A DNA stretch of 56,646 nucleotides. Source: a virus. Numbering within the stretch: position 1 is the first letter of the stretch; each line of letters opens with the position of its first letter. Of the stretch, positions 1 through 56,646 are shown in pieces. The stretch spans positions 1 through 56,646 of the IMG/VR virus record IMGVR_UViG_3300035092_000017; one strand, 5' to 3'. The position numbers and the translations under genes were made by a program. Under the pieces are notes generated by a model. That model was not told the origin of the DNA. It did not search any database and saw only the letters and a program-made list of their open reading frames with translations.

Positions 1-127
1 CTACAGGACCCACCGGTGCTAACAGCACAGTTGCGGGACCTACGGGCCCTACCGGACCTACTGGTCCGACTGGAGCGGATTCCACGGTTGCGGGTCCTAC
101 GGGTCCTACGGGTCCTACGGGTCCGAC
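1..127. repeat. terminal overlap, left copy (circular contig)
   Basis: The first 127 bases are identical to the last 127 (56520-56646). A coding frame runs unbroken through the join, so this is the redundant overlap of a circular assembly, or a circularly permuted phage genome. It is not evidence of physical terminal repeats. The unit length is 56,519 bp. An overlap of exactly 127 is what a k-mer assembler run at k=127 leaves. Confidence 0.93.
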
Positions 128-1037
128 CGGAGCAGCGTCAACTGTCGCGGGTCCCACCGGACCTACTGGTCCAACGGGGGCGAATTCCACGGTGGCCGGT
201 CCAACTGGACCGACTGGTCCGACAGGGCCGACAGGTGCGGCATCTACTGTTGCCGGACCAACCGGGCCTACTGGTCCCACGGGAGCTAACTCTACTGTAG
301 CCGGTCCTACCGGACCGACAGGGCCTACGGGTCCGACTGGAGCCGCATCGACAGTCGCAGGGCCAACAGGACCCACTGGACCCACTGGTGCTGCTTCCAC
401 TGTGGCAGGTCCGACAGGGCCAACCGGTCCGACCGGACCAACGGGCGCAGCTTCGACCGTCGCTGGACCTACTGGACCCACGGGGCCAACAGGTCCCACT
501 GGTCCGACAGGCCCGACTGGACCTACCGGGGCTACATCGATCAATAACGCCAATTCGACAGATCAGTTGGCCAATGCAACGGACACATATATCACCGGTT
601 CGAGTTTAGCAATTGCCAGTCACGTGCAGATTGGCACAACGATGCGCTGGCGATTTTCCGCCACCAAAACCGCGACCGGCACAGTTACTCCGCAATTGAT
701 TTTACGTTTCGGTGCCGGTGCTACCGTGACGGATACGGCGCGATGCCAAGTGACGGGTAGCGCACAAACTGCCGCAACCGATACATGCTGGATCGATGTG
801 GAAGCAATCATTCGGGCAACGGGCGCATCTGCTGTAGTTCAGTCCGTAGTTCGGATTGATCATAAAGGTGGTGTTAGCGGATTTGCCACCTTGGTTGGAC
901 CGCAGATTCTTCAGTCCCTTTCCACGGGCTTTGACATCACCACGGCAAACATAAAAGCGGGCATCTCGGTTAATCCTGGAGCGACTGGAGCGTGGACCTT
1001 CCAAACAGTGAGTGCCGAAGCAACAAACACCGTATGA
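1..1037 (+). CDS. collagen-like GPT-repeat fibre protein, C-terminal part
   Basis: This is the larger part of a gene that begins at 56264 and crosses the contig ends; joined, it encodes 430 aa. The part seen here is almost pure Gly-Pro-Thr triplets, broken at intervals by short spacers of the type GA(A/N/D)STVAGPT, up to about position 535. A globular C-terminal domain of about 165 residues follows, likely the trimerisation or receptor-binding head. Collagen-like stalks on phages normally form trimeric fibres. Triplets rich in Thr at the third position are the type that carries O-glycans in BclA of Bacillus spores; glycosylation here is inferred, from the GT4 gene that overlaps its stop codon (ATGA) and from the glycan operon at 42-49 kb. 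DNA repeats make this region prone to assembly collapse, so the triplet number is uncertain. Confidence 0.9.
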
Positions 1038-2083
1038 GGTTTCATCTTCTAGCGTTGCCTAATGTCCAAACGACCAAGGCGTATTCGTTGGATGGATTTT
1101 CGCAGGCCACGATCCGCTTTGCGCGAATGCTCAAGGAATTGGGTCACACCGTGCTTCTTTATGCCAGTGAGGAAAATGAAGCGCCCTGTGATGAGTTAGT
1201 GACGGTCATCACCAAAGAGGAACAGCAAACTTTACTGGACGGCTCAGCTTATCAGGAAGCGATGATGGATAACCGGTTTCCGCTCTGGGCTTTGTCCAAT
1301 CCGCGAATGATCCGGGAGATTGGCAAACGTAAAGAACCGCGTGATTTCATTTGCACTATCGGCGGCAGTTCCCAGAAACCGGTGGCTGATGCTCACCCGG
1401 AATTGATGTGCGTCGAATACTCGATTGGTTACGTCAGTAGCTTCGCGCCTTATCGAGTTTATGAGAGCCATATATGGCGGCATTGTACGCATGGCTACCA
1501 GGATGATCAACAGGGAAGATTCTTTGATACGGTCATTCCTTACTTCTTCGATCCATCGGAATTCACCTTTCGCCAGGATAAAGAACCATTTGCGCTTTAC
1601 GTGGGACGATTGACGCCCCGGAAAGGAATCGGCATTGCCTGCCAAGCGTGCAAACGGGCTGGAATCCCGTTAAAGGTCATTGGCCACGGAGATAAAACGT
1701 TAGTGACTGATGACGCCGAATATCTGGGGTCATTGGATAATGAAGCGCGGAACGATTGGCTTTCCAGAGCGTCCGTGTTGCTCAGTCCAACGCTTTATCT
1801 GGAGCCGTTCGGATCAGTCGCGGTAGAAGCGATGCTCAGTGGTACACCGGTAGTCAGTACTGATTTTGGCGCGTTCGTGGAGACTGTCGAACATGGCAAG
1901 ACCGGCTTTCGATGCAATTACATGGGCGAGTTCGTAGATGCGCTGACGAGGGTTGGAGAATTGGACAAGGAATATATTCGAGGTCGAGCAGTGGCAAAGT
2001 ATTCTATGGAATCAGCCAAGGGAAAGTACCAAGCCTACTTTGAACGGCTGATGCTGTTATGGAATGGAGGTTGGGATAGCTAG
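1034..2083 (+). CDS. glycosyltransferase family 4-like (GT-B fold)
   Basis: Encodes 349 aa. The start was chosen at 1034 because that ATG overlaps the stop of the collagen gene (ATGA). The C-terminal half has the GT4 signature: [11 protein letters not shown] (start of the nucleotide-sugar domain), then [20 protein letters not shown], which contains the E-x7-E motif that binds the nucleotide sugar, then [19 protein letters not shown]. The expected reaction is transfer of a sugar from a nucleotide-sugar donor, in the host cytoplasm. Translational coupling to the collagen-like gene suggests that protein is its acceptor. The acceptor and sugar cannot be read from sequence. Modification of host surface glycans is the alternative. 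Confidence 0.85.
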
Positions 2084-2149
2084 CACTTGACTTTAAAAGC
2101 AAAACAAACGATTGACTGCATTGAGTGATTAGATAACCGAAAGAATCTT

Positions 2150-2920
2150 ATGCCAGGAACTAATATTTGCGCCCCTTGTTGCAGCACACCGGTCCCGGTC
2201 GAAGTGCCTGGGACGCCAGGAGAAGACGGGCAATCGGGGCAAAATGGTTTGGATGCCTACACAGTCACTCTTGCTGATTTCATCATCCCAGCCATTGGTG
2301 CGAATGTGCAGGTCTCGGTGCAGAATGCTTTGTGGATGGTTGCGGGCCAGATTGTGGTAGCGGCAGGACCAGCCAATTTTCGGGTGGTCTCGGTAGATAG
2401 TGCCACGACAGCGACATTGACCTTCTTGGGATATGCGAATGATCTTTCACCTGGAGTCACGATCAGTGCCGGCGCGGGTATATCGCCTTCGGGTGAAGTG
2501 CCGGAGCTAGCGACCCAGAGCGTGACAGCGGCAGGAACGGCTTATCAACTCACGGCCACGTCTGCGTTTCTTAACTTCGGGACCACCGACCCAACGGTAA
2601 CTGTAACCGCAGCGGGCACATATCTGGTGCTCGCTCGCGCGCGACTGGATTACAATGGGGCAACCTTCGCGGCTCATCGTACCATCACGCTCAAGCTGCG
2701 ACGCACTAACAATACCCCGGCTGATTTGGTTTCCTGTGCGGCAGGAACGGACATCATCACTACCCTTTCCTATCCGGCAGCGGATCTGCAAACGCCACCG
2801 CTCATCTATACGGCGACCGCAGGCGATATCTTGCAGCTATGGGGCGATGTGAGTGTGGTTCCGACAGCCGGATCACTGGATGCGACTGAGGCGACGATTG
2901 TTTTGGTCAAACTGAGCTAA
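2150..2920 (+). CDS. structural protein with short collagen-like segment and C1q/TNF-like C-terminal domain
   Basis: Encodes 256 aa. The N-terminus has Cys residues (ICAPCC), then a few collagen-type triplets (GTPGEDGQSGQNG, about residues 22-34). A module beginning FIIPAIGANVQVSV (about residue 45) is shared with the downstream 702-aa protein. The C-terminal 130 residues are beta-rich, with AGTYLVLARARLDYNG and TITLKLRRTNN, resembling the jelly-roll heads that follow collagen stalks in BclA and C1q. Its TAA overlaps the ATG of the next gene by one base. A virion fibre or spike role is inferred; no direct family assignment is possible by eye. Confidence 0.7.
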   Translation: MPGTNICAPCCSTPVPVEVPGTPGEDGQSGQNGLDAYTVTLADFIIPAIGANVQVSVQNALWMVAGQIVVAAGPANFRVVSVDSATTATLTFLGYANDLSPGVTISAGAGISPSGEVPELATQSVTAAGTAYQLTATSAFLNFGTTDPTVTVTAAGTYLVLARARLDYNGATFAAHRTITLKLRRTNNTPADLVSCAAGTDIITTLSYPAADLQTPPLIYTATAGDILQLWGDVSVVPTAGSLDATEATIVLVKLS

Positions 2921-5028
2921 TGCCTGCTGAGTTCATACCGGATTTGTTGATCGATTCCTTGAGTAGTTTTGAGGCGGGCGTCAATTCGGGTGTCAGTCCA
3001 CTCATCCTTCCCAAGAACCAGCTTTTCAAGTCGCTCAACATGACGTTGCGTGGCACCTTCGCCAAGCCGCGTCCGGCCTATCGCAAGATCCTGATTGATA
3101 TCATCAGTCAGAAGTTGATTGACGATGCGGTGGCAATTGGCCCGTTTCAGGGAGGGTGCTATTTCAATCCTGACAATGGGGATGAATCCATTCGGGTAGC
3201 CATCGCTGGTCGATTGCTGCAAATCACACCCAATGGCAACAATGCCTCGGTCAGCGATTTGACCCCGACCCCGCCCAATCCGTCCACCCGCCGGCAGGCG
3301 TGGTTGTGGCAGGCGGAATACGCCACGATTTGGAATGATGGGATTAGTCCCGCAGTGATCACCGACGAAACCACTTCCGTGCGGTCGAATTATGGCACGC
3401 CAGTTCCATTTACTACCACGGTAGCCACGGCTTTCAATGTGCCAGCCATCGGTGCCAATGTGAATATTACTTTCACGGATGCGACGAATATCGTGGTCGG
3501 TGATCTTGTGACCGTCAAAAGCGTCGGTACTTTTCAGGTGGTGGACATCTCCGCAACGCCGATCATCGCAGTCAATAACCTGACGATGGCTCCGCTTAAC
3601 TTTACCGTTCCAGTTGGGCGCACCTTGTCATGGACTCATATCGGCACCCAACTTCCCCCTGGACGGATGGGCGTTTACGGCATGGGACGAAACTGGATTT
3701 GTTTGCCGGATGCCAAGCAGTTTGTCGCTTCGGATTTGGTAGGAGGTTCGAGTGGTACGCAGGCCAAGAATTACCGAGATGCGGTGTTCGAGATCACGGA
3801 GAACCTTTATTTGGCGGGTGGCGGGAATTTTTCGGTCCCCGGATCAGTTGGTGACATTCGCGCAATGCGATTCACGGCAACCCTAGATGCATCGCTCGGT
3901 CAAGGACCGTTGCAAGTGTTTACTCCTAATACTGTCTTTAGTTGCCAAGCCCCGGTGGACCGATTGACGTGGCAAGACATCACTAACCCGATCCTGACCG
4001 AATCCCTGATCAGTAACGGCGCACTCAGCCAATGGAGCACGATCAATGCGAATAGCGACCTGACCTTTCGCTCGGTGGACGGCATTCGTTCCTTGATTCT
4101 GGCAAGGCGCGAGTTCGCCACTTGGGGAAACGTTCCTATCTCCCGCGAGGTGGACGATCAATTGTCGCAGGATTCGCAAGACCTGTTGGGGTTCAGCAGT
4201 TCGATCATCTTCGATAACCGGCTATTGATGACCAGCAGTCCGGTATTGATCGATCAGGGAATTTATTGGCGCACTTTGATCCCGCTCAACTTCGATCCAC
4301 TCTCCAATCTGCGCGGCAAAGCGCCGGCCATCTATGACAGCATCATCTGGACTGGCCTAAACGTGTTCCAACTGTTCGTAGGCGAGTTTGAGAATGTCGA
4401 ACGGGCCTTTGCTTTGTGCTGGAATACCGATACTGAGCAGATAGAGCTTTACGAGATACTTCGTACTGGAGAAGCCATCAGCGATAATTCCGGCACGCCA
4501 CTGAACACGCGGCAGATTGTTTGGTCGGGTGAGAGTTCATCCCTGTTCAATTATCAGGAAGGGGACAAGCGCAAGCGCCAACTGAAACAGCTAAAGGATG
4601 CGGAGATTCATGTGCGGGCTTTGGCACCGAACACCAATGTCTGGTTTCAATTCTGGTTTAAGCCTGATCAATGGCCCTGCTGGGTGCCGTGGCTGCAATG
4701 GAGCGAATGTGCCGGGAAAGGTTTGAACCAGTTCCGACCGCGCATGGGATTGGGTGAACCATCCCCGATCTACTGCGACACAACCAATGATCGACCTTTG
4801 CGTGAAGGTTACACTTTCCAGGTGAAATGGGTGATTCGCGGGTATTGCGAGTTGGTAGCGATTCAGGTGAAGGCGGTGACGATGCCGCAATCGCAATTCG
4901 CCAAGGTGACGTGTTGTCCAGAGGATTTCAAGTTGCCGCAGCCCAAAGAACATCAGGCATTTGTCTGGGGCCACGAAGGAACCGGGGATGCGTGGGGATC
5001 GGGCAGTTTCGCTTGGGGAGTTTCATAA
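2920..5028 (+). CDS. large structural protein, possibly tail tubular/stabilisation type
   Basis: Encodes 702 aa. The first 60 residues follow a pattern seen in T7 gp12-like tail tubular and P22 stabilisation proteins: a Gly-rich turn with SSFEAGVNSGVSP, then an Asn in a helix, then GTFAKPRPAYRK (the 'G..xRP' element). A module beginning FNVPAIGANVNITF (about residue 172) is homologous to one in the preceding gene, so the two share an inserted beta domain. The rest is beta-rich and Trp-rich. Position between fibre and adhesin genes supports a tail role. The tail-tubular reading is inference from one pattern; a host-attachment protein is the alternative. Confidence 0.6.
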   Translation: MPAEFIPDLLIDSLSSFEAGVNSGVSPLILPKNQLFKSLNMTLRGTFAKPRPAYRKILIDIISQKLIDDAVAIGPFQGGCYFNPDNGDESIRVAIAGRLLQITPNGNNASVSDLTPTPPNPSTRRQAWLWQAEYATIWNDGISPAVITDETTSVRSNYGTPVPFTTTVATAFNVPAIGANVNITFTDATNIVVGDLVTVKSVGTFQVVDISATPIIAVNNLTMAPLNFTVPVGRTLSWTHIGTQLPPGRMGVYGMGRNWICLPDAKQFVASDLVGGSSGTQAKNYRDAVFEITENLYLAGGGNFSVPGSVGDIRAMRFTATLDASLGQGPLQVFTPNTVFSCQAPVDRLTWQDITNPILTESLISNGALSQWSTINANSDLTFRSVDGIRSLILARREFATWGNVPISREVDDQLSQDSQDLLGFSSSIIFDNRLLMTSSPVLIDQGIYWRTLIPLNFDPLSNLRGKAPAIYDSIIWTGLNVFQLFVGEFENVERAFALCWNTDTEQIELYEILRTGEAISDNSGTPLNTRQIVWSGESSSLFNYQEGDKRKRQLKQLKDAEIHVRALAPNTNVWFQFWFKPDQWPCWVPWLQWSECAGKGLNQFRPRMGLGEPSPIYCDTTNDRPLREGYTFQVKWVIRGYCELVAIQVKAVTMPQSQFAKVTCCPEDFKLPQPKEHQAFVWGHEGTGDAWGSGSFAWGVS

Positions 5029-6753
5029 ATGAAAAAACTGATTGTATTTATTCTCTGTCTATTAGCGATAAACAGTCCCGCGCCGTCACCATTTCCGGTG
5101 GTGCCGATTGGCTTGGCCAATCCGCGTTTTGGCATCGTCCATACCATGCACTCCACTGATTACGTTGCCATCGAGATCAAAGGTGTTCCACATGGAATAC
5201 CGCTGTCGGATTTCGTTACGGTCTCAGGCACCAATGGCACGGTGACGATCAACGTGCTCAATTTCACCAGCAATACCCTGGTCACGATTATCAATGCGAC
5301 CAATGCGGCTTTGATTGCGGATGTGAATGCCATGAGCAATTTCCTCTATGGTGTGTCATTGACCAATACCACGGTATCGGCGGGAACGAATGTTGTGGTG
5401 GACACGAATACGGTTGGAATTCAGACCACTTACAAGATTTCCGTGGCGACAAATGCTTTTGGAGGTGGTGGTGGTGAAAGCTTATGGACAAACGAGGCGG
5501 GTGTTGTGCACTTAAAAACAAATGGTCCGATTACGCTTGGCACAAACAATTCACCCGTAGCAACTCCATTTTATGTGCTCTCGCTGGTCTCGAATGACTC
5601 AATGAGTGGAGCACAGATTGAGTTTGTACCGATTTCCGGAACCGCGACCAGTCGGGCGGGCTTGGACATATTCATGGACACCGGGGATTCCCTGGGTGGA
5701 TTTTCTTACGACCTTTGGGGAATGAACACGGCCACTTCATCGAACAGATTTGGCGCCTACTTTGGCAATGTGCCATTTGGCTTAATTGGAGTTGCCAGTT
5801 CATCCGGGACCGGAGATGCGGGCGGCGTTATTGGCATCGCGGAAGGCGACACCAAGGGGACAGGGTACGGTGTCCAGGGACTAACTGATGGATCTAACAC
5901 CACGAATAAGTTGGTAGGTGTTTTCGGGAGTGGATCGACCAATAGCGGAGGGGCAGCAGGAGGCTACTTCGAGTTGGGTGATGGGTACGCAACCGTCACA
6001 GATACCCATCCCGAAATGTCGGCTTTGATTGCGGATAGTCGCAAAACGGGGTTTCCAATCTTCACAGGCCGAACAAACAACGGCTATACCGTGTTTCAAC
6101 TGTTGAGTACGGGTCACGCTCAACTGAACAGCAACGATCTTTACAGCGTCACCGCTGGAACCGGGATCACTCTGGCGACCAATGGGACGACACTCACCAT
6201 TTCAGGCACTGATACCAATATCGCAGGGAACACGAATATTTCCGGGATTCTTGCCAGCAACAATGTGCGAGTGGCGGCGGGTGCGAACATTACCGTAGCA
6301 ACCAATGGCAGCGGTGGGCAGATGATTTATACCGTAGCTGGATCAATTACTCCAAACTTTGACAGCATCACTGTTACTAATGCTTACAATCGAATCCGAA
6401 GCCTTGTGCCGTCTACGACATTGACCACCCAGATCGATTTTGCCACTGGCCCAACCGCCTATTACTGGACGAACATGGTGACGAACATCACTTTACAGGT
6501 AACAAATACATGGGTGGGTTCGGTCAGCAATCGAGTGCTCGACTTTTTCTTTACCGGCGCGACCAACAACGGGCCAAATTATACGGTGACGTTTAGCTGT
6601 CCTGATGTGAGTGGTCTGGTTTTCCGGTGGGGAACTTATTCGGCAACAAATGGCGGAAATGCCTTCGCCGTCACGAACAATTCTGGAGCCGGTGTTTCGC
6701 TTACGCTTTGGGACACGAATTTGATTGAAGCTTATTACTCTCCGACCCGATGA
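5029..6753 (+). CDS. secreted-type, Thr/Asn-rich fibre or adhesin
   Basis: Encodes 574 aa. It starts with a typical Sec signal peptide: MKKLIV, a hydrophobic core to about residue 15, then NSPAPSP. The body is low in charge, very rich in Thr, Asn, Gly and Ser, with many short beta-prone phrases (AGTNVVVDTN, TAGTGITLATNGTTLTIS, AAGANITVATNG), as in phage tail fibres and bacterial surface adhesins. The last 100 residues are a compact beta domain. Signal peptides are odd for virion proteins assembled in the cytoplasm, so either the product is exported or the segment is a membrane anchor. The start directly follows the previous stop (TAAATG). Confidence 0.72.
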   Translation: MKKLIVFILCLLAINSPAPSPFPVVPIGLANPRFGIVHTMHSTDYVAIEIKGVPHGIPLSDFVTVSGTNGTVTINVLNFTSNTLVTIINATNAALIADVNAMSNFLYGVSLTNTTVSAGTNVVVDTNTVGIQTTYKISVATNAFGGGGGESLWTNEAGVVHLKTNGPITLGTNNSPVATPFYVLSLVSNDSMSGAQIEFVPISGTATSRAGLDIFMDTGDSLGGFSYDLWGMNTATSSNRFGAYFGNVPFGLIGVASSSGTGDAGGVIGIAEGDTKGTGYGVQGLTDGSNTTNKLVGVFGSGSTNSGGAAGGYFELGDGYATVTDTHPEMSALIADSRKTGFPIFTGRTNNGYTVFQLLSTGHAQLNSNDLYSVTAGTGITLATNGTTLTISGTDTNIAGNTNISGILASNNVRVAAGANITVATNGSGGQMIYTVAGSITPNFDSITVTNAYNRIRSLVPSTTLTTQIDFATGPTAYYWTNMVTNITLQVTNTWVGSVSNRVLDFFFTGATNNGPNYTVTFSCPDVSGLVFRWGTYSATNGGNAFAVTNNSGAGVSLTLWDTNLIEAYYSPTR

Positions 6754-7490
6754 AGACCCCTCTGACAATATTATTTTGCCTGCTAGCGATTGGCGGGAAT
6801 GCGGATCGTCGGGGACAACTGATGCAGCAGCATCCACCCACGGCGACTCCAGTATTTAATCCCACCAATATTGTAGGGCTGTACGGATGGTATATTCCGA
6901 GTAATTTTGTCTTCGCCTCGCAGTCATGGATCGACATTAGCGGTTTAACCAACAATATCAAAGTATCGGGTGGCGGAACCAATCTGATTGAAGTTACCAA
7001 CCAGCTAAACAGTAACTCCATCGTTAAATGGTTCGACATCACCGCCATCATAAACACCAACACCGTCAATCATGGAGGAACGTACAATGGTTACACGGCG
7101 GCGACGGTAGTCAGGAGAAATACCAAAACCACTTTTCCCAACCTTTACATTTTAAACGCCGATTTTTCGGATACTCATGGGGCGCTTCGCACGGAAATTA
7201 GCGGCACCAATTGTAGATTCAAGCTGGACGGATTTACCGGACTACTTGAAACAACCAATGTTTGGGAACTAGTGACGATTCGGATTGCCGGCACGTTTGG
7301 AGAGTTGCGAACCAGCACGCAAATTGAGACTGGCGTGGTTGCGACGGTCACGGGCGACACCATTCAAATGCAGCATGAATTTGGGGAAGTGGCTGAACTG
7401 TTCATGTATAGAAATATGCTTTCCGACACCGATATTGCCACGGTTCGGACTTATCTGATCAACAAGTTTGCCCTAACCGCAAATCCATGA
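6750..7490 (+). CDS. LamG/concanavalin-like secreted protein
   Basis: Encodes 246 aa; the ATG overlaps the previous stop (ATGA). The N-terminal signal peptide (MKTPLTILFCLLAIGG) is similar to that of the upstream protein. The end of the protein, GEVAELFMYRNMLSD followed by an Arg-Thr-Tyr-Leu helix, is the characteristic final strand and helix of LamG/concanavalin A-like lectin folds. The expected role is glycan or surface binding. It belongs to the adhesin block 5029-9273. Confidence 0.68.
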   Translation: MKTPLTILFCLLAIGGNADRRGQLMQQHPPTATPVFNPTNIVGLYGWYIPSNFVFASQSWIDISGLTNNIKVSGGGTNLIEVTNQLNSNSIVKWFDITAIINTNTVNHGGTYNGYTAATVVRRNTKTTFPNLYILNADFSDTHGALRTEISGTNCRFKLDGFTGLLETTNVWELVTIRIAGTFGELRTSTQIETGVVATVTGDTIQMQHEFGEVAELFMYRNMLSDTDIATVRTYLINKFALTANP

Positions 7491-7573
7491 TGGCCACGCT
7501 CCTTGCCTTAATCATCATCACCGGCCTGTTGCTGGATATGGGAATGGGCGGCAAAGGAAGGAGATCCTTCTGA
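7487..7573 (+). CDS. 28-aa hydrophobic mini-protein
   Basis: A 28-residue frame begins at ATG 7487, overlapping the stop of the LamG-like gene (ATGATGG). It has a hydrophobic core (LLALIIITGLLLDMG), then a basic tail (GGKGRRSF). It may be a single membrane segment, or only a coupling device that carries ribosomes to the next gene: its last codons contain an AAGGAG Shine-Dalgarno sequence and its stop overlaps the proposed CTG start at 7570. No family is recognised. Confidence 0.45.
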   Translation: MMATLLALIIITGLLLDMGMGGKGRRSF

Positions 7574-9273
7574 GTGCTCCGTGTCCGACGTGCCTAAATT
7601 TAGACTGCTCCGGCATTTCGGATATTGATCTATTCTCCTTGGAGCAAGATAGCTTTCCTTTCGTTGGCTTATGTCCACCGGGATATTCTTGCAACCGCGT
7701 CGCCAGCCTGCACATGGTCTGTTGCGGGAATGAGTTAGCCATCGTCTTTCCGCCATCAGCCACAGATCAGCAACGCCAACAGATCACCGAATCGTTAGTG
7801 GCTGAATGCTCCCGAAGACGACAATTTTGTGGGGAGTTCGTGCCTCCGACTGGCGACGGAACTGACTTTCCGCCACCACCCATCCAGACTCTTTACTTTA
7901 ACGAGCCACAATTCTGCGAAGTGCCTTGTCCAGATGGTAACAAGTTTCGTTACACGGTGGGCGCGGGCATTTTCCTTATGCCAAGTTTGCAGATGGCGAA
8001 TCTCGCTACCTTTCAGTATGCCTGCCGACAGGCCCGCGATCACATCATCTGCCTCTCGAATCTTTCCAGCGATCCGGTGTGCGCGGGTGTGGCTTATTCA
8101 CAGACCATCAAAGCCACGGGCAAGTATCTGGCCGTCAATCCCGAATCGGATTATTGGGCAATCGTGGAAGGCTCATTGCCACCTGGGTTGACTTTCAATG
8201 GCGGATTCATCCCGGCCACCCAAGGCCATCAGGTGACTATTACTGGCACGCCAACTACGGCTGGTGTCTACACTTTTAAGGTGCGAATCACTGCCTACAG
8301 TACCGGACCTGGATTCGGTGATTACACGGAGAAAGAGTTCACGATTACGGTGGCCGCGATTTCACCGAACACGTTGCCGGACGCGACCATCGGAACATCT
8401 TATAGCGAACAGCTTACGGCTGGACCGGATCATGATGTGGAAACTGAGGTCTGGAGCCTGAGCAGCGGAACATTACCAGCAGGATTGACATTCAGCAACA
8501 CGGGCTTGTTGAGCGGCACACCGACTGGATTTGGCGCAAGCTACAACCTCACATTTCAAGTTAAATTTGAGGATAATCAAACCGGCAAGACGGTTACATG
8601 CAGCAAGGAATACACGTTGACAGTAAATTCCTTGATAACGCTAAGAGCTTACTGGAACTTCGATGTTAAGAGCGGCGTTTTCCCTAATTTTAAATTTATT
8701 GATGCAAGTGGAAATGGAGAGGATCTATTAACCAATAATTCTTCGACCACACCGGCAGGGAAGATTGGAAATTGTGTTCAACCAGCCAATCACGAAATGA
8801 ACACATTAGCGGATATCCCATTGGACTCCACAAAAGGATTTACGATCTGTGGATGGGTTAAGGCTGATCCCGGTGACATTTTTTGGGGAATGACTCTTGA
8901 GTTTGATTTGACGAATCAGTTTGAGCTATTTTTGGATTATGATGGTTTGGACCCGATCATTGAGATTCTGCATAGTAATCACTCATCAAATTCCGCTCAG
9001 TTACTTTATCCCATTGACTTCGATTGGCACTTTTTCCGGGCCTGGTTTGATCCAGCCGACAATAAACTCAGGGTACAACTGGATATGGACATAATTGCCG
9101 TTACGCCATTAGGTTTTTCGTTTGGCGCATTAACCCAAGTATTCCCTAGATTTAACAGCGATACCAACTTCTTTGATGAGATGGGATTGTGGAATAAAGT
9201 CCTGTCTGATGCGGAAGCAGCGGCCCTATATAACAGTGGGGCAGGCAACACCTATCCGAATGTTCCGCCATGA
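7570..9273 (+). CDS. multidomain adhesin: Cys-rich head, two Ig-like (He_PIG) domains, LamG-like C-terminus
   Basis: The frame is open well upstream of the first conventional start (TTG 7639), and the upstream stretch looks coding (LSAPCPTCLNLDCSGIS), rich in Cys like the following CPPGYSCN. The AAGGAG at 7558-7563 lies 6 nt before a CTG at 7570, so CTG is the proposed start (567 aa); TTG 7639 gives 544 aa. Two putative-Ig repeats carry the motif LPPGLTFNGG / LPAGLTFSNTGLLSGTPT. The C-terminal third is LamG-like (AYWNFDVKSG near its start, EMGLWNKVLSDAEAAALYNSG near its end). Receptor binding is the likely role, by architecture only. Confidence 0.75.
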   Translation: MSAPCPTCLNLDCSGISDIDLFSLEQDSFPFVGLCPPGYSCNRVASLHMVCCGNELAIVFPPSATDQQRQQITESLVAECSRRRQFCGEFVPPTGDGTDFPPPPIQTLYFNEPQFCEVPCPDGNKFRYTVGAGIFLMPSLQMANLATFQYACRQARDHIICLSNLSSDPVCAGVAYSQTIKATGKYLAVNPESDYWAIVEGSLPPGLTFNGGFIPATQGHQVTITGTPTTAGVYTFKVRITAYSTGPGFGDYTEKEFTITVAAISPNTLPDATIGTSYSEQLTAGPDHDVETEVWSLSSGTLPAGLTFSNTGLLSGTPTGFGASYNLTFQVKFEDNQTGKTVTCSKEYTLTVNSLITLRAYWNFDVKSGVFPNFKFIDASGNGEDLLTNNSSTTPAGKIGNCVQPANHEMNTLADIPLDSTKGFTICGWVKADPGDIFWGMTLEFDLTNQFELFLDYDGLDPIIEILHSNHSSNSAQLLYPIDFDWHFFRAWFDPADNKLRVQLDMDIIAVTPLGFSFGALTQVFPRFNSDTNFFDEMGLWNKVLSDAEAAALYNSGAGNTYPNVPP

Positions 9274-9329
9274 TCGATCTTGCCAAACACTCGGAAATGA
9301 CCGAAAGGTTGCAGCAATGAGCAACTGAT

Positions 9330-10051
9330 ATGCCCTACTTTTTACGATTGAGATGACAATTCCAAGAACAGAAAGTTCCAGCGGCGTCAATTCTAACAAT
9401 GAAAGACTTGCCGCACCTTTTGCAGTTGGCTTGTTGGCGGGGGTGCTTCCGCGTCAGAGCGAAGCATTTTCTGGAGCAAAAGGTTTTGTACTTAACCAGC
9501 TTTCCGCACTTGGGGCATGGCTTTGGTTTGACGGCTTTAATTCTAAGCCATTTCCACATACACTTAATCGAGCAGTAAACTCCAGGATTTTGAGCTTTTT
9601 GAAAAAAGTGTTTTCGACATTGCCTGCATATTCGTCCGCGCCCCTTCCTTCGATTAGCGCGAGAGAAAGCGTAAGGAAACTTGTACTTCCATTGAAGGAC
9701 GCCCAAGGTGCTTTGGTTGGCGTTCATGATCTTCGCGATCTCTTTCATTTTAAGACCCTTGGCCAGCAGAGCCTTAAGCTGTTCACGATCAATTTTGAAG
9801 TGATGCCTGAGATGCTCCGATGCTTCCATCACTTCAAGATTTTCAAGCCGGTTATCCTGCTTGTTTCCATTTATATGATGAACGTGCTCCCATCTGTTGA
9901 GTTTTCGACCGATAGACTTTTCGACGATAAGCCGATGTTCGTAAAAATGTCTTCCGCCTATGCAGACTCCCAAATAGCCGTTGCTGGTGATATATGACAT
10001 ACCTAAATATAAATACATTTCTTTGCGTGTAGCAAGATCAAAAATGCCCTA
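9330..10051. mobile_element. HNH gene insertion flanked by 8-bp direct repeats
   Basis: The octamer ATGCCCTA occurs at 9330-9337 and 10044-10051. The left copy contains the stop codon of the reversed HNH gene, and the right copy is the start of the 46-aa gene. Removing the segment would join the upstream structural block to that start codon. The arrangement looks like a target-site duplication around a homing-type HNH gene. An 8-bp match alone could be chance; the similar 9-bp case at 12082/12825 makes it more credible. Confidence 0.5.
9335..10000 (-). CDS. HNH homing-type endonuclease with three zinc ribbons
   Basis: Encodes 221 aa from the ATG at 10000 (MSYITSNGYLG). An HNH_3-type nuclease core lies near the N-terminus: HRLIVEKSIGRKLNRWEHVH, HINGNKQDNRLENLEVM. 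A helix-turn-helix-like segment follows (about residues 80-105), then three CxxC...CxxxC ribbons (CRQC/CSIKC, CPKC/CSRKC, CKRC/CSWNC), likely DNA-binding. It is the only leftward gene in the block 1-12079, which marks it as an inserted selfish gene. Such phage HNH enzymes cut DNA lacking the insertion and promote their own transfer. Confidence 0.85.
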   Translation of the reverse strand: MSYITSNGYLGVCIGGRHFYEHRLIVEKSIGRKLNRWEHVHHINGNKQDNRLENLEVMEASEHLRHHFKIDREQLKALLAKGLKMKEIAKIMNANQSTLGVLQWKYKFPYAFSRANRRKGRGRICRQCRKHFFQKAQNPGVYCSIKCMWKWLRIKAVKPKPCPKCGKLVKYKTFCSRKCFALTRKHPRQQANCKRCGKSFIVRIDAAGTFCSWNCHLNRKK

Positions 10052-10184
10052 TTCACCTAAAGCCTCAAGATTTTTTAGACTCTGCTCAACGCCAAAGGGC
10101 CGCGCGAAGGCGTTCAAGAAATGTCCGACCATGGCGCAGGCGAAGAAGATGGCGAATGAAGGTATAAAGAAAGGTGGTAAGTAG
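10044..10184 (+). CDS. small basic protein, 46 aa
   Basis: Starts at ATG 10044 (MPYSPKASRFFRLCSTP) and ends one base before the next gene's ATG at 10185. It is Lys/Arg-rich, ending EGIKKGGK, so nucleic-acid or capsid-interior binding is possible. Its 5' end coincides with the right-hand repeat of the HNH insertion, so it may have lost its original leader. Function unknown. Confidence 0.6.
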   Translation: MPYSPKASRFFRLCSTPKGRAKAFKKCPTMAQAKKMANEGIKKGGK

Positions 10185-11195
10185 ATGTTTTTGACTTTGG
10201 CTGATGCTAGGGCGAGTTCAATCATCAATGTCTCGCAGAATTGCGGCACAGGTGATTCCTTCCGGCAGTTGATCAACGAGGCCACCGAACGCCTGATGAT
10301 TCGTGGTGATTGGGACGGTACCGTGGTCGTCACCCATTTATGCGTTCGACGGGGGTGTGTGGTGTTTCCGAGATATGTTCAAGAGATCCGGAAAATGAAA
10401 GTGTGCGGAGCCTACACCCCGATCGAGAATCTTTGGTATGAATTCCTGCCGCAAACCCATCCGTGGTGTAACGGCTGGAATTCAGGAAACGGTGATTGGG
10501 GTTGGCGTCCGTGGTCATGGTGGAGTGGGCGCATGGATGCCAAAGGCCGATCCCCGGTATTTCAAGACATTTTAGGACCGGGCCGAACTGTGCGAGCCTA
10601 TGTTCAAACTAACAACGACATTGGTAAGACCAGCACGATTTTTGGGACTGACAATTCAGGCCAGCCATTGATGCATAAGGACGAAAATGGAAACTGGCAG
10701 GATGGCTCGGTCATTGTTTTCAACAAGCCTTTCGGCAGCACAGATACTTTCGTTGGACACATCGACCGCATTCTCAAGGACGAAACCGAGAAGCCGATCA
10801 CAATGTTCGGGTATGATGCGACCAATGATGTGCTCGAAACTTTGGTAACGCTGGAGCCGACTGAGACCAACCCATCCTTTGCTCGCTACCAGCTTCATTC
10901 TGGCACCTGCAATTGCAATTGTGATCAATCCATCGTGGCGTTGACCAAGCTGAAGTTCATCCCGGTAAAGGCTGAGACTGACCCGATTCTCGTGGCCAAC
11001 ATCGCGGCGTTGAAGCTAATGGTTCAATGCATCAAGGCGGAAGAAGCGAATGATGATGCGCTGGCCAGAAGCAAAGAGGCAGCGGCTATTAGGGAGGCGA
11101 ATTTAGGTTTGTGGTCGCGTGACCAGGAAGACCAGATCGCGGTTGACGTGCTGCCGTTCGGTCGAACGATGGTCGGGACACAGCGTTTATTCTGA
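10185..11195 (+). CDS. structural protein, possible tail/adaptor component
   Basis: Encodes 336 aa. The N-terminal helix region (SFRQLINEATERLMIRGDWD) is followed by a beta and Trp-rich middle (PWCNGWNSGNGDWGWRPWSW), a cluster CNCNCD and a charged C-terminal helix. It directly follows the 46-aa gene and precedes the internal virion genes. An N-terminal helix pair like this occurs in head-tail adaptor and tail-tube proteins of podoviruses, but I cannot name the family. Structural role by context. Confidence 0.6.
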   Translation: MFLTLADARASSIINVSQNCGTGDSFRQLINEATERLMIRGDWDGTVVVTHLCVRRGCVVFPRYVQEIRKMKVCGAYTPIENLWYEFLPQTHPWCNGWNSGNGDWGWRPWSWWSGRMDAKGRSPVFQDILGPGRTVRAYVQTNNDIGKTSTIFGTDNSGQPLMHKDENGNWQDGSVIVFNKPFGSTDTFVGHIDRILKDETEKPITMFGYDATNDVLETLVTLEPTETNPSFARYQLHSGTCNCNCDQSIVALTKLKFIPVKAETDPILVANIAALKLMVQCIKAEEANDDALARSKEAAAIREANLGLWSRDQEDQIAVDVLPFGRTMVGTQRLF

Positions 11196-11197
11196 TT

Positions 11198-12079
11198 ATG
11201 GCTTCATCCTTTTTTTCATCTAGCGAGACGGTACCGGATTACCGCCGATTGTTCGGGGGTGGACCGGCTACCCCTGCGCCCGCATCGCCTAACTTCAATC
11301 TGAACCCCGCGCCACAGGCCGGCACGAATGCTTTCGGGATGGTGCCTGGACCACTTGGTATCCCGGATGTGGCAACGGATCTGGGCCATGTCTATCCCAA
11401 TCTCGGACCCACCAATGCAGCGGTATCAGGCAATATTCTCTCCAAACTCCATGGCAATCTCTCGCAGGATACCCAACGAGCGTTACAGGACGCAGCAGCA
11501 CGGTTTGGGGTGTCCAGTGGAATGCCTGGGAGCGGCTTGTTTCGCAATCGCACCGCGCGGGACTTAGGCAGAGCAACCGAGGATCTGCAACAGCAAGGGT
11601 TACAGAACTACGCTTCCATTTTGCCGATGATTTCCGGGACGCAAACGGTACGGCCGGAAACCCAGATTGGGGTAGCAGAACAGAATGCAGTTAATCGGTC
11701 AGCACCCAATCCGCAACAGGCACAGAGTTACGCGCAGCAATTGTTCAATCAGTATTTGACGGCGTTGAGAGGGCCAGGAGGCGGCACACAAGGCACAGGT
11801 GGACCTTCGGGGGGAACCGTGGCACCGCCAACTGGTGCCGCTTCCGTGGCTCCGATACGCTCGGCTGTGCCTGATGCCAACCAAAGCTATTCACCTTATC
11901 GCTATGCGAATTTAATGGAACCACCTTTGACGGTGCCAGGGGTGCAGGATGATTGGCAGTTGGCTGGGGGCAATCCAGAAGATTTCAATGCATTATGGGA
12001 TGCGTCGATGGGCGTGCAAAACCCGGAGCCAGCGCCAATGATCGGGTTAAACCCGTGGGATTACGAATATCCAGAATAA
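11198..12079 (+). CDS. Pro/Gly/Gln-rich virion-associated protein
   Basis: Encodes 293 aa. The N-terminal 65 residues are low-complexity (PATPAPASPNFNLNPAPQ). A helical centre (about residues 80-140; TQRALQDAAARFGVSSG, DLQQQGLQNYASIL) is followed by a Gly/Pro linker (RGPGGGTQGTGGPSGG) and a short C-terminal segment. Such a layout fits internal or ejection proteins and minor tail proteins. The original neighbour of its stop is interrupted by the HNH element. Function not recognised. Confidence 0.6.
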   Translation: MASSFFSSSETVPDYRRLFGGGPATPAPASPNFNLNPAPQAGTNAFGMVPGPLGIPDVATDLGHVYPNLGPTNAAVSGNILSKLHGNLSQDTQRALQDAAARFGVSSGMPGSGLFRNRTARDLGRATEDLQQQGLQNYASILPMISGTQTVRPETQIGVAEQNAVNRSAPNPQQAQSYAQQLFNQYLTALRGPGGGTQGTGGPSGGTVAPPTGAASVAPIRSAVPDANQSYSPYRYANLMEPPLTVPGVQDDWQLAGGNPEDFNALWDASMGVQNPEPAPMIGLNPWDYEYPE

Positions 12080-12081
12080 GG

Positions 12082-12825
12082 TTATTTGAGATGAGTCCAT
12101 GTTATATTTCTCAAAATACAGCCAATCGTGGCGTGTCCCACATTGAACATCTTGCCAAGTTCGCGTTGGGTCTTATGTTCAGAAAGTTCACGTATTTTAT
12201 GAACCTGTTCAGCCGCCAACTTTCTGCGGAGATTGGCAATTCGCTTCACGGTAATGAATCTACCTTTTTTGATACAGTCTTTAATGTTTTCAGAATTTGT
12301 CCCAAGAAACAAATGGGATGGGTTACAGCAAGCCGGATTATCACATGCGTGACACACATATTTGTCTTTTGGAATTTCTCCTTTTGTAAGGGCAAACGCC
12401 AAACGGTGCGCGCGAACTGGTGCACCCCTGAGTGCGAATTGCCCATAGCCGCCCGCAATGAGCTTGCTTGCCATCCATGGCCAACATTCATCTGGTTTGC
12501 CCTTTCTGATTTTAGGCCAAAATCTATCACCAATATCATTGTTTTCGGTTGTGAGGTAAAGATGTCCTGGATTGCAGCATCCTATGTTTCCGCATTTATG
12601 ACGGCAGTATTGGTTCGATTCTATAATACCTTTCGTCAGTTCGTAAGCGATTCGGTGCGCCTTTTGACTGGCTTTTTTCCAAAAAAAATTGCCGTATCCT
12701 TTTCGGTTGCGACATCCTTGCCAGTCCCAACATTCATCTGGCTTTCCAATTTTAACTTTTTCCCAGAAACGTTCAGAAACTGGTCGTGGACGGCCTCTAA
12801 CTCCTAACTTGGATGTATCATTCAT
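12082..12825 (-). CDS. tandem-HNH endonuclease with C-terminal HTH
   Basis: Encodes 247 aa with two homologous HNH_3 units in one chain. Unit one (about residues 17-96) holds RFWEKVKIGKPDECWDWQG and HKCGNIGCCNPGHLYL. Unit two (about residues 99-186) holds RFWPKIRKGKPDECWPWMA and HACDNPACCNPSHLFLGT. Each retains the His-x-Cys and the CCNP-x-HL element, so both nuclease sites look intact. The last 45 residues (QRELGKMFNVGHATIGCIL) form an HTH of the NUMOD/resolvase type used by homing enzymes to find a site. The unit architecture matches the single-unit enzyme at 43698. Confidence 0.85.
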   Translation of the reverse strand: MNDTSKLGVRGRPRPVSERFWEKVKIGKPDECWDWQGCRNRKGYGNFFWKKASQKAHRIAYELTKGIIESNQYCRHKCGNIGCCNPGHLYLTTENNDIGDRFWPKIRKGKPDECWPWMASKLIAGGYGQFALRGAPVRAHRLAFALTKGEIPKDKYVCHACDNPACCNPSHLFLGTNSENIKDCIKKGRFITVKRIANLRRKLAAEQVHKIRELSEHKTQRELGKMFNVGHATIGCILRNITWTHLK

Positions 12826-12833
12826 TATTTGAG
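12082..12833. mobile_element. HNH gene insertion flanked by 9-bp direct repeats
   Basis: TTATTTGAG is found at 12082-12090, overlapping the stop codon of the reversed HNH gene, and again at 12825-12833, overlapping its start codon. The unit lies between two rightward virion genes and is exactly one gene long. Together with 9330-10051 this suggests integration that leaves an 8-9 bp duplication. Confidence 0.55.
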
Positions 12834-12862
12834 TGTGATGTAAGCATTAAAGAAACGCAAGT

Positions 12863-13588
12863 ATGACTTTAGCGCCATGGTTAAATCCCCCGAATTTTCT
12901 TGAGGCCCTCCGATCTGGAGCAATGGTTGGCTTGCAAGCTCGCGCGCAAGATGAAGCCGCGCAACGAGCAGCGGAACAGCTTGGGTTATCGCGTGATGAA
13001 TTGCAGGCGCGGCGGGAACAGCAGGCAGCGGCATTGGCTGAGAGTTTGCGGCAACACAATGCCCTTGAAATGTATCGGCAGCAGGAAATTGCTCACCAGA
13101 AGGCTTTGGAAGGTCAGGCTTCGGCACAACTTGGCGCGACGTTGCAGCAGCGTCAGCAACTACAGGACAACTTTGAAAGGCAGCAAGCCCTACGGGAAGA
13201 AACTGCCAAGGCAGCCGCTAACTTCAGGCCAGGAGCACCAGAACCTATCAAGCTTGATACCGGGGAAACCATGGGCTATCGAGTCCAGCGTTCACCGCAT
13301 ATTTGGGAGCAGGTCAAGCCTCTCACCAGTGGCAAACAAGCTGTGCTGACACCGGGGCAACAGATCATGCTGGCCAAAGAATTGAGCAATCCGTTTGTCA
13401 GCAAGACAAGTCAGTTTTATCCGGCCTACACCAATCTGCTAAATCGACTGGTGACGGATTTGCCGTCGAAGACCAATCAAGCCGCAACTTCCAAAGGCCC
13501 GAAAAAGGGTGATGTGGAAGCAGGCTATCGTTTCATCGGGGAAGATCCCGCCAGTCCTGATTCATGGGAGCAAGTGGATGATGAATAA
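12863..13588 (+). CDS. coiled-coil internal virion protein (putative)
   Basis: Encodes 241 aa. Residues 20-115 are a long Gln/Ala/Glu/Arg-rich helix (ARAQDEAAQRAAEQLGLS, ATLQQRQQLQDNFERQQAL), typical of podoviral internal core or ejection proteins. The C-terminal part is mixed, ending in an acidic tail (PDSWEQVDDE). Its stop shares a base with the next start (TAATG). A core or ejection role is inferred from composition and from the very large protein that follows. Confidence 0.6.
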   Translation: MTLAPWLNPPNFLEALRSGAMVGLQARAQDEAAQRAAEQLGLSRDELQARREQQAAALAESLRQHNALEMYRQQEIAHQKALEGQASAQLGATLQQRQQLQDNFERQQALREETAKAAANFRPGAPEPIKLDTGETMGYRVQRSPHIWEQVKPLTSGKQAVLTPGQQIMLAKELSNPFVSKTSQFYPAYTNLLNRLVTDLPSKTNQAATSKGPKKGDVEAGYRFIGEDPASPDSWEQVDDE

Positions 13589-16500
13589 TGGCTGGACCTT
13601 GGACTAAATATGCAGCAGGGCCGTGGGTAAAATATCAGGGAGAAGATTACGGCAACGAGACTGACGCCCAGACTTTAGTTGACACGGCTGGACCGGACGC
13701 GCCTGATGCCATCCCAGCGGGATCACCACCGCCCCAGATCCAATCATTCAAGGCCGGGATCGAGCAATCTCAAGCTGAAGCCAAACGTCAGACGGAGAAA
13801 GCGCGGCGATTGGGCATAGCGGAAACGGCGCTGGATATTCCAGGTGCGTTTAATCTGCCAGCTTTGGTAAGCCCTGAGCAGATGCAGAAGGTTGGCGAGT
13901 TCTTCAATCCACTGGCACCGGGAGCATTACCACAAGATGAAGTTACGCAAGGATTGCTGCGCGGGGGCGCACAGGTGGCGAGCGGGCTTACTTCGCCCAC
14001 TGTCGCGGCAGGGGCATTGCTTGCCAAAATATTTCCTGTTCCAGTGTCCACTTACTTTGCTGGGCAGACTTTGGGAGCTATCCCTGAGACTACCAAGAGT
14101 TTACTGGAATCCAAAACACCCGGGGAAGCGGCAGAACGAGCAGTTCCCACAGCAGCCAACTTATTATTTGCGAAATTACTTGGCAAGCATCTGGTGGAAT
14201 CGGCTCCAGTGGAATCTACTAAACCAGCGGCCATACCAGAAACATCAAAGCCTGCGGAAGAAGCACCATTATCACCTGAAGGCTATCGGGTTATTGGTCA
14301 AGGTTTGTTTGAGAGCGATTCGCCACCGCCTGCTGAAGCTGAGAATATTTCCACTATTAAGTCCAAAGGTAAGACAACCTACACGTTCAGGCTTCCACCA
14401 AAGGAAGTTGCTGCTGAATCTCCGGTGACTGAATCGGTGCCAGAAGTAAAGGCAACGGAACCGCAACTTGAATCTGCGACTCCCGCAACTGATGCAGCCC
14501 CGGAACCACAGCCAACGGAAGCGGTATCGCCAGCCGAAGAACCCCCAAAAGCCGAAGCAGGCTCTAAAGTTCCCGCACCGGAACCCGTCAGTATAGGCGC
14601 ATCTCTAGGCATCACGCCCACTTCACCCTTGTCCGTCAATCTGGACACCAGCCGCATTGCCACCGCGATCAAAGGTGCCGCTGGGCATACCTTGCCAAAG
14701 TTCACCGCCAAACTGCGCGAGGCCGGCGAAGCAGGAGCACGCTATCTCTCATCCCGCATCGCCGCACCATTCAAGTCGATCATGTTTTCCCGTCGTGTGT
14801 TGGCGTCAGGGGTTAATCCGAAGAAGTTCGGCACGGCATTGACTGAGGACAACTTGCGCTCAGTGCGTGAGGATTTCAGCAATGCGGCTAATCAAGCTGC
14901 TGCCAAAGGTGACATTGCGCTAGCCACGGAACTTGGCAACAAAGCCGCCAATGTCCGTAGCTTAATCGGGGCGAATAATTCGCCGTTCAAGACCGAAGCA
15001 GAATATCAGGCGTTCCTGAAAGAACCGACTACGTTAGCTGCCATCGAAATCCATAAGAAACTTTGGGAAGAAGAAATTGAGCCACAGTACCGGAAGGCCC
15101 AAGGATTAGATCCCGATGTGGCGTTGCCCACGCGCGGACTCCAGACTGAAGCACGCATCAATCTTAAGGCGCTCTTGGAAGATGAGCCGGGGAACCGTGT
15201 GGTCACAGCAGGTCGCGGCTCATTGCTCACCACGTTTAAGAAGAAATCGCCGTTCGCCCGTGAAGCCAAAGGGACCGCGCAACGGTATGAGACCGATTAC
15301 AACGAGATCATCGGCAACACTTACGCCAAACAGCTAGAGATTGCCAACCAGAACGATTTTCACCGTGTCTTGGTGGAGAATGGATTGGCCAAGATTGGCC
15401 CTAAAGCACCGGATGAAGTGGCTGGGGAAGCGCCCTCACAAGCGTTCCCGCTCCAGCGGCGGCTGATTCTGTCTGATGGCAAGAGCTTTGCGAAGAATGA
15501 GAATCTGTATCTGCCGAAAAGTTTGGAGAAAGAATATCGAGCAGCGTCGAATCTGAATCCGAAGGCTACCGCGTTGTTGCTCAGTCATATCTCGAATGTG
15601 TTGAACAAGGCGGCAATCAGTTCGGTGTCAGAGTTCGTCGGCCATACTTGGAACCTGTCAGATGCGCTATTCAATTCACCCAAGGCCAATGTGGTCACAG
15701 ATGCGTTGCTGAAAGCCACAGGCCGTGCCGATGTTATCCCGACAATCTTTAAGGTGCTGCAAAAGGCGCGTGCGGATAACGCCGCGCAACTGGCAGAGAT
15801 TGCTGAGATTGGGGCGATGCGGGAACCGATTACCGCCTTAGGCGTCGGTGGGCGTGCGATTAAATGGTATGACAAAACTGTCCGACTGCTTCTAGATGAC
15901 GCCTACAAGGGACTGGCTGAGAAGGGTTTGGTAGACAAGACCGAGACGGCACGGCGCGAGTTCATCAATCAAGTAGGGCAATACAATACCAGAGCACAGG
16001 GGCCAATCATTCGGGGCTTACGGGAAACGGGCATCGGACCATTCGCTACAGCAGGACGGGCTTTCTCGGTGCTAGGTGTTCGACGGCTGCTGCTTGATCC
16101 TGCCGTGGCTGGCGCCGGCCCTGCGGCTTCAGCCATGCTCAAGGCGAATGTATTGGGCAGCATTGTAGGGTTCTTTGTTCTACGTGGAATCATCAATCAT
16201 TTCACAGTCGGCAACATGAACGGCAGACCGGGGACAAAGCTGATGGACGTGGATCTTGGGACTGAGAACAAAAAGGGTGAACCGAACGTGTTTCCCTTGG
16301 GCGATCTGCTTGGGCCAGGGAAAGGATTGCGGGTCACAGGCGCGCGCGGAGCGATTGAAGCCGGTCGGATGGGGTTGAACAAGGCAGAGATGGCTGATGC
16401 GGCTGGGCGCGATGCGTTGTCATCGGCACTATCGCCTGCATGGGGGCCACCCGTCCGCGCCGTCAGTACACTTCTTTCCAGCAGGCAAACAGTCTTCGGA

Positions 16501-16860
16501 CCAAAGATTGCGCGAGCTGCCAAGCCGGAAGAAAACCAGCTTGCAATCAACGCGGGGGCAGCATTGAAAGCCGCCAATCCGCTGTTGGACGCCACCGTGG
16601 ATGCCGCGCAAGGCAAGCAACCTGAATTACGGAAGATATTGGGACGACTTTCACCGCTGCCAGGACGCACCGCTGAAAAAGAAGCTGCCATGCCGCGCAT
16701 TGTGGATCGGGCGAAGACGAACGAATACAAGGACTGGCTGATCCGTGAGGCTCGCAAACTCCCAATGGAAGAACGGGTGCAATTCGTGATCGATCATTCC
16801 AAGGATGCAGGCTTTACGGGCCGCGACATAGGCGAGATCAAGTCGCGGATTAAGTATTGA
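13588..16860 (+). CDS. very large internal virion/ejection protein (putative)
   Basis: Encodes 1090 aa, the longest product. It opens with a short repeated Trp motif (GPWTKYAAGPWVKYQ), then an Ala/Pro/Glu-rich linker (about residues 205-340), then a long helical body. Near residues 825-900 there are hydrophobic helices (MLKANVLGSIVGFFVLRGII) followed by a Gly/Asp region (GRPGTKLMDVDLGTENK), an arrangement I associate with large polyvalent phage proteins injected with the DNA. No polymerase or lytic transglycosylase motif was found by eye. It closes the rightward block; its last 11 bases overlap a gene on the other strand. Confidence 0.6.
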   Translation: MAGPWTKYAAGPWVKYQGEDYGNETDAQTLVDTAGPDAPDAIPAGSPPPQIQSFKAGIEQSQAEAKRQTEKARRLGIAETALDIPGAFNLPALVSPEQMQKVGEFFNPLAPGALPQDEVTQGLLRGGAQVASGLTSPTVAAGALLAKIFPVPVSTYFAGQTLGAIPETTKSLLESKTPGEAAERAVPTAANLLFAKLLGKHLVESAPVESTKPAAIPETSKPAEEAPLSPEGYRVIGQGLFESDSPPPAEAENISTIKSKGKTTYTFRLPPKEVAAESPVTESVPEVKATEPQLESATPATDAAPEPQPTEAVSPAEEPPKAEAGSKVPAPEPVSIGASLGITPTSPLSVNLDTSRIATAIKGAAGHTLPKFTAKLREAGEAGARYLSSRIAAPFKSIMFSRRVLASGVNPKKFGTALTEDNLRSVREDFSNAANQAAAKGDIALATELGNKAANVRSLIGANNSPFKTEAEYQAFLKEPTTLAAIEIHKKLWEEEIEPQYRKAQGLDPDVALPTRGLQTEARINLKALLEDEPGNRVVTAGRGSLLTTFKKKSPFAREAKGTAQRYETDYNEIIGNTYAKQLEIANQNDFHRVLVENGLAKIGPKAPDEVAGEAPSQAFPLQRRLILSDGKSFAKNENLYLPKSLEKEYRAASNLNPKATALLLSHISNVLNKAAISSVSEFVGHTWNLSDALFNSPKANVVTDALLKATGRADVIPTIFKVLQKARADNAAQLAEIAEIGAMREPITALGVGGRAIKWYDKTVRLLLDDAYKGLAEKGLVDKTETARREFINQVGQYNTRAQGPIIRGLRETGIGPFATAGRAFSVLGVRRLLLDPAVAGAGPAASAMLKANVLGSIVGFFVLRGIINHFTVGNMNGRPGTKLMDVDLGTENKKGEPNVFPLGDLLGPGKGLRVTGARGAIEAGRMGLNKAEMADAAGRDALSSALSPAWGPPVRAVSTLLSSRQTVFGPKIARAAKPEENQLAINAGAALKAANPLLDATVDAAQGKQPELRKILGRLSPLPGRTAEKEAAMPRIVDRAKTNEYKDWLIREARKLPMEERVQFVIDHSKDAGFTGRDIGEIKSRIKY

Positions 16861-17086
16861 TCGTTTTGGAGGCGGGGATTAGTTCCTCCGGACAACGCCA
16901 AATGCGAATCGTTCCATCGGGTAGAATTATCTTTTTAGGGGCGATTGAATCCAACTCGATAATCCTTTCAATCATCTCCACGTGCCGACTTGCCATTGCC
17001 CCAATGATCGATCCCAGTGGCACTCCTTCTCTTACGAGTCGATAGACCAGTATGTCATTGTGGCAAGCTTCATTAAACGTCATCAT
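16850..17086 (-). CDS. unknown 78-aa protein at the end of the leftward operon
   Basis: Last gene of the leftward early block, convergent with the 1090-aa virion gene and overlapping it by 11 bp. Contains NDILVYRLVREGVPLGSIIG, helical, and a C-terminal beta part. Starts with two adjacent ATGs (17086, 17083) directly after a U-rich tract that follows the 17097-17161 stem, with no Shine-Dalgarno. No family recognised. Confidence 0.55.
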   Translation of the reverse strand: MMTFNEACHNDILVYRLVREGVPLGSIIGAMASRHVEMIERIIELDSIAPKKIILPDGTIRIWRCPEELIPASKTINT

Positions 17087-17096
17087 AAAAAAGAAA

Positions 17097-17161
17097 GCCG
17101 CTCCGTCATTGAGCTAGTGCGCGTTTTGGGAGGTAGGTAGTCACGCACCAAACGGAGCGGC
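17097..17161 (-). promoter_or_regulatory. long-range RNA stem with U-tract (attenuator or leader)
   Basis: GCCGCTCCGT (17097-17106) and ACGGAGCGGC (17152-17161) form a perfect 10-bp stem around a 45-nt loop. The loop holds a second pairing, GTGCG/CGCAC (17117-17121 with 17144-17148). On the leftward strand the stem is followed by a run of U and then immediately by ATG. It could be an attenuator-terminator before the last gene, or a structured leader like those at 25382 and 31590. Confidence 0.6.
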
Positions 17162-17167
17162 TGGAGA

Positions 17168-17359
17168 TTATTTATCGTTTTTGCTTATACATTTAGTGAT
17201 TTCTTCGTCGCATTCAGTGCAAAACTTTAATCTGCCTTCGTATATGCGGTTTTCAGTTACGTCGCCGTTGGGCATCCTGAATCGCATTGATGGAAAAATC
17301 ATTTTTGTCCACCATCCGGCTTTCAACTTGCATCGCGGACATGGCTTGATCTGTATCAT
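17168..17359 (-). CDS. small zinc-ribbon protein, 63 aa
   Basis: Start chosen at ATG 17359, which overlaps the upstream gene's stop (ATGA). Two Cys pairs (KPCPRCKLKAGWW near the N-terminus, LKFCTECDEEIT near the C-terminus) form a likely four-Cys zinc ribbon. First of three consecutive small zinc-binding proteins. Function unknown. Confidence 0.7.
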   Translation of the reverse strand: MIQIKPCPRCKLKAGWWTKMIFPSMRFRMPNGDVTENRIYEGRLKFCTECDEEITKCISKNDK

Positions 17360-17649
17360 CGGTCCCTCTTTCGTTCTGCTTTCACTGCCTCGATTTGTTC
17401 CTTGCGGTCCAAGATGCTCTCGCCTTCCCATGGCTCGCATTGTTGTTCGGTTTCGTTGTCCACGGCGGCGCAAAGAGACCTATAGGCGTTTTCTTCGGTC
17501 GGGCCTGAACCGCCTTCCCACTGTGCGGCGGTGTGGTGGCATTGCCGGCTAGTACACCACAGTTGCACGTATGGTTTAGGTGCATTCCTAGGGTGCAGTT
17601 CTTTAGAGAGCAACTGCTGGCAATTTGGGCATCGAAATGTTGAGATCAT
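17356..17649 (-). CDS. zinc-ribbon protein, 97 aa
   Basis: Has an N-terminal zinc site (FRCPNCQQLL ... LWCTSRQCHH, residues 6-39) of the kind common in phage Lar-like and ribbon proteins, then a helix with NAYRSLCAAVD and a charged tail. Overlaps both neighbours by 4 bp (ATGA), so it is translated in a coupled series. Function unknown. Confidence 0.7.
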   Translation of the reverse strand: MISTFRCPNCQQLLSKELHPRNAPKPYVQLWCTSRQCHHTAAQWEGGSGPTEENAYRSLCAAVDNETEQQCEPWEGESILDRKEQIEAVKAERKRDR

Positions 17650-17834
17650 ATTTTGGTTTTTCCTTTAGCGCATTTCTCGCAGCAGTAGGTGTCGTGATAT
17701 TTTTCATTCTGTTCTGAAATCCAGTGGAGGTCAGTTACAACTGCCTGAAGTGTTTTTGTGCGGTCATGGATAGATGGAATATGAATGTCCCTTTCCTTAC
17801 TGCAAAACGAACAGGTAAGTTTTACTTCGATCAT
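17646..17834 (-). CDS. zinc-binding protein, 62 aa
   Basis: Residues 8-11 (CSFC) and 51-55 (CCEKC) give a two-pair zinc-ribbon pattern around a helix. Four-base overlaps with both neighbours place it in the operon. No further function can be read. Confidence 0.68.
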   Translation of the reverse strand: MIEVKLTCSFCSKERDIHIPSIHDRTKTLQAVVTDLHWISEQNEKYHDTYCCEKCAKGKTKI

Positions 17835-18064
17835 AATTCAGTTACTTTTTGATGTTTTTGGATCGTTCCTTCTTTCAACAAATGTCGGATGGCCTCGGAC
17901 AATAACCGTTCAGCGGCAGCGGCCCGACTGGTGCCGAAGAAGCCAGTTTCGACTAATTTATCAAGAATCGAGATCAAAGTTTTGGTAGTCGTGATCTGTA
18001 TAACTACACTGTCGCTACCACGCTTAGACCGTGGGGATTCATGGTTCTTTGTGTGCAGGCGCAT
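17831..18064 (-). CDS. ribbon-helix-helix-like DNA-binding protein (putative)
   Basis: The start at ATG 18064 gives 77 aa; a TTG at 18082 would overlap the previous gene. The pattern is a short beta strand (SVVIQITTT), then two helices (ISILDKLVETGFFGTSR and AAAAERLLSEAIRHLL), as in RHH/CopG regulators, where the strand reads operator bases. Two such strands pair in the dimer. It may autoregulate the early operon; that is inference. Confidence 0.55.
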   Translation of the reverse strand: MRLHTKNHESPRSKRGSDSVVIQITTTKTLISILDKLVETGFFGTSRAAAAERLLSEAIRHLLKEGTIQKHQKVTEL

Positions 18065-18066
18065 GG

Positions 18067-18249
18067 TTAAATCCAGTGCCAAAACAGTTTAATCATTCCG
18101 AAGATGGCCAGGGAGAGCACGATCCAGATAACGAAACTCTGCCAGAACAGGATTCGTTGTGCGCGAATCATGCGTTTTCGGAAGGTCAACGGGCGATCTG
18201 ATGCTTGCTTGCACGCCTGCTGAAGTTCATCCGTATTGTCGTTGTTCAT
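18067..18249 (-). CDS. single-pass small membrane protein, 60 aa
   Basis: ATG 18249 shares its A with the upstream TAA (TAATG). The N-terminal half is charged, then one membrane segment (about residues 35-55, SFVIWIVLSLAIFGMIKLF) and a short end HWI. Early position in a nuclease/recombination operon suggests a host-takeover role rather than lysis, but nothing is known. Confidence 0.6.
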   Translation of the reverse strand: MNNDNTDELQQACKQASDRPLTFRKRMIRAQRILFWQSFVIWIVLSLAIFGMIKLFWHWI

Positions 18250-19175
18250 TATTCTTTTCCAATCATCCAAGCTTCGGGACTTGTTAGGTTCCACCCGTTC
18301 AAAATCATCCTGCCTTCGTCATCATATCCCGGCCAGTGATTATCCACGAGGCAGCGGCAGTAGCGTTTCAGCGCCGTTAAATATTGTAATCGGCCAAGCT
18401 GAATAAATTCCTCAGAGAGAATCCGCTTGCCAACCTCCCACGGCGCGTACGATTCCTGGAGCACATGGAGAAACTCGATTCGATCCTCGCCAGTGGCCGT
18501 CACATACATATCGAGATAGAACGCCGCCTGGACATGGTAGCCGTGTTCAAATACCGCACGAGTCCATGGGAACGGACTAGCGGTATTGCATGTCTTCAGA
18601 TCAGCCAATGCCTTCCCAAATGCGCTCTTTGGCTGCGGCACAAGATCAATCAATCCCTTGACCGGAATGTTTAGCCGCGTTTCTTCGTCGAAATATTCCG
18701 CGATCACCATCACTTGCTTTTCTGAGCACGCGACCAACGCCGCGACCTGCTGATCGGCCATCAGAACGCGCACCGCATTCGATGCTTTCGCAAATACATC
18801 GGACTTAACAACGGTTTGCCCGTCTCGTTGATCGCGCCAACTCTTGCAGGCATTCGCATTCCAGTTCCACGGCTTTTCTTCGCCTTTATCATTGGTGTAT
18901 GTCTCTGGCGTGATCGCAAAGTCAGATTCAAAGGCATCCGGGGACAAGACCAAGGCGTCAATCAATGTCCCCCATTCGCTGGCTTTGGTCTCGTCTGATT
19001 CGTAACCCATCAGCCATCTATGTGGGCAGCGGTTAAATTCCATCAGATGACCGCGTGACATCGGGAATTCCTTTGACCCGCGCTTCTCGGTGTTCCGCCG
19101 GTAAACCTCTGCGGCGATGCCTGAGCCGATTACCTTGGCGTTGCTGAACGGGTTTTTAAGGCTGATTGCTTCCAT
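18249..19175 (-). CDS. PD-(D/E)XK exonuclease, RecE/Cas4-like
   Basis: Encodes 308 aa. Matches the pattern of phage-encoded exodeoxyribonuclease VIII-like proteins: an N-terminal helix with CPHRWLMG, then EWGTLIDALVLSPDAFE, then the nuclease core with PVKGLIDLVPQ (the first acidic residue) and ALADLKTC (the D-x-K pair), then HGYHVQAAFYLDMY (the following helix with Q-A-x-Y). Such enzymes resect DNA ends 5' to 3' to give single strands for annealing. The next gene is a RecA-like ATPase, so the two likely form a recombination or repair module. Confidence 0.82.
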   Translation of the reverse strand: MEAISLKNPFSNAKVIGSGIAAEVYRRNTEKRGSKEFPMSRGHLMEFNRCPHRWLMGYESDETKASEWGTLIDALVLSPDAFESDFAITPETYTNDKGEEKPWNWNANACKSWRDQRDGQTVVKSDVFAKASNAVRVLMADQQVAALVACSEKQVMVIAEYFDEETRLNIPVKGLIDLVPQPKSAFGKALADLKTCNTASPFPWTRAVFEHGYHVQAAFYLDMYVTATGEDRIEFLHVLQESYAPWEVGKRILSEEFIQLGRLQYLTALKRYCRCLVDNHWPGYDDEGRMILNGWNLTSPEAWMIGKE

Positions 19176-19176
19176 A

Positions 19177-20142
19177 TCAGGCTGTGGCCATCTCCTTGAG
19201 TTTCACTGTCGTTTTATCGATTACTTCCTTGAGTCGGTCACTGTCCAGATCCCCAAGGTTTTCGGTGTCAGCAATTATCGCCTTGTCCCAAAGGAACTGT
19301 TCAAGTTTCGGCTTTAATGCCTGCCAGTCGGCGGGCTTCATATCCTTAGTCCATCCGTGAATGCCAACGGTGAGCGTACGGAGCTTCGAGAGCAGTTCGC
19401 CCTTGCCGTTGCCATTCGCCTGCACGCCAGGACCGCCCGGAGCAGCACACCACGCGGCTAATCGTTCGCCATGGTGGATAGTGGTCATTTCATTGTTCGG
19501 CATCGCTTGGCGCAAGGCTGGGTGCGAGCATTTAGTCAATCGGAACGTGTGATCCGGCATGACCTCACCATGACAAGTAGTCTCAAAAATGAAGTCTTCC
19601 GCCTGAATTGGCGATGTGTGTTCATCCTTCACAATCTCGGTCCGCCCTTGAGCGTTCTTGCCTTGGCGCGTCTTGAACTTCGCCCGTAAGCAAATGATCC
19701 ACGGCAACGGCGATTGGAGAAGCTTCAGCATAAACTTCTGGTGTTCCAGCTTCGGTTCTCTCCAGTTGTGCAACCCAGACTTGCCGCTTTTCTGTTCGCG
19801 CTCGGTTGCCATATCGATCACCCCTCCCAAACCTTCCCATTCGTGACTACCTGAATCCAATACGCCGACCTGTGCGCCGGAGTTTTCGACAATCTTAACG
19901 GCTTCAATGTAGCGCGACGGCGAGAATGGCTCTCGCAATTCCAAGACATCATAGCCGCCCTGGATGACATCGGCGTAAAGACTGCCGCGCCCGCTCTCGG
20001 TATCGATCATCACAATCTTGCCAGTCGGCCCGACAAAGCCACGCGCCAGCAACAGCGCCGACATTGTTTTTCCGCATCCGCTCTCCGAATAGAAGCAGAT
20101 GATCGGCTTTACGCCTGTTCGAGATGCTTTATGTATTTCCAT
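19177..20142 (-). CDS. RecA-like AAA ATPase, putative Sak4-type recombinase
   Basis: Encodes 321 aa. Walker A is SGCGKTMSALLLA near residue 21; a Walker B-like strand is GAQVGVLDSGSHEWEG near residue 89. Between them is KIVMIDTESGRGSLY, as in AAA_24/Sak4 proteins, the RecA-core single-strand annealing family of phages. The C-terminal 90 residues are a helical tail (LEQFLWDKAIIAD). Paired with the RecE-like nuclease gene 2 bp downstream. I cannot separate Sak4 from other AAA_24 ATPases without a search. Confidence 0.75.
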   Translation of the reverse strand: MEIHKASRTGVKPIICFYSESGCGKTMSALLLARGFVGPTGKIVMIDTESGRGSLYADVIQGGYDVLELREPFSPSRYIEAVKIVENSGAQVGVLDSGSHEWEGLGGVIDMATEREQKSGKSGLHNWREPKLEHQKFMLKLLQSPLPWIICLRAKFKTRQGKNAQGRTEIVKDEHTSPIQAEDFIFETTCHGEVMPDHTFRLTKCSHPALRQAMPNNEMTTIHHGERLAAWCAAPGGPGVQANGNGKGELLSKLRTLTVGIHGWTKDMKPADWQALKPKLEQFLWDKAIIADTENLGDLDSDRLKEVIDKTTVKLKEMATA

Positions 20143-20410
20143 TGTCTTCTCTTTCTGTCATCCGTTCCAAATTATTCGCTTGGCAATGCGCCTGTTCCGC
20201 CAGTGAATTGTAATAATCTGCCTTCGCCCGTAGCGTCTCAATCTCTTTGCGGATCTCGTTTCGCACCTGCTCACGGCGCAGATTCAACGCTAGTTGATCC
20301 ATCTCCGCATCATGCAACTTGCGTCCAACCCGATCGTACTCATCCATAATCCGTAATTCCGCCAAGCCCGATGGACCCGGAATAAGTTTGTAGCTCATTG
20401 CGGTTATCAT
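20129..20410 (-). CDS. coiled-coil protein, 93 aa
   Basis: Charged helical protein (LALNLRREQVRNEIRKEIET), likely a coiled coil, with an N-terminal extension around LIPGPSGLAELRIMDEYD. ATG 20410 overlaps the previous stop (ATGA); a second ATG at 20398 is also possible. Overlaps the ATPase gene by 14 bp. Might assist the recombination pair; function unknown. Confidence 0.65.
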   Translation of the reverse strand: MITAMSYKLIPGPSGLAELRIMDEYDRVGRKLHDAEMDQLALNLRREQVRNEIRKEIETLRAKADYYNSLAEQAHCQANNLERMTEREDNGNT

Positions 20411-20586
20411 GCGGCCTCCTTTCCTTCGGCGCGGGAGATGGCCTTGATCAACTGCTCCTTTTCGCTTCGTGCCGAACAGTTGCCGTCAATGTTCCGATAG
20501 CTGTAAAGGCCATCCAAAGCAGCCTTGCACGCCGCCAGCAGCATCTCTCGATGTTCAAGCAGCGTATCAATTTCTTCCTGTGTCAT
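20407..20586 (-). CDS. small helical phage protein, 59 aa
   Basis: Begins MTQEEIDTLLEHREMLLAAC. The segment LLAACKAALDGL is a motif common in short phage early proteins. It is a paralogue of the next gene upstream (LLAACKVALDC and a matching C-terminal helix), so the pair arose by tandem duplication. Both ends overlap neighbours by 4 bp. Confidence 0.7.
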   Translation of the reverse strand: MTQEEIDTLLEHREMLLAACKAALDGLYSYRNIDGNCSARSEKEQLIKAISRAEGKEAA

Positions 20587-20876
20587 GCGGCCCCCTTTTC
20601 AGCTTTCTTGATCGCCGCCTCTAATTGGATGATGGCCCGATCGCTCTTGGTATCATCCCCGGTTGGCGTGATGCAATCCAAAGCGACCTTGCACGCCGCC
20701 AGCAAATCATCGTGGCTGTTAGCCGCATGAACCAAAAGGCGTGCAATCTTGAACTTTTGATTTTCTGATACCGCCTCAATTGTCGCGACGCGCCCCAAGC
20801 CGTCATCAGCGCAAATGTAGACATCTTTAGGAACCCGATCCCCATCTGATTCAACGTAAAATTTAGGACTGTTCAT
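20583..20876 (-). CDS. small phage protein, 97 aa, paralogue of the next gene
   Basis: The N-terminal half is beta-like (PKFYVESDGDRVPKDVYICA), with a C-terminal helical half sharing LLAACKVALDC and AAIKKAEKGAA with the 59-aa gene at 20407. The start follows an A/T-rich stretch and a GC-rich hairpin at 20891-20910. Function unknown. Confidence 0.7.
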   Translation of the reverse strand: MNSPKFYVESDGDRVPKDVYICADDGLGRVATIEAVSENQKFKIARLLVHAANSHDDLLAACKVALDCITPTGDDTKSDRAIIQLEAAIKKAEKGAA

Positions 20877-20890
20877 AAAATAAATTCAGT

Positions 20891-20910
20891 GGCCGGATTA
20901 CGCGCCGGCC
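20891..20910 (-). promoter_or_regulatory. GC-rich hairpin before the 20876 gene
   Basis: GGCCGG (20891-20896) pairs with CCGGCC (20905-20910) over an 8-nt loop; on the leftward strand an A/U-rich stretch follows, then ATG 20876. It sits in the only gap (20877-20954) of this part of the operon and may attenuate transcription or protect the downstream message. Confidence 0.5.
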
Positions 20911-20954
20911 CGCGTTTCTTGACGGATCGCAACCCTACGACCCGCCAGAGTGGT

Positions 20955-21590
20955 TTAGGCCGTTACCAGTTCAGGCTTGCCGCTCCAATAGTTGGGCTTG
21001 GTGTAGCCATCAATGATCCGCTGCGCGATGGTGGTGTAAAAAGTCCGATTGTGATCGGATTGGTTGCTCGTCGCCAGCTTCTCCAATGCTTCGAGCACCT
21101 GCTTGCAGTCGTCTAATCTTTCCTGACGATAAAGCGCCCCGCAATCGCCGCACCGGAGCACCAGCTTTAACTGGCCATCTTTCAACCGCTGTGAATGAAT
21201 GTAAACCGGCCCGCAATAACCGTTGTACGCGAATTTCAGCCCGGATGCTTTGCCTTCCTTACTACGTGGGCATGGAGTGGAAAGCAGAATCCCGCCCGAC
21301 TGTGGATAGTTCCGGGTAAACTGCAAGCTGTTGTGATCGATGTCTTCAGGCACGTCTACACCGTAAAGCCCAAAGCCATAATCGTAGTTATCGAATGCCC
21401 CTGGCTTAATTCCATCCTCCTGCGGGAATGGAAAGCGAAAGCGAATGCTGCCGGCCTCGCTTGCCGATTGTGGATTTACCGACCCGCTCTCTGGTTTAAT
21501 CAGATGCACTTGATCTGCTCGTAAGTAATACATCTGCTCACAGGTTCCGATCTTGATGCTCTGCCCATTGTATGTTGCGTATTCGCCCAT
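20955..21590 (-). CDS. unknown 211-aa early protein with zinc-ribbon-like pair
   Basis: The N-terminal 60 residues are beta-rich (YATYNGQSIKIGTCEQMYYL), the middle has FRFPFPQEDG and YDYGFGLYGVDVPED, and the C-terminal part has LRCGDCGALYRQERL (one CxxC) and a helix. The opening phrase resembles a family in which a 'YNG..IKIGTCE.MYYLR' strand starts the protein; I recall such proteins in phage early regions but cannot name one. Confidence 0.68.
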   Translation of the reverse strand: MGEYATYNGQSIKIGTCEQMYYLRADQVHLIKPESGSVNPQSASEAGSIRFRFPFPQEDGIKPGAFDNYDYGFGLYGVDVPEDIDHNSLQFTRNYPQSGGILLSTPCPRSKEGKASGLKFAYNGYCGPVYIHSQRLKDGQLKLVLRCGDCGALYRQERLDDCKQVLEALEKLATSNQSDHNRTFYTTIAQRIIDGYTKPNYWSGKPELVTA

Positions 21591-21843
21591 AACATTTAAG
21601 CGCGGATCGCGTCGGGGTTGTGGGTCGGTTGCGCTTCAATGAAGCCCTCAGCCTTGCGAGCATCGTACCAATGCTGTCCCCAGTTGATACACTCGCCAAG
21701 GGTGCCTTTGTGAATCTGCACGACTGATCCCATTTTGGACACTGTTGTCTGGAAAGTGTCCGGGCCAGTTTGCCACAGTTCGATTCGAGCGTTTTATCAG
21801 ACACCGTTACGGCGCTGAAATACTCGTTTTTAGTTGCTTCCAT
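21538..21843 (-). CDS. 101-aa open frame, 5' half plausible; possible frameshift
   Basis: The first 37 residues look coding (MEATKNEYFSAVTVSDKTLE) and no other frame is open there. The remainder reads unnaturally (Arg/Thr/Ser-rich) and overlaps a better frame (21596-21733). One extra A in the AAAA run at 21733-21736 would fuse the good halves into an 82-residue protein. Either a real frameshift, a sequencing error, or two overlapping genes. Confidence 0.35.
   Translation of the reverse strand: MEATKNEYFSAVTVSDKTLESNCGKLARTLSRQQCPKWDQSCRFTKAPLASVSTGDSIGTMLARLRASLKRNRPTTPTRSALKCYGRIRNIQWAEHQDRNL
21596..21733 (-). CDS. 45-aa protein or C-terminal part of a frameshifted gene
   Basis: Reads MGSVVQIHKGTLGECINW, then GQHWYDARKAEGFIEAQP, with normal composition, and ends 6 bp before the ATG of the 211-aa gene. 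May be an independent small gene or the C-terminus of the product that starts at 21843 (see that entry). Function unknown. Confidence 0.5.
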   Translation of the reverse strand: MGSVVQIHKGTLGECINWGQHWYDARKAEGFIEAQPTHNPDAIRA

Positions 21844-21914
21844 ATTCCGTCAAGAAGGCGTTTATCCGCCCATAATCTCCAGTTGATTCGCGCTGGAGAG
21901 CACCGCGAAAATGT

Positions 21915-22145
21915 TCAGCAAGTTCGATCTGGTTTCACGTAGACGAACCTTTGCCGATGGTAACATTTCGGCAGCAACTTTGCTTTTTGATTCCAAGGTG
22001 GGCGCTGATCTATGCTGACTTCCTTCCGCATCGTAAGCTCCATTGCGTCTAGCGACCAGCATCGACCCGTTGTTGAATTGCCGCCGTGATTATAGAAATC
22101 ATCATGACACCCGGCACAGTGTTTTAATTTCTGTTGTTCTGTCAT
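21915..22145 (-). CDS. conserved small phage protein with Cys/His motif, 76 aa
   Basis: Start at ATG 22145 (MTEQQKLKHCAGCHDDFYNH). The CxxC plus FYNHGGNSTTGRCWSLDAM and PPWNQKAK with a final CYH matches a small-protein family I recognise from many phages, usually beside replication genes and of unknown function. A zinc site is likely from CAGC and the later Cys/His. Confidence 0.75.
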   Translation of the reverse strand: MTEQQKLKHCAGCHDDFYNHGGNSTTGRCWSLDAMELTMRKEVSIDQRPPWNQKAKLLPKCYHRQRFVYVKPDRTC

Positions 22146-22149
22146 AAAT

Positions 22150-22506
22150 TCATATCTCGTATTCTGGTGAATCTGTTGCGCCACAAAGAGCCTCAATAAT
22201 CGTTTCCATCGTGTTGCGGTTCCCTTCGATGTTCGCATTGTACCAGTCGCGCAATTGTTCCTTGGGCATGTTCTCCAACTCGTTGCGCCGATCACCTTTA
22301 ATGATTAGGCAGTCCCGATCCTTCCATGTTAGAGGACGGTCTTTGACCTCATGTATAAACACAATAGCTGTTTCCCATTCCATCCACCCGAAACCCGTCA
22401 GGCGATGCAAAACGGAAACCCAACACTTCGGATCAATGCGTCGAATCCATCGCTCCCCGCCGTTTTCTTCATTGAAATCGTCTTTGATTCTCTCGAAATG
22501 ATTCAT
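22150..22506 (-). CDS. unknown 118-aa early protein
   Basis: Mixed alpha/beta and Trp-rich (KCWVSVLHRLTGFGWMEWET), with an acidic helix and LIIKGDRRNELENMPKEQLRDW. Overlaps the upstream gene by 4 bp. The spacing to the next gene is short, so it is part of the operon. No family recognised. Confidence 0.68.
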   Translation of the reverse strand: MNHFERIKDDFNEENGGERWIRRIDPKCWVSVLHRLTGFGWMEWETAIVFIHEVKDRPLTWKDRDCLIIKGDRRNELENMPKEQLRDWYNANIEGNRNTMETIIEALCGATDSPEYEI

Positions 22507-22850
22507 TGCCCGCCCTCCGCTATGGGCATCTTTTCATCCTGGCCACTTGGCGCTAGCGGCGGAACCGCACCTAAACGAGCGGGCAAATGCTTCGCGCAAA
22601 ACTGACTATCGACTGCGACGTTGGAACATTGCGTAGGGCCACGCTGCCACCATTGCGGCTTAATGATCGCCTTGCACTGGCCTGCAACTCTTTCCGGCAA
22701 TCGCCACCAAATTAAATCATCTAATGTCAAGGGAACTGTCAAAATGCGATACGCTCCACAAATCCGGCACCATTGAATTGCGCGACGCGGCCAATCACCT
22801 TCGCAAATGTCAGCGGTCACGCTTTCGGGGGGATGTTTGCAGAGTTTCAT
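22503..22850 (-). CDS. Cys-rich early protein, 115 aa
   Basis: Carries Cys/His in two clusters: KLCKHPPESV plus WCRICGAYR near the N-terminus (a likely zinc site), and QCKAIIKPQWWQRGPTQCSN with FCAKHLP later. The layout resembles phage proteins that carry two small zinc fingers. Coupled by ATGA to both neighbours. Function unknown. Confidence 0.68.
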   Translation of the reverse strand: MKLCKHPPESVTADICEGDWPRRAIQWCRICGAYRILTVPLTLDDLIWWRLPERVAGQCKAIIKPQWWQRGPTQCSNVAVDSQFCAKHLPARLGAVPPLAPSGQDEKMPIAEGGQ

Positions 22851-23053
22851 TGTGCTTTGATTTTGGCTTGCGGTTCAACTTCAAGCCAAGCCGGGCCGAT
22901 AGTCGCTGCACCGCGCTTGATTGTGATCTTCGTTCCATCAGCCAACCAAACGCAAGTATCGCTGCTCCTTGTGACACAACCTGAAGGATGGCGACAGACT
23001 TGTAAGGATTTTGGCTCAAAACCATTAAAGAATTTTCGCTGTTCTTTTGTCAT
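22847..23053 (-). CDS. unknown 68-aa early protein
   Basis: Short beta-rich product with VCRHPSGCVTRSSDTCVWLA. Four-base overlaps on both sides. Too short for a functional call. Confidence 0.62.
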   Translation of the reverse strand: MTKEQRKFFNGFEPKSLQVCRHPSGCVTRSSDTCVWLADGTKITIKRGAATIGPAWLEVEPQAKIKAQ

Positions 23054-23235
23054 ACTCGTTTCACAGTTGCCGCAAAATCCGGCTTGGTGTTCTCGTCAAT
23101 TTCCGCAACCCTCAATCGTTCAAACCCGTTAGCTTTCGCCCATTCACTAGCGGCAGGGATGCGCGATTCTACTTCAGTGATCAATTCCTCTTGCCAGTCT
23201 TCGGCACCTTTACGAACTGCAAATAGTATTTTCAT
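23050..23235 (-). CDS. unknown 61-aa early protein
   Basis: Start set at ATG 23235 (MKILFAVRKGAEDWQEELIT); an ATG three codons upstream is also possible. An alpha/beta pattern with FERLRVAEIDENTKPDF suggests a small globular fold. Part of the coupled operon. Confidence 0.62.
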   Translation of the reverse strand: MKILFAVRKGAEDWQEELITEVESRIPAASEWAKANGFERLRVAEIDENTKPDFAATVKRV

Positions 23236-23269
23236 CTGCCCCAATCATCACTCAACCGTTGCACGTTGT

Positions 23270-23497
23270 CTACTCTTTTCTTCGGGCTTTTGCACTTTGT
23301 TGTTTCTCTAATATTCGCAGGTGCAATTCATTAGCGCGTTTAATGGCTCGTTTTGCTGATCGGATCTTGTTGGTAACGGCTGCAAGTGCCTGATAATGCT
23401 GCTTAGAACGCGCCTTGCTCTTGCCGGTGCCTCGCCGCCCTAGTTCACTCATCACGCGCTTGATCTCCTGGTCCGTGACTTCGATTGCTTCACTCAT
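23270..23497 (-). CDS. basic helical protein, 75 aa
   Basis: The N-terminal acidic helix (EVTDQEIKRVMSELGRRGTG) is followed by a strongly basic helix (NKIRSAKRAIKRANELHLRI), ending KARRKE. Nucleic-acid binding is likely from charge. Overlaps a possible upstream small gene by 8 bp. Confidence 0.65.
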   Translation of the reverse strand: MSEAIEVTDQEIKRVMSELGRRGTGKSKARSKQHYQALAAVTNKIRSAKRAIKRANELHLRILEKQQSAKARRKE

Positions 23498-23666
23498 GGG
23501 ATGACCTTAGCACAACGGCTGCACGCATAGCAAGCAAAAACCCCTCCGCCTTGCGAGCAGAGGGGGTGAGGGTCGCGTGTTTGGTGCGGGATGCGTCCCC
23601 CCGCATCAATTGCCAAAGGCGCTTCCAATCGTCTTCAGTGGGCTGGCCATAATTAGTAACAGGCAT
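23490..23666 (-). CDS. possible 58-aa gene overlapping a terminator-like hairpin
   Basis: Reads MPVTNYGQPTEDDWKRLWQL and has natural composition over its first 30 residues; it ends just inside the next gene. Its second half contains the GC-rich hairpin and U-tract at 23536-23565, which would be unusual inside a real gene, so it may instead be chance or a gene ending in a terminator. Confidence 0.4.
   Translation of the reverse strand: MPVTNYGQPTEDDWKRLWQLMRGDASRTKHATLTPSARKAEGFLLAMRAAVVLRSSHE
23536..23565 (-). terminator. Rho-independent terminator-like hairpin, leftward
   Basis: On the leftward strand CCCCTCTGC and GCGGAGGGG (one G-U pair) form a 9-bp stem over a 7-nt loop, followed by TTTTT. 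It lies in the middle of the long leftward operon, so it may attenuate transcription of the distal genes (23497 to 16850). Confidence 0.7.
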
Positions 23667-23692
23667 GCCGTAGTTAATACCTTTGCGCTCAT
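23606..23692 (-). CDS. possible 28-aa hydrophobic peptide with strong RBS
   Basis: Preceded by GGAGGTGA 7 nt upstream of ATG 23692, the best Shine-Dalgarno seen in this operon. The product MSAKVLTTACLLLIMASPLK is one hydrophobic stretch plus a short tail. It overlaps the 58-aa frame (23490-23666) in another frame; only one of the two is likely real, and the RBS favours this one. Confidence 0.42.
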   Translation of the reverse strand: MSAKVLTTACLLLIMASPLKTIGSAFGN

Positions 23693-23699
23693 GTACACA

Positions 23700-23810
23700 T
23701 CACCTCCGATCTGTCACATGAATAAGCATCCACAAGATGCCCAAATGATAAACTGCCCACGCAGTAAGCAGCACGATCCAGAAGCCAACCTTGAGAACTT
23801 TAGTGCTCAT
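23700..23810 (-). CDS. 36-aa single-pass membrane peptide
   Basis: Reads MSTKVLKVGFWIVLLTAWAV plus a further hydrophobic stretch (YHLGILWMLIHV), ending TDRR. The start overlaps the upstream stop (ATGA). Small early membrane peptides are common in phages. Function unknown. Confidence 0.55.
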   Translation of the reverse strand: MSTKVLKVGFWIVLLTAWAVYHLGILWMLIHVTDRR

Positions 23811-24193
23811 TCATTTGAATCTTCGCAACGTGTCCCATTGCTTAGATGCCATTCGCTGGATTCAAAATAAGGAGCAGGTCGCTCTCCCCCCCGCGTATCA
23901 GCGTTTGGCGGTTTGTTTTCGCGCTCGGCAGTTTCGTCCCGGACCAGGGCATTCCATGACGACCCCCACGGCACGAATAAACTTCGGCGGATTATGCCGA
24001 TATTCTTCGAAGTGATGGTCTGCTGATCGAGCCAACTCCTTAGTTCCAACGCCAATTGACCGCCATAGGCGCTATGACCCGAAACTTGGTTTTCAGCATG
24101 GACGGCGCGGCGTTTCCAGTATCGCATGCAATCAGCACGTATATGGCTTATTTCGTGATCGCCGCCGCATTCGTCGCAACGTAATTTGTTCAT
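23807..24193 (-). CDS. unknown 128-aa early protein with zinc-finger start
   Basis: Start at ATG 24193 (MNKLRCDECGGDHEISHIRA), with CxxC, His and a later Cys giving an N-terminal zinc-binding knuckle. The C-terminal half is charged and less ordered (NADTRGGERPAPYFES). Coupled by 4 bp to the membrane peptide. Function unknown. Confidence 0.6.
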   Translation of the reverse strand: MNKLRCDECGGDHEISHIRADCMRYWKRRAVHAENQVSGHSAYGGQLALELRSWLDQQTITSKNIGIIRRSLFVPWGSSWNALVRDETAERENKPPNADTRGGERPAPYFESSEWHLSNGTRCEDSNE

Positions 24194-24203
24194 GCGTTTG
24201 CCT

Positions 24204-24401
24204 TTAATACTGGATGCCTCGCGCATGCCATTTCGGCCATTGATTGCCTTTTTTGTTTCGCTTTTCGGCAAGCTTCCAGGCGATTTCTCTGGCTGTTTCA
24301 ACGGGGGCAGATTGTAAGACAAACCAAGGCGACATCGCATCATCTTTTTGCATAATGGCCGTCATCGCAACTTCTTTGCCTTCAGGTAGTGATTCGTTCA
24401 T
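24204..24401 (-). CDS. unknown 65-aa early protein
   Basis: ATG 24401 overlaps the previous stop (TATGA), which decides the start. Contains PWFVLQSAPVETAREIAWKL, a short strand plus a helix. The C-terminal end is basic. No family recognised. Confidence 0.6.
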   Translation of the reverse strand: MNESLPEGKEVAMTAIMQKDDAMSPWFVLQSAPVETAREIAWKLAEKRNKKGNQWPKWHARGIQY

Positions 24402-24667
24402 AACATTTTGCATGTTGTTTCCAGCCCAGTGTCTTCGTTCCACAGGATGCAATAGCGCATGTCCTTGAGATATTCTCTTACGTGGCCACGGACCACCGGT
24501 TTGAGTTGAGTTAGAATCCCATCGGGCATTTTCTCCACTAACTCATTTAGCTTGGGTTTGCCCAGTCGGATCTGCCCGCTGGCTACCGTTGCGGTCATCG
24601 TGCCAATCGGTTCGACCTGGTTATGATGGAATAGCTTCCATCGAAGCGTAAGAAGGATTGTCATCAT
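24398..24667 (-). CDS. unknown 89-aa early protein
   Basis: Begins MMTILLTLRWKLFHHNQVEP; the middle is KLNELVEKMPDGILTQLKPV. Two adjacent ATGs (24667, 24664) overlap the upstream stop. Probably a small alpha/beta fold. Function unknown. Confidence 0.62.
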   Translation of the reverse strand: MMTILLTLRWKLFHHNQVEPIGTMTATVASGQIRLGKPKLNELVEKMPDGILTQLKPVVRGHVREYLKDMRYCILWNEDTGLETTCKML

Positions 24668-25077
24668 ATTGTTTCCTCCTTGGGGTTAATTCGTTCCATC
24701 GCCAAAGCGTAAGCAAATTCTTTGACTCGCTGTTCAAATGCTTCTGGGTCCGCGTTGATATACTTCAACGCACCGCTGGCGCTCATGTTGGCCAGCAATG
24801 GATCGCCAACCTTGCCAGTTAAACCGCGTTGAGCACACCATTGCGCGGCTCCGTCGTATTCCGTTAGCAACTCAGCAGGGAGTTGATCGCCGTCGTAGTA
24901 ACTTTTGGGGTATGGCAAAGCGAAACTAAACTTTTCGATCGTCCGATTCAGGTAATCGAGTTGCGCCGAAAAGATGTTGGCATCATCATACCGGCAATCG
25001 TCCAAAGCTCGTTCTAGGCAAAGCTTTTTGAAGTCGCGCCTGAAAATCAGTTGTTGCAATCTAACTCGATTAGTCAT
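24664..25077 (-). CDS. unknown 137-aa early protein
   Basis: Helical, with RRDFKKLCLERALDDCRYDD and AQLDYLNRTIEKFSFALPYP. Second gene of the leftward early operon, overlapping the first by 8 bp. Function unknown. Confidence 0.65.
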   Translation of the reverse strand: MTNRVRLQQLIFRRDFKKLCLERALDDCRYDDANIFSAQLDYLNRTIEKFSFALPYPKSYYDGDQLPAELLTEYDGAAQWCAQRGLTGKVGDPLLANMSASGALKYINADPEAFEQRVKEFAYALAMERINPKEETI

Positions 25078-25363
25078 TTTTCACCTGCCCTTCCTGTTTG
25101 GCATCAATGGCGACTCCGAAGCTTTCAATTGTGCGCGGTTCAAGGGCTTCGGCAGCCAGGCGGCGCATTGCGCGAATCGGACTGCCGAAAGTTTGTCTTG
25201 CAACTAACGGAGCGTTCCCATGTAGGCAGTTCTCCGTAATCTCTAATATCTGCGTCAGAGCAATCTTGAATCGGTCGCGCTCACCAATTAGACCAACAGC
25301 CGCGGCGTATGACTTAACACAGGTCTCAATAAACTCTGCGTTTGCCTCATTTGTTCCACTCAT
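25070..25363 (-). CDS. first gene of the leftward early operon, 97 aa
   Basis: Helical protein (NAEFIETCVKSYAAAVGLIG, ERDRFKIALTQILEITENCL). Preceded by the structured leader 25382-25442 and an AAAGG Shine-Dalgarno about 9 nt upstream of its ATG. Its position makes it the most highly expressed early gene. Function unknown. Confidence 0.65.
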   Translation of the reverse strand: MSGTNEANAEFIETCVKSYAAAVGLIGERDRFKIALTQILEITENCLHGNAPLVARQTFGSPIRAMRRLAAEALEPRTIESFGVAIDAKQEGQVKND

Positions 25364-25381
25364 ACCATTAACCTTTCACAA

Positions 25382-25442
25382 ATCCCCGGACCTGTGCGGA
25401 GGTTAAGCCGTCGCGTGATTGCTCAACGCGAAGTCCGGGGAT
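25382..25442 (-). promoter_or_regulatory. structured 5' leader, copy A (covaries with copy B)
   Basis: ATCCCCGGAC (25382-25391) pairs with GTCCGGGGAT (25433-25442), 10 bp. Inside are CGCGT/ACGCG and ACCT/AGGT hairpins (leftward strand), so the leader is a branched structure just before the ribosome site of the 25363 gene. The equivalent stem at 27363-27435 keeps its pairing while three of eight base pairs differ on both sides, which is direct evidence that the RNA fold matters. Confidence 0.75.
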
Positions 25443-25526
25443 AAATAAGTTTCGGTAAACCGCTTTCACACCTGATACAAACCATATCGGCGCCCAAATG
25501 GAAAGACATTATCGCTCATGCCGAAA

Positions 25527-25640
25527 GATAGAAGCACACCTAATACAAAACTATTAGATTCGCTTGTACGGTTAGCTAAACCGTTGACATCATTCCCGGA
25601 TTGTGTTTTAGTTCTCTCGTGCAAGTGAAACCGCACAGCA
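25527..25640 (+). repeat. 114-bp perfect direct repeat, copy 1 (promoter/operator module)
   Basis: Bases 25527-25640 are identical to 27512-27625. The unit holds two dyads (CTAATA/TATTAG, and a pseudo-palindrome around ACGGTTAGCTAAACCGT) followed by a promoter. The identity drops downstream but the leader structure is conserved. Perfect identity over 114 bp implies recent duplication, gene conversion or strong selection. Confidence 0.95.
25584..25612 (+). promoter_or_regulatory. sigma70-type promoter, copy 1
   Basis: TTGACA (25584-25589, consensus -35), a 17-bp spacer and TTTAGT (25607-25612, 4 of 6 at -10). The dyad ACGGTTAGCTAAACCGT overlaps the -35 and would make a natural operator. Transcription would begin near 25619 and read into the 25732 gene. 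Confidence 0.7.
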
Positions 25641-25719
25641 TTAAACAAAATCAATTCGCTCCGGGCCGGCGGTCTGCTCGATTCTCCATCGGCCAGGTTT
25701 CACCCGTCGCGCCCGGAGC
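25625..25719 (+). ncRNA. structured 5' leader with predicted pseudoknot, copy 1
   Basis: GCTCCGGGC (25658-25666) pairs with GCCCGGAGC (25711-25719). GTGAAACC (25625-25632) lies upstream and is complementary to GGTTTCAC (25696-25703) inside the loop, so the two helices form a pseudoknot. The 3' arm is followed by GGAG 5 nt before ATG 25732, so folding could control translation. The stem covaries with copy 2 (27644-27706). This is a cis-acting leader, not a separate RNA. Confidence 0.65.
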
Positions 25720-25731
25720 TTTGGAGAAAAT

Positions 25732-26037
25732 ATGACTGATACAAAACATATCGGATCCGGAGTGAATGATCCTGAATGGCATGACAATACTCCGACTCCG
25801 TTTGAAATTGCTTATTACGCGCTAAATCATGCGGTGAAAGATAGAGTAGTCCACAGCCAAGAAGCAGATGATAGCAAAACTGCAATCAAAGCTTTGTTGG
25901 CCGAACGCGATCAACTCCGGGCCGCGCTCAAGACGGCAGTTCGGGTCATGCAAGATCACAACATCGACGAAGCAAGGGCCGGCGAGTTTGATCAGTTCAC
26001 GGACGCTCTCAACCTCGTTCCGGGCGTCACTCGCTAA
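25732..26037 (+). CDS. unknown 101-aa rightward early protein
   Basis: Start follows GGAG in the pseudoknot leader. Contains PTPFEIAYYALNHAVKDRVV and a helix AERDQLRAALKTAVRVMQDH, like many small phage early proteins. It is the only gene of its transcript, which ends at the terminator 26088-26116. Function unknown; tight control of a monocistronic early gene suggests a regulator or host-takeover factor. Confidence 0.65.
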   Translation: MTDTKHIGSGVNDPEWHDNTPTPFEIAYYALNHAVKDRVVHSQEADDSKTAIKALLAERDQLRAALKTAVRVMQDHNIDEARAGEFDQFTDALNLVPGVTR

Positions 26038-26087
26038 AGCGTTAGGCGAACGTGATGAAGCCAGAGAGCAACGAGACCGATTACAAA

Positions 26088-26116
26088 CCTCACCTTGATC
26101 TCTTGGTGGGGTTTTT
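26088..26116 (+). terminator. Rho-independent terminator of the 25732 transcript
   Basis: CCTCACC (26088-26094) and GGTGGGG (26105-26111) pair (one U-G), with a 10-nt loop and five T at 26112-26116. It lies 51 bp after the stop codon. Confidence 0.8.
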
Positions 26117-26134
26117 GATTTGGGTCTGTACGCT

Positions 26135-26169
26135 AAAAACCCGCCGGCCAGCTTGCGCCAACCGACGGG
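26135..26169 (-). terminator. Rho-independent terminator of the 27345-26200 operon
   Basis: On the leftward strand CCCGTCGG and CCGGCGGG form a stem (one mismatch) around a 14-nt loop with a GCGCAAGC inner hairpin, then TTTTT. It stands 31 bp past the stop of the 26200 gene and is back to back with the rightward terminator, insulating the two units. Confidence 0.8.
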
Positions 26170-26199
26170 CCGTAACAGACCGATGACTAATCGGCCGGT

Positions 26200-26535
26200 T
26201 TAAACCATTGCTGAAACGATTCGCTGTTTTGATTGGCCCATCGCAATCTTTTCAAATCGCTTACAAAGCTTCGCTGCCTGCTCCCGCGTTAACCCCTGTC
26301 CGCCATCCTGAATTTTTACGCTAATGTTAATTAACGTGTACCGTTTCTCCGGTCCCCAATTCGGAGTGTGCCCCTTGTACCAGCTATCAGGTTGACTCAT
26401 AAGACGATGTAGATCATTGCGATAATGACCGCGTGGCTTATCAGGAATACTAGCGGTGCCAGTCTTGCAATCGTGTAGTGGAAATCTCAATGAGATAACC
26501 TTACCGCAATCAGGGCAAAGTGCGATTTTGCTCAT
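26200..26535 (-). CDS. zinc-site protein, 111 aa
   Basis: The N-terminal CPDCGKVISLRFPLHDC is a compact zinc site; the remainder has LTREQAAKLCKRFEKIAMGQ, a helical C-terminus. Last gene before the leftward terminator. Function unknown. Confidence 0.65.
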   Translation of the reverse strand: MSKIALCPDCGKVISLRFPLHDCKTGTASIPDKPRGHYRNDLHRLMSQPDSWYKGHTPNWGPEKRYTLINISVKIQDGGQGLTREQAAKLCKRFEKIAMGQSKQRIVSAMV

Positions 26536-26765
26536 AACTTTTTGGTTGAATCAAGCCATCTGTTGCACGCGGTATTTAAACGCTCGGCTGTCCAGTGCGC
26601 GATTTCCTTTGCGTCTTTCAAATTTAGCTTGCGTTTGCCTTTCGTGAAATCGTACTGGCTTTTTGCCTTTCGCCTCTCCATCTCACCAGACGCAATTTCT
26701 CGCATCCGGTCACGCGCGGCGAGAGCAGCGCAAAATAGCTCGTGGGATTCATCAGGGTAATTCAT
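26532..26765 (-). CDS. unknown 77-aa protein
   Basis: Start set at ATG 26765 (MNYPDESHELFCAALAARDR), the first that fits the preceding stop. Highly charged helical composition (KRKLNLKDAKEIAHWTAERL). Overlaps the next gene by 4 bp. Possibly nucleic-acid binding; no family recognised. Confidence 0.6.
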   Translation of the reverse strand: MNYPDESHELFCAALAARDRMREIASGEMERRKAKSQYDFTKGKRKLNLKDAKEIAHWTAERLNTACNRWLDSTKKL

Positions 26766-26766
26766 A

Positions 26767-27024
26767 TCACCAGGTCGCAGTAAACCGAAGTTGGCTCGTA
26801 AATTTTGAACACGGCCCATCGCTATAGCGGCGAAAATGGCAAAGGACTTTGCGCCCACTATTGCGCAGTAGTCCGCCGATTGTCCGGTATTGTTTCTCCT
26901 TAACGAAGTCCCCATTCATGCCATTGATGAAAAGCAATGTAACATGCGGATCATTTGGATCGGAATTTCGCAACGCATATTCAGCCGACTTGCGAAGGTT
27001 TCGAGGGTAGTACGTCTTAGTCAT
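26767..27024 (-). CDS. unknown 85-aa protein
   Basis: Small alpha/beta protein with NDPHVTLLFINGMNGDFVKE and a basic C-terminal half. It lies 27 bp from the upstream gene. No function recognised. Confidence 0.6.
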   Translation of the reverse strand: MTKTYYPRNLRKSAEYALRNSDPNDPHVTLLFINGMNGDFVKEKQYRTIGGLLRNSGRKVLCHFRRYSDGPCSKFTSQLRFTATW

Positions 27025-27051
27025 AATCTGTTACTTTCGTTCACGCTGCGT

Positions 27052-27345
27052 TTATGTACAACAACCACAACACGGAGCATCTTCGCAGCGTCCGCGCGAA
27101 TTTTGGGTGAAGCTATGGCCCGATGATAATCGAACCACTGTTAAGCCTTGCCGCGCTAATCTCCGATCACTGGCCAGCGTGCCAGGTTCAAGACCTGCAG
27201 CTTCATCTTCGTCATAGGTCGATTCATCCCGACAGCCGGCATGTTCCGCCCGCCCCTTGCCGTAGAAGTTGATTGTGTCCCCGCGTTGAATTGGCTCTCC
27301 GCAAGCCGCGCATTTGCCAGGATACTTAGCGATCATTGTCTTCAT
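27052..27345 (-). CDS. small zinc-finger protein, 97 aa
   Basis: Residues 6-40 match a recurring phage zinc module: AKYPGKCAACGEPIQRGDTI, then FYGKGRAEHAGC, a four-ligand site. The C-terminus is also Cys-rich (CEDAPCCGCC). First gene of the second leftward early unit, right after leader copy B. Function unknown. Confidence 0.72.
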   Translation of the reverse strand: MKTMIAKYPGKCAACGEPIQRGDTINFYGKGRAEHAGCRDESTYDEDEAAGLEPGTLASDRRLARQGLTVVRLSSGHSFTQNSRGRCEDAPCCGCCT

Positions 27346-27362
27346 TGCTTATCACTTTCAAA

Positions 27363-27435
27363 TCCCCGTTGCGCTGTGCGCAGTGTGCCAAGGAAAGCAC
27401 AAGCGTACGGCCGCAAGCCATACTCACAACGGGGA
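27363..27435 (-). promoter_or_regulatory. structured 5' leader, copy B (covaries with copy A)
   Basis: CCCCGTTG (27364-27371) pairs with CAACGGGG (27427-27434), extended by a T-A pair. Inside, the leftward strand can form three hairpins (TATGGC/GCCGTA, GTGC/GCAC, TGCGC/GCGCA). Same flanks as copy A (ATTTG after the stem, AAACTTATTT before it) and the same position in front of the first gene of a leftward unit. Confidence 0.75.
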
Positions 27436-27511
27436 AATAAGTTTTACTGCGCACACCTACACAATCGATCCAACCGTCCAAATGGTAAAGGAAATTATCA
27501 CCTTCCTGTAC

Positions 27512-27625
27512 GATAGAAGCACACCTAATACAAAACTATTAGATTCGCTTGTACGGTTAGCTAAACCGTTGACATCATTCCCGGATTGTGTTTTAGTTCT
27601 CTCGTGCAAGTGAAACCGCACAGCA
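27512..27625 (+). repeat. 114-bp perfect direct repeat, copy 2
   Basis: Identical to 25527-25640 (offset 1985 bp). Carries the same dyads and promoter. Sequences on both sides are also related but diverged, so the whole divergent control region was duplicated along with, or before, its flanking genes. Confidence 0.95.
27569..27597 (+). promoter_or_regulatory. sigma70-type promoter, copy 2
   Basis: TTGACA (27569-27574), 17-bp spacer, TTTAGT (27592-27597), identical to copy 1, with the same overlapping dyad. Drives the 27767 and probably the 28113-28528 genes, subject to the terminator at 28050. Confidence 0.7.
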
Positions 27626-27706
27626 ATAAATCAAAATCAATTCGCTCCGGCTCGGCGGGTCTGCTCGATTCTCCAGACAGCAGGTTTCACCCCGTCGGGT
27701 CGGAGC
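27610..27706 (+). ncRNA. structured 5' leader with predicted pseudoknot, copy 2
   Basis: GCTCCGGCTC (27644-27653) pairs with GGGTCGGAGC (27697-27706). GTGAAACC (27610-27617) can pair with GGTTTCAC (27683-27690). Against copy 1, the lower stem changes G-C to C-G at one pair, with G-U and U-G at two others, keeping the helix. Here no start codon follows the GGAG at once; the gene begins about 60 bp later, after a 7-bp dyad (AGCCCAA/TTGGGCT). Confidence 0.65.
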
Positions 27707-27766
27707 TTTGGAGAAATACTAGCACAGCCCAAATTGGGCTTCACCATTTGACCTATAAACCGTCTT

Positions 27767-28027
27767 ATGAAACGATTTCAATTCACTTGCTCGGCTTTTC
27801 AGGATGACAGCCTTGTCAGTATGCCGGGATTTTCCCATCGTTCGCAACCGTTCAAGGTCCGGGTCTGCTGGTATCCATTTGAAGAATGGTTCATCAAAGC
27901 TTGGGTTTATGCTCGTAATCGCCGCCATGCCGTAAAACAGCTAGAGCGTAACGGCATAGCAAATGTCCGCGACCTTGACGAAGGAAAACTCGATAAGAAT
28001 TGCCCAAAGGCATTTGCAAATCTCTAA
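27767..28027 (+). CDS. unknown 86-aa protein
   Basis: Contains CWYPFEEWFIKAWVYARNRR then HAVKQLERNGIANVRDLDEG, Trp/Tyr and charge-rich, like small phage early regulators. No clear Shine-Dalgarno; the upstream segment holds a dyad. Ends 22 bp before a strong terminator. Function unknown. Confidence 0.6.
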   Translation: MKRFQFTCSAFQDDSLVSMPGFSHRSQPFKVRVCWYPFEEWFIKAWVYARNRRHAVKQLERNGIANVRDLDEGKLDKNCPKAFANL

Positions 28028-28049
28028 TACGCTAAAGTGTGACATTCAC

Positions 28050-28077
28050 CCCGTGGTTTCATCGCCACGGGTTTTTT
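28050..28077 (+). terminator. Rho-independent terminator after the 27767 gene
   Basis: CCCGTGG (28050-28056), 8-nt loop, CCACGGG (28065-28071), then six T. A textbook structure. Confidence 0.88.
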
Positions 28078-28112
28078 GTTGACCGGATAGGCTGATTACG
28101 GGACATTCCCGC

Positions 28113-28421
28113 GTGCCTTTTGACACTGAGACTGCCACGCAAGCCGCGTTTGACTCGCACGCAGAGGATAGCAGGCGCCGTCATCCTCATCCTCTCCAGC
28201 AATGTGCCGATATGCAGGAACGACTTCGTGAGATTGTCCTGAACCCTGAAACTGAACCTGGGAAGGCAGCGCAATGCGCGTCCGCGTGGGAGAGATTAGA
28301 AGCTCGCAAGGCTGTGCTCAAGGGCCGGCCCGCGAACACCTCACAAAGCATTCGCGAACCCAAGCAACCCAAGTCCAAGAAGCCAGTCGTTCAACCGCTG
28401 GATAACCTGCCCGAAGCATGA
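28113..28421 (+). CDS. unknown 102-aa charged protein
   Basis: Starts with GTG at 28113 (MPFDTETATQAAFDSHAEDS). Helical and charged (ADMQERLREIVLN, AWERLEARKAVLKG), with a Pro/Lys/Gln tail. Followed by a coupled membrane peptide. A DNA-binding or small-terminase-like role cannot be excluded; no motif supports one. Confidence 0.55.
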   Translation: MPFDTETATQAAFDSHAEDSRRRHPHPLQQCADMQERLREIVLNPETEPGKAAQCASAWERLEARKAVLKGRPANTSQSIREPKQPKSKKPVVQPLDNLPEA

Positions 28422-28528
28422 AGAATATAGACTGGTCTGAAATATGCTTGTGCGCCATGGTTTACGGCACACCGATTGTCGTAGCGATTGTGCTTTTCTG
28501 GCTTCTGTCTTCTCGCTTACCACGATAA
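28418..28528 (+). CDS. 36-aa single-pass membrane peptide
   Basis: Reads MKNIDWSEICLCAMVYGTPI then a hydrophobic stretch (VVAIVLFWLLSS) and a basic end (RLPR). The start overlaps the previous stop (ATGA). Function unknown; may be a small inner-membrane toxin or regulator. Confidence 0.55.
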   Translation: MKNIDWSEICLCAMVYGTPIVVAIVLFWLLSSRLPR

Positions 28529-28534
28529 GCCCAC

Positions 28535-28694
28535 CTAATACAACCCCACTAGATGTATTAGCAAAACCTTAGCGCACAAGATCCGATATATTTAATCGGG
28601 GGATTTGACTTTGGAAGTGGCGGGCTGCACTTAGGCGTTTCACGGTTAGCTAATCCGTTACTCCGTTTGTTCCCAGCCGCAGCCCATAACCCGC
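28535..28694 (+). promoter_or_regulatory. decayed third copy of the control module (non-coding 28529-28867)
   Basis: Shares with the 114-bp repeats CACCTAATACA, now in a longer dyad (CTAATACA 28535-28542 / TGTATTAG 28554-28561), and CACGGTTAGCTAATCCGTTA (28641-28660). The TTGACA has become TTACTC, so the promoter is probably dead. A GGGCTGC/GCAGCCC stem (28622-28628 / 28679-28685) encloses the operator-like dyad. The remainder of the 339-bp gap has GAATGCTT twice and no gene I can support. Confidence 0.5.
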
Positions 28695-28867
28695 TGCTAC
28701 TATCATGCTGCCATCCTGCCGGCCAGTGTCAAGCCAGAAGGAAAAGGAATGCTTAAGAATGCTTCCAGCCCAGACCGTCCCGGCACCCTGGCCATGGCAC
28801 CATCCTAAGCACCCCCGGCTGTTTCAGTCATACCCCTCTTTATAGACAGGCTATTTTTGTGGAAAAA

Positions 28868-29104
28868 CTACACTATCTTCCGAATAACCCAGTCCGACTG
28901 ATTTGTTTTGGATTGGCTCCGGGTTAGCTTTGTTCCGATTATAGCTTGGTTTGTTAGCTGGTGCCAAACCGGATAATCAAAGCTCGGGGTTCCAAGTTTA
29001 AAGAAAGCGAAATCTCCGGCCTTTACGGTTTCTCCGTTTACTAGTTTTCGATAGCCATCGGGGATCGCTACTTCTCTGATTTTGAATACAGCTTTAATTT
29101 TCAT
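28868..29104 (-). CDS. unknown 78-aa protein
   Basis: Small beta-rich product with DGYRKLVNGETVKAGDFAFF and PSFDYPVWHQLTNQAIIGTK, a pattern I recognise from short phage proteins with a repeated ligand-binding-like strand. Last gene of the leftward replication block. Function unknown. Confidence 0.62.
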   Translation of the reverse strand: MKIKAVFKIREVAIPDGYRKLVNGETVKAGDFAFFKLGTPSFDYPVWHQLTNQAIIGTKLTRSQSKTNQSDWVIRKIV

Positions 29105-29116
29105 GTGTAAAACCAG

Positions 29117-29413
29117 TTACTGCGAAGCTCTATGGCGTGATAATGCGTCTTTGCCCATCTGAGCCATGTTAATTTTCACAGCAAGGGGTTTTCGTTCATA
29201 GGATTGCTTTCCTGACCATTCGGCGGCGGTTAGTCCATCTTTGGGGAGTAATCCGGGAAAGGATTTAGAGATTCGTAGGCGAACTTGTTTTTCGATCGTG
29301 CATTTGCGTTCCTTGTCCTGGGGATGAGTTCCACGCTGGATGGGGTCCAGTGGACAGGAGTTTACGGAGCAGTGATCGAAACGAGGGCAAAGTTGGTAAG
29401 GTTCAGGGTTCAT
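29117..29413 (-). CDS. Cys-rich 98-aa protein
   Basis: Has LCPRFDHCSVNSCPLDP near the N-terminus (a four-Cys cluster) and CTIEKQVRLRISKSFPG, then a basic C-terminal half. A family of phage proteins with this opening and a 'C..F..CSVN.CPLD' core exists; no function known to me. Confidence 0.65.
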   Translation of the reverse strand: MNPEPYQLCPRFDHCSVNSCPLDPIQRGTHPQDKERKCTIEKQVRLRISKSFPGLLPKDGLTAAEWSGKQSYERKPLAVKINMAQMGKDALSRHRASQ

Positions 29414-29448
29414 AGGGCTTTAGCGAATTGGAATGGGGTCATAGGGTT

Positions 29449-29835
29449 TTAAGGTTTGGTGTCACAAGGTTCACCGCAGGCATTGCATGAGAGCCAGTGG
29501 GTTCCATGAAGTCCACCTTCGATTGAGAAAGTGGCACTACAGCATTTAGAGCTTTTGTTTCCCAGGAGCAGATTCAATGGCCTTACTGAATCCTTTCCTT
29601 CCGGTTTAGGGTCGAGTTGGTTGGCTTCACGGTCGATAGCAGCAGCGGCAGAACGAGCCAATCTTGCATCTGGCGCTTCGTCGTGCAAAAATCTTCCAGA
29701 GCGAACTATTTCAGCCGCCCACCTGAGAGCATCGGCTTGGATTTGGCGGATGATTTGGATACGGGGCTTTGGGTTAATGATGGTCCAGGGGACTTGAGTC
29801 TCCCAATCCTCGGCAGGTTTCAGGTTGGCTGGCAT
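29449..29835 (-). CDS. unknown 128-aa protein with a C-terminal zinc site; paralogue of the 41480 gene
   Basis: The helical region IRQIQADALRWAAEIV followed by REANQLDPKPEG matches IRKIQANALRWATQEV and EQANQLDPQNEK of the 41480 gene. A C-terminal zinc-ribbon follows (SKCCSATFS ... LSCNACGEPC) that the other lacks. Two copies on opposite sides of the genome show intragenomic duplication. Function unknown. Confidence 0.65.
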   Translation of the reverse strand: MPANLKPAEDWETQVPWTIINPKPRIQIIRQIQADALRWAAEIVRSGRFLHDEAPDARLARSAAAAIDREANQLDPKPEGKDSVRPLNLLLGNKSSKCCSATFSIEGGLHGTHWLSCNACGEPCDTKP

Positions 29836-30083
29836 GGAACAATACGGGTTGAGTTGATGCGGAGTTCAATTTCACGGTTAAGGTACCATTGGGCTTTTTG
29901 AAGGTCTTCGAGTGGATTTCCTTTTTGCTCTGCTCTAGCTATGTATTTAACTACGTTGCCAAGATTAAAGTTCAAGGACCAGTCTTCGATAACCTCAATG
30001 ACTTCTATTTTACCATGGTTGTAGTGGGCTGGGTGATCGACTTTGTTCAGGGAACAACTCTGATTGGTCAGGTTGGATGACAT
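29820..30083 (-). CDS. DUF3310-like phage protein
   Basis: The 87-aa product has VDHPAHYNHGKIEVIEVIED, WSLNFNLGNVVKYIARAEQK and DLQKAQWYLNREIE, the three conserved blocks of DUF3310, a widespread phage family often beside replication genes and sometimes annotated as a nucleotide kinase. Biochemical role unproven. Its start overlaps another small frame by 74 bp. Confidence 0.85.
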   Translation of the reverse strand: MSSNLTNQSCSLNKVDHPAHYNHGKIEVIEVIEDWSLNFNLGNVVKYIARAEQKGNPLEDLQKAQWYLNREIELRINSTRIVPCQPT

Positions 30084-30198
30084 AGGCGGTGTAATGGGCT
30101 GGTTGTTTGTGGATGAGGTTGGTGATGTGTTGATCAGGACGGAGGGATTCGCAGAAGGTGAGTAGTTCAGAGCCGATCAGGGTGTGGATGGTGGTCAT
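30010..30198 (-). CDS. possible 62-aa gene coupled to the initiator gene
   Basis: ATG 30198 overlaps the initiator stop (ATGA). The first 40 residues look natural (MTTIHTLIGSELLTFCESLR), but the last part overlaps the DUF3310 start in another frame and reads Ser/Pro-rich. Probably expressed by coupling; could be chance. Confidence 0.45.
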   Translation of the reverse strand: MTTIHTLIGSELLTFCESLRPDQHITNLIHKQPAHYTAYVIQPDQSELFPEQSRSPSPLQPW

Positions 30199-30932
30199 GG
30201 GGTGCCGTCCAGGGCTTTACGTTGAGAATCGGTCAGCAGGTCGGATTTTCCGATGGACACCAAATAGCGAGCGCCTTCGAGTAATTCTTCCGGCGTGATG
30301 GTGCCGTTTGATACCGGATAAGAAGGCGGTGGTTTGGGTGGTGGTTTTGACGTATCTATTCCCATTCGCCGCGCGAATTCGGCGGCTTGGTCGAGTAGCT
30401 TTTGTTTGAGAGCGCCTGAAGCGGCATCAGCCTGTCGGATTGTGATCCAGTAAAGCTGGTAGTCGGAGGGCCCCTTACCCCCCCGAACTGAACGAACTGC
30501 TCCCCCCTCCGGTTGGGGGATCACTGATGGATCAGGGGGATAGGGGTTCAGAGCTTGAACCCTTTTCCGGTCATGGTGAACCCTTTTAGCGTTCACGGTG
30601 AACCCTTTTATTGCCGAAATGGGTTCATCCTGAACCGTTTTATCGCCTGAATAGGGTTCATGGTGAACCGTTTTATGGACTATTTGGATGCGGTTGGTGT
30701 TTCCCCGGCCTTTGGCTGGGATGATGATTATTTTGCCCTGTTCTTTGAGCCAGTGGATGCACCTTTTAACGGTCGATCTGGAACAGAAAGTTCGGTCGGA
30801 AATGGTGTTTATGGCGGGCCATGTTTCCCCGGCGTCGTTGGCCATGTCTGCGAGGACTACAAAAACGAACTTTTGAGCCGAAACTTGGAAGTCCATATCG
30901 TCCCAAGCAGCCTTTAGGTGGTGCCAACTCAT
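30195..30932 (-). CDS. HTH replication-initiator-like protein (lambda O-like arrangement)
   Basis: Encodes 245 aa. The N-terminal 75 residues are an HTH_36-type winged helix: SAQKFVFVVLADMANDAGET, then FCSRSTVKRCIHWLKEQGKI with a wing IIIPAKGRGNTNRIQIV. A repeat-encoded linker follows, encoded by the iteron-like DNA (30545-30675). The C-terminal half includes a Pro-rich run and LYWITIRQADAASGALKQKL. Phage initiators of this layout bind repeats inside their own gene and load a helicase. The helicase loader or helicase gene was not found, so host helicase use is likely. Confidence 0.7.
   Translation of the reverse strand: MSWHHLKAAWDDMDFQVSAQKFVFVVLADMANDAGETWPAINTISDRTFCSRSTVKRCIHWLKEQGKIIIIPAKGRGNTNRIQIVHKTVHHEPYSGDKTVQDEPISAIKGFTVNAKRVHHDRKRVQALNPYPPDPSVIPQPEGGAVRSVRGGKGPSDYQLYWITIRQADAASGALKQKLLDQAAEFARRMGIDTSKPPPKPPPSYPVSNGTITPEELLEGARYLVSIGKSDLLTDSQRKALDGTP
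30545..30675. repeat. five phased iteron-like repeats: candidate replication origin
   Basis: The half-site TGAACC recurs at 30556, 30577, 30599, 30631 and 30664, spaced 21, 22, 32 and 33 bp, close to two and three turns of the helix. Most carry an inverted GGTTCA partner (GGTTCA-N3-TGAACC at the last two), and all are followed by CTTTT or GTTTTA. They lie inside the initiator-like gene, as in lambda ori. Unwinding would be expected in the T-rich spacers. Confidence 0.7.
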
Positions 30933-31414
30933 TTGGATTGGATTTCGACTTGTTCCTCGGTCGATTTGATGAAATCGCGCACTTCCTGATCCATCTTCAG
31001 GGCTAAGGCGGTTAATCGTTCCGGTAGTTCCTCGTCTTTATCCATGATATACATCAGCGTCGAAAAAAGCCTTGAAAGGTCTCCTGCAAAAAATTCGTTG
31101 GCAAAGTTGGTTAGGGCCATACTGAACAAAGCTCCGGTTGAATTTCCGACAAGCATATTACCGGCAACTTTTTCCCACAGTCTTACGGCATGATCCTTTT
31201 TCTCAGCGTGGCACTCATCGCAGAGCGTTATGAGGCAAAAGGGCGGGTAATCCCATGGCTCCCGGCCTGGGATGTAATACCTGTGGTGAACGTGAAGCGG
31301 CTTCTCCATTTCATAACATTCGGTGCAACTCCAATCGTCACGTTGTAAAATCTCCAGCCGCTTGCGTTGCCAGCGCGGATCTTTCATCTTTTCTGAATAC
31401 GGTACGTAGCTCAT
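30929..31414 (-). CDS. HNH endonuclease, 161 aa
   Basis: Contains DPRWQRKRLEILQRDDWSCT then ECYEMEKPLHVHHRYYIPG and LITLCDECHAEKKDH, a canonical HNH core with two Cys pairs for structural zinc. The rest is helical. Unlike the two HNH genes in the virion block it lies in frame with its operon (ATGA overlaps), so it may be a domesticated nuclease in replication or packaging rather than a mobile element. Confidence 0.82.
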   Translation of the reverse strand: MSYVPYSEKMKDPRWQRKRLEILQRDDWSCTECYEMEKPLHVHHRYYIPGREPWDYPPFCLITLCDECHAEKKDHAVRLWEKVAGNMLVGNSTGALFSMALTNFANEFFAGDLSRLFSTLMYIMDKDEELPERLTALALKMDQEVRDFIKSTEEQVEIQSK

Positions 31415-31569
31415 ATCTTCATCCCTCTTTTCAATCGGTCACGAACTAGGGCTTTTGCGGCATCCCAGGTGGTGGTGAAGCTGGTTCTTTCAGTCGGCCA
31501 CAGGATCGCGTATCCGGTGCGTGTCTTGCGGATGGTAATGCCGTGGTAGACGGCGGATTTTTTGATCAA
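31411..31569 (-). CDS. 52-aa protein with TTG start
   Basis: TTG 31569 is preceded by GGAGGA at the proper distance, the strongest ribosome site in this block. Product: IKKSAVYHGITIRKTRTGYA then ILWPTERTSFTTTWDAAKAL, a small beta-beta-alpha pattern. Stop overlaps the HNH start (ATGA). Function unknown. Confidence 0.7.
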   Translation of the reverse strand: MIKKSAVYHGITIRKTRTGYAILWPTERTSFTTTWDAAKALVRDRLKRGMKI

Positions 31570-31589
31570 CTATCCTCCAGTGCAGAATA

Positions 31590-31661
31590 GGCTCCGCCCC
31601 CGTTAACCCAGGCCGACGAGACACGGCATAGCGCCATGAAGCTGCCCACGTTGACGGAGCC
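31590..31661 (-). promoter_or_regulatory. structured leader before the 31569 gene
   Basis: GGCTCCG (31590-31596) pairs with CGGAGCC (31655-31661). The loop contains a CATGGCGCTATG hairpin on the leftward strand. Located just upstream of the ribosome site, like copies A and B and 17097. The remainder of the gap 31662-31783 holds no gene I can support. Confidence 0.55.
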
Positions 31662-31783
31662 GATTCTAAACTTGAGAGATTTTTGCATATCCCGTCGTTT
31701 TTTCAAGGGCGGGGTAAGCGCCCCAATTTTGCTCTGCCCGCGATGTTAGCCTCTGGACCGAAGCCGTCAAGGATTATTCTGAA

Positions 31784-32173
31784 TCAGACGCAGATTTTTG
31801 GTGGGGTCGGAATTTCGCCCTGCTTTGGTCGCCAAAGATGCAGCACACATTCGTGGACGTTCACGTAATCTTTTTTGGCGGGATGCAATTGCATCACAAC
31901 TTCGTCGTCATCCCAAAACAGTTCCTTGATGAAACACATTTCCTCCCACTTCGGGATGCGGCGGCGTTTGAACACCGGATCATAAGCGTGAACCGAGACA
32001 TGCTCCCATTCACCGGCTTGGTCTGGACTATCCAGTAATCCATCAGTGGCTATGATGTTGAGTAGCGTGCCGTTGTGTTTAATTTGGAATGCGCCATACG
32101 TTGCTCCATCAGGAGATATGTACGGCGGTTGATGCCCACGAAATTTATCGAGATGGTGCCAGTCTTTTTTCAT
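31784..32173 (-). CDS. DUF7694-like phage protein
   Basis: Encodes 129 aa. The block RRRIPKWEEMCFIKELFWDD, then VMQLHPAKKDYVNVHECVLH ending LWRPKQGEIPTPP matches a family seen in many phages (DUF7694 in my recollection). Function unknown. It is monocistronic or co-transcribed with the two small genes upstream. Confidence 0.75.
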   Translation of the reverse strand: MKKDWHHLDKFRGHQPPYISPDGATYGAFQIKHNGTLLNIIATDGLLDSPDQAGEWEHVSVHAYDPVFKRRRIPKWEEMCFIKELFWDDDEVVMQLHPAKKDYVNVHECVLHLWRPKQGEIPTPPKICV

Positions 32174-32206
32174 ACCCCCGCCGTCAAGGATTTTGTTGGA
32201 GAAGAT

Positions 32207-32410
32207 TCAAAACAACTCCTTTTGTTTCTCGATCTTGGGTTCAGTGATTCCGTTATATTCCCGCACCCAGGCGTCGGCTTCGGCCTCCGCGATTTTTAAG
32301 GCGCTGTCGGTGATCGGGCCAGCGCCACAGAGGATTGAAATTCGTTCCTGAATTCTATGCTCTCGTTCCGCGAACTGCTGGGAGAGGGTTAGGCGGGGAT
32401 TAGTTAGCAT
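32207..32410 (-). CDS. unknown 67-aa protein
   Basis: Start at ATG 32410 (MLTNPRLTLSQQFAEREHRI), overlapping the upstream gene by 11 bp. Helical and acidic, with LKIAEAEADAWVREYNGITE. Function unknown. Confidence 0.6.
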   Translation of the reverse strand: MLTNPRLTLSQQFAEREHRIQERISILCGAGPITDSALKIAEAEADAWVREYNGITEPKIEKQKELF

Positions 32411-32558
32411 AAGCTGTTTCGCGATTCGCCCGCTGGCGGATCTTTTGGTAACGGCGCATTGCTTCCCTGCATTCCTTGCACCGGCAACCTTGGGTGTATT
32501 TGCTGTACGTGCCATGGAGCACCATCTTGCGACCGCACGTCGGGCATTTCGTCTTCAC
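32400..32558 (-). CDS. small zinc protein, 52 aa, GTG start
   Basis: Reads KTKCPTCGRKMVLHGTYSKY then TQGCRCKECREAMRRYQKIR. The HGT-x-S-x-Y-x-x-GCRC-x-x-C pattern is a common phage micro-protein with a zinc site formed by the Cys pairs. GTG at 32558 is the only start consistent with the opposite gene at 32587. Confidence 0.72.
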   Translation of the reverse strand: MKTKCPTCGRKMVLHGTYSKYTQGCRCKECREAMRRYQKIRQRANRETAYAN

Positions 32559-32586
32559 GGCGAGAGTAAATCAGAACAAGCAAGCG

Positions 32587-33021
32587 ATGGCAATAACTTT
32601 TTATAAAAAAAGAATGTTGACAACCTATGGGATTAGTTCACAATCGCGGCAGATGAGATTCAGTCAGGCTGATTTAGATGCTTACATGGCTCGCAGGCGA
32701 GTCTCGAATCCAAACGCGCTAGTAGCCGACCCAACGCCCGCAGGTCAGGAATGGAAGCTACAAGAACAGATCCGAGAAGAATGCGGACGGCGAGGGTGGG
32801 TGGTCTTGACCGGCTCGATGGCCAATCGCACAAGTCGTACGTTAGGCGAGCCGGATTTTGTGATTGCGGCTGACCGGGGCAGGACATTTTTTATTGAGGC
32901 GAAAACCAAAGTCGGCAAGCTGTCACTGGAACAGCAGGCGATGTTCGCTCATCTGACGAAATTGGGCCATATCCCGGCAGTCGTTCGTTCGCTGGATGAA
33001 TTCCTGAAAGTGATCACATGA
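32587..33021 (+). CDS. VRR-NUC domain nuclease
   Basis: The C-terminal half has LTGSMANRTSRTLGEPDFVI then FFIEAKTKVGKLSLEQQAMF, the PD-(D/E)XK VRR-NUC core (E/D in GEPDF, E-x-K in IEAK), a DNA-repair and junction-processing nuclease family. Start uncertain: ATG 32587 (144 aa) or ATG 32653 (122 aa), which follows a candidate promoter TTGACA (32617-32622), 16-bp spacer, CACAAT (32639-32644). Probable role in Holliday-junction or DNA-end processing. Confidence 0.8.
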   Translation: MAITFYKKRMLTTYGISSQSRQMRFSQADLDAYMARRRVSNPNALVADPTPAGQEWKLQEQIREECGRRGWVVLTGSMANRTSRTLGEPDFVIAADRGRTFFIEAKTKVGKLSLEQQAMFAHLTKLGHIPAVVRSLDEFLKVIT

Positions 33022-33191
33022 CCCACCTGCAATTTTTCATCTGCCTGAATATGATTGGCGTTCCGATAATGACTTTTTTGATTGCAGGAGATGAGCCGGA
33101 TACTGCTGAGGCTATTGGCATGATAGTGCTCTTGTCGGTATTTGTGAACATTATCGCATTTGGTATTCGACTGGCCATCATCTGGGGATAA
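33018..33191 (+). CDS. two-segment membrane protein, 57 aa (first of a tandem pair)
   Basis: Reads MTHLQFFICLNMIGVPIMTF, a first membrane segment, then an acidic turn (AGDEPDTAE), then a second membrane segment around residues 35-57 (MIVLLSVFVNIIAF), ending GIRLAIIWG. The start overlaps the previous stop. Its neighbour 33194-33373 is a paralogue. Two-pass small proteins in tandem are typical of holin/antiholin pairs or superinfection-exclusion proteins. Confidence 0.65.
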   Translation: MTHLQFFICLNMIGVPIMTFLIAGDEPDTAEAIGMIVLLSVFVNIIAFGIRLAIIWG

Positions 33192-33193
33192 AC

Positions 33194-33373
33194 ATGAGTC
33201 ACTTGCAATTTTTAATCTCAACAAACATGATCGTGGTGCCAATTCTGGTTTTATCCGAGACGATGACTCTGGGAGATGAACTATGGCGCAAGGTTTGGGA
33301 TGCCATCGTTTTATTTTTAGTAGTCAACTTCATCGCCTTTGGCATTCGCTTGGCGGTGATCTGGAGCAGATAA
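33194..33373 (+). CDS. two-segment membrane protein, 59 aa (second of a tandem pair)
   Basis: Paralogue of the preceding gene: MSHLQF, NMIVVPILVL and NFIAFGIRLAVIWSR line up with MTHLQF, NMIGVPIMTF and NIIAFGIRLAIIWG. The turn differs (ETMTLGDELWRKVWD). Two proteins of one origin and slightly different charge are what a holin/antiholin pair looks like; no proof here. Confidence 0.65.
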   Translation: MSHLQFLISTNMIVVPILVLSETMTLGDELWRKVWDAIVLFLVVNFIAFGIRLAVIWSR

Positions 33374-33374
33374 C

Positions 33375-33866
33375 TTGAAGATTGAATTCACAGCCTCAGT
33401 GGACGAACTTGAGCGAATGGCAAAGAAAAATCTTTCCGGCTGGATATGCAAGCTGTTAGGATGCGGTGAAACGAAAAAACGGATGGTTCGTTTCGGCTGG
33501 GCCGTCGAACCGCCAAAACTGAAAGGTAAAATACGTATGCCCCTAGAGTTGACCGTGACAAATGAAGAACAGGTAAAGGTTCATCTGGCTCCTGTGACTG
33601 CTGCTGGTAAGCCCACCAAGCTTGATGGCAAACCGGCTTGGACGGTGGTCTCCGGGCCGGCCAAGGTGGTTCCTGCCGATGATGGTTTGTCCGCGGATTT
33701 GGTCAGCGATGACACTGACCTGAGCGACACAACCTTCATGGTGGATGCTGATGCCGACCTCGGCAGCGGAGTTGAGGATATTCAGGATACTATCCTCCTG
33801 CATGTCAGCCATGCAAACGCTAAGAATCTCGGATTGAGCGCCGACGCCCCGGTGTTGAAGCCGTAA
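33375..33866 (+). CDS. 163-aa protein, Ig-like C-terminal domain; internal start possible
   Basis: TTG at 33375 follows the previous stop. Residues 1-54 are basic (LSGWICKLLGCGETKKRMVR). From MPLELTVTNEEQVKVHLAPV (ATG 33537, preceded by AAAGG) the protein is a beta sandwich with GKPTKLDGKPAWTVVSGP and LVSDDTDLSDTTFMVDADAD, an Ig-like pattern found in phage decoration proteins. The second part may be translated separately. Either a fused gene or two nested products. Confidence 0.6.
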   Translation: MKIEFTASVDELERMAKKNLSGWICKLLGCGETKKRMVRFGWAVEPPKLKGKIRMPLELTVTNEEQVKVHLAPVTAAGKPTKLDGKPAWTVVSGPAKVVPADDGLSADLVSDDTDLSDTTFMVDADADLGSGVEDIQDTILLHVSHANAKNLGLSADAPVLKP

Positions 33867-33885
33867 CACTGTTAGGCCACCGTCG

Positions 33886-33939
33886 CGCCTGGAAGTCTGT
33901 GGCGGGTTCTTTGTCTCTCTCGCATAATACGAGCAGGCG
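33886..33939 (+). promoter_or_regulatory. hairpin-rich spacer upstream of the 34063 gene
   Basis: CGCCTG (33886-33891) pairs with CAGGCG (33934-33939), with an inner CTCG/CGAG hairpin (loop CATAATA). No gene is seen between 33867 and 34062. May be a leader of the 34063 gene or a weak terminator. Confidence 0.35.
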
Positions 33940-34062
33940 GGCGCACGTGGAAACGAATGATGTGCGTTCGCCTTTTAGAATTTTCCTCCGTGGTGTGGTA
34001 GTGAACCGACTGTTGCAACGATCATGCTTCAAGCCATGATAAATGAACGGAGGATTTACTTT

Positions 34063-34188
34063 ATGAAAATGACGAGCGAAGCACGTTATCTACTTCGATT
34101 GGCCATCAAAGTGTTTAAACGCAGAGGCGATAAATCTGCCTTGATTGCAGCTAGAAAAACACTGGACTCTAGGCGGCAGGCTGCATGA
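34063..34188 (+). CDS. 41-aa basic peptide
   Basis: GGAGGA lies 8 nt before ATG 34063. Reads MKMTSEARYLLRLAIKVFKR and ends in a Lys/Arg-rich helix. It converges with the leftward lysis block and overlaps its last gene by 20 bp. Function unknown. Confidence 0.55.
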   Translation: MKMTSEARYLLRLAIKVFKRRGDKSALIAARKTLDSRRQAA

Positions 34189-34339
34189 TCTGGTCGTAGG
34201 TCTTCACCTTCTCGAAGATCGCTTTCCAGTCATCGAGTGAATGTTCCTTCTTGGAAAATAGTGTGGCAATATCAAGGGCGATTGCTGGCCCGTAGCGTAG
34301 TAGTGTTTGGGCGATGATTAGTCCAAGTTCAGGAGTCAT
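34169..34339 (-). CDS. 56-aa protein, last of the leftward capsid/lysis operon
   Basis: ATG 34339 shares a base with the previous stop (TAATG). Product: MTPELGLIIAQTLLRYGPAI, then LDIATLFSKKEHSLDDWKAI, then FEKVKTYDQIMQP, helical. A short hydrophobic N-terminus and coupling to the lipoprotein gene suggest it belongs to the lysis or surface set. Function unknown. Confidence 0.6.
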   Translation of the reverse strand: MTPELGLIIAQTLLRYGPAIALDIATLFSKKEHSLDDWKAIFEKVKTYDQIMQPAA

Positions 34340-34710
34340 TACTTACCTTTCAGTTTCAGCAGACGATCCGGGGGCAGGAATTGTTCGATCAACGAAATCA
34401 CATCAGCCGATGCCGCGCTCACCGCTGCCACCGCTTTATAAAGATCGTTGGTGTTCGTGTTCGACTTGAATGATTCGATGGCGCTGCGTTCCACTTGGAC
34501 CGCGCCGTAATACTTGTTGTAGATCGCGCGCACCTGGTCTTGTTTATTCGAGGCGATTAGGCCCACCGAACAGGCATCCCGATAAGCATTCATGGCGCTG
34601 GCCACCGTGACCACGACAACTCCGGTTGATTTGTAAGCTACGTCTTCCGCGCTTTTGCAGCCGATGAATAGGCTGGCCAGCAGGACTGTTAGGATGATGC
34701 TCTTTTTCAT
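34339..34710 (-). CDS. lipoprotein, 123 aa
   Basis: Start at ATG 34710 (MKKSIILTVLLASLFIGCKS); the lipobox is FIGC with Cys18. After cleavage it has a helical body (VTVASAMNAYRDACSVGLIA, YGAVQVERSAIESFKSN) and an Arg/Lys-rich C-terminus. An outer-membrane lipoprotein at the end of a lysis-like cassette could be an o-spanin, but it is longer than most and no partner is obvious. Superinfection exclusion is an alternative. Confidence 0.62.
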   Translation of the reverse strand: MKKSIILTVLLASLFIGCKSAEDVAYKSTGVVVVTVASAMNAYRDACSVGLIASNKQDQVRAIYNKYYGAVQVERSAIESFKSNTNTNDLYKAVAAVSAASADVISLIEQFLPPDRLLKLKGK

Positions 34711-35594
34711 AATTGTTTGACTCGATAATACCGCCTTTGCTTTGGTAAGTCGTAAACTGTCACCGTTCCACCCGTGCCAGGGGTTGGCGGTCCCGGCAAC
34801 CAAGTCGTGGCAAAATCATCGCTGGCTTCGCATTCGTAGGTCGCGCCCAACTGCGTCTGGAAATACACCGCGACAGCCGGCGTGCAGTAGACATTCAGTG
34901 TTCCACTGTGGGCATTGCTATCAATGTTGATGACGATGTTGGTGACGGGAAAGGTTGGCTGTAAAAGGTTTGTGTCCCATCCCATCAGGTTCGTCATGTA
35001 GAGGGCTAGTCGTGGACCTTGCACCAGCACTTTCGGTATGGGCATCGCTGCTGACTTGGATTTGAGCAGCAATGGTGCTGGCATTGGCGGATACACGATG
35101 GGGGATCTACGAGAGACACGGCCTACGCCTCCATCGACGCTTTTAGATGTGTCATTAGTATGATGAACCAAATTAGTCCACGTTTGCAGTGACATTCGGG
35201 TGTGGAATCCATCCTTAAATTGCCAAACCACATCAACGACATTTTGCGTGGCTGACATTGCGACGACGGCCAAATGAGTGTTCACGAATTGCTGCGTTCC
35301 GCTACCACACTTGGCCATTACTTGCCCGAATGTTCCGAAATTAGTTTCGGTGGTTCCGTCCGTGTGAATGCACGTGTACCACCTTGGTTTCTCGACAGGG
35401 ATTGGTTCACTCTGAACCACTGTCATTGTGGTGACTGTAACCGTACCATCTCGATTCGTCGTGGTGGTCTGCGCTGGCACCATCTTCATAATCCAGCGAT
35501 GACCTTCGGGTGGTGGGCCAGGGAAGGGCGGTGGCACCAATGGCTGACCCCACAACCGCAAGGAGATCATCGCAAACAGTAGAGCAGTCCTCAT
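34707..35594 (-). CDS. secreted protein with signal peptide, 295 aa
   Basis: Start at ATG 35594 (MRTALLFAMISLRLWGQPLV), a signal peptide followed by a Pro-rich stretch (PPPFPGPPPEGHR). The rest is beta-rich, with a Thr-rich strand (TVTVTTMTVVQSEPIPVEKP) and a C-terminal end DLPKQRRYYRVKQL. ATGA-coupled to the lipoprotein gene. Probably periplasmic or exported; function unknown. Confidence 0.62.
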   Translation of the reverse strand: MRTALLFAMISLRLWGQPLVPPPFPGPPPEGHRWIMKMVPAQTTTTNRDGTVTVTTMTVVQSEPIPVEKPRWYTCIHTDGTTETNFGTFGQVMAKCGSGTQQFVNTHLAVVAMSATQNVVDVVWQFKDGFHTRMSLQTWTNLVHHTNDTSKSVDGGVGRVSRRSPIVYPPMPAPLLLKSKSAAMPIPKVLVQGPRLALYMTNLMGWDTNLLQPTFPVTNIVINIDSNAHSGTLNVYCTPAVAVYFQTQLGATYECEASDDFATTWLPGPPTPGTGGTVTVYDLPKQRRYYRVKQL

Positions 35595-35599
35595 ATTAT

Positions 35600-35827
35600 C
35601 TAAATCGCGCCAAGCCTTGGCCTGTCGTGGTCTGAATCCGCCAAACAGGACGGTTTCAGGTTGGCATGGGCCTGACGCGAAAGCCTTTGATCGATCCATC
35701 GTTCGTAAGCTTGGGCATCGTTGAATGGGTAAAAATCGTCCGCTTCCACCATGATCCCGCCATCGCAAAACACAGAGAATATCCGTACCCCGGCTGCTTT
35801 CATCTTCTCCAGATCAATCGTGATCAT
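35600..35827 (-). CDS. unknown 75-aa protein
   Basis: Start at ATG 35827 (MITIDLEKMKAAGVRIFSVF). Has CDGGIMVEADDFYPFNDAQA and a C-terminal end that is Pro/Asp-rich. Alpha/beta globular. Sits between the holin-like genes and the secreted protein. Function unknown. Confidence 0.6.
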   Translation of the reverse strand: MITIDLEKMKAAGVRIFSVFCDGGIMVEADDFYPFNDAQAYERWIDQRLSRQAHANLKPSCLADSDHDRPRLGAI

Positions 35828-35948
35828 GTTCTTTCGGTCGGAGAATGCCCTTGTCAATCATATCCTGCAAGAAGGAAGTGGTGAGTCCTGTCAACTCGTC
35901 ACCAACCTCCCAAATTCGCTTCCCGACAAACACCCGTTTGCAAACCAC
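35814..35948 (-). CDS. small protein (about 44 aa), non-ATG start
   Basis: The frame VVCKRVFVGKRIWEVGDELT continues a beta-rich fold and overlaps the gene upstream only if it starts within 35948-35954 (GTG, or ATT two codons before). No ATG is available. A homologue with 'IYVVCKRVFVGKR' is plausible. Function unknown. Confidence 0.5.
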   Translation of the reverse strand: MVCKRVFVGKRIWEVGDELTGLTTSFLQDMIDKGILRPKEHDHD

Positions 35949-35955
35949 GTAAATG

Positions 35956-36255
35956 TTATCCGGTTTTGTCGTGGACTTCTTTGCTGAGTTGGGTGGTATC
36001 TCCTTTAATTTGGGCAATGGCGTCCGTGTGCTCATTAAGAGCTTTTTGCACCGAAGCATTGTCTGCGGCAAACAAATTCGAGAAGAACTTGCCTAACATG
36101 TTAATGAGCGTGCCAGCAATGGCCAGCCAGAGATTGATTTGATGCAGTTCATCTCCTGTGCCGACTTGGGCAAGAGATGTTAGCAATGTCGCATCGCGTA
36201 ACCCTGATCCAAGCGTTTCAAGCGAACCGCCCAATGTAGTTCTCCATGATTTCAC
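35956..36255 (-). CDS. holin-like protein, 99 aa
   Basis: Begins MKSWRTTLGGSLETLGSGLR, the SW+TTLGG opening common in small phage holins, then an internal hydrophobic segment (QINLWLAIAGTLINMLGKFF) and a coiled-coil tail (VQKALNEHTDAIAQIKGDTT). The opening motif is repeated in the neighbouring receiver-domain protein. Likely inner-membrane pore or regulator of lysis timing. Confidence 0.7.
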   Translation of the reverse strand: MKSWRTTLGGSLETLGSGLRDATLLTSLAQVGTGDELHQINLWLAIAGTLINMLGKFFSNLFAADNASVQKALNEHTDAIAQIKGDTTQLSKEVHDKTG

Positions 36256-36818
36256 GATTTCTTTTTCAGCAGTGCTTTCATCGCCCGTTCATCCATGCAA
36301 AACGCCAAACTAACCCCAGCCGCGACCACCGCAATGCTGGTGCTGTCCACGTGCTTAGTGCAAGACCAGACGCCCAAGGCAGACACGATCATGCCGCCAA
36401 GTGTGGTTCTCCATGACGGTCTTAGGTTGGCTCCCTTCTTAAAAATGGCTTCAGTGACATCCATAAAATTGAGCATGTAGCGCATGTCGTTGGACGTGAA
36501 CGGTTTGGGAAAAAGAAATACCGCTCCGCAATCCATTACTTGAGCTTTCTTCCGCTCGTCGGAATAGCCGGAGATTATGGCTACCGGAATGTGGGTGTAG
36601 TTGTCCTTGAGCCAGCGCACTAACTCGACTCCATCCATGTCGGGAACCTTCAGGTCCACGCAGGCGAAACGAAAATGGCTGGAATGGCGCAAGATTCTTT
36701 GGGCATCGGAGGCGCTTTTGGCGTGCTCCACATGATAGCCTTGTTCCTCGACCACTCGTCGCAGTAACTCGGCATCGTGTAGATTGTCTTCGATGATAAG
36801 TATATTTTTCCCGTTCAT
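36252..36818 (-). CDS. CheY-like receiver domain fused to a holin-like membrane domain
   Basis: Encodes 188 aa from ATG 36818; an ATG at 36848 would add 10 residues. Residues 5-120 are a full response-regulator receiver: acidic pair E10/D11 (ILIIEDN), phospho-acceptor D55 (FACVDLKVPDMDGVELV), S83 in VAIISGYS and K105 in FLFPKPF, i.e. every catalytic residue of CheY. From residue 134 it carries PSWRTTLGGMIVSALGVW, the same motif as the adjacent holin-like gene, then a second hydrophobic segment (SIAVVAAGVSLAF) and a basic tail. I know of no described holin with a receiver domain. It suggests lysis gated by phosphorylation from a host kinase, or conversely a phage decoy of host signalling. Confidence 0.85.
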   Translation of the reverse strand: MNGKNILIIEDNLHDAELLRRVVEEQGYHVEHAKSASDAQRILRHSSHFRFACVDLKVPDMDGVELVRWLKDNYTHIPVAIISGYSDERKKAQVMDCGAVFLFPKPFTSNDMRYMLNFMDVTEAIFKKGANLRPSWRTTLGGMIVSALGVWSCTKHVDSTSIAVVAAGVSLAFCMDERAMKALLKKKS

Positions 36819-36855
36819 CGAATCGTACCCCCATGTTTTCGGTCCCATTCATTTA

Positions 36856-37194
36856 TCACGCATTATCTGGTTTCTGACCCTCCGGGGCAGTCAACTGAGG
36901 TTTATTACTACTATCGACAGTGGCCTGGTTCTCCTGGTGTTCAATCCAAATACGGTGCGCTTCCTCAGCCACTTTTTGGTCTTGTGGATCTTTTGTGAGG
37001 CTCGCAATGCGGTCGGCCTGCAATGATGTAATCCGAAGTTGAGCACCGAAATTTGAATTTACCAGCGTATGCACGTCCTTAATAGTATTCGCTGTTGCGT
37101 GCTGCTTGCGATTATTCCACACCTGAAGAAACGCAATCACCACCAGCGCAATTGCTGTCCCGATTTGTCCGTAGTCAGTGGTGGCGAGCATCAT
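36856..37194 (-). CDS. membrane-anchored coiled-coil protein, 112 aa
   Basis: N-terminal membrane segment (TDYGQIGTAIALVVIAFLQV), then a short basic stretch (WNNRKQHATANTIKDVHTLV) and a long helical tail. A two-part layout with a TM helix and coiled coil is common in holin-neighbour and spanin-like phage proteins. It directly precedes the receiver-holin fusion. Function inferred from context. Confidence 0.6.
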   Translation of the reverse strand: MMLATTDYGQIGTAIALVVIAFLQVWNNRKQHATANTIKDVHTLVNSNFGAQLRITSLQADRIASLTKDPQDQKVAEEAHRIWIEHQENQATVDSSNKPQLTAPEGQKPDNA

Positions 37195-37228
37195 AGCGAC
37201 CGTGAAAGGCGCAGAGCTTCATTCATGG

Positions 37229-37975
37229 CTATTGATAGAGTGGCACGCGGTAAATGGTGCCATCGGCGGTAACTGTTACCCATCGGACAGGAGCTACTGC
37301 GCTTACTGGTGGTGTGTTGGTAACTGGGAAATTAATGTAGTTGGTTCCTTTATACAAACCAAGTTGTCCAGCTATGTCGAGAGTTGATGAGTTGGTTTGA
37401 GGCATCCCGACCTGCAAATTAGTACCAGTAAGCAAGAAAACAACCGCGTCGTGGTGAACGAACTGAAACTGCGATTGTACGAAGGAACCTGATGGATCTA
37501 CACTGAACGAAATCTTATCCTCAACGCCATTGGTGCCAAAGGCTCGAAGATTTAAGAACGAGTATGGGTTGTCTTTATCCGTTTTCCCAAATGTGTGAAA
37601 GCTGGAGAGGTGGTCATAGTTCTCGTTGTTGTTCCCGGCAAGATAAAAATTGTAGTTGGGCGCGTCGTTACTGTCCGTCATGCCGACCCGGTAAATCCAG
37701 AAGGTGGTGGTATCCTCAATATTTACGTCCTGCGCTATGTTAGCGCCCCAAAAGATCGAGCCATCATTGGTGCGGATAAAGAACGGTGGTCCGGGATGTG
37801 AGGCATCGGCAATCGGCGTCGGTAAACGAGATTGCCAGATATACTCGTCGTTGTTCGTGAACACCAAATCCGAGAAGGTGGTGTACTTGGGTGGTGCCGC
37901 TGCGCCCAGCAGCCACAAAGCCGCCAGTGCCAGCACGAAACTAGACCCCATCCATTTGATGATTCGATTGTTCAT
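37229..37975 (-). CDS. secreted-type fibre-like protein, 248 aa
   Basis: Start at ATG 37975 (MNNRIIKWMGSSFVLALAAL), a signal peptide ending near residue 24 (LLGAAAPP). The body is beta-rich (TTTFWIYRVGMTDSNDAPNY, GLYKGTNYINFPVTNT) with a final VRWVTVTADGTIYRVPLYQ, a terminal element seen in intramolecular-chaperone-like or C-terminal fibre segments. Similar in style to the signal-peptide proteins of the adhesin block, though on the capsid operon. Confidence 0.6.
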   Translation of the reverse strand: MNNRIIKWMGSSFVLALAALWLLGAAAPPKYTTFSDLVFTNNDEYIWQSRLPTPIADASHPGPPFFIRTNDGSIFWGANIAQDVNIEDTTTFWIYRVGMTDSNDAPNYNFYLAGNNNENYDHLSSFHTFGKTDKDNPYSFLNLRAFGTNGVEDKISFSVDPSGSFVQSQFQFVHHDAVVFLLTGTNLQVGMPQTNSSTLDIAGQLGLYKGTNYINFPVTNTPPVSAVAPVRWVTVTADGTIYRVPLYQ

Positions 37976-37982
37976 AAATTGC

Positions 37983-38387
37983 CTATACGACCTGTGACCA
38001 TGCTGCCCCACCTGCTGGCCAAAGCCACATCGTGATTGCCGCCAGATTGACGATGTTGAAATACACGTTGTCCACAGCGGGATTAGTGGGTGCTGCCACG
38101 GGATCAACGACTCCACTGGAGATGGGACTGCCGCCGCCCCCGCCACCTCCGCCATTGGCTAACTGGCATACCAAATACGTTTCAATTGCATCCAGTGTGC
38201 CTGCTTCCTGATTGAGAAAACAGGGTATCAATTCCGCAAGGGCGTCAGGTGAGCAATCCATAGTGTCTCCATTTATTGCGCCGCAAAGCAGGACGATACG
38301 CATGGCCCGCAGGACCAAGGCATCGTAGCCTGAATTAAAACATTTCGCTGCTTCTGCCAAAGAAGCTACATCGCATTCAATGGCCAT
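37983..38387 (-). CDS. Cys-helix repeat protein, 134 aa
   Basis: Two or more units of a helical repeat with conserved Cys: LAEAAKCFNSGYDALVLRAM and LAELIPCFLNQEAGTLDAIE ending YLVCQL. Then an eight-Gly stretch and a C-terminal strand pair (VYFNIVNLAAITMWLW). The repeats match those of the next gene upstream. Possibly a capsid-decorating or tail-assembly protein. Function unknown. Confidence 0.6.
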   Translation of the reverse strand: MAIECDVASLAEAAKCFNSGYDALVLRAMRIVLLCGAINGDTMDCSPDALAELIPCFLNQEAGTLDAIETYLVCQLANGGGGGGGGSPISSGVVDPVAAPTNPAVDNVYFNIVNLAAITMWLWPAGGAAWSQVV

Positions 38388-38391
38388 GATT

Positions 38392-38820
38392 TTAGCTTAT
38401 GCCCGAATTGATCTTGCACTGAAGCCACACCCGCAATGCCTTCAGCTTTTGCGGATCGACATTCTTCAGGCACGTAATCCCCGTGACCACTTCCGCCAAC
38501 GTAATATCCACACTCGCTCCGGCTGCATCGGCTTCCTCTGCCGCCACTAATACTTCGATGGCATTCAATTGATCCGGGGGAATGGCCGCGTAGCAAGCTG
38601 CCGACTGGAGCAACGTCGCAAAATCGCTGCTGACGCCTCCTGCCGCGATAGCTCCCTGCCACAGATACCAAACAATCGCCGCCAAACGATCCTCTGGGGC
38701 CAGTTCTCGGAAACATTTTGAGCCATTGACCAATTCATCTTCACTGCATGGATCGACGATCCAGAACAGGTTCAGCGGATTGATCCAACTCAGCCATTTG
38801 AGAAAAGTTTTCATGTTCAA
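38392..38820 (-). CDS. Cys-helix repeat protein, 142 aa
   Basis: Three units of the same motif as its neighbour: ELVNGSKCFRELAPEDRLAA, FATLLQSAACYAAIPPDQLN, and TLAEVVTGITCLKNVDPQKL ending WLQCKI. A hydrophobic start (FLKWLSWINPLNLFWIVDP) may be a membrane or hydrophobic-surface segment. Coupled to the acidic gene upstream (4 bp). Confidence 0.6.
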   Translation of the reverse strand: MNMKTFLKWLSWINPLNLFWIVDPCSEDELVNGSKCFRELAPEDRLAAIVWYLWQGAIAAGGVSSDFATLLQSAACYAAIPPDQLNAIEVLVAAEEADAAGASVDITLAEVVTGITCLKNVDPQKLKALRVWLQCKINSGIS

Positions 38821-39080
38821 TAATCCTTCACGTTTTTCTTAAGTTCATCACGCCAATTCATCCCGTCGCCTTCCCCATTTCCATGCAGGCATTTGACCTC
38901 CACTTCCCCATCGTCACTGACGTTTTCCACCTGGAACTTGATGGTGTCACCGACCTTCACCCCTTCAGGCACCGCTCCCGCTGGCAGGTAATAGGTGTCA
39001 TCGGATTGATTGCCAGTTTCGGATTCGTCTTTCTGGGCATTCTCATTATCGGGCGTCTCGCCCATTTCGGGATCATTCAT
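38817..39080 (-). CDS. acidic protein, 87 aa (capsid-associated?)
   Basis: Acidic, Glu/Asp-rich N-terminal third (MNDPEMGETPDNENAQKDES), then a compact beta domain (VPEGVKVGDTIKFQVENVSD). Directly downstream of the capsid gene, where phages often keep a decoration or stabilising protein. Function inferred from position. Confidence 0.6.
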   Translation of the reverse strand: MNDPEMGETPDNENAQKDESETGNQSDDTYYLPAGAVPEGVKVGDTIKFQVENVSDDGEVEVKCLHGNGEGDGMNWRDELKKNVKDY

Positions 39081-39140
39081 AAAGTTTTAAGAAAGTCGGT
39101 GCGTTGGATTAGATCAACGCACCGGCTAGTGATGAACGGA

Positions 39141-40469
39141 CTATTCTCCTTCCGAGCAGAAGGAATTGTAAGGCGTCAAGGTCTGGTAAACCATCGCCGG
39201 GCTGTCCTGACAGCGCGGGTTATTCACCACCGTCTGGGGTTCGCGTTGAGCGATGATGATCATTTCGATCTGGGGATAGTCTGTTACTGCCCCAAGCTCG
39301 AATTCACCCAGTAGATAGCCATAGTTGCCCTTGTCGTTCTGGTATTCGCAAACCTTGCCGTTGTTCGGGTCGGTGAACCGGAAATAATCCGGGGATTTCC
39401 ACATCCATTTGCCGGCCAGCGAACGGGCCATGTTGAACTTCATCTCCGGGTTGACCGGGGAAATGTCGCCCGCAAACACCGTGCGCGCATCCCGATTGTA
39501 GACGTGATACATCTGGTAAGGCGCATTTTTGTAAGCGGTATCGAACTCCGGTTTCTTGCCCACGGTCGCCGCCACATTCTGGTAAGGCCATACCCGCTGC
39601 AACACGCCATTGCCGATGTGCTGGAAGCGCAACGGTTCGGGGTCCAGCTTGAACATCCAGTTGCCAATCCGTTTCTGCATTAGGCCGTACTCGAAGTAGC
39701 GCCCGCCGCGTTCATAATCGTTGATCGCATATTGCGTGACCAGGGTAGGGTTCTGCACTGAAAGATCCCGGTGCGTCTGTAAATCGGTGGTGACAGCGAA
39801 TGTGCCTTGCGGCAGAAATTCGTTGTTGAAATAACCGTTGTATTGCAGGTTCTCGATGTGGTTGTCGAGATACTGCATGGTCAATTTAGAGGTTGGCAGA
39901 TTGCCTGTTCCGCCCAAATCGATCTTGGTGCAATTGGCCAAGAACATAGCTGGAGTCACCGCGACGGTGGTCAGGGCTGAACCGGCGATGTGGAGCACAT
40001 CGGCTTGGCGCACCGAGAGCAGTCGGAGGAAATCGGAGATGATCGAATCTGGTTCTTTCTTCAGGCCATCAATGATGCCCGCCAATTGGCTGATCACTTC
40101 TTCGACGTTGCGAAGCTGATCGTAACATAGCGGTTGTGTCTGGTAATCCCGGTGATACCGCACGTAGGTGTAGCGCGTCGATCCCCAGCCGATAATTGAA
40201 CGGTTCGGCGCACAGAGGGCATCGCAACCTGTGGCGGTTCCAGATCCGCCGACCGTCACTTCATCCCAACAACCGTCGTCATTGGGTCGGGTGACGTGCA
40301 CTTTATCGCGCGTATGCGTGGTGCCTGTGCCGGTGGGCCAGACTTGGGAGCGGTACATGTTCGAGTAAACGTAAGACCAAGGAAATCGGTCCTTCGTTAG
40401 CTCTTTATCGAAGTCGGGGGTTCGACGAAATAACGTCGCATTTATCTGTTTGCATTGCTCGGCATTCAA
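39141..40469 (-). CDS. major capsid protein (putative)
   Basis: Encodes 442 aa with a TTG start at 40469 (no ATG in range; an in-frame stop at 40511 limits it). Size, lack of signal peptide and position at the head of a structural operon fit a major capsid protein. A middle part (YLDNHIENLQYNGYFNNEFL, TQYAINDYERGGRYFEYGLM) and the C-terminal region (MKFNMARSLAGKWMWKSPDY) look like the conserved beta domains of podoviral capsids. I have no clear HK97-type signature, so the call rests on context. Its mRNA has a long structured leader (40492-40655). Confidence 0.68.
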   Translation of the reverse strand: MNAEQCKQINATLFRRTPDFDKELTKDRFPWSYVYSNMYRSQVWPTGTGTTHTRDKVHVTRPNDDGCWDEVTVGGSGTATGCDALCAPNRSIIGWGSTRYTYVRYHRDYQTQPLCYDQLRNVEEVISQLAGIIDGLKKEPDSIISDFLRLLSVRQADVLHIAGSALTTVAVTPAMFLANCTKIDLGGTGNLPTSKLTMQYLDNHIENLQYNGYFNNEFLPQGTFAVTTDLQTHRDLSVQNPTLVTQYAINDYERGGRYFEYGLMQKRIGNWMFKLDPEPLRFQHIGNGVLQRVWPYQNVAATVGKKPEFDTAYKNAPYQMYHVYNRDARTVFAGDISPVNPEMKFNMARSLAGKWMWKSPDYFRFTDPNNGKVCEYQNDKGNYGYLLGEFELGAVTDYPQIEMIIIAQREPQTVVNNPRCQDSPAMVYQTLTPYNSFCSEGE

Positions 40470-40491
40470 AGAAATTTTTCTTTCTATTAGC

Positions 40492-40655
40492 CCAAACGGG
40501 CGGTTGATCTACGTTTGGAGTTTTGAAGGAGCAACCCTTCACCCAGCGGAGATGCTGGGCCTGCCGTGGCGAACTTTTGATTCCCACGACCGCTTTTTTA
40601 CGATTTAGATTTCCTGTCTAAACCGCTTCTGTTGAGAGCGTCCACCCGAAGGTGG
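40492..40655 (-). promoter_or_regulatory. five-hairpin 5' leader of the capsid mRNA
   Basis: In the 215-bp gap upstream of the capsid gene the leftward strand can form, in order: CCACC-TTCG-GGTGG (40642-40655, a C(UUCG)G tetraloop), CGGTTTAGA/TCTAAATCG (40601-40625), CCCAGC/GCTGGG (40542-40559), GAAGG/CCTTC (40525-40540), and CCAAACG/CGTTTGG (40492-40518). A message this structured could be stabilised against RNases or regulate the TTG start. Confidence 0.65.
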
Positions 40656-40684
40656 CAACACGAATCATTACTCTGGCGTAACTG

Positions 40685-41251
40685 CTAAATCTGATAATCA
40701 GATTCAGCAATAGGTAAATCTCCCTGTTGCAAGGAGTGCAGATGGCTGGCTGCCCATTTTTTCATTACCGTGAATACGTACTTTGATTCATCCTCTAGGC
40801 TCATCTTCTTATGAATCATAGGATTGGATTTCAACAGCTTTAATTCGGTTGTCACCTTTACCAACTGCTCCTGTAGTGCTCTTGGAACGCCCTGAATGCC
40901 TTCAGCGTTTCCTTCGACAAAAATATTTGACTTGGTGAGTCTCCAAACAGTGATGGCATTTTTGAATTTCTGCCAGTGGGCCATTCCTTCTTCCTCGATA
41001 TTGGTTTTACATTCAGGGACCATGGAATGGATAAATTCGTGACAACCTCGGCAAAGAATAACTAGATGTTGCTGTGTGGTATCATAAATATTTTCTGGAT
41101 ACCAGATGTGGTGGGCATCATTTGAGATGGATTCATCTTTGCAGATTTGGCATTTAGCCTTTTCTCGAACAAGGGCTTCAAGGCGAACTGTTTGCCACTG
41201 TTCAGATTTTAAATAGCCGAAGCGGTATGCGTGTTTGGACTCGATGCTCAT
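40685..41251 (-). CDS. HNH endonuclease, 188 aa
   Basis: Start at ATG 41251 (MSIESKHAYRFGYLKSEQWQ). The core holds AKCQICKDESISNDAHHIWY and LVILCRGCHEFIHSM, an HNH with two Cys pairs. The C-terminus is helical. It is the first gene of the capsid transcript and divergent to the XRE regulator. It could be a mobile homing gene or a packaging-associated HNH; the absence of nearby terminase genes argues for the former. Confidence 0.8.
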   Translation of the reverse strand: MSIESKHAYRFGYLKSEQWQTVRLEALVREKAKCQICKDESISNDAHHIWYPENIYDTTQQHLVILCRGCHEFIHSMVPECKTNIEEEGMAHWQKFKNAITVWRLTKSNIFVEGNAEGIQGVPRALQEQLVKVTTELKLLKSNPMIHKKMSLEDESKYVFTVMKKWAASHLHSLQQGDLPIAESDYQI

Positions 41252-41303
41252 TGGTTTAGATTGTACTTGACGAGAGGACGCAACTTCAAGGACTATCGCG
41301 CCG

Positions 41304-41483
41304 TTGAACACAACTTTAGGGCAAAAACTTCGTAAGTGGCGAGGCAGCAAACGCCAGAAAGAAGCCGCTGCTGAACTAAACGTATCCATTAGGACTTACC
41401 AAAATTGGGAGCAGGATGTTTTCGTTCCAAAAGAAATGGCATTGGCCGAACTACTCCGTCGCATGGAGAGGCTTGTGAAGTGA
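41304..41483 (+). CDS. XRE/Cro-type HTH regulator, 59 aa
   Basis: Starts with TTG 41304, after an AAGGA 12 nt upstream. Contains LGQKLRKWRGSKRQKEAAAE, then LNVSIRTYQNWEQD, then VPKEMALAELLRRM: the Cro/C1 HTH, with Gln18, Ala21-Ala22, Val27-Ser28 and the recognition helix R30-T31-Y32. The stop overlaps the next start (GTGA). Divergent from the capsid operon with only 52 bp between, so a two-way regulator of capsid and glycan genes is likely. Confidence 0.8.
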   Translation: MNTTLGQKLRKWRGSKRQKEAAAELNVSIRTYQNWEQDVFVPKEMALAELLRRMERLVK

Positions 41484-41764
41484 AATCAGCCGAACAGTGG
41501 TGCCATGATCTCCTTGACGACTGGATGGCAGGTAAACGCCCAAGTCCTGAAAAAGTGAAGCATTACGAGTTCACCGTTGAAGACATTCGGAAAATCCAGG
41601 CCAATGCCTTGCGCTGGGCCACTCAAGAGGTTGAACGAACCAAAGTCTTGTTTACTGACAGCATCAATTTCGAGGACGGCTATGAAGCCGCTAAAAAATA
41701 CTTGATTTCACGTTTCAGCGAACAGGCCAACCAACTCGACCCACAAAATGAAAAACATCACTGA
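41480..41764 (+). CDS. unknown 94-aa protein; paralogue of the 29449 gene
   Basis: GTG 41480 overlaps the XRE stop. Contains IRKIQANALRWATQEVERTK and EQANQLDPQNEKHH; the same segments occur at 29449-29835, without the latter's zinc end. Function unknown. Confidence 0.65.
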   Translation: MKSAEQWCHDLLDDWMAGKRPSPEKVKHYEFTVEDIRKIQANALRWATQEVERTKVLFTDSINFEDGYEAAKKYLISRFSEQANQLDPQNEKHH

Positions 41765-42047
41765 CACTGGCGGTTCGGCATTTCCATGCGCTGGCGCTGA
41801 AGCCGTTAATCCTGAATCTCTTGGGATTACGGCCTTGGATTACTTCGCATCCCACGAAGTCACCCAACCGCCAAAAAATTTTATGATGCGCGAATTAGGC
41901 AACGGTGTGGCGCACACCCTCGGTCCCAAAGGCCAGAAGATCCCGACTGGCCCGCCATCCCCGGAAGACATCGCGGCAGCACTAGCCAAGTGGCGCTATC
42001 TCTGTGCGGAAAAGATGCTGGATGAAAGGCAGCGACGGACGTTGTGA
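41748..42047 (+). CDS. conserved phage protein, 99 aa
   Basis: Contains TGGSAFPCAGAEAVNPESLG, then ITALDYFASHEV, and ends WRYLCAEKMLDERQRR. This is a widespread family of phage proteins (usually 'GG.AFP.....GMTLRDYFA...L' plus a final Tyr-x-x-Ala helix) of unknown function. Overlaps the previous gene by 17 bp. Confidence 0.78.
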   Translation: MKNITDTGGSAFPCAGAEAVNPESLGITALDYFASHEVTQPPKNFMMRELGNGVAHTLGPKGQKIPTGPPSPEDIAAALAKWRYLCAEKMLDERQRRTL

Positions 42048-42358
42048 CCCCGGAAGAAATCAAATCCAGCATCAGTATTCGCCAGCACGTGGATGTAAAC
42101 GGTGATACGACCTTCACTGGCACGCTTGAAATTCGAGCGGATTTGATGGTGTCGCGTCACGCTTATAAGAGTGAGAAGCATGTTGAGGAAATAGAGAACA
42201 TCATCAGGGCAAAAATCCTTGGAGCAATCTTTTCGGATCGGCGCAAGGAGCTGATGGGTGCTTTAAGGGAATATAGCCAGTATCACTTTGCAGTGGGTGA
42301 TCCTGCGAAGGTAGCTCAGTCGCAGGACAAACTTCTGGCCTTCGTGAATTACTTGTGA
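42044..42358 (+). CDS. unknown 104-aa protein
   Basis: GTG 42044 overlaps the previous stop. Reads MTPEEIKSSISIRQHVDVNG; beta-rich first half (DTTFTGTLEIRADLM), helical second half (EEIENIIRAKILGAIFSDRR). Overlaps the GT9 gene by 4 bp. Function unknown. Confidence 0.65.
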   Translation: MTPEEIKSSISIRQHVDVNGDTTFTGTLEIRADLMVSRHAYKSEKHVEEIENIIRAKILGAIFSDRRKELMGALREYSQYHFAVGDPAKVAQSQDKLLAFVNYL

Positions 42359-43716
42359 ACCAGAAAATCTATTGTTGTCTCGGAAGGCTTGGCGATGTGC
42401 TTGCTTTCCTTCCCGTGCTTCATGCCGAATTCAAAAACGGCAATCGGTGCGGCATGATGGTCGCCAAAGAATTCGCTGGCGTGCTGGACGGCATCTCGTA
42501 CGCCGATAAGATCGAATATCCAGGTCAATGTTACGAGATTGATCGCGCAATGGCACAAGCTTGGCAACTCAGTCCATCGGTGCAATGTGTCCAGGTCGCC
42601 GGTCCATCGGAGTTGGTCAAGAAGTTCACTTATCAGCCAGCGGGATTGGAAAAGGCAGTGACGGATTCCTTTACGAAGGAATCGTGGAGAATGGCTGGCC
42701 GGTTGGATTTGTGGAAAACTCAACCACCACTCATCATTGATCGGCGCGATAGCCAACGAGAATCCGAACTGCTGAAAGATTTCCCGAAAAAGAAGAAAGT
42801 GATTCTGATTTCAGCCGGTGGCACTACCAGCCCGTTTCCTTATCACGATCTATTGTTCAAGATTCTCCAAATCAATTTTCAGCCGAAACATGTGGTGGTG
42901 GATCTGGCCCGATTTCACGCGGAACGCATCTATGATCTGCTGGCTTTATATGAACGGGCGCATTGCCTAGTAGCTTGTGATTCCGCTCCGCTGCATCTAG
43001 CTCATGCTTGCCCCAATCTGCCGGTAGTGGCTTTAGCCAACGATTCTCCTTCACTGTGGCATGGTTCACCGTGGCGAGCTAATCACATTGCTTACATCCG
43101 ATACAAAGACTTCGCATTGCGAGCCTGCGAGATGTTAGACGCTATCGAAGGCATTGGCGGATTTGGCACACTAAAGGGCGCTTCGGGCAAACGGCGCATC
43201 GTTCATTGCTGGTCGCAATACGATGTTTCTACCGACAACAAGGAGCGGCATGAAGTCGCCGTCAATAATTGGAAAGAGAATTACGGCAGTGGCAATTGGG
43301 TTGCCGCCAAGATTGATTTTGGTGCGTTGGGCAAGGACTCCAAAACTATCCTGAAAGATGACCGGCGATTTCCCAGCCTGAAAGAAGTAATTCGGCTGGC
43401 TACCTTCCGCACCCGTGATGAAGATGTTATTTGCCTGACTCGTGGAGATACCTGCTGGGACTCTCTGGATGACGCGTTGCTGGCTAATGCACCCTGCTAC
43501 GCGCATCGCTGCTTGCGTGACGAGTCAGGCCATACTACTTGGCATCCTGCCGTGGACCTGTTCGCCTTCACTAAACTTTGGTGGAATGAACATGGGCGGG
43601 AATTGCCGGATCTTCTGTTATCAAAAGACCCGTATTGGTCGAGATGCCTTTACGAACTTATTAAACTTCACGGAGGAAAAGAATTACCAAATGCGATATG
43701 GCGAAGATGGAAGTAA
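42355..43716 (+). CDS. GT9-like glycosyltransferase (heptosyltransferase-type) with C-terminal extension
   Basis: Encodes 453 aa, GTG start. The N-terminus YCCLGRLGDVLAFLPVLHAE is the GT9 N-terminal block (RLGDxxxxxP), and AHCLVACDSAPLHLAHACPN is the C-terminal donor-binding block, with NLPVVALANDSPS following. From about residue 275 an extra 170-residue domain (VHCWSQYDVSTDNKERH, DVICLTRGDTCWDSLDDALL) resembles the start of another GT-A or sugar-binding region. Sits first in the glycan operon. Confidence 0.78.
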   Translation: MNQKIYCCLGRLGDVLAFLPVLHAEFKNGNRCGMMVAKEFAGVLDGISYADKIEYPGQCYEIDRAMAQAWQLSPSVQCVQVAGPSELVKKFTYQPAGLEKAVTDSFTKESWRMAGRLDLWKTQPPLIIDRRDSQRESELLKDFPKKKKVILISAGGTTSPFPYHDLLFKILQINFQPKHVVVDLARFHAERIYDLLALYERAHCLVACDSAPLHLAHACPNLPVVALANDSPSLWHGSPWRANHIAYIRYKDFALRACEMLDAIEGIGGFGTLKGASGKRRIVHCWSQYDVSTDNKERHEVAVNNWKENYGSGNWVAAKIDFGALGKDSKTILKDDRRFPSLKEVIRLATFRTRDEDVICLTRGDTCWDSLDDALLANAPCYAHRCLRDESGHTTWHPAVDLFAFTKLWWNEHGRELPDLLLSKDPYWSRCLYELIKLHGGKELPNAIWRRWK

Positions 43717-44180
43717 AATTATCCCAATCCGATATTGATCGGTTTTTTCAAAAAATCAGGAAGACCGATAGCTGCTGGCTTTGGACTGGCGCACTTTATG
43801 GCGCTGGAAGATATGGTCAATTTTGGGCTAAGGGCGACATGCACTTGGCTCATAGGATTTCTTGGATGATTCATTTTCAAGAGATTCCAAAAGGGTTTTT
43901 CGTATGCCACAAGTGCGATGTGAAGCAATGCGTTAATCCTGATCATCTATTTGTTGGATCTCCAGCCGATAATATTGATGACATGGTTAGGAAAAAAAGA
44001 TGCAATCCGCCTATTGGTGAACGAAGCGGAACAGCTAAGTTGACAACGGCTCAAGTTCTGGAAATTCGCAGAAAATATGCTGGCGGAAATGTCACGCAGA
44101 AGGAATTGGGAATTTTGTACGGGGTGGCTGACACGGCAATTTGTAGAATCATAACAGGTAGGCGCTGGGCGCATATATGA
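43698..44180 (+). CDS. HNH endonuclease within the glycan operon
   Basis: Encodes 160 aa (ATG 43698, overlapping GT9 by 19 bp; ATG 43707 is an alternative). RFFQKIRKTDSCWLWTGALY, HKCDVKQCVNPDHLFVGSPA and a C-terminal HTH (QKELGILYGVADTAICRIIT) match one unit of the tandem HNH gene at 12082. Same strand as the operon and coupled at its end (ATGA), so it is tolerated there; no flanking repeats as strong as for the other two. Confidence 0.85.
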   Translation: MAKMEVKLSQSDIDRFFQKIRKTDSCWLWTGALYGAGRYGQFWAKGDMHLAHRISWMIHFQEIPKGFFVCHKCDVKQCVNPDHLFVGSPADNIDDMVRKKRCNPPIGERSGTAKLTTAQVLEIRRKYAGGNVTQKELGILYGVADTAICRIITGRRWAHI

Positions 44181-45151
44181 ACGAACCTGGTTACGTGGTT
44201 CATAACGGTCAATTGGCTAAGGCGTGGCTTGAAAAAATAGGCCGTGTGGCCCTGTTCCCGGCTGTCTCTAGCCAGATACCCGCCGTGCAGATCAATCCAA
44301 AGGCGCTTCATCCATTCGGTTACAACGGCAGCTTGATTCGGTTTGAGGGTCGTTTGCTGTTGGCTTACCGCTATCACGTCGATAACAAACTGAGCACGAA
44401 ATTAGCGGTGGCGGAACTGGACGATAATTTCAACGTCATCCGAAATTCTAATCTGGAGATTGCAGGCAATCATCAATCGAGCGAAGATCCGCGTTTATTC
44501 ATCTATCAAGGAAAGCTTTGGATGAGTTACGTCTGTTCGACATGGCCATCGCAGAATCCGGTCTGTGTCACCAAGTACGGGATGTTGAATCAGATCAGCA
44601 ACGGTTGGGGCATTGTGCCGCAGACCGAGAAGCAGCCGGCCTATGGGAAGAATGACGGCACCAGTCTGGAAAAGAATTTCATTTTCTGGGAGCATTTTAG
44701 TGGGGAACTTTATTGCATTCACCGCAGTTTGCCTGAACAGGTGATCATGGGGCGGGATTGCGAATTGAAATCACCAGCACCGCGTTGGGCTTGGGGCGAG
44801 ATTCGCGGTGGTTGTTCCCCGTTGCCGTGGCAAGGCAAACTGTTGCGCTTCTTCCATTCCTCGCTGGATTTCGAGCAGCCACCGGCCCGCAGGCGTTACT
44901 TCATGGGAGCAGCTTTGATGGAACCAGATGCACCGTTCAGGACATTGGCGGTGAGTAAGAAACCTATTTGCGTGGGAAGTGAAATTGATGACCTGACGGT
45001 GGAACAGCGAGGGGAAGCGTTGAGCTACAAGGAGAAGGTCATCTTCCCAATGGGAGCGATCATGTTGGGAGACGGATTCGTGGTATCGGCAGGCTGCAAC
45101 GATAGCTCAGTGCTGCTGTTGAAGATTGGACCGAAGGATCTCAACTTATGA
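44177..45151 (+). CDS. GH130-like five-bladed beta-propeller (glycosidase/phosphorylase-type)
   Basis: Encodes 324 aa. Repeated propeller phrases: NGSLIRFEGRLLLAYRYHVD, SSEDPRLFIYQGKLWMSYVC, EKNFIFWEHFSGELYCIHRS, IRGGCSPLPWQGKLLRFFHS, VIFPMGAIMLGDGFVVSAGC. These match the propeller of GH130 mannoside phosphorylases and related glycosidases; EDPRLF is typical of the active-site blade. In a phage it might trim or rebuild a glycan on the virion, or degrade host glycan. Activity needs testing. Confidence 0.7.
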   Translation: MNEPGYVVHNGQLAKAWLEKIGRVALFPAVSSQIPAVQINPKALHPFGYNGSLIRFEGRLLLAYRYHVDNKLSTKLAVAELDDNFNVIRNSNLEIAGNHQSSEDPRLFIYQGKLWMSYVCSTWPSQNPVCVTKYGMLNQISNGWGIVPQTEKQPAYGKNDGTSLEKNFIFWEHFSGELYCIHRSLPEQVIMGRDCELKSPAPRWAWGEIRGGCSPLPWQGKLLRFFHSSLDFEQPPARRRYFMGAALMEPDAPFRTLAVSKKPICVGSEIDDLTVEQRGEALSYKEKVIFPMGAIMLGDGFVVSAGCNDSSVLLLKIGPKDLNL

Positions 45152-45369
45152 CCAGCTTAAATCAATTGGAAAAGTTCATCGAGGAAACCAAACCGGAAGT
45201 GATGCACGTTGCTGCCAGCGAGGTATGTCAGCATCGGGAGACTGAACCTGTCGAATCACATTGGTCGAACATCGACCCGATTCGTAAGTGCAAAGATTGT
45301 GGGCGAATCAAATTTTCGTCTGAGTCCAAGTTCCGGGAATTGGAAATCGAATTCGATAGATTTTTTTGA
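45148..45369 (+). CDS. small protein with Cys site, 73 aa
   Basis: The first half is helical (LNQLEKFIEETKPEVMHVAA) and the second has a short CKDCGRIKFSSESKF motif with an earlier Cys, like a small zinc ribbon of the phage 'KCKDCG' family. Coupled at both ends. Function unknown. Confidence 0.65.
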   Translation: MTSLNQLEKFIEETKPEVMHVAASEVCQHRETEPVESHWSNIDPIRKCKDCGRIKFSSESKFRELEIEFDRFF

Positions 45370-45371
45370 GC

Positions 45372-45980
45372 ATGACCCAACTCTTTCAACAGATCGAATC
45401 GCTCATCCCCAAGCTGCATGGGTGGGCGACGGTGAAGAAATGCCAGATGCTTGCCGCCTCAGTGATCGCGCTGCAACCTGAAACCAGTATAATCATCGGA
45501 GTCTGGGGAGGCAGAGATACGTTCGCTCTAGGATTGGCGCACAAGTTCATCGGCAAAGGTCGAGTGATGGCGATTGATCCATGGGCTTCGGTGGCAAGTG
45601 CTCAAGGCCAAACCACCAATGCGGATAAACAATGGTGGGCCAACATTGATCACGAATTAGTCTATAACGATTTCCTGAAGAATCGCACGGAACTCGGATT
45701 GAATGATACCGTGTTGGTTTACCGGATGATTTCGGATTATGCCGATGTGCCGAAACGGATCGATGGCGTACTGGTCGTGGATGGCAACCACGGGCCGAAC
45801 GCTATTACTGATGTGGATCGATTCGTACCGAGTGTGGCTACTGGAGCAGTGGTGTTATTAGACGATAAAAATTGGTCCGGGGGGTACGTAGCCAAGGCGA
45901 TTGAGAAGATCAAGACGATGGGATTCCGGTCACTTTATGAGGTCGATACCAGTGAAATGTTTCAGAGGATTTCAGGATGA
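45372..45980 (+). CDS. class I SAM-dependent methyltransferase
   Basis: Start at ATG 45372; a TTG at 45366 is possible. SIIIGVWGGRDTFALGLAHK is motif I (glycine loop), VMAIDPWASVASAQGQ is motif II (acidic Asp binding the ribose), VLVVDGNHGPNAITDVDRFV and VVLLDDKNWSGGYV follow as in Methyltransf_24 enzymes. In a glycan operon it most likely O-methylates a sugar; other targets are possible. Confidence 0.8.
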   Translation: MTQLFQQIESLIPKLHGWATVKKCQMLAASVIALQPETSIIIGVWGGRDTFALGLAHKFIGKGRVMAIDPWASVASAQGQTTNADKQWWANIDHELVYNDFLKNRTELGLNDTVLVYRMISDYADVPKRIDGVLVVDGNHGPNAITDVDRFVPSVATGAVVLLDDKNWSGGYVAKAIEKIKTMGFRSLYEVDTSEMFQRISG

Positions 45981-46981
45981 AAAACATGCTCAGTATTGGC
46001 TATCTTACCTGCCGAAAGAATCCATGCTGGCAATGGTTTTTGGATAGCTTGGTAGCCCAGTCAGGTTGGCATCCATTCGATACTGAAGTTTTGATCTGCG
46101 ACTTCTGGATGCAGGAGATTCCGCATCTGAACTGGACCTTGGCTGACGTGTATTCGAGGAAGAAAGAGTTTACGGCTATCATCAACAAGTACATGAAGAT
46201 TTTGGTATTTCCGCCAAAACCGACAGTTTGGTCCGGGCCGTTCAGATTGACCCGAAATGATTATTTTAGTGCCTCGAATAGCAGGAATACAATCATCGCC
46301 CACGCCAGTGGCACGCACTTGGCGATTGTGGACGACCTTTCCGTTCTCATGCCGGGATGGTTAAGCGCATTTATGCAATCCATAGAGCAACGATACATTG
46401 TTTGTGGTGCTTTCCGTAAAGTGAAAGAGTTAGAGGTTGAGAATGGCACGGTTAAATCATTTGTGGATCATCCATCGGGCCACGATTCACGCTGGAAAAG
46501 TGGGCGGGAAGATAAAGCCGTAGATTGTCCCGGAAACTGGCTATTCGGTTGCTCACTGGGTGCGCCAGTAGACGCTTTCTTGAAGATTAACGGGTTTTTT
46601 GAGATGTGCGATTCGACTGGTATTGGGTTGGACGATTGCTCGTGCGGCATGGCGCTGGCTAACACTGGCCACAAGCTTAAATATGATCGTCGAATGCTCA
46701 CTCTCGAATCTGAAGAACGGCATCACCTAGAAAAGCCGATGCTTCGGATGGACAAGAACCGAGGCAAGGTGATCGAAGTCCGACCAGGGCTGACGCATCC
46801 CGACGAAAAGGGCCATGCGCTGGTAAAGTTGTTCCAGAATGCGAAATGGTTCCCGAATGATTTTGGCCCGTTCCCCGATCTGGCGGCGTTACGAAAGCAT
46901 GTGTTGGCGGGTGGCGCGTTTCCCGTGGTTAATAGACCTGTGACCGATTTTTATGACGGCCAACCGCTTTCTGAATTATGA
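45977..46981 (+). CDS. GT2-like glycosyltransferase (GT-A)
   Basis: Encodes 334 aa. SIGYLTCRKNPCWQWFLDSL begins the fold, NSRNTIIAHASGTHLAIVDD is the GT-A donor site with the DD pair, then VLMPGWLSAFMQSIEQRYIV; GNWLFGCSLGAPVDAFLKIN and GIGLDDCSCGMALANTGHKL are the late motifs of GT2 enzymes. Acts in the host cytoplasm on nucleotide sugars. Acceptor unknown. Confidence 0.75.
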   Translation: MKNMLSIGYLTCRKNPCWQWFLDSLVAQSGWHPFDTEVLICDFWMQEIPHLNWTLADVYSRKKEFTAIINKYMKILVFPPKPTVWSGPFRLTRNDYFSASNSRNTIIAHASGTHLAIVDDLSVLMPGWLSAFMQSIEQRYIVCGAFRKVKELEVENGTVKSFVDHPSGHDSRWKSGREDKAVDCPGNWLFGCSLGAPVDAFLKINGFFEMCDSTGIGLDDCSCGMALANTGHKLKYDRRMLTLESEERHHLEKPMLRMDKNRGKVIEVRPGLTHPDEKGHALVKLFQNAKWFPNDFGPFPDLAALRKHVLAGGAFPVVNRPVTDFYDGQPLSEL

Positions 46982-47175
46982 AACTGCGATCCTTTAATCT
47001 GGTATTCCATCGACTGAAAGCATGGGTGCCGATTCGCCGTCAGAAATCAAGGGTGACTACGGTTCAGACGGATATTGAATTCATCCGGTGGTATATCTGC
47101 CCGATGCCGTTTGCCACAATCGAAGTTCTATTTGAATGTCCGGTGCCGGATGAACAGAGAGGGAGGAATTGGTGA
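46978..47175 (+). CDS. unknown 65-aa protein
   Basis: Basic, with LVFHRLKAWVPIRRQKSRVT and IRWYICPMPFATIEVLFECP. The start overlaps the GT2 stop (ATGA). It may be an accessory to the glycosyltransferases. Function unknown. Confidence 0.6.
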   Translation: MKLRSFNLVFHRLKAWVPIRRQKSRVTTVQTDIEFIRWYICPMPFATIEVLFECPVPDEQRGRNW

Positions 47176-47345
47176 TGGTACGCTTCCATTTTATCCCGTC
47201 TCCTAAGCCTTGGTACTGGGTGTTCACTTTTTGGCGAAAGAAATGGATTAACTACGGCTGCTATCGTCCTGTTCATCCGGGAGAACCGGGATATGATGAA
47301 GCCCCTTATGAAATGGGATTTATGTTCGGAGATTCCAAACCATGA
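47175..47345 (+). CDS. unknown 56-aa protein
   Basis: ATG 47175 overlaps the previous stop. Trp- and Tyr-rich (PSPKPWYWVFTFWRKKWINY), then an acidic end. Couples by 4 bp to the next glycosyltransferase. Function unknown. Confidence 0.6.
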   Translation: MVRFHFIPSPKPWYWVFTFWRKKWINYGCYRPVHPGEPGYDEAPYEMGFMFGDSKP

Positions 47346-47926
47346 TTTGCTCCGTTCTAATCCCAACCCGGATGCGCCCGACTTGGCTGCGTAAATGCGT
47401 GGAATCCATCTTGGATACTTGCGGCCTCGGAGATGATGTCCAAATATTAGCCCGAACAGATGACGATGATCCCAAGCAGCGTAAGATGGCCATTGATTTG
47501 CTGGGTGAAGAAAATGTGCTGACAGGTCCACGAATGCGTGGCTATTGGAGCATCAATCATTTCTATACCGAAATGGCGTTAAAGGCGTCAGCACCGTGGA
47601 TTTGGCTGATGAACGATGAATGCACTATTCGCGGGGATTGGGTGGATGACCTTTCAAAGATACCAGTTACAGGCTTCGTGGTGCAGCCAGAAAGTTATCA
47701 GGTCGGGCAATCCATGTATCGGAAGGTGCATGACACCACTTGCCCGATTGTGCCTAATTACTATTGGCTGCTGTGTGATCAGCCCGGAGTGCCTTACTCA
47801 ACGGATACCGACACTTACACGATGCTGAATAAGCAGTTGGGTTGGCAGACGGTTTACCTGCCAAGGTTGCATCTGGCGCATTACCGCTTCACCGATCAAG
47901 AGTATAAGGAGCATCACGGGGAATGA
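47342..47926 (+). CDS. GT2-like glycosyltransferase (short)
   Basis: Encodes 194 aa. SVLIPTRMRPTWLRKCVESI is the GT2 N-terminal nucleotide-binding strand, ILARTDDDDPKQRKMAIDLL the following segment, and APWIWLMNDECTIRG the donor-site D-x-D-like region. Ends shortly after LHLAHYRFTDQEY. Shorter than usual GT2 enzymes, so it may be a minimal GT-A. Part of the glycan operon. Confidence 0.7.
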   Translation: MICSVLIPTRMRPTWLRKCVESILDTCGLGDDVQILARTDDDDPKQRKMAIDLLGEENVLTGPRMRGYWSINHFYTEMALKASAPWIWLMNDECTIRGDWVDDLSKIPVTGFVVQPESYQVGQSMYRKVHDTTCPIVPNYYWLLCDQPGVPYSTDTDTYTMLNKQLGWQTVYLPRLHLAHYRFTDQEYKEHHGE

Positions 47927-48633
47927 ACATCTTCAACTTGGAACTGATGGGTGGGTTAGGGAATACCCTGTTTCAGTATGCGTTCGCCAAGGCTTTCTGT
48001 GAGAAGAATGGACTTGAACTGCATACTCCCATCTGGGCGGGTCAAGTTTTGTTTGGGATTCGAGATCCGGGGCCAGTTAATGGGCTACCGATTTACACCG
48101 ATTTGACGATTGGGGAATGGAAGGGAGGCGACATCTCATTTTGTGGATACACCCAGATGCAGCGCCATCTGCTTTACACTAGGGACCAGGCCCGTAAGTG
48201 GTTTACCTTTCGCACGTCATTGCTGGATCAGTTGGAAGAAACCAGACCTGATGACGATTATCTGGTGGCTCATCGTCGCGTAGGTGATTATCCGAGTTGC
48301 GGCTACGTCGTGGTGTCAAAGGAATCTTATCGAGTCGGAGCAGAGAAGTTTGGATTTGATCCCGACACTATTCGATGGGTGACGGATGAACACAGATCAG
48401 CAATTGCGGTGATGGAGCATGATTTCTACCGGCTGATGCGAGCGCCAATTTTATTTCGTGGCAATTCGACTTTTTCATGGTGGGCAGCAACACTTGGTCA
48501 CGGACGCGTGTTCAGTCCGATCATTGAGGACGCGGAAGGTGGTAAGGAACAGGACGTGCCTTTTTTGGACGGCAATTATGCCCGGTTCATCGTGGCGGAC
48601 AATGTAGAGGATTTGAGGTTGAAGGAAGCATGA
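47923..48633 (+). CDS. GT11-like alpha-1,2-fucosyltransferase
   Basis: Encodes 236 aa. LMGGLGNTLFQYAFAKAFCE (residues 8-27) is the GT11 N-terminal block, HRRVGDY (117-123) corresponds to the HxRRGDY motif that contacts GDP-fucose, and GNSTFSWWAA (180-189) is the GT11 C-terminal block. Shorter than typical (about 280 aa) but all three blocks are present. Fucose or a related deoxy-sugar is the expected donor. Confidence 0.82.
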   Translation: MNIFNLELMGGLGNTLFQYAFAKAFCEKNGLELHTPIWAGQVLFGIRDPGPVNGLPIYTDLTIGEWKGGDISFCGYTQMQRHLLYTRDQARKWFTFRTSLLDQLEETRPDDDYLVAHRRVGDYPSCGYVVVSKESYRVGAEKFGFDPDTIRWVTDEHRSAIAVMEHDFYRLMRAPILFRGNSTFSWWAATLGHGRVFSPIIEDAEGGKEQDVPFLDGNYARFIVADNVEDLRLKEA

Positions 48634-49178
48634 GCGATTTCAGAGAAGAAATGCGGTATGAATATCCGTTGACTCCAGAAAGCATCGTGGTTGATGCTGG
48701 GGCTTACCAGGGAACATTCGCCCGCACGATTTTCAATAAATACGGGTGCAATGTTCTGGCCTTTGAGCCTGTGTTTGAATGCAGGGTTAATCTTGGTGAA
48801 AATATTCTCGTTGTTCCATTTGGCATAGCCAGATACGGAGGTCTTTATACGTTTAACATTCAACTGGACGGCACGGGGATTTACGCAAAATCTTCAGCCT
48901 TTCAGTCTGTTCGCGCCGTCAATCTGATCGATATGCTGAACGCCTTGAATTTACAGCATGTTGATCTCCTGAAGCTGAACATCGAAGGAATGGAATTTGA
49001 AGTTTTAGAAGACCTGATTCAGCGTCAACAACTAACACGATTTGACAATATCCAAGTTCAGTTTCATCCTGTGATCCCTGATGCCGAAGCGCGACGCAAT
49101 TCCATTGTCAAGGAACTCTTGAAAACGCACGAACCAACCTACTGTTATCCCTGGGTGTGGGAGAACTACCGAAGATGA
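48630..49178 (+). CDS. FkbM family methyltransferase
   Basis: Encodes 182 aa. SIVVDAGAYQGTFARTIFNK is motif I, NVLAFEPVFECRVNL motif II (acidic), VDLLKLNIEGMEFEVLEDLI the FkbM signature. FkbM proteins O-methylate sugars or polyketides; beside GT11 and GT2 genes the target is likely a sugar hydroxyl. Coupled by ATGA to both neighbours. Confidence 0.82.
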   Translation: MSDFREEMRYEYPLTPESIVVDAGAYQGTFARTIFNKYGCNVLAFEPVFECRVNLGENILVVPFGIARYGGLYTFNIQLDGTGIYAKSSAFQSVRAVNLIDMLNALNLQHVDLLKLNIEGMEFEVLEDLIQRQQLTRFDNIQVQFHPVIPDAEARRNSIVKELLKTHEPTYCYPWVWENYRR

Positions 49179-49399
49179 TGAACCGCAGAAGCTTTGTAAA
49201 GATGGCTGCACAGTTCGTTTTGGGCTGTGCGATTGCTTTGAAGATGAAGCCGGAACAGCCAGAACGGGTTGAAGCGAATATGGATTGGCTGCACGAAGTG
49301 CCTCGTTCTGAAATGATGATCTGGAGTGTTGTGGCTGGTCAAGCTTATGCTAGCAGCATTCCTGATGGTAATGTGTTTCAAATGTCTTATGACCAGTAA
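49175..49399 (+). CDS. Tat-type lipoprotein-like small protein, 74 aa
   Basis: MMNRRSFVKMAAQFVLGCAI has a twin-arginine motif (NRRSFVK), a hydrophobic core and a lipobox-like VLGC. Mature part: KPEQPERVEANMDWLHEVPR. Such a signal would export a folded protein across the inner membrane by Tat and acylate it. It is unusual in a phage and may fit surface exclusion or adhesion. Function unknown; a chance signal-like stretch is possible. Confidence 0.6.
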   Translation: MMNRRSFVKMAAQFVLGCAIALKMKPEQPERVEANMDWLHEVPRSEMMIWSVVAGQAYASSIPDGNVFQMSYDQ

Positions 49400-49679
49400 A
49401 GAATTATTCCTCCGCCAAATTGACCTGAAAAACCAATGGGCCGCAGTGGTCTTTGCCGATTGGTTTCAGCAGGTGATGATGTTCGCCATGAACGATTTCA
49501 CGGAGAAAGACGTGACCAAAGAACAGTTGGATGGCGCGAAGAAATTCAAGGAGTCGATGCTGAACTTGGTGGATGTACAGGTGGAAAGCGTCATCTTCCC
49601 GACCAGTGGGATCAGCCATAACGTCCTTGAAAAAGCCGCTGAGATCCGAAAAGAACTAGCCGCAGAAATGAAGAAATAA
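49389..49679 (+). CDS. unknown 96-aa protein
   Basis: Start at ATG 49389, just inside the previous gene (MTSKELFLRQIDLKNQWAAV). Helical, with AVVFADWFQQVMMFAMNDFT and an end of AEIRKELAAEMKK. Immediately upstream of the scaffold region; may be a capsid-assembly accessory. Function unknown. Confidence 0.62.
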   Translation: MTSKELFLRQIDLKNQWAAVVFADWFQQVMMFAMNDFTEKDVTKEQLDGAKKFKESMLNLVDVQVESVIFPTSGISHNVLEKAAEIRKELAAEMKK

Positions 49680-49964
49680 ATGTACTCGCTGTTAGACCTA
49701 TTTCGATTTCTGACTGAAAAGAAACACCCGTTACTTGCATCTCCGTATGTTTCTTTTCGCTATACCAAACACGACTGCGATGTGATCTTGGGATTTTTGA
49801 AGGCCAACAATTGGAATACTTCCAAAACATTCAGTTGTGTTTGGGATGATCATTTCCAAGATCGGCCACGGCACGAAGCCCCACTCGTTCTTGATTTGAT
49901 AGAAAGAGTTTTAAATGACATAAAATTGGAAAATGCAGATCCACCTGTAATCAAAGATCCATAA
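49680..49964 (+). CDS. unknown 94-aa protein
   Basis: Begins MYSLLDLFRFLTEKKHPLLA at the base after the previous stop, contains CDVILGFLKANNWNTSKTFS and ends acidic. Precedes the scaffold gene by 5 bp. Function unknown. Confidence 0.62.
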   Translation: MYSLLDLFRFLTEKKHPLLASPYVSFRYTKHDCDVILGFLKANNWNTSKTFSCVWDDHFQDRPRHEAPLVLDLIERVLNDIKLENADPPVIKDP

Positions 49965-49969
49965 AACCT

Positions 49970-51100
49970 ATGCCCGAAGCAAGCGCCAGTTTAACCGCCC
50001 CGGCACCCGCCGCCGCACCGTCACCTAGCCCATCGCCCGCGCCGGCTGTGGACATTAAAGCCAGTCCGTTTGCCGGTCTGGAAGCTAAAGCCAAACCTGA
50101 ACCAGCGCCCGTCGTTGAAAAAGCGCCAGAGAAGGTTGTGGAGAAAGCGCCGGAGGCCAAAGCTCTGCCCACGAAAGAGGAAAAGACGGCTAAAGATCCC
50201 AAGTGGTATCGGGAACAGCACGAGAAGACCACGGCGGAAATTAAAACCCGTGATGAAAAGATTCGCACGATGGAATCCCGGTTGGCTGAAGCGGAACGGC
50301 GCGGGCAGGATACCACTGCCTTGACTGAACGGTTGGCGGCTTTGGAACGGGAACGGGATGAGGCGCGGGCCGAGGCACGCGCAGCCAAACAGGAGGTGTC
50401 ACCGGAGTTCAAGGATCGTTGGGATAAACCGTTCAATCAGGCAGCGGATTTCGCCAAGAACGTGATTGAAGGAATGACGTTCACTGATGGCGAGAACACG
50501 CGAGCCGCCAAGTGGGAAGATTTCGTGGCGCTTTACCAGATGCCGATCAATAAGGCGGCACAACTGGCCCGACAAGTTTTCGGAGAAGATTCGCAACTGG
50601 TAGTGCAGCAGTTGACCGAGTTGCACCGGCTGGATCATCAACGAGCCAATGCGCTTCAGGAAGAAAAGGCGACGTGGAAGGAACGGGAAACAACCGAGAA
50701 AGCAGAGCAGGCCCGCAGGTCTGAAGCTTACAAGAACATGGTGGAGTCGGTCAGCAGCCACTTGGCTGAGAGCAATCCTGATTTCAAAGATGCGCCAGGA
50801 GATGAAGGCAAAGAGTTTAAGGGATTGCGGGATGAAGGCTACGCCATCTTCGATGCCAAGCCCAAGACCATTCAGGAAGCGGCCTTGAAAGCCGCGCATG
50901 TGCGGCACATGGTAGCAGCGCATTATCCATTGGTGCGGCAACGGGATCAGTTGCGGGAAGAAAACGCTTCCTTGAAAGCCACGATTCAGGAGATGAAGAA
51001 TGGCAAGCCAGGACCGACCAGCAAGAAGGGCGAGTCAGGCGGGTTGCCGGAAAAGAGTTGGGTGGAAGAACTGCGCGAGGCGGTTCCGGCGAGCAATTAG
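49970..51100 (+). CDS. scaffolding protein (putative)
   Basis: Encodes 376 aa. Pro/Ala/Glu-rich N-terminal 80 residues, then long helices with coiled-coil pattern (LAEAERRGQDTTALTERLAA, LERERDEARAEARAAKQEV), a helical middle and a basic helix (MVAAHYPLVRQRDQLREENA) before a C-terminal hook (PEKSWVEELREAVPASN). Composition and length match phage scaffolds. It is the last gene of the glycan operon and faces the portal operon, whose distal gene overlaps its stop. Confidence 0.75.
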   Translation: MPEASASLTAPAPAAAPSPSPSPAPAVDIKASPFAGLEAKAKPEPAPVVEKAPEKVVEKAPEAKALPTKEEKTAKDPKWYREQHEKTTAEIKTRDEKIRTMESRLAEAERRGQDTTALTERLAALERERDEARAEARAAKQEVSPEFKDRWDKPFNQAADFAKNVIEGMTFTDGENTRAAKWEDFVALYQMPINKAAQLARQVFGEDSQLVVQQLTELHRLDHQRANALQEEKATWKERETTEKAEQARRSEAYKNMVESVSSHLAESNPDFKDAPGDEGKEFKGLRDEGYAIFDAKPKTIQEAALKAAHVRHMVAAHYPLVRQRDQLREENASLKATIQEMKNGKPGPTSKKGESGGLPEKSWVEELREAVPASN

Positions 51101-51297
51101 GATTTCTTTGCGGAAGATGCTTCGTGGAAGCTCCGCAGCGTGATCGCAAGATTGGCTCGCTTTGCCAAGACTCCACCTTTTTTAGAGGCGGCTTGTAGCG
51201 TTTTGAGCGGAATCTTTTGAGTCGGCGGGATACCAAGTTGACGATGCAACGCCCCAGAATGTTTTATTGCGGTACGAATGAAGTGATTTCGTGTCAT
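51097..51297 (-). CDS. basic 66-aa protein downstream of portal
   Basis: Overlaps the portal stop (ATGA). Lys/Arg-rich (TLQAASKKGGVLAKRANLAI). Small basic proteins next to portal genes may bind DNA or the connector. Function unknown. Confidence 0.55.
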   Translation of the reverse strand: MTRNHFIRTAIKHSGALHRQLGIPPTQKIPLKTLQAASKKGGVLAKRANLAITLRSFHEASSAKKS

Positions 51298-53519
51298 ACG
51301 GTTTCCTGAGTTTGTTCGGTTTCTTTTCGTTTCTTCTCAATCTCAGCATCGGCCATCATGTTCTTTCTGGCTTGTTCTGAGATAGCTGCCTGATCCAACC
51401 GAGCTTGTTCGGCGTCGAACCCAAGTTGCTTGTGAGTAGCGGACTGAGTTTCCTTAGCCTGCTTAACGGCCAATCCATGGAGAGCCTTTGCGGTTTGTGG
51501 AGTGACCTGCGATTCGGCGTCCGTGGCTGGCTGGAATCCTGCCTTGGCTTCCATCTGGCGCTGAATAGATGGAGGGGCATCTTTGTAATTCAGCGATAAC
51601 GATTCATGGGCTGCTGATTGCTGTTCAGCAATCCTTTGGGCGAATCCTTTCACGGAATTGCCGAGCTTGGAGAGTTGACCGGCATACTGATTTGTCCGTT
51701 CCTTTTCGGCGGGGTTTTGGGACAACTGCTGGATCAATTGCTGGATGTATTGCATCACGCTCTGGAGTCCCGCGACTTCGCCTGAAGTGGCCATGTTCCC
51801 GTTTTGTTCAATCCGTACGACCACCCCGGCCATCAATCCGAGTAGGGTTTCAATCTGCTCGATTTCATTTACGCCATCTTTCAGCCGCGCGGGGACACCT
51901 TGCATTAAAGTTCCAAACAGGAATTCAGCACGTTCCTGGGCATTGGTGACGCCAGCATTTTCGTTGACTGGCGCAAGGCGATTCGCTTTACGTGGATTGT
52001 CCGTCATCACTTCAACGTATTCGTGCAGCACTTCCTGTTGGGCCATGGGACTGAAATTGGGCAGGATATTCATTAGCGCCTGTGCTTGGTCCTGAGCGAT
52101 CCCCGGATTGCCGTTGCCCAAAGGCCGCTCGATTTCCAAAGTCCACTCATCGGCGTTCAAAAATTGCCGTGGGATCTGGCGGTTCCGGCACTTATGCTGA
52201 AACTCCTTCACATCATCATCGGTAGAATTCTCCTTGCAGAATCTTCGAGCGATCTCCTCATACGCAAACATCTCCTGCGTGAACGCATCATCCAGCAATC
52301 CGCCCAACATGGCGCTGGCCTGATTGCGTTTAGTGATGGTCTTGGTAGCTGTCTCACGGTCGGCACCTTCGCCTAAATCCTGGGTGTAACTGACCGACGC
52401 CTCGCCCATCAGCTGCCGCAGTTCCGCCATCATGCCTTCGACCATGGCTTGATCCACGTTGTGGCGTTCATTCTGTGGTACCACCGATACACCTGCCGGG
52501 ATAATGCCTTTATCGTATAACTCAATCTTTTGCGCTCTGGCGCGCCCTTGTGGGTCTTCCACCTTAAGCCATATGTTCATGGATTCATGGACGTGCTGAA
52601 GCCATCGGCATCGAGTCAGGTTGGTGAAGAAGCACGGTTCCATCAGTTCAAAGCCAAGCCCACGCACGGAATGGAACTGAAACGGCGCATCAAAATTGAG
52701 ATCCCCATACTGGCAATGGAGCAGTTGGGCTAAATCCTGCGCTTCAGCGTCTTCTGATTCGTAAAGGAAATCGTTGCTCGGCGTGACGCTAGCCCCGGAT
52801 TGAATGTCGGGAATTACCCGGAGTTTCCAATGGATATTATTCAGGTCATCGTCATCTTTGAAATAGAAGTGCCAGAGTGGGATTACGGGGTTTGCATCGG
52901 AATTGTAAAACCCGCCGTTTTGCTTGATCAGTTCGGCCATGCGTTCGGGTGCGGTGATCCAGTTGTAGCCCAGCGGGTTGTCGTAGTTAATATCCTTACG
53001 TGAATCAAGCAACCTAGCGACCAGCGGCTTTGACCAACCGACAGGCGCATGTTTTCCCCACACTTTCTTGGCCAGTTCACCCACGCTGTAACGATGGCGT
53101 ACCGCGAACCAGTTCAGGTTTTCAAAGTCGGTGGTGGTATCGGTAGCAATCCGTAGATCATTCAGAGCGATGAAGTCAGGACACCAGCCATCGGAATCAT
53201 ACCAGAGTTGCGGGCCAGCGCCGTGCAGGAGCACCGAAGCCCATTTGTAACGATGTAGCGCGGTGTACTTCCGCGACTTCTTCATCGGTTTATTGATGAA
53301 TTGGGTGATGTAAGTTTCCCATTCTATCTGCTTTTCGACGGGAGCGTTGGGCAGATGCACCCGAAAGAAATTCTGGGGGCCAAGGAAGGCGCGGATATAT
53401 TGGCGGATACCGAGTTGACCTAACACCGCAGCTTCGCCCCAGTTAACATTGACCCTTAGATTCAGTTTGCCAGCTTCGGCAACTGAGAGCATGGGAACGC
53501 CATTGAACAGATTCAGCAC
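51294..53519 (-). CDS. portal protein (putative); N-terminus probably extends to 53632
   Basis: The 741-aa frame begins at GTG 53519, but the upstream codons read as protein (INFGTADNVQATIRQGDQIA). An ATG at 53632 (MNSQQM) overlaps the upstream stop (ATGA) yet is in another frame; one extra base in the G5 run (53611-53615) would join them. Body: LGIRQYIRAFLGPQNFFRVH and CPDFIALNDLRIATDTTTDF near the N-terminus, a helical wing, then a Gln-rich coiled C-terminus. Size, position after the terminase and these features suggest the portal; no diagnostic motif confirmed by search. Confidence 0.7.
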   Translation of the reverse strand: MLNLFNGVPMLSVAEAGKLNLRVNVNWGEAAVLGQLGIRQYIRAFLGPQNFFRVHLPNAPVEKQIEWETYITQFINKPMKKSRKYTALHRYKWASVLLHGAGPQLWYDSDGWCPDFIALNDLRIATDTTTDFENLNWFAVRHRYSVGELAKKVWGKHAPVGWSKPLVARLLDSRKDINYDNPLGYNWITAPERMAELIKQNGGFYNSDANPVIPLWHFYFKDDDDLNNIHWKLRVIPDIQSGASVTPSNDFLYESEDAEAQDLAQLLHCQYGDLNFDAPFQFHSVRGLGFELMEPCFFTNLTRCRWLQHVHESMNIWLKVEDPQGRARAQKIELYDKGIIPAGVSVVPQNERHNVDQAMVEGMMAELRQLMGEASVSYTQDLGEGADRETATKTITKRNQASAMLGGLLDDAFTQEMFAYEEIARRFCKENSTDDDVKEFQHKCRNRQIPRQFLNADEWTLEIERPLGNGNPGIAQDQAQALMNILPNFSPMAQQEVLHEYVEVMTDNPRKANRLAPVNENAGVTNAQERAEFLFGTLMQGVPARLKDGVNEIEQIETLLGLMAGVVVRIEQNGNMATSGEVAGLQSVMQYIQQLIQQLSQNPAEKERTNQYAGQLSKLGNSVKGFAQRIAEQQSAAHESLSLNYKDAPPSIQRQMEAKAGFQPATDAESQVTPQTAKALHGLAVKQAKETQSATHKQLGFDAEQARLDQAAISEQARKNMMADAEIEKKRKETEQTQETV

Positions 53520-53628
53520 TCGTGCGCGATTGGCGGATTGGATCTGGGCGATTTGATCCCCTTGACGGATGGTGGCTTGAACGTTATCGGCAGTACCAAA
53601 GTTTATAAGACCCCCATTTGTTGTGAGT

Positions 53629-54015
53629 TCATTGCAAATCCTTAATCTCGCCGCGAATCCAGCAGTATGACGGCATTTTATCTAACATCTCAGGCCGCGT
53701 ATGGTCAGCCACATGTTTAACCGGCACATGCACCTTCAATTGAAGGCAACAGCCGCAGATCTGGCACATATGTAAATCATCATCCAAACTGGTCTTTATC
53801 TCGCATTTCTGCTTAACCGAAAGCTGCTGACGAATGGCTACAGCAATTCGATTCATCATCTTTTCCCACCAACGCGGAGCTACATTACGATTGCAACATA
53901 CGCAAGTAGTGGCGCGACGTTCGGCTAGTTCCTGAGATACAGGCGTTCCACCTTCACCGAGCCAATCTTTAAGGACGGCAGCGCCTTCGACAGTGTTGCG
54001 GATTTCGTTGATCAT
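53629..54015 (-). CDS. Cys-rich protein, 128 aa
   Basis: ATG at 54015 (MINEIRNTVEGAAVLKDWLG). Contains RRATTCVCCNRNVAPRWWEK and MCQICGCCLQLKVHVPVKHV, two Cys clusters plus His, a double zinc-binding fold. Between terminase and portal, so a packaging or head accessory role is likely. ATGA overlap with the upstream gene. Confidence 0.65.
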   Translation of the reverse strand: MINEIRNTVEGAAVLKDWLGEGGTPVSQELAERRATTCVCCNRNVAPRWWEKMMNRIAVAIRQQLSVKQKCEIKTSLDDDLHMCQICGCCLQLKVHVPVKHVADHTRPEMLDKMPSYCWIRGEIKDLQ

Positions 54016-54335
54016 CCCTTAATCCTAGCGCCACAACCGCCACAACCAGCACGCGGACTAAGTTTAGCTGGCATGGCATAAGCCCGATTGGATGAATCAG
54101 TATCGTAACAGAATCTCGGATTATTACCCAATCGTTGACAGGTATAGAGCACAATGTCTAAGTAAACCTCCGCAATAGTGGCACGGGCCAATCCATTCCC
54201 CTTGCGAAAATCACAGACAATGTGCGCCTGAGTTTCAATTTCTGATTGGGCGTCAAACTTCCGATAAAGTCCTTCGGTCTGTTCGTAGGGAAATGAACCG
54301 GGTGGATTTTGATCGGTGCGAATGAGAACCCACAT
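54012..54335 (-). CDS. unknown 107-aa protein
   Basis: Beta strand and helix rich (FDAQSEIETQAHIVCDFRKG, ATIAEVYLDIVLYTCQRLGN), with a C-terminal GCGGCG motif. Just downstream of the terminase; its role in packaging is unknown. It is not recognisable as a terminase small subunit. Confidence 0.62.
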   Translation of the reverse strand: MWVLIRTDQNPPGSFPYEQTEGLYRKFDAQSEIETQAHIVCDFRKGNGLARATIAEVYLDIVLYTCQRLGNNPRFCYDTDSSNRAYAMPAKLSPRAGCGGCGARIKG

Positions 54336-54338
54336 AGC

Positions 54339-56174
54339 TCAGATGTGTTGCAGCAATGCTCCGCGTATCGTGTCCTGATACTCGCGGGCCTCAGTTTCAA
54401 AGAAACTCTCACTGTCGCCTTTCTCGATCAATTCGGCTCCCAAACGCAAGATTTTAAATCCGCGCTGACGAGCACCTTCGATGAGCGTGACAAATTGATC
54501 ATATAAATCGGGAGAACGCACCATGCGCTCCCTAGCCTTTTTGTCGTGCTTACTCTCGATGAAGTATTTGCTTCCTTTGCCAAACCTGCCGTATTCCCGT
54601 TTGCAGCCTTCTGCCATGGTTTCCTCTGGCAATTCCCGGCATTGATTGCAGAGAATAAGATACATTGAGGAAAACCAAAGTTCCGACACAAAATCTATGT
54701 AATATTCATCGCAACGAACGTGTCGCCGTTCATCACCATCGCTTATGAACAAATCGTGGCGCACTGGCCGAGCCGATGGTTTACCACCGAATTCGACTGG
54801 CACAGGTGGACGCTCACCGAACACCTTGGCGAAGGCTGGACCTAATGTGCCGCGTCCGGTTGAGTCGTAAAAGATGTTCTCGGATGGGATGCCTAACTGC
54901 TCGGTATCTTTTTTGACGTATTCGGCAATCTGGTCCTCTGGTGATTTTCGACTGATGATGCTGATGGGGATCGTGGTCTGATTATTGACCCGCAGGATTT
55001 CCACGCCATCAATCGAAGTGCCGAATTCGCCCCACCCACCCACACAACGATCCCCACCTGTGCCGCTGTAGGCCGCGTCTATCGCGTAAATCTTAGTGTG
55101 GTCGGTGTTGAGCCACAGAGCTTTCTCTAGCGCGTGATGCTCCCGGCACATGTCCCTGGTGATGATGCGGCGACAGAGCAGGCCGGTCTTCATTATTCCA
55201 CCGCACTGTTCCCAGAAGCGTTGAGAATCTTTACCCCAGAATGCCGCAACTTCTTCGATTCGTTGCCGATGTATCAGGTAAGGAAACTTGGGCGGTTGAT
55301 CCACCGGAAAATCGAAATTGGGCGAATCGAATCCGACGAAATTGACGCATTTACCTTGGAGAAACTTTGTCTCCCAGACACGGGTTTTTTCGGATTCAGG
55401 CAGCGATCCCCATCCGTCTCGTGGTTCGGCGCACAAGCCAAGTGGATCAGTCGGGTCGATTGGATTACCGCAAGGAATGAATTTGAAGTGACGAGCACCG
55501 CCGATATTGCTGACGGCATCAAGAAAATTAGGTCCCATACACTGACATTCATCACTTACAAAGACAATGCGCTTGCTCTTAATCCCAACGTACTTACCAA
55601 GCCCTACGTAGCGCCCGCTTTGCAGACACGGGATGCAGATGATCCCCTTGTTGAGCACGCGACCCTTTTTGCGTTCCTCGATAGATTCTGGATTTAGTTC
55701 GTTTGTGGCAATGGCATGGAGCGAATCAATGATGTTACCTGCGAGATCGGAATATCGGTCGGTGGCACGATTGTAAAGTCCCTTGATTGTTCCCCAAACG
55801 CGCAATTCAAGTCCGCGAACGTCGGTGGACGATACCAGCACACAGGTTTCGTGCGGAAAACAGAAATAGTCGCAGAGAGCAAACTTGGCGGCGGAATAGG
55901 TCTTGTTGCTGTTCTGTGGACCCATCAGGCAGGTGACTTTGTTGGCCACGATTTCTCGCAACGCCAATTCTGCCCAACGGTGCCAATCATCTTCAGGCCA
56001 GAGCAAGGTCATGGCCCGCTTGTAGTGCTCGAATAATCCTAAGCCCCACTCCTTGCCGCTGGGATAGACGCCTTTCCCACCTTTCTGGATGCAGTAGAAT
56101 TCACAATCCAGATCATTGTAATGTGCGGGGAACTTAACCCCATATCGGGAAAAGGATTGATCGGCCTTAGCCAT
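54339..56174 (-). CDS. terminase large subunit
   Basis: Encodes 611 aa. Walker A near residues 85-92 (GPQNSNKT), Walker B with catalytic acid near 203-209 ([11 protein letters not shown]), C-motif region FIPCGNP (232-238). The C-terminal nuclease has D366 ([19 protein letters not shown]), D375, and D437 ([12 protein letters not shown]). ATPase plus RNase H-like nuclease powers and cuts DNA during packaging. Divergent from the collagen gene with 89 bp between. The small subunit was not recognised. Confidence 0.88.
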
Positions 56175-56263
56175 TACAGATTGTATTTTCTGTTGCTCAC
56201 CGTCACTACCTATGGTATCGCCAAGTCCAAAGTCAAATGTTTATAGACTGGTCAACCACCGTA
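56175..56263. promoter_or_regulatory. divergent spacer, terminase/collagen genes
   Basis: Short 89-bp spacer from which both operons must start. On the leftward strand TTGACT, a 17-bp gap and ATAGGT is a weak promoter-like match; on the rightward strand nothing stands out. No Shine-Dalgarno near either start. Confidence 0.3.
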
Positions 56264-56646
56264 ATGAGCAACTTAAACGTGCTCAGGTTGAAGTTAGGAC
56301 TGACCAGTGGACCGACCGGTTCGACGGGTCCGACTGGTCCAACCGGAGCGCCAAGCACTGTTCCAGGGCCAACAGGTCCGAGTGGTCCGACTGGTCCTAC
56401 GGGTGCTACTGGCCCCACCGGTGCCGCATCTACAATTGCAGGCCCGACAGGGCCAACAGGCCCCACGGGTCCCACGGGTGCTAACTCAACAATTCCCGGC
56501 CCCACTGGTGCAACCGGACCTACAGGACCCACCGGTGCTAACAGCACAGTTGCGGGACCTACGGGCCCTACCGGACCTACTGGTCCGACTGGAGCGGATT
56601 CCACGGTTGCGGGTCCTACGGGTCCTACGGGTCCTACGGGTCCGAC
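56264..56646 (+). CDS. collagen-like GPT-repeat fibre protein, N-terminal part
   Basis: First part of the gene completed at 1-1037 across the contig junction. Starts at ATG 56264 ([20 protein letters not shown]), with a 14-residue non-collagen head, then GPTGPT triplets with short spacers ([20 protein letters not shown]). The reading frame at the right edge continues in the frame used at position 3 of the window. Confidence 0.88.
56520..56646. repeat. terminal overlap, right copy (circular contig)
   Basis: Identical to 1-127; see that entry. It lies inside the collagen-repeat region, so the overlap itself is repetitive and the circular join could hide a collapsed or lost triplet block. Confidence 0.93.

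Follow-up and report, generated by a model that had tools for sequence, protein, structure and literature searches.

Two intergenic stretches in the genome of an uncultivated phage, the paralogous control regions A and B, are proposed to be portable divergent cassettes in which structured, SD-adjacent leaders would set the translation of the next gene, and we give this reading a probability of about 0.5. The window analysed is the whole virus record of 56,646 bases, and A and B sit in a mosaic, non-structural region of the phage. For comparison, 50 viral loci were gathered through a recombination-module protein (19177-20142), and a further locus, L133, through the left-leader pattern. Leaders are found in three of the four virus records compared, namely the window (A and B), G003 (L133) and G002 (L004).

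Paralogous control regions and their promoters

25364-25731, no strand: control region A, a divergent intergenic gap (ORF list, self-comparison, match to L133)
27346-27766, no strand: control region B, paralogue of A (ORF list, self-comparison)
25527-25640, plus strand: perfect 114-bp repeat, copy A, with rightward promoter, dyads and 5' leader hairpin (BLAST 100%)
27512-27625, plus strand: perfect 114-bp repeat, copy B (BLAST 100%)
25584-25612, plus strand: rightward promoter A, TTGACA-N17-TTTAGT (TTGACA 25584-25589, TTTAGT 25607-25612), from reading of the sequence
27569-27597, plus strand: rightward promoter B, TTGACA-N17-TTTAGT
28527-28660, plus strand: third and degenerate copy of the operator-like repeats (82% of 28 nt), its dyad carrying one mismatch

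The preliminary description had taken the two gaps for copies of one divergent regulatory region carrying a perfect 114-bp repeat, and both points were borne out. The gaps are paralogous, with leftward ORFs starting at 25363 and 27345 and rightward ORFs at 25732 and 27767, and the ungapped match extends to 124 bp at 98%. Between A and B, the left leader is 57.6% identical and the adjoining stretch 60.3%, while identity reaches 100% over the 114-bp core and is 84.0% over the right leader. Between A and L133 the same four segments give 85.4%, 60.9%, 74.4% and 87.2%. Because a fully identical core lies between diverged flanks, and the core is only 74.4% identical between A and L133, A and B are, on this profile, old paralogues, and the core looks like the product of recent A-B gene conversion rather than of tight constraint. 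In our judgement, confidence in the duplication is much higher than in the reading as a whole.

Within the repeat, the promoter TTGACA-N17-TTTAGT is present as first described, with a 17-nt spacer and 10 of the 12 consensus letters. Places with a spacer of 16-18 and at least 10/12 consensus letters number eight in the whole window, one per gap. The automated promoter scan omits the rightward promoter, since its -10 has no A at position 2. The two dyads attributed to the repeat, CTAATA-CAAAAC-TATTAG and ACGGTT-AGCTA-AACCGT, are likewise both there, and the second recurs at 28642-28658 with one mismatch. It had further been suggested that one factor acts on both operons in coordinate control, and this part is not supported by the comparison. 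In L133 the promoter is kept as TTGACG-N17-TTTAAT and the right leader is kept, but both dyads are broken, so that a common operator regulon finds no counterpart in the homologous control region compared. Among the subset of ORF products scanned, none was recognised as an XRE or RHH protein, and the 114 bp are better explained by gene conversion. We therefore judge a trans-acting factor shared by A and B to be unlikely.

Structured leaders on both arms

25619-25729, plus strand: right leader A, with 5' hairpin 25619-25636, main hairpin 25658-25719 and SD 25723-25726 (folding, covariance model)
27604-27716, plus strand: right leader B, with 5' hairpin 27604-27621 and main hairpin 27644-27706 (folding, covariance model)
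25369-25443, minus strand: left leader A, whose outer stem pairs 25431-25442 with 25382-25393; it has two inner hairpins, and its SD is the complement of 25372-25379
27349-27445, minus strand: left leader B, with outer stem 27425-27435 with 27363-27373, its sequence different from A and its layout similar (folding)
25682-25688, plus strand: apical loop TTCTCCA, complement of the SD stretch 25722-25728 (TGGAGAA); equivalent in B at 27669-27675
25400-25406, minus strand: loop TTAACCT of left leader A, complement of AGGTTAA at the SD (25368-25374), invariant

Six leaders were folded and compared with shuffles, and z lies between -3.2 and -4.4 in five of them (right A -3.5, right B -3.4, left A -3.8, left B -4.4, L004 left -3.2) and at -1.9 in the sixth, the right leader of L133. 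The antisense strand folds slightly better in two of seven leaders (L133 left and L004 left). That the leftward leaders are structured too was little stressed in the preliminary description. It is the leftward leader that best supports the view that these are very probably real RNA structures: among A, L133 and L004, a sample of three sequences of which two are close, 7 of the 25 named pairs carry two-sided changes and 98.7% of cells are paired, while 0 of 500 shuffles were as good and slid versions gave 0-1. We hold the RNA stems, as a component of the proposal, with much higher confidence than the 0.5 assigned to the whole.

The rightward stems had also been said to covary. By hand count, all 15 of 15 pairs are kept in A, B and L133 and the stems are present as originally written, but covariation amounts to no more than a single double change, two wobbles and a compensated insertion, the last being a G-C pair inserted in right leader B that coincides with the loss of a bulge. 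The match GTGAAACC/GGTTTCAC, put forward as an internal pseudoknot, is present in A, B and L133, and six of its eight bases fall where the predicted main hairpin has a bulge; because it is unchanged in all three it yields no covariation. An encoded leader peptide or attenuator was also considered for the right leader, given that a frame starting at GTG 25619 stays open across leader A and its stop overlaps the ATG of the gene. Against this, indels shift the stem into three phases in A, B and L133, neither peptide nor overlap is kept, and the hairpins have no T run after them. The leader peptide was rejected on the differing phase of the stem, and we regard the whole idea as extremely improbable.

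It could be argued that the inverted repeats act as DNA, either as operators or as recombination hot spots, and that the paired changes arose by template switching within a palindrome. Template switching is able to mend inverted repeats, the cassettes lie at gene-swap borders, and operator-like repeats are found nearby, with a third copy at 28527-28660. The changes, however, include wobbles (A-U to G-U, U-G to U-A, G-C to G-U), which preserve RNA pairing and not DNA pairing, and the position of the hairpin is fixed relative to the SD. Among 150 helix positions there are 15 G-T and 0 A-C, a count biased by our having chosen the helices on the sense strand. A role of this kind at the level of DNA is consequently thought improbable.

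The leader stems end a few bases 5' of the SD, and the SD and start codon come immediately after the leader for A right, A left and B left, for both leaders of L133 and for L004 left. The leaders also carry a loop complementary to the SD; the complement spans 7-9 nt in the right leaders, and two of the three A-type left leaders have one of 7-8 nt. By dinucleotide shuffle, the match of TTCTCCA to TGGAGAA gives p values of 0.026, 0.009 and 0.042 in the right leaders of A, B and L133, respectively. On the left, TTAACCT against AGGTTAA gives 0.066 in A and 0.021 in L133, where it is one base longer; the match is weaker in L004 (0.41), and left leader B gives 0.36. The check for SD sequestration thus found complements with p values of 0.009-0.41 among relatives that are not independent, and covariation was absent; pseudoknots draw no covariation support because the left SD complement is invariant. 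A loop-SD pseudoknot is our proposal, and in our judgement it is somewhat less than an even chance that it forms a translational gate.

The main rival to this proposal is that the hairpins serve as constitutive 5' protectors or insulators, which guard the end of the mRNA and hold the SD free of upstream sequence, with no switch and no pairing of loop to SD. Strong outer stems stand just before the SD in every leader while the sequence of the stem varies, the SD complements are weak in L004 left and B left, and the genes downstream are unrelated, all of which an insulator would accommodate. It would leave unexplained the conservation of the loop TTCTCCA amid varying neighbours in A, B and L133, and the invariant GTGAAA/TTTCAC match. 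We consider simple insulation a possible, if rather unlikely, account.

Under the preferred reading, in which the leaders control translation, each cassette would give rise to a rightward and a leftward transcript, each starting with a leader of approximately 75-115 nt. The leader would fold as a long GC-rich hairpin closing a few bases 5' of the SD, and its apical or internal loop, through its short SD complement, could form a pseudoknot that masks the ribosome site. In the right leader the loop of the 5' hairpin, GTGAAA, may also pair with the bulge TTTCAC. The transcription starts are predicted ones, and from these features we infer that the leader sets, and may switch, the translation of whichever gene sits behind it; an ion, a protein or the state of the host are candidates for the trigger. 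More tentatively, and with appreciable doubt, these leaders may represent a new class of phage leader RNA with diverged sequence and conserved architecture, an SD-masking loop pseudoknot, and portable gates on both divergent arms.

Relatives and the genes behind the leaders

25070-25363, minus strand: leading gene of left operon A, 97 aa, without a family (family scan)
25732-26037, plus strand: right gene A, 101 aa, without a family above the cut-off (family scan)
27052-27345, minus strand: leading gene of left operon B, 97 aa, rich in cysteine, with matches to phrog_5664 and phrog_1581 (family scan)
27767-28027, plus strand: ORF of 86 aa past right leader B, without a family and not adjoining the SD of the leader
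27731-27766, plus strand: 36 nt matching (94%) a stretch 3' of the right gene of L133 (alignment to L133)

The proposal that A and B are a regulatory cassette, also made at the outset, gains from the relatives, as L133 and L004 hold it before other genes. L133 has one full control region, 80.7% identical to A over 368 nt. Its left leader precedes a homologue of the window gene 24398-24667 (91% amino-acid identity) and its right leader a DUF2786/DUF7168 gene. Only the left leader is found in L004, and it precedes a homologue of the window gene 26767-27024. In a fourth record (G001, L003) the recombination genes are in common with the window and the control region is absent. The presence of leaders before different genes suggests, as far as sequence comparison goes, portable control of whatever gene lands there. 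A similar exchange may have left its mark in the window itself. Right leader B has an SD without a start codon, the next ORF starts about 50 nt downstream, and on the alignment the gene originally behind this leader is gone, the 36-nt match being the trace of its replacement.

Comparison of 25070-30010 with G003 matched 901 of 1556 noncoding bases and 224 of 3385 coding bases, a split that follows our own ORF calls and in which some noncoding stretches may hide small genes. One stretch of 40 nt that spans a start (27016-27055) is identical upstream of unrelated genes. Against G002 the corresponding figures are 121/1556 and 356/3385, and the pattern of intergenic over coding conservation fails. 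If gating is true, it would explain why intergenic stretches have outlasted genes in one related phage pair. Phages swap genes constantly, and how newcomers gain immediate regulation is a wider question; leaders that gate any following gene would amount to a plug-in control element, by which a newly acquired gene could come at once under the same translational switch.

Beyond these relatives, searches returned little. DNA comparison with 50,697 phage records gave nothing, and viral contigs held no exact copy of the dyad-promoter core. Three leader pattern scans found only the L133 and L004 contigs and chance places within unrelated sequence, and looser matching within the fetched loci found, beyond those two, chance places only. 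A scan for GTGAAACC/GGTTTCAC gave eight stretches, with a leader in L133 alone. Covariance models R1 and R2 match one and two copies, respectively, within the window, and left leader B is not matched by R1. Run on 65 of 157 sources (the window and L001-L156), they recovered the known leaders and one weak match with an E value of 0.97, which was taken for chance. In 387 genomes from the G004 phylum, there was no match to R2, and R1 gave two weak places, both in a single genome, that look like a dispersed hairpin repeat. Among genomes, the closest match came from a Lentisphaerae MAG, with 65% in a single protein. Upstream of homologues of 27052-27345, in the 13 of 80 loci viewed, there was no leader resembling B left. 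A scan for hairpins at gene starts used loose ORF calls, with terminators and chance mixed in, and beyond the leaders it is a lead only. No tRNA was found in the window.

Comparison with known regulatory systems

Known Rfam families, riboswitches and leaders included, gave no covariance-model match in the window at gathering score, nor in 25300-27800 at E values up to 1. These leaders were unreported in the literature searched, which does not imply their absence from print. Structured RNAs stand in the leaders of the two divergent early operons of HK022, where the put sites act on RNA polymerase. The cassettes described here resemble putL and putR in having two structured leaders downstream of divergent promoters, and on that ground they might be considered antitermination RNAs that act in cis at a divergent promoter pair. 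The right units, however, are apparent single genes soon followed by terminator-like hairpins (28050-28071, in the terminator listing, and 26086-26118, by inspection of the sequence), so that read-through would be of little use. In addition, the leaders touch the SD, and none of 4227 Rfam families, a set that may not include put, was matched. Antitermination is therefore seen as very unlikely.

A further comparison is with the PeSL cassettes, in which an early promoter is joined to a terminator stem-loop and which reportedly occur as promoter-terminator cassettes in T4-type phages. In both, small conserved regulatory cassettes lie between swapped genes in a mosaic region. The cassette is kept while flanking genes differ in the comparison with G003, and this pattern fails with G002, which has one leader only in common. 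Unlike those of PeSL, the stem-loops here lie 3' of the promoter and abut the SD; they have no T run and occur on both divergent arms, and no outer hairpin is in the terminator listing.

In the SAS/ESAS elements of Cluster K mycobacteriophages, inverted repeats immediately precede the SD and start codon of genes that belong to different families and lie in the non-structural half; many copies have a 13-bp motif in common, and for ESAS the authors see little support for RNA hairpins (PMC3203893). An inverted repeat just 5' of the SD and start of different genes is found here as well, but the stems covary and the SD stretches differ (TTTGGAGAAA, GTGAAAGG, TTTGAAAGTG), with no common SD motif. 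In the leader of T4 gene 32, an upstream pseudoknot nucleates binding of the gene's own product (PMC3014915). Both are phage leaders in which a pseudoknot has, or is here proposed to have, a part in translational control, whereas the pseudoknot proposed here would cover the SD and the downstream gene varies. The best reading is that the cassettes are a variant of known phage regulatory cassettes.

Repeats and start-site hairpins

The operator-like repeats found in the core of the two divergent control regions recur outside them as a degenerate third copy at 28527-28660, in which the spacing is wider and the dyad is included with one mismatch. A separate 19-nt repeat (95%) has one copy at 25472-25490, to the left of the core, and the other at 25736-25754, within the first codons of the right gene of the first control region. 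In L133, the locus of the related virus record G003, another start-site hairpin, CCGTCGCAC/GTGCGACGG, lies at 4734-4776 of that locus, immediately upstream of the gene at 4777-4986, and its 3' arm enters the Shine-Dalgarno site. The sequence GTGCGACGG is also found, there as a direct repeat, ahead of the L133 gene 4255-4626.

Candidate origin and other genes

The gene at 30195-30932 has matches to replication-initiator and contains, at 30560-30681, tandem near-repeats of the GGTGAACC-CTTTTA type, near which the GC skew switches sign. These near-repeats are possibly origin iterons. The virus record also encodes the following:

36252-36848, response-regulator receiver domain (PF00072, E 1.5e-19)
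992-2083, 44177-45151 and 45977-46981, glycosyltransferase and glycoside hydrolase 130-like genes

Short stretches shared with G003

Several short stretches are near-identical to G003 (95-100%):

27016-27055
32167-32207
33017-33055
33333-33376
33861-33976

Several of these sit between genes or at gene starts, and the genes of the region that holds them differ from those of G003.

Follow-up and report, generated by a model that had tools for sequence, protein, structure and literature searches.

Why would a phage encode a response-regulator receiver joined to a membrane segment? The question is raised by one gene of IMG/VR virus record IMGVR_UViG_3300035092_000017, the 56,646 nucleotides of which were analysed in full and are called the window here. 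A preliminary description had read the gene as a CheY-like receiver fused to a holin-like membrane domain in the capsid operon, possibly gating lysis or pore formation, and had proposed AlphaFold models of both domains and a search for homologous fusions. When a phage lyses its host, and whether the state of the host is consulted, is an old question; lysis timing is known to respond to the accumulation of holin, to membrane potential and to antiholins, RI of T4 among them. The gene and its parts are as follows.

36252..36818, minus strand: receiver and SWRTT membrane-hairpin fusion gene (188 aa, stop included)
36471..36803, minus strand: response-regulator receiver domain, residues 6-116 (PF00072, AlphaFold2, CheY alignment)
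36654-36656, minus strand: putative phospho-acceptor D55 (alignment with CheY D57)
36258..36419, minus strand: SWRTT-family membrane hairpin, residues 134-187 (homology to small phage proteins; AlphaFold2 helices)

The fusion is real and unusual, and it has support beyond what was available to the preliminary description. The gene forms a single continuous reading frame on the minus strand, from the ATG at 36818, preceded 9 bases upstream by GGGGG, to the TGA at 36252, which shares 4 bases with the GTG start of the following 99-aa gene (GTG-A overlap). The SD-like stretch AAGAAGGGAG lies at 36418-36445 (minus strand), immediately before the SWRTT part and without an in-frame start; it is possibly the relic of a once-separate gene. 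The same stretch would also fit a frameshift introduced during sequencing or assembly that had fused separate receiver and hairpin genes in the metagenomic contig, and receiver and membrane genes are indeed separate and overlapping in contig L109 and in the Alteromonas phages described below. However, no in-frame ATG, GTG or TTG occurs between the SD-like stretch and SWRTT, so that the hairpin alone would be startless, and the adjoining reading frames are intact. We thus give next to no credence to such an artefact.

Residues 6-116 match PF00072 with E=1.3e-19 and 70.8 bits (cut-off 30.2) over model positions 1-110 of 111. AlphaFold2, supplied with an alignment of 27 receivers taken from other loci, modelled this part as the alternating alpha/beta receiver fold (block pLDDT about 85-98), and the top matches listed by Foldseek in the PDB were all receivers or receiver-containing proteins (top E 4.4e-10). 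The fusion of a receiver with membrane segments in one 188-aa ORF is borne out, as is the receiver fold. In alignment with CheY, E10/D11, D55, S83 and K105 correspond to D12/D13, D57, T87 and K109, which confirms the complete catalytic set named earlier; the switch position, Y106 in CheY (Tyr/Phe), is occupied by Leu. Like CheY-type single-domain response regulators (PF00072), the fusion has the receiver fold, acidic pair, phospho-Asp, Ser/Thr and Lys, and no DNA-binding output. Unlike them, it carries a C-terminal membrane hairpin and the Leu switch, and it comes from a phage without a detected kinase. A histidine-kinase ATPase domain (HATPase_c) was not found in the phage record; if D55 is charged, it must therefore be charged by a host kinase or by acetyl phosphate.

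In the membrane half, two hydrophobic segments had been claimed. The second is strong (KD15 2.22, residue 161), whereas the first is marginal (1.49, residue 140). AlphaFold2 placed two helices there, at residues 134-153 and 159-187, but at low confidence (pLDDT 56-66). The hairpin is homologous to small phage proteins encoded on contigs L009, L010, L015, L017, L018 and L021. A scan of IMG/VR with a DNA pattern for SWRTTLGG returned 21 places, 10 of which encode small SWRTT proteins (L009, L010, L012, L015, L017, L018, L020-L023), while the remaining matches fall in unrelated frames. The ten proteins have about 69-72 aa (65-75 aa for the family as a whole) and follow a common plan: SWRTTL[AG]G, a hydrophobic helix, a loop, a second hydrophobic helix and a ARDNKVSSEKAGAK-type charged tail. 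S, W, T, T, G and D are invariant in alignment A2, and motif, helices and tail are all found in the fusion. A2 is our evidence for the invariants; alignment A4 showed the same but included hand-edited rows, and alignment A6 was discarded because the SWRTT rows were misplaced in it. Judged by sequence, the SWRTT proteins are a real family of small, predicted phage membrane proteins, defined here and uncurated.

Comparison of this family with Pfam, PHROGs and NCBIfam yielded no curated holin or other family match, and a tblastn search of annotated phages found no member. Like class II (two-TM) holins such as DUF7940 and Phage_holin_10, the hairpin is small and phage-encoded, has a charged C-terminal tail and is putatively two-helical. 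Unlike them, it has a receiver attached, belongs to a phage in which no endolysin was recognised, and gave no sequence or profile match; kinship with the DUF7940 holin was rejected at a profile comparison probability of 0.2%. The earlier holin-like label thus finds no backing in the three family collections. The likeness would lie in size, topology and place, and the label is unproven.

The following neighbours belong to the same gene run.

36856..37194, minus strand: 112-aa protein encoded immediately upstream of the fusion, with an N-terminal TM segment and a hydrophilic tail that is long and probably helical
35956..36255, minus strand: 99-aa SWRTTLGG membrane protein with a GTG start (shared SWRTTLGG start)
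34339..34710, minus strand: small lipoprotein-like gene (MKKSIILTVLLASLFIGC...)
34169..34339, minus strand: 56-aa protein with one hydrophobic segment, last gene of the run

SWRTTLGG is exactly identical in the fusion and the 99-aa protein, as the preliminary description had said. The 99-aa protein matched no family in Pfam, PHROGs or NCBIfam and is a possible partner of the fusion. Members of the family are often neighboured by 1-TM coiled-coil and lipoprotein genes. In the window, the 112-aa 1-TM gene is followed by the fusion and the second SWRTT protein, with the lipoprotein at some distance, an order that echoes a theme seen in two of the family contigs. In L009, three overlapping genes follow apparently structural ones, the SWRTT gene standing in the middle with an 89-aa 1-TM coiled-coil gene on one side and a lipoprotein-like gene on the other; the SWRTT gene of L010 is flanked by two lipoprotein-like genes. 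On the opposite (plus) strand to the receiver run, tandem paralogous genes for small two-TM proteins (MTHLQFF.../MSHLQFL...) are found at 33018-33191 and 33194-33373.

The placement in a capsid operon could not be confirmed, since the presumed capsid ORF at 39141-40469 matched no family; it also yielded no relatives. An endolysin was not recognised in this phage, either among the scanned ORFs or with four endolysin-type families, and a search of the SWRTT-holding records with five families, of which the control for PF11351 was uninformative, found none. The fusion might be a membrane protein with no part in lysis, acting in superinfection exclusion or DNA entry or associated with the virion. 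The genes of the run that contains it appear to be structural or secreted, and the SWRTT genes of L009, L015 and L021 are likewise located among structural genes. We nevertheless regard this as very improbable: the L009 synteny of 1-TM coiled coil, hairpin and lipoprotein resembles a holin/spanin arrangement, and clear lysis cassettes of other phages do hold receivers, as shown below.

Direct searches of the viral contig and genome contig collections gave no second instance of the exact receiver-SWRTT fusion, so that the search for homologous fusions came back empty in both. The sole genome match to the fusion query (L001) was rejected, being the receiver of a hybrid kinase. The broader pattern SW[RK]TT[LVI][GA]G was derived from A4, in which the motif letters of three rows had been edited by hand solely to widen the pattern; it matched 134 places, at which a tblastn check of undocumented upstream reach reported no receiver. 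As the fusion was without relatives in reach, phage receivers without an output domain were surveyed. Many receiver matches in the phage collections were set aside because they were bacterial contigs or OmpR-type regulators. Contig L083 (402 kb), with a receiver and a TM segment, was rejected as a lysis case since it adjoins a histidine kinase and is thus probably an ordinary signalling operon, and L118 was set aside as a receiver match within a large ORF without lysis context.

The survey showed that output-less receivers recur in the lysis cassettes of unrelated phages. In L105 (IMGVR_UViG_3300049204_000089, region 2480-4861), a 248-aa ORF comprises a receiver, an 84-residue coiled coil and a C-terminal TM segment (AlphaFold2 mean pLDDT 90). 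Like the window fusion, it is a phage receiver with a C-terminal membrane segment, located in this case directly upstream of an endolysin: the next plus-strand gene encodes a GH19 endolysin (phrog_181, 1.1e-34; PF00182 also above its cut-off), and a 1-TM gene comes after it. It differs from the fusion in having a long coiled coil and one TM segment, a membrane part unrelated to the SWRTT hairpin. The GH19 endolysin itself bears C-terminal hydrophobic segments. In L109, the L105 arrangement is split over two overlapping genes, the end of a receiver gene with a coiled coil running into a coiled-coil/TM gene. In L086, a 161-aa receiver (4.7e-20) is followed by a 74-aa TM ORF, a Hydrolase_2 protein (1e-7), which is a cell-wall hydrolase by family, a lipoprotein-like ORF and Phage_holin_10 (4.9e-7).

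Seven annotated Alteromonas phages provided further cases (H4/4=L112, R8W=L113, R9Y2=L114, PB15=L116, XX1924=L117, A5=L119, V22=L120). H4/4 and R8W share the order tail fibre, annotated class II holin, 1-TM gene, receiver, 2-TM gene and terminase. In R9Y2, a 1-TM gene, the receiver and a GH108 lysozyme follow each other with 4-bp overlaps. XX1924 has a coiled-coil/TM gene, the receiver, DUF5675 and a 133-aa protein matching GTA_holin_3TM (1.4e-14); PB15 has a coiled-coil/TM gene, the receiver, a Peptidase_M15_3 endolysin and a near-identical homologue, also of 133 aa, of the XX1924 holin. In A5 and V22, CheY follows a weakly hydrophobic coiled-coil gene and precedes a spanin-like 1-TM gene and a 2-TM gene, after which A5 also has an annotated endolysin. 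The 112-aa gene of the window corresponds in position to the 1-TM coiled-coil genes that precede these receivers. Genes with a strong TM-like segment are infrequent in the two phages counted (8/64 in XX1924, 6/55 in R9Y2), so the recurring TM neighbours are unlikely to be due to chance. With a single host genus and some receivers interrelated (about 48% identity), the Alteromonas cases are not all independent.

The genes V22 ORF30, A5 gp11, R8W g48 and H4/4 gp44 are labelled AMG or PhoB, terms used by three papers (PMC7289586, PMC10579305, PMC8228385), in which the V22, A5 and R8W genes are classed as auxiliary metabolic genes; the passages on these CheY-like genes draw no link to lysis. Full-text searches of open-licence papers likewise listed no title or abstract that tied a receiver or CheY to a holin, endolysin or lysis cassette. 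Across the seven phages, the names given to the cassette receivers in annotations or papers are PhoB, AMG or hybrid kinase. The R8W and H4/4 receiver products have only 153 aa, which leaves no room for the DNA-binding part of PhoB, and H4/4 matches a receiver and no DNA-binding domain. The V22, A5, R8W and H4/4 receivers, which adjoin TM, spanin-like, holin and endolysin genes, are phage-encoded and without output like the fusion; they stand alone, whereas the window receiver is fused to its hairpin.

Close to this published auxiliary metabolic reading is the explanation that the fusion interferes with host two-component signalling from the membrane, the receiver serving as a phosphoryl sink or decoy and the hairpin merely delivering it to membrane kinases. 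An intact catalytic site with no DNA-binding output, in a phage without a detected kinase, would suit this role. It would leave unexplained why, in several phage families, stand-alone receivers lie, often with 4-bp overlaps, amid TM, spanin-like, holin and endolysin genes, and why the fused membrane module belongs to a phage family. We consider it unlikely, if worth serious attention. Alternatively, the fold might play no part in signalling and instead mediate dimerisation or docking within a membrane complex. In Alteromonas phage PT11-V19, a 1-TM gene precedes a degenerate receiver (L115:2998-3450) that has lost the phospho-Asp and Lys and is retained beside TM genes, so that phosphorylation may be dispensable in some cases, and the Leu at the switch position of the fusion points the same way. 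However, every catalytic residue is kept in the fusion and in 8 of the 9 other phage receivers compared, which makes a pseudo-receiver improbable.

The recurrence of receivers in lysis gene clusters of unrelated phages suggests that a phospho-signal helps some phages to decide when to burst the cell. Our main reading, with a probability of about one half, is that the fusion is a membrane-tethered CheY-type receiver, charged by a kinase or acetyl phosphate, which regulates the membrane machinery of phage lysis according to host state. The cytoplasmic receiver would be anchored in the inner membrane by the two-helix hairpin of the small phage family. An N-in/C-in hairpin, with the receiver cytoplasmic and the KALLKKKS tail inside, would agree with the positive-inside rule, and the ARDNKVSSEKAGAK-type tails of the SWRTT relatives fit this topology. 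Host histidine kinases or acetyl phosphate would phosphorylate D55, which may alter the conformation or dimerisation of the receiver and, with it, the membrane assembly of the protein's own hairpin. Phosphorylation-induced dimerisation is established for many receivers, and here it would draw hairpins into proximity. The hairpin of the adjacent 99-aa SWRTT protein, a natural partner, might also be affected in its assembly. Lysis would be advanced or delayed according to host state, the sign of the effect not being readable from the sequence.

We put forward more tentatively, and with some doubt, the sharper version in which the fusion is a phosphorylation-gated lysis protein whose hairpin assembles under the control of its own receiver, and one of a wider, unrecognised class of lysis-cassette receivers that couple timing to two-component signalling or acetyl phosphate. 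A lysis role is suggested by the gene neighbourhoods of other phages and not by an endolysin of the phage itself. Of the earlier idea of lysis or pore gating, the link between receivers and lysis genes is supported (L086, L105, L109 and the seven Alteromonas phages), while the equation of the hairpin with a holin finds no such support. Several observations speak against a lysis regulator: no endolysin was recognised, no curated holin matched, the first segment is weakly hydrophobic, the switch residue is Leu, the exact fusion was not found elsewhere, the PT11-V19 receiver is degenerate and the Alteromonas cases are partly related. If the main reading is true, two-component phosphorylation gains a direct post-translational route into lysis, and the annotation of the published phage "PhoB/CheY auxiliary metabolic genes" would change. 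The idea of lysis receivers can be tested at once in the cultured Alteromonas phages R9Y2, XX1924, PB15, H4/4 and A5.

Elsewhere in the window, relatives of the 611-aa ORF at 54339-56174 were sought and none were found. A recombination pair at 18249-20142 (minus strand) consists of an exonuclease VIII-like gene (phrog_412, 1.2e-48) and an ATPase of phrog_1366 (5.1e-52), and the run at 42355-49178 (plus strand) holds, as judged by eye, putative glycosyltransferase- and methyltransferase-like genes. The ends of the record, 1-127 and 56520-56646, are identical (about 127 bases) and lie inside a collagen-like GPTGPTG gene that reads through the end-to-end junction; the identical ends indicate that the genome may be complete, a circle broken within this gene.
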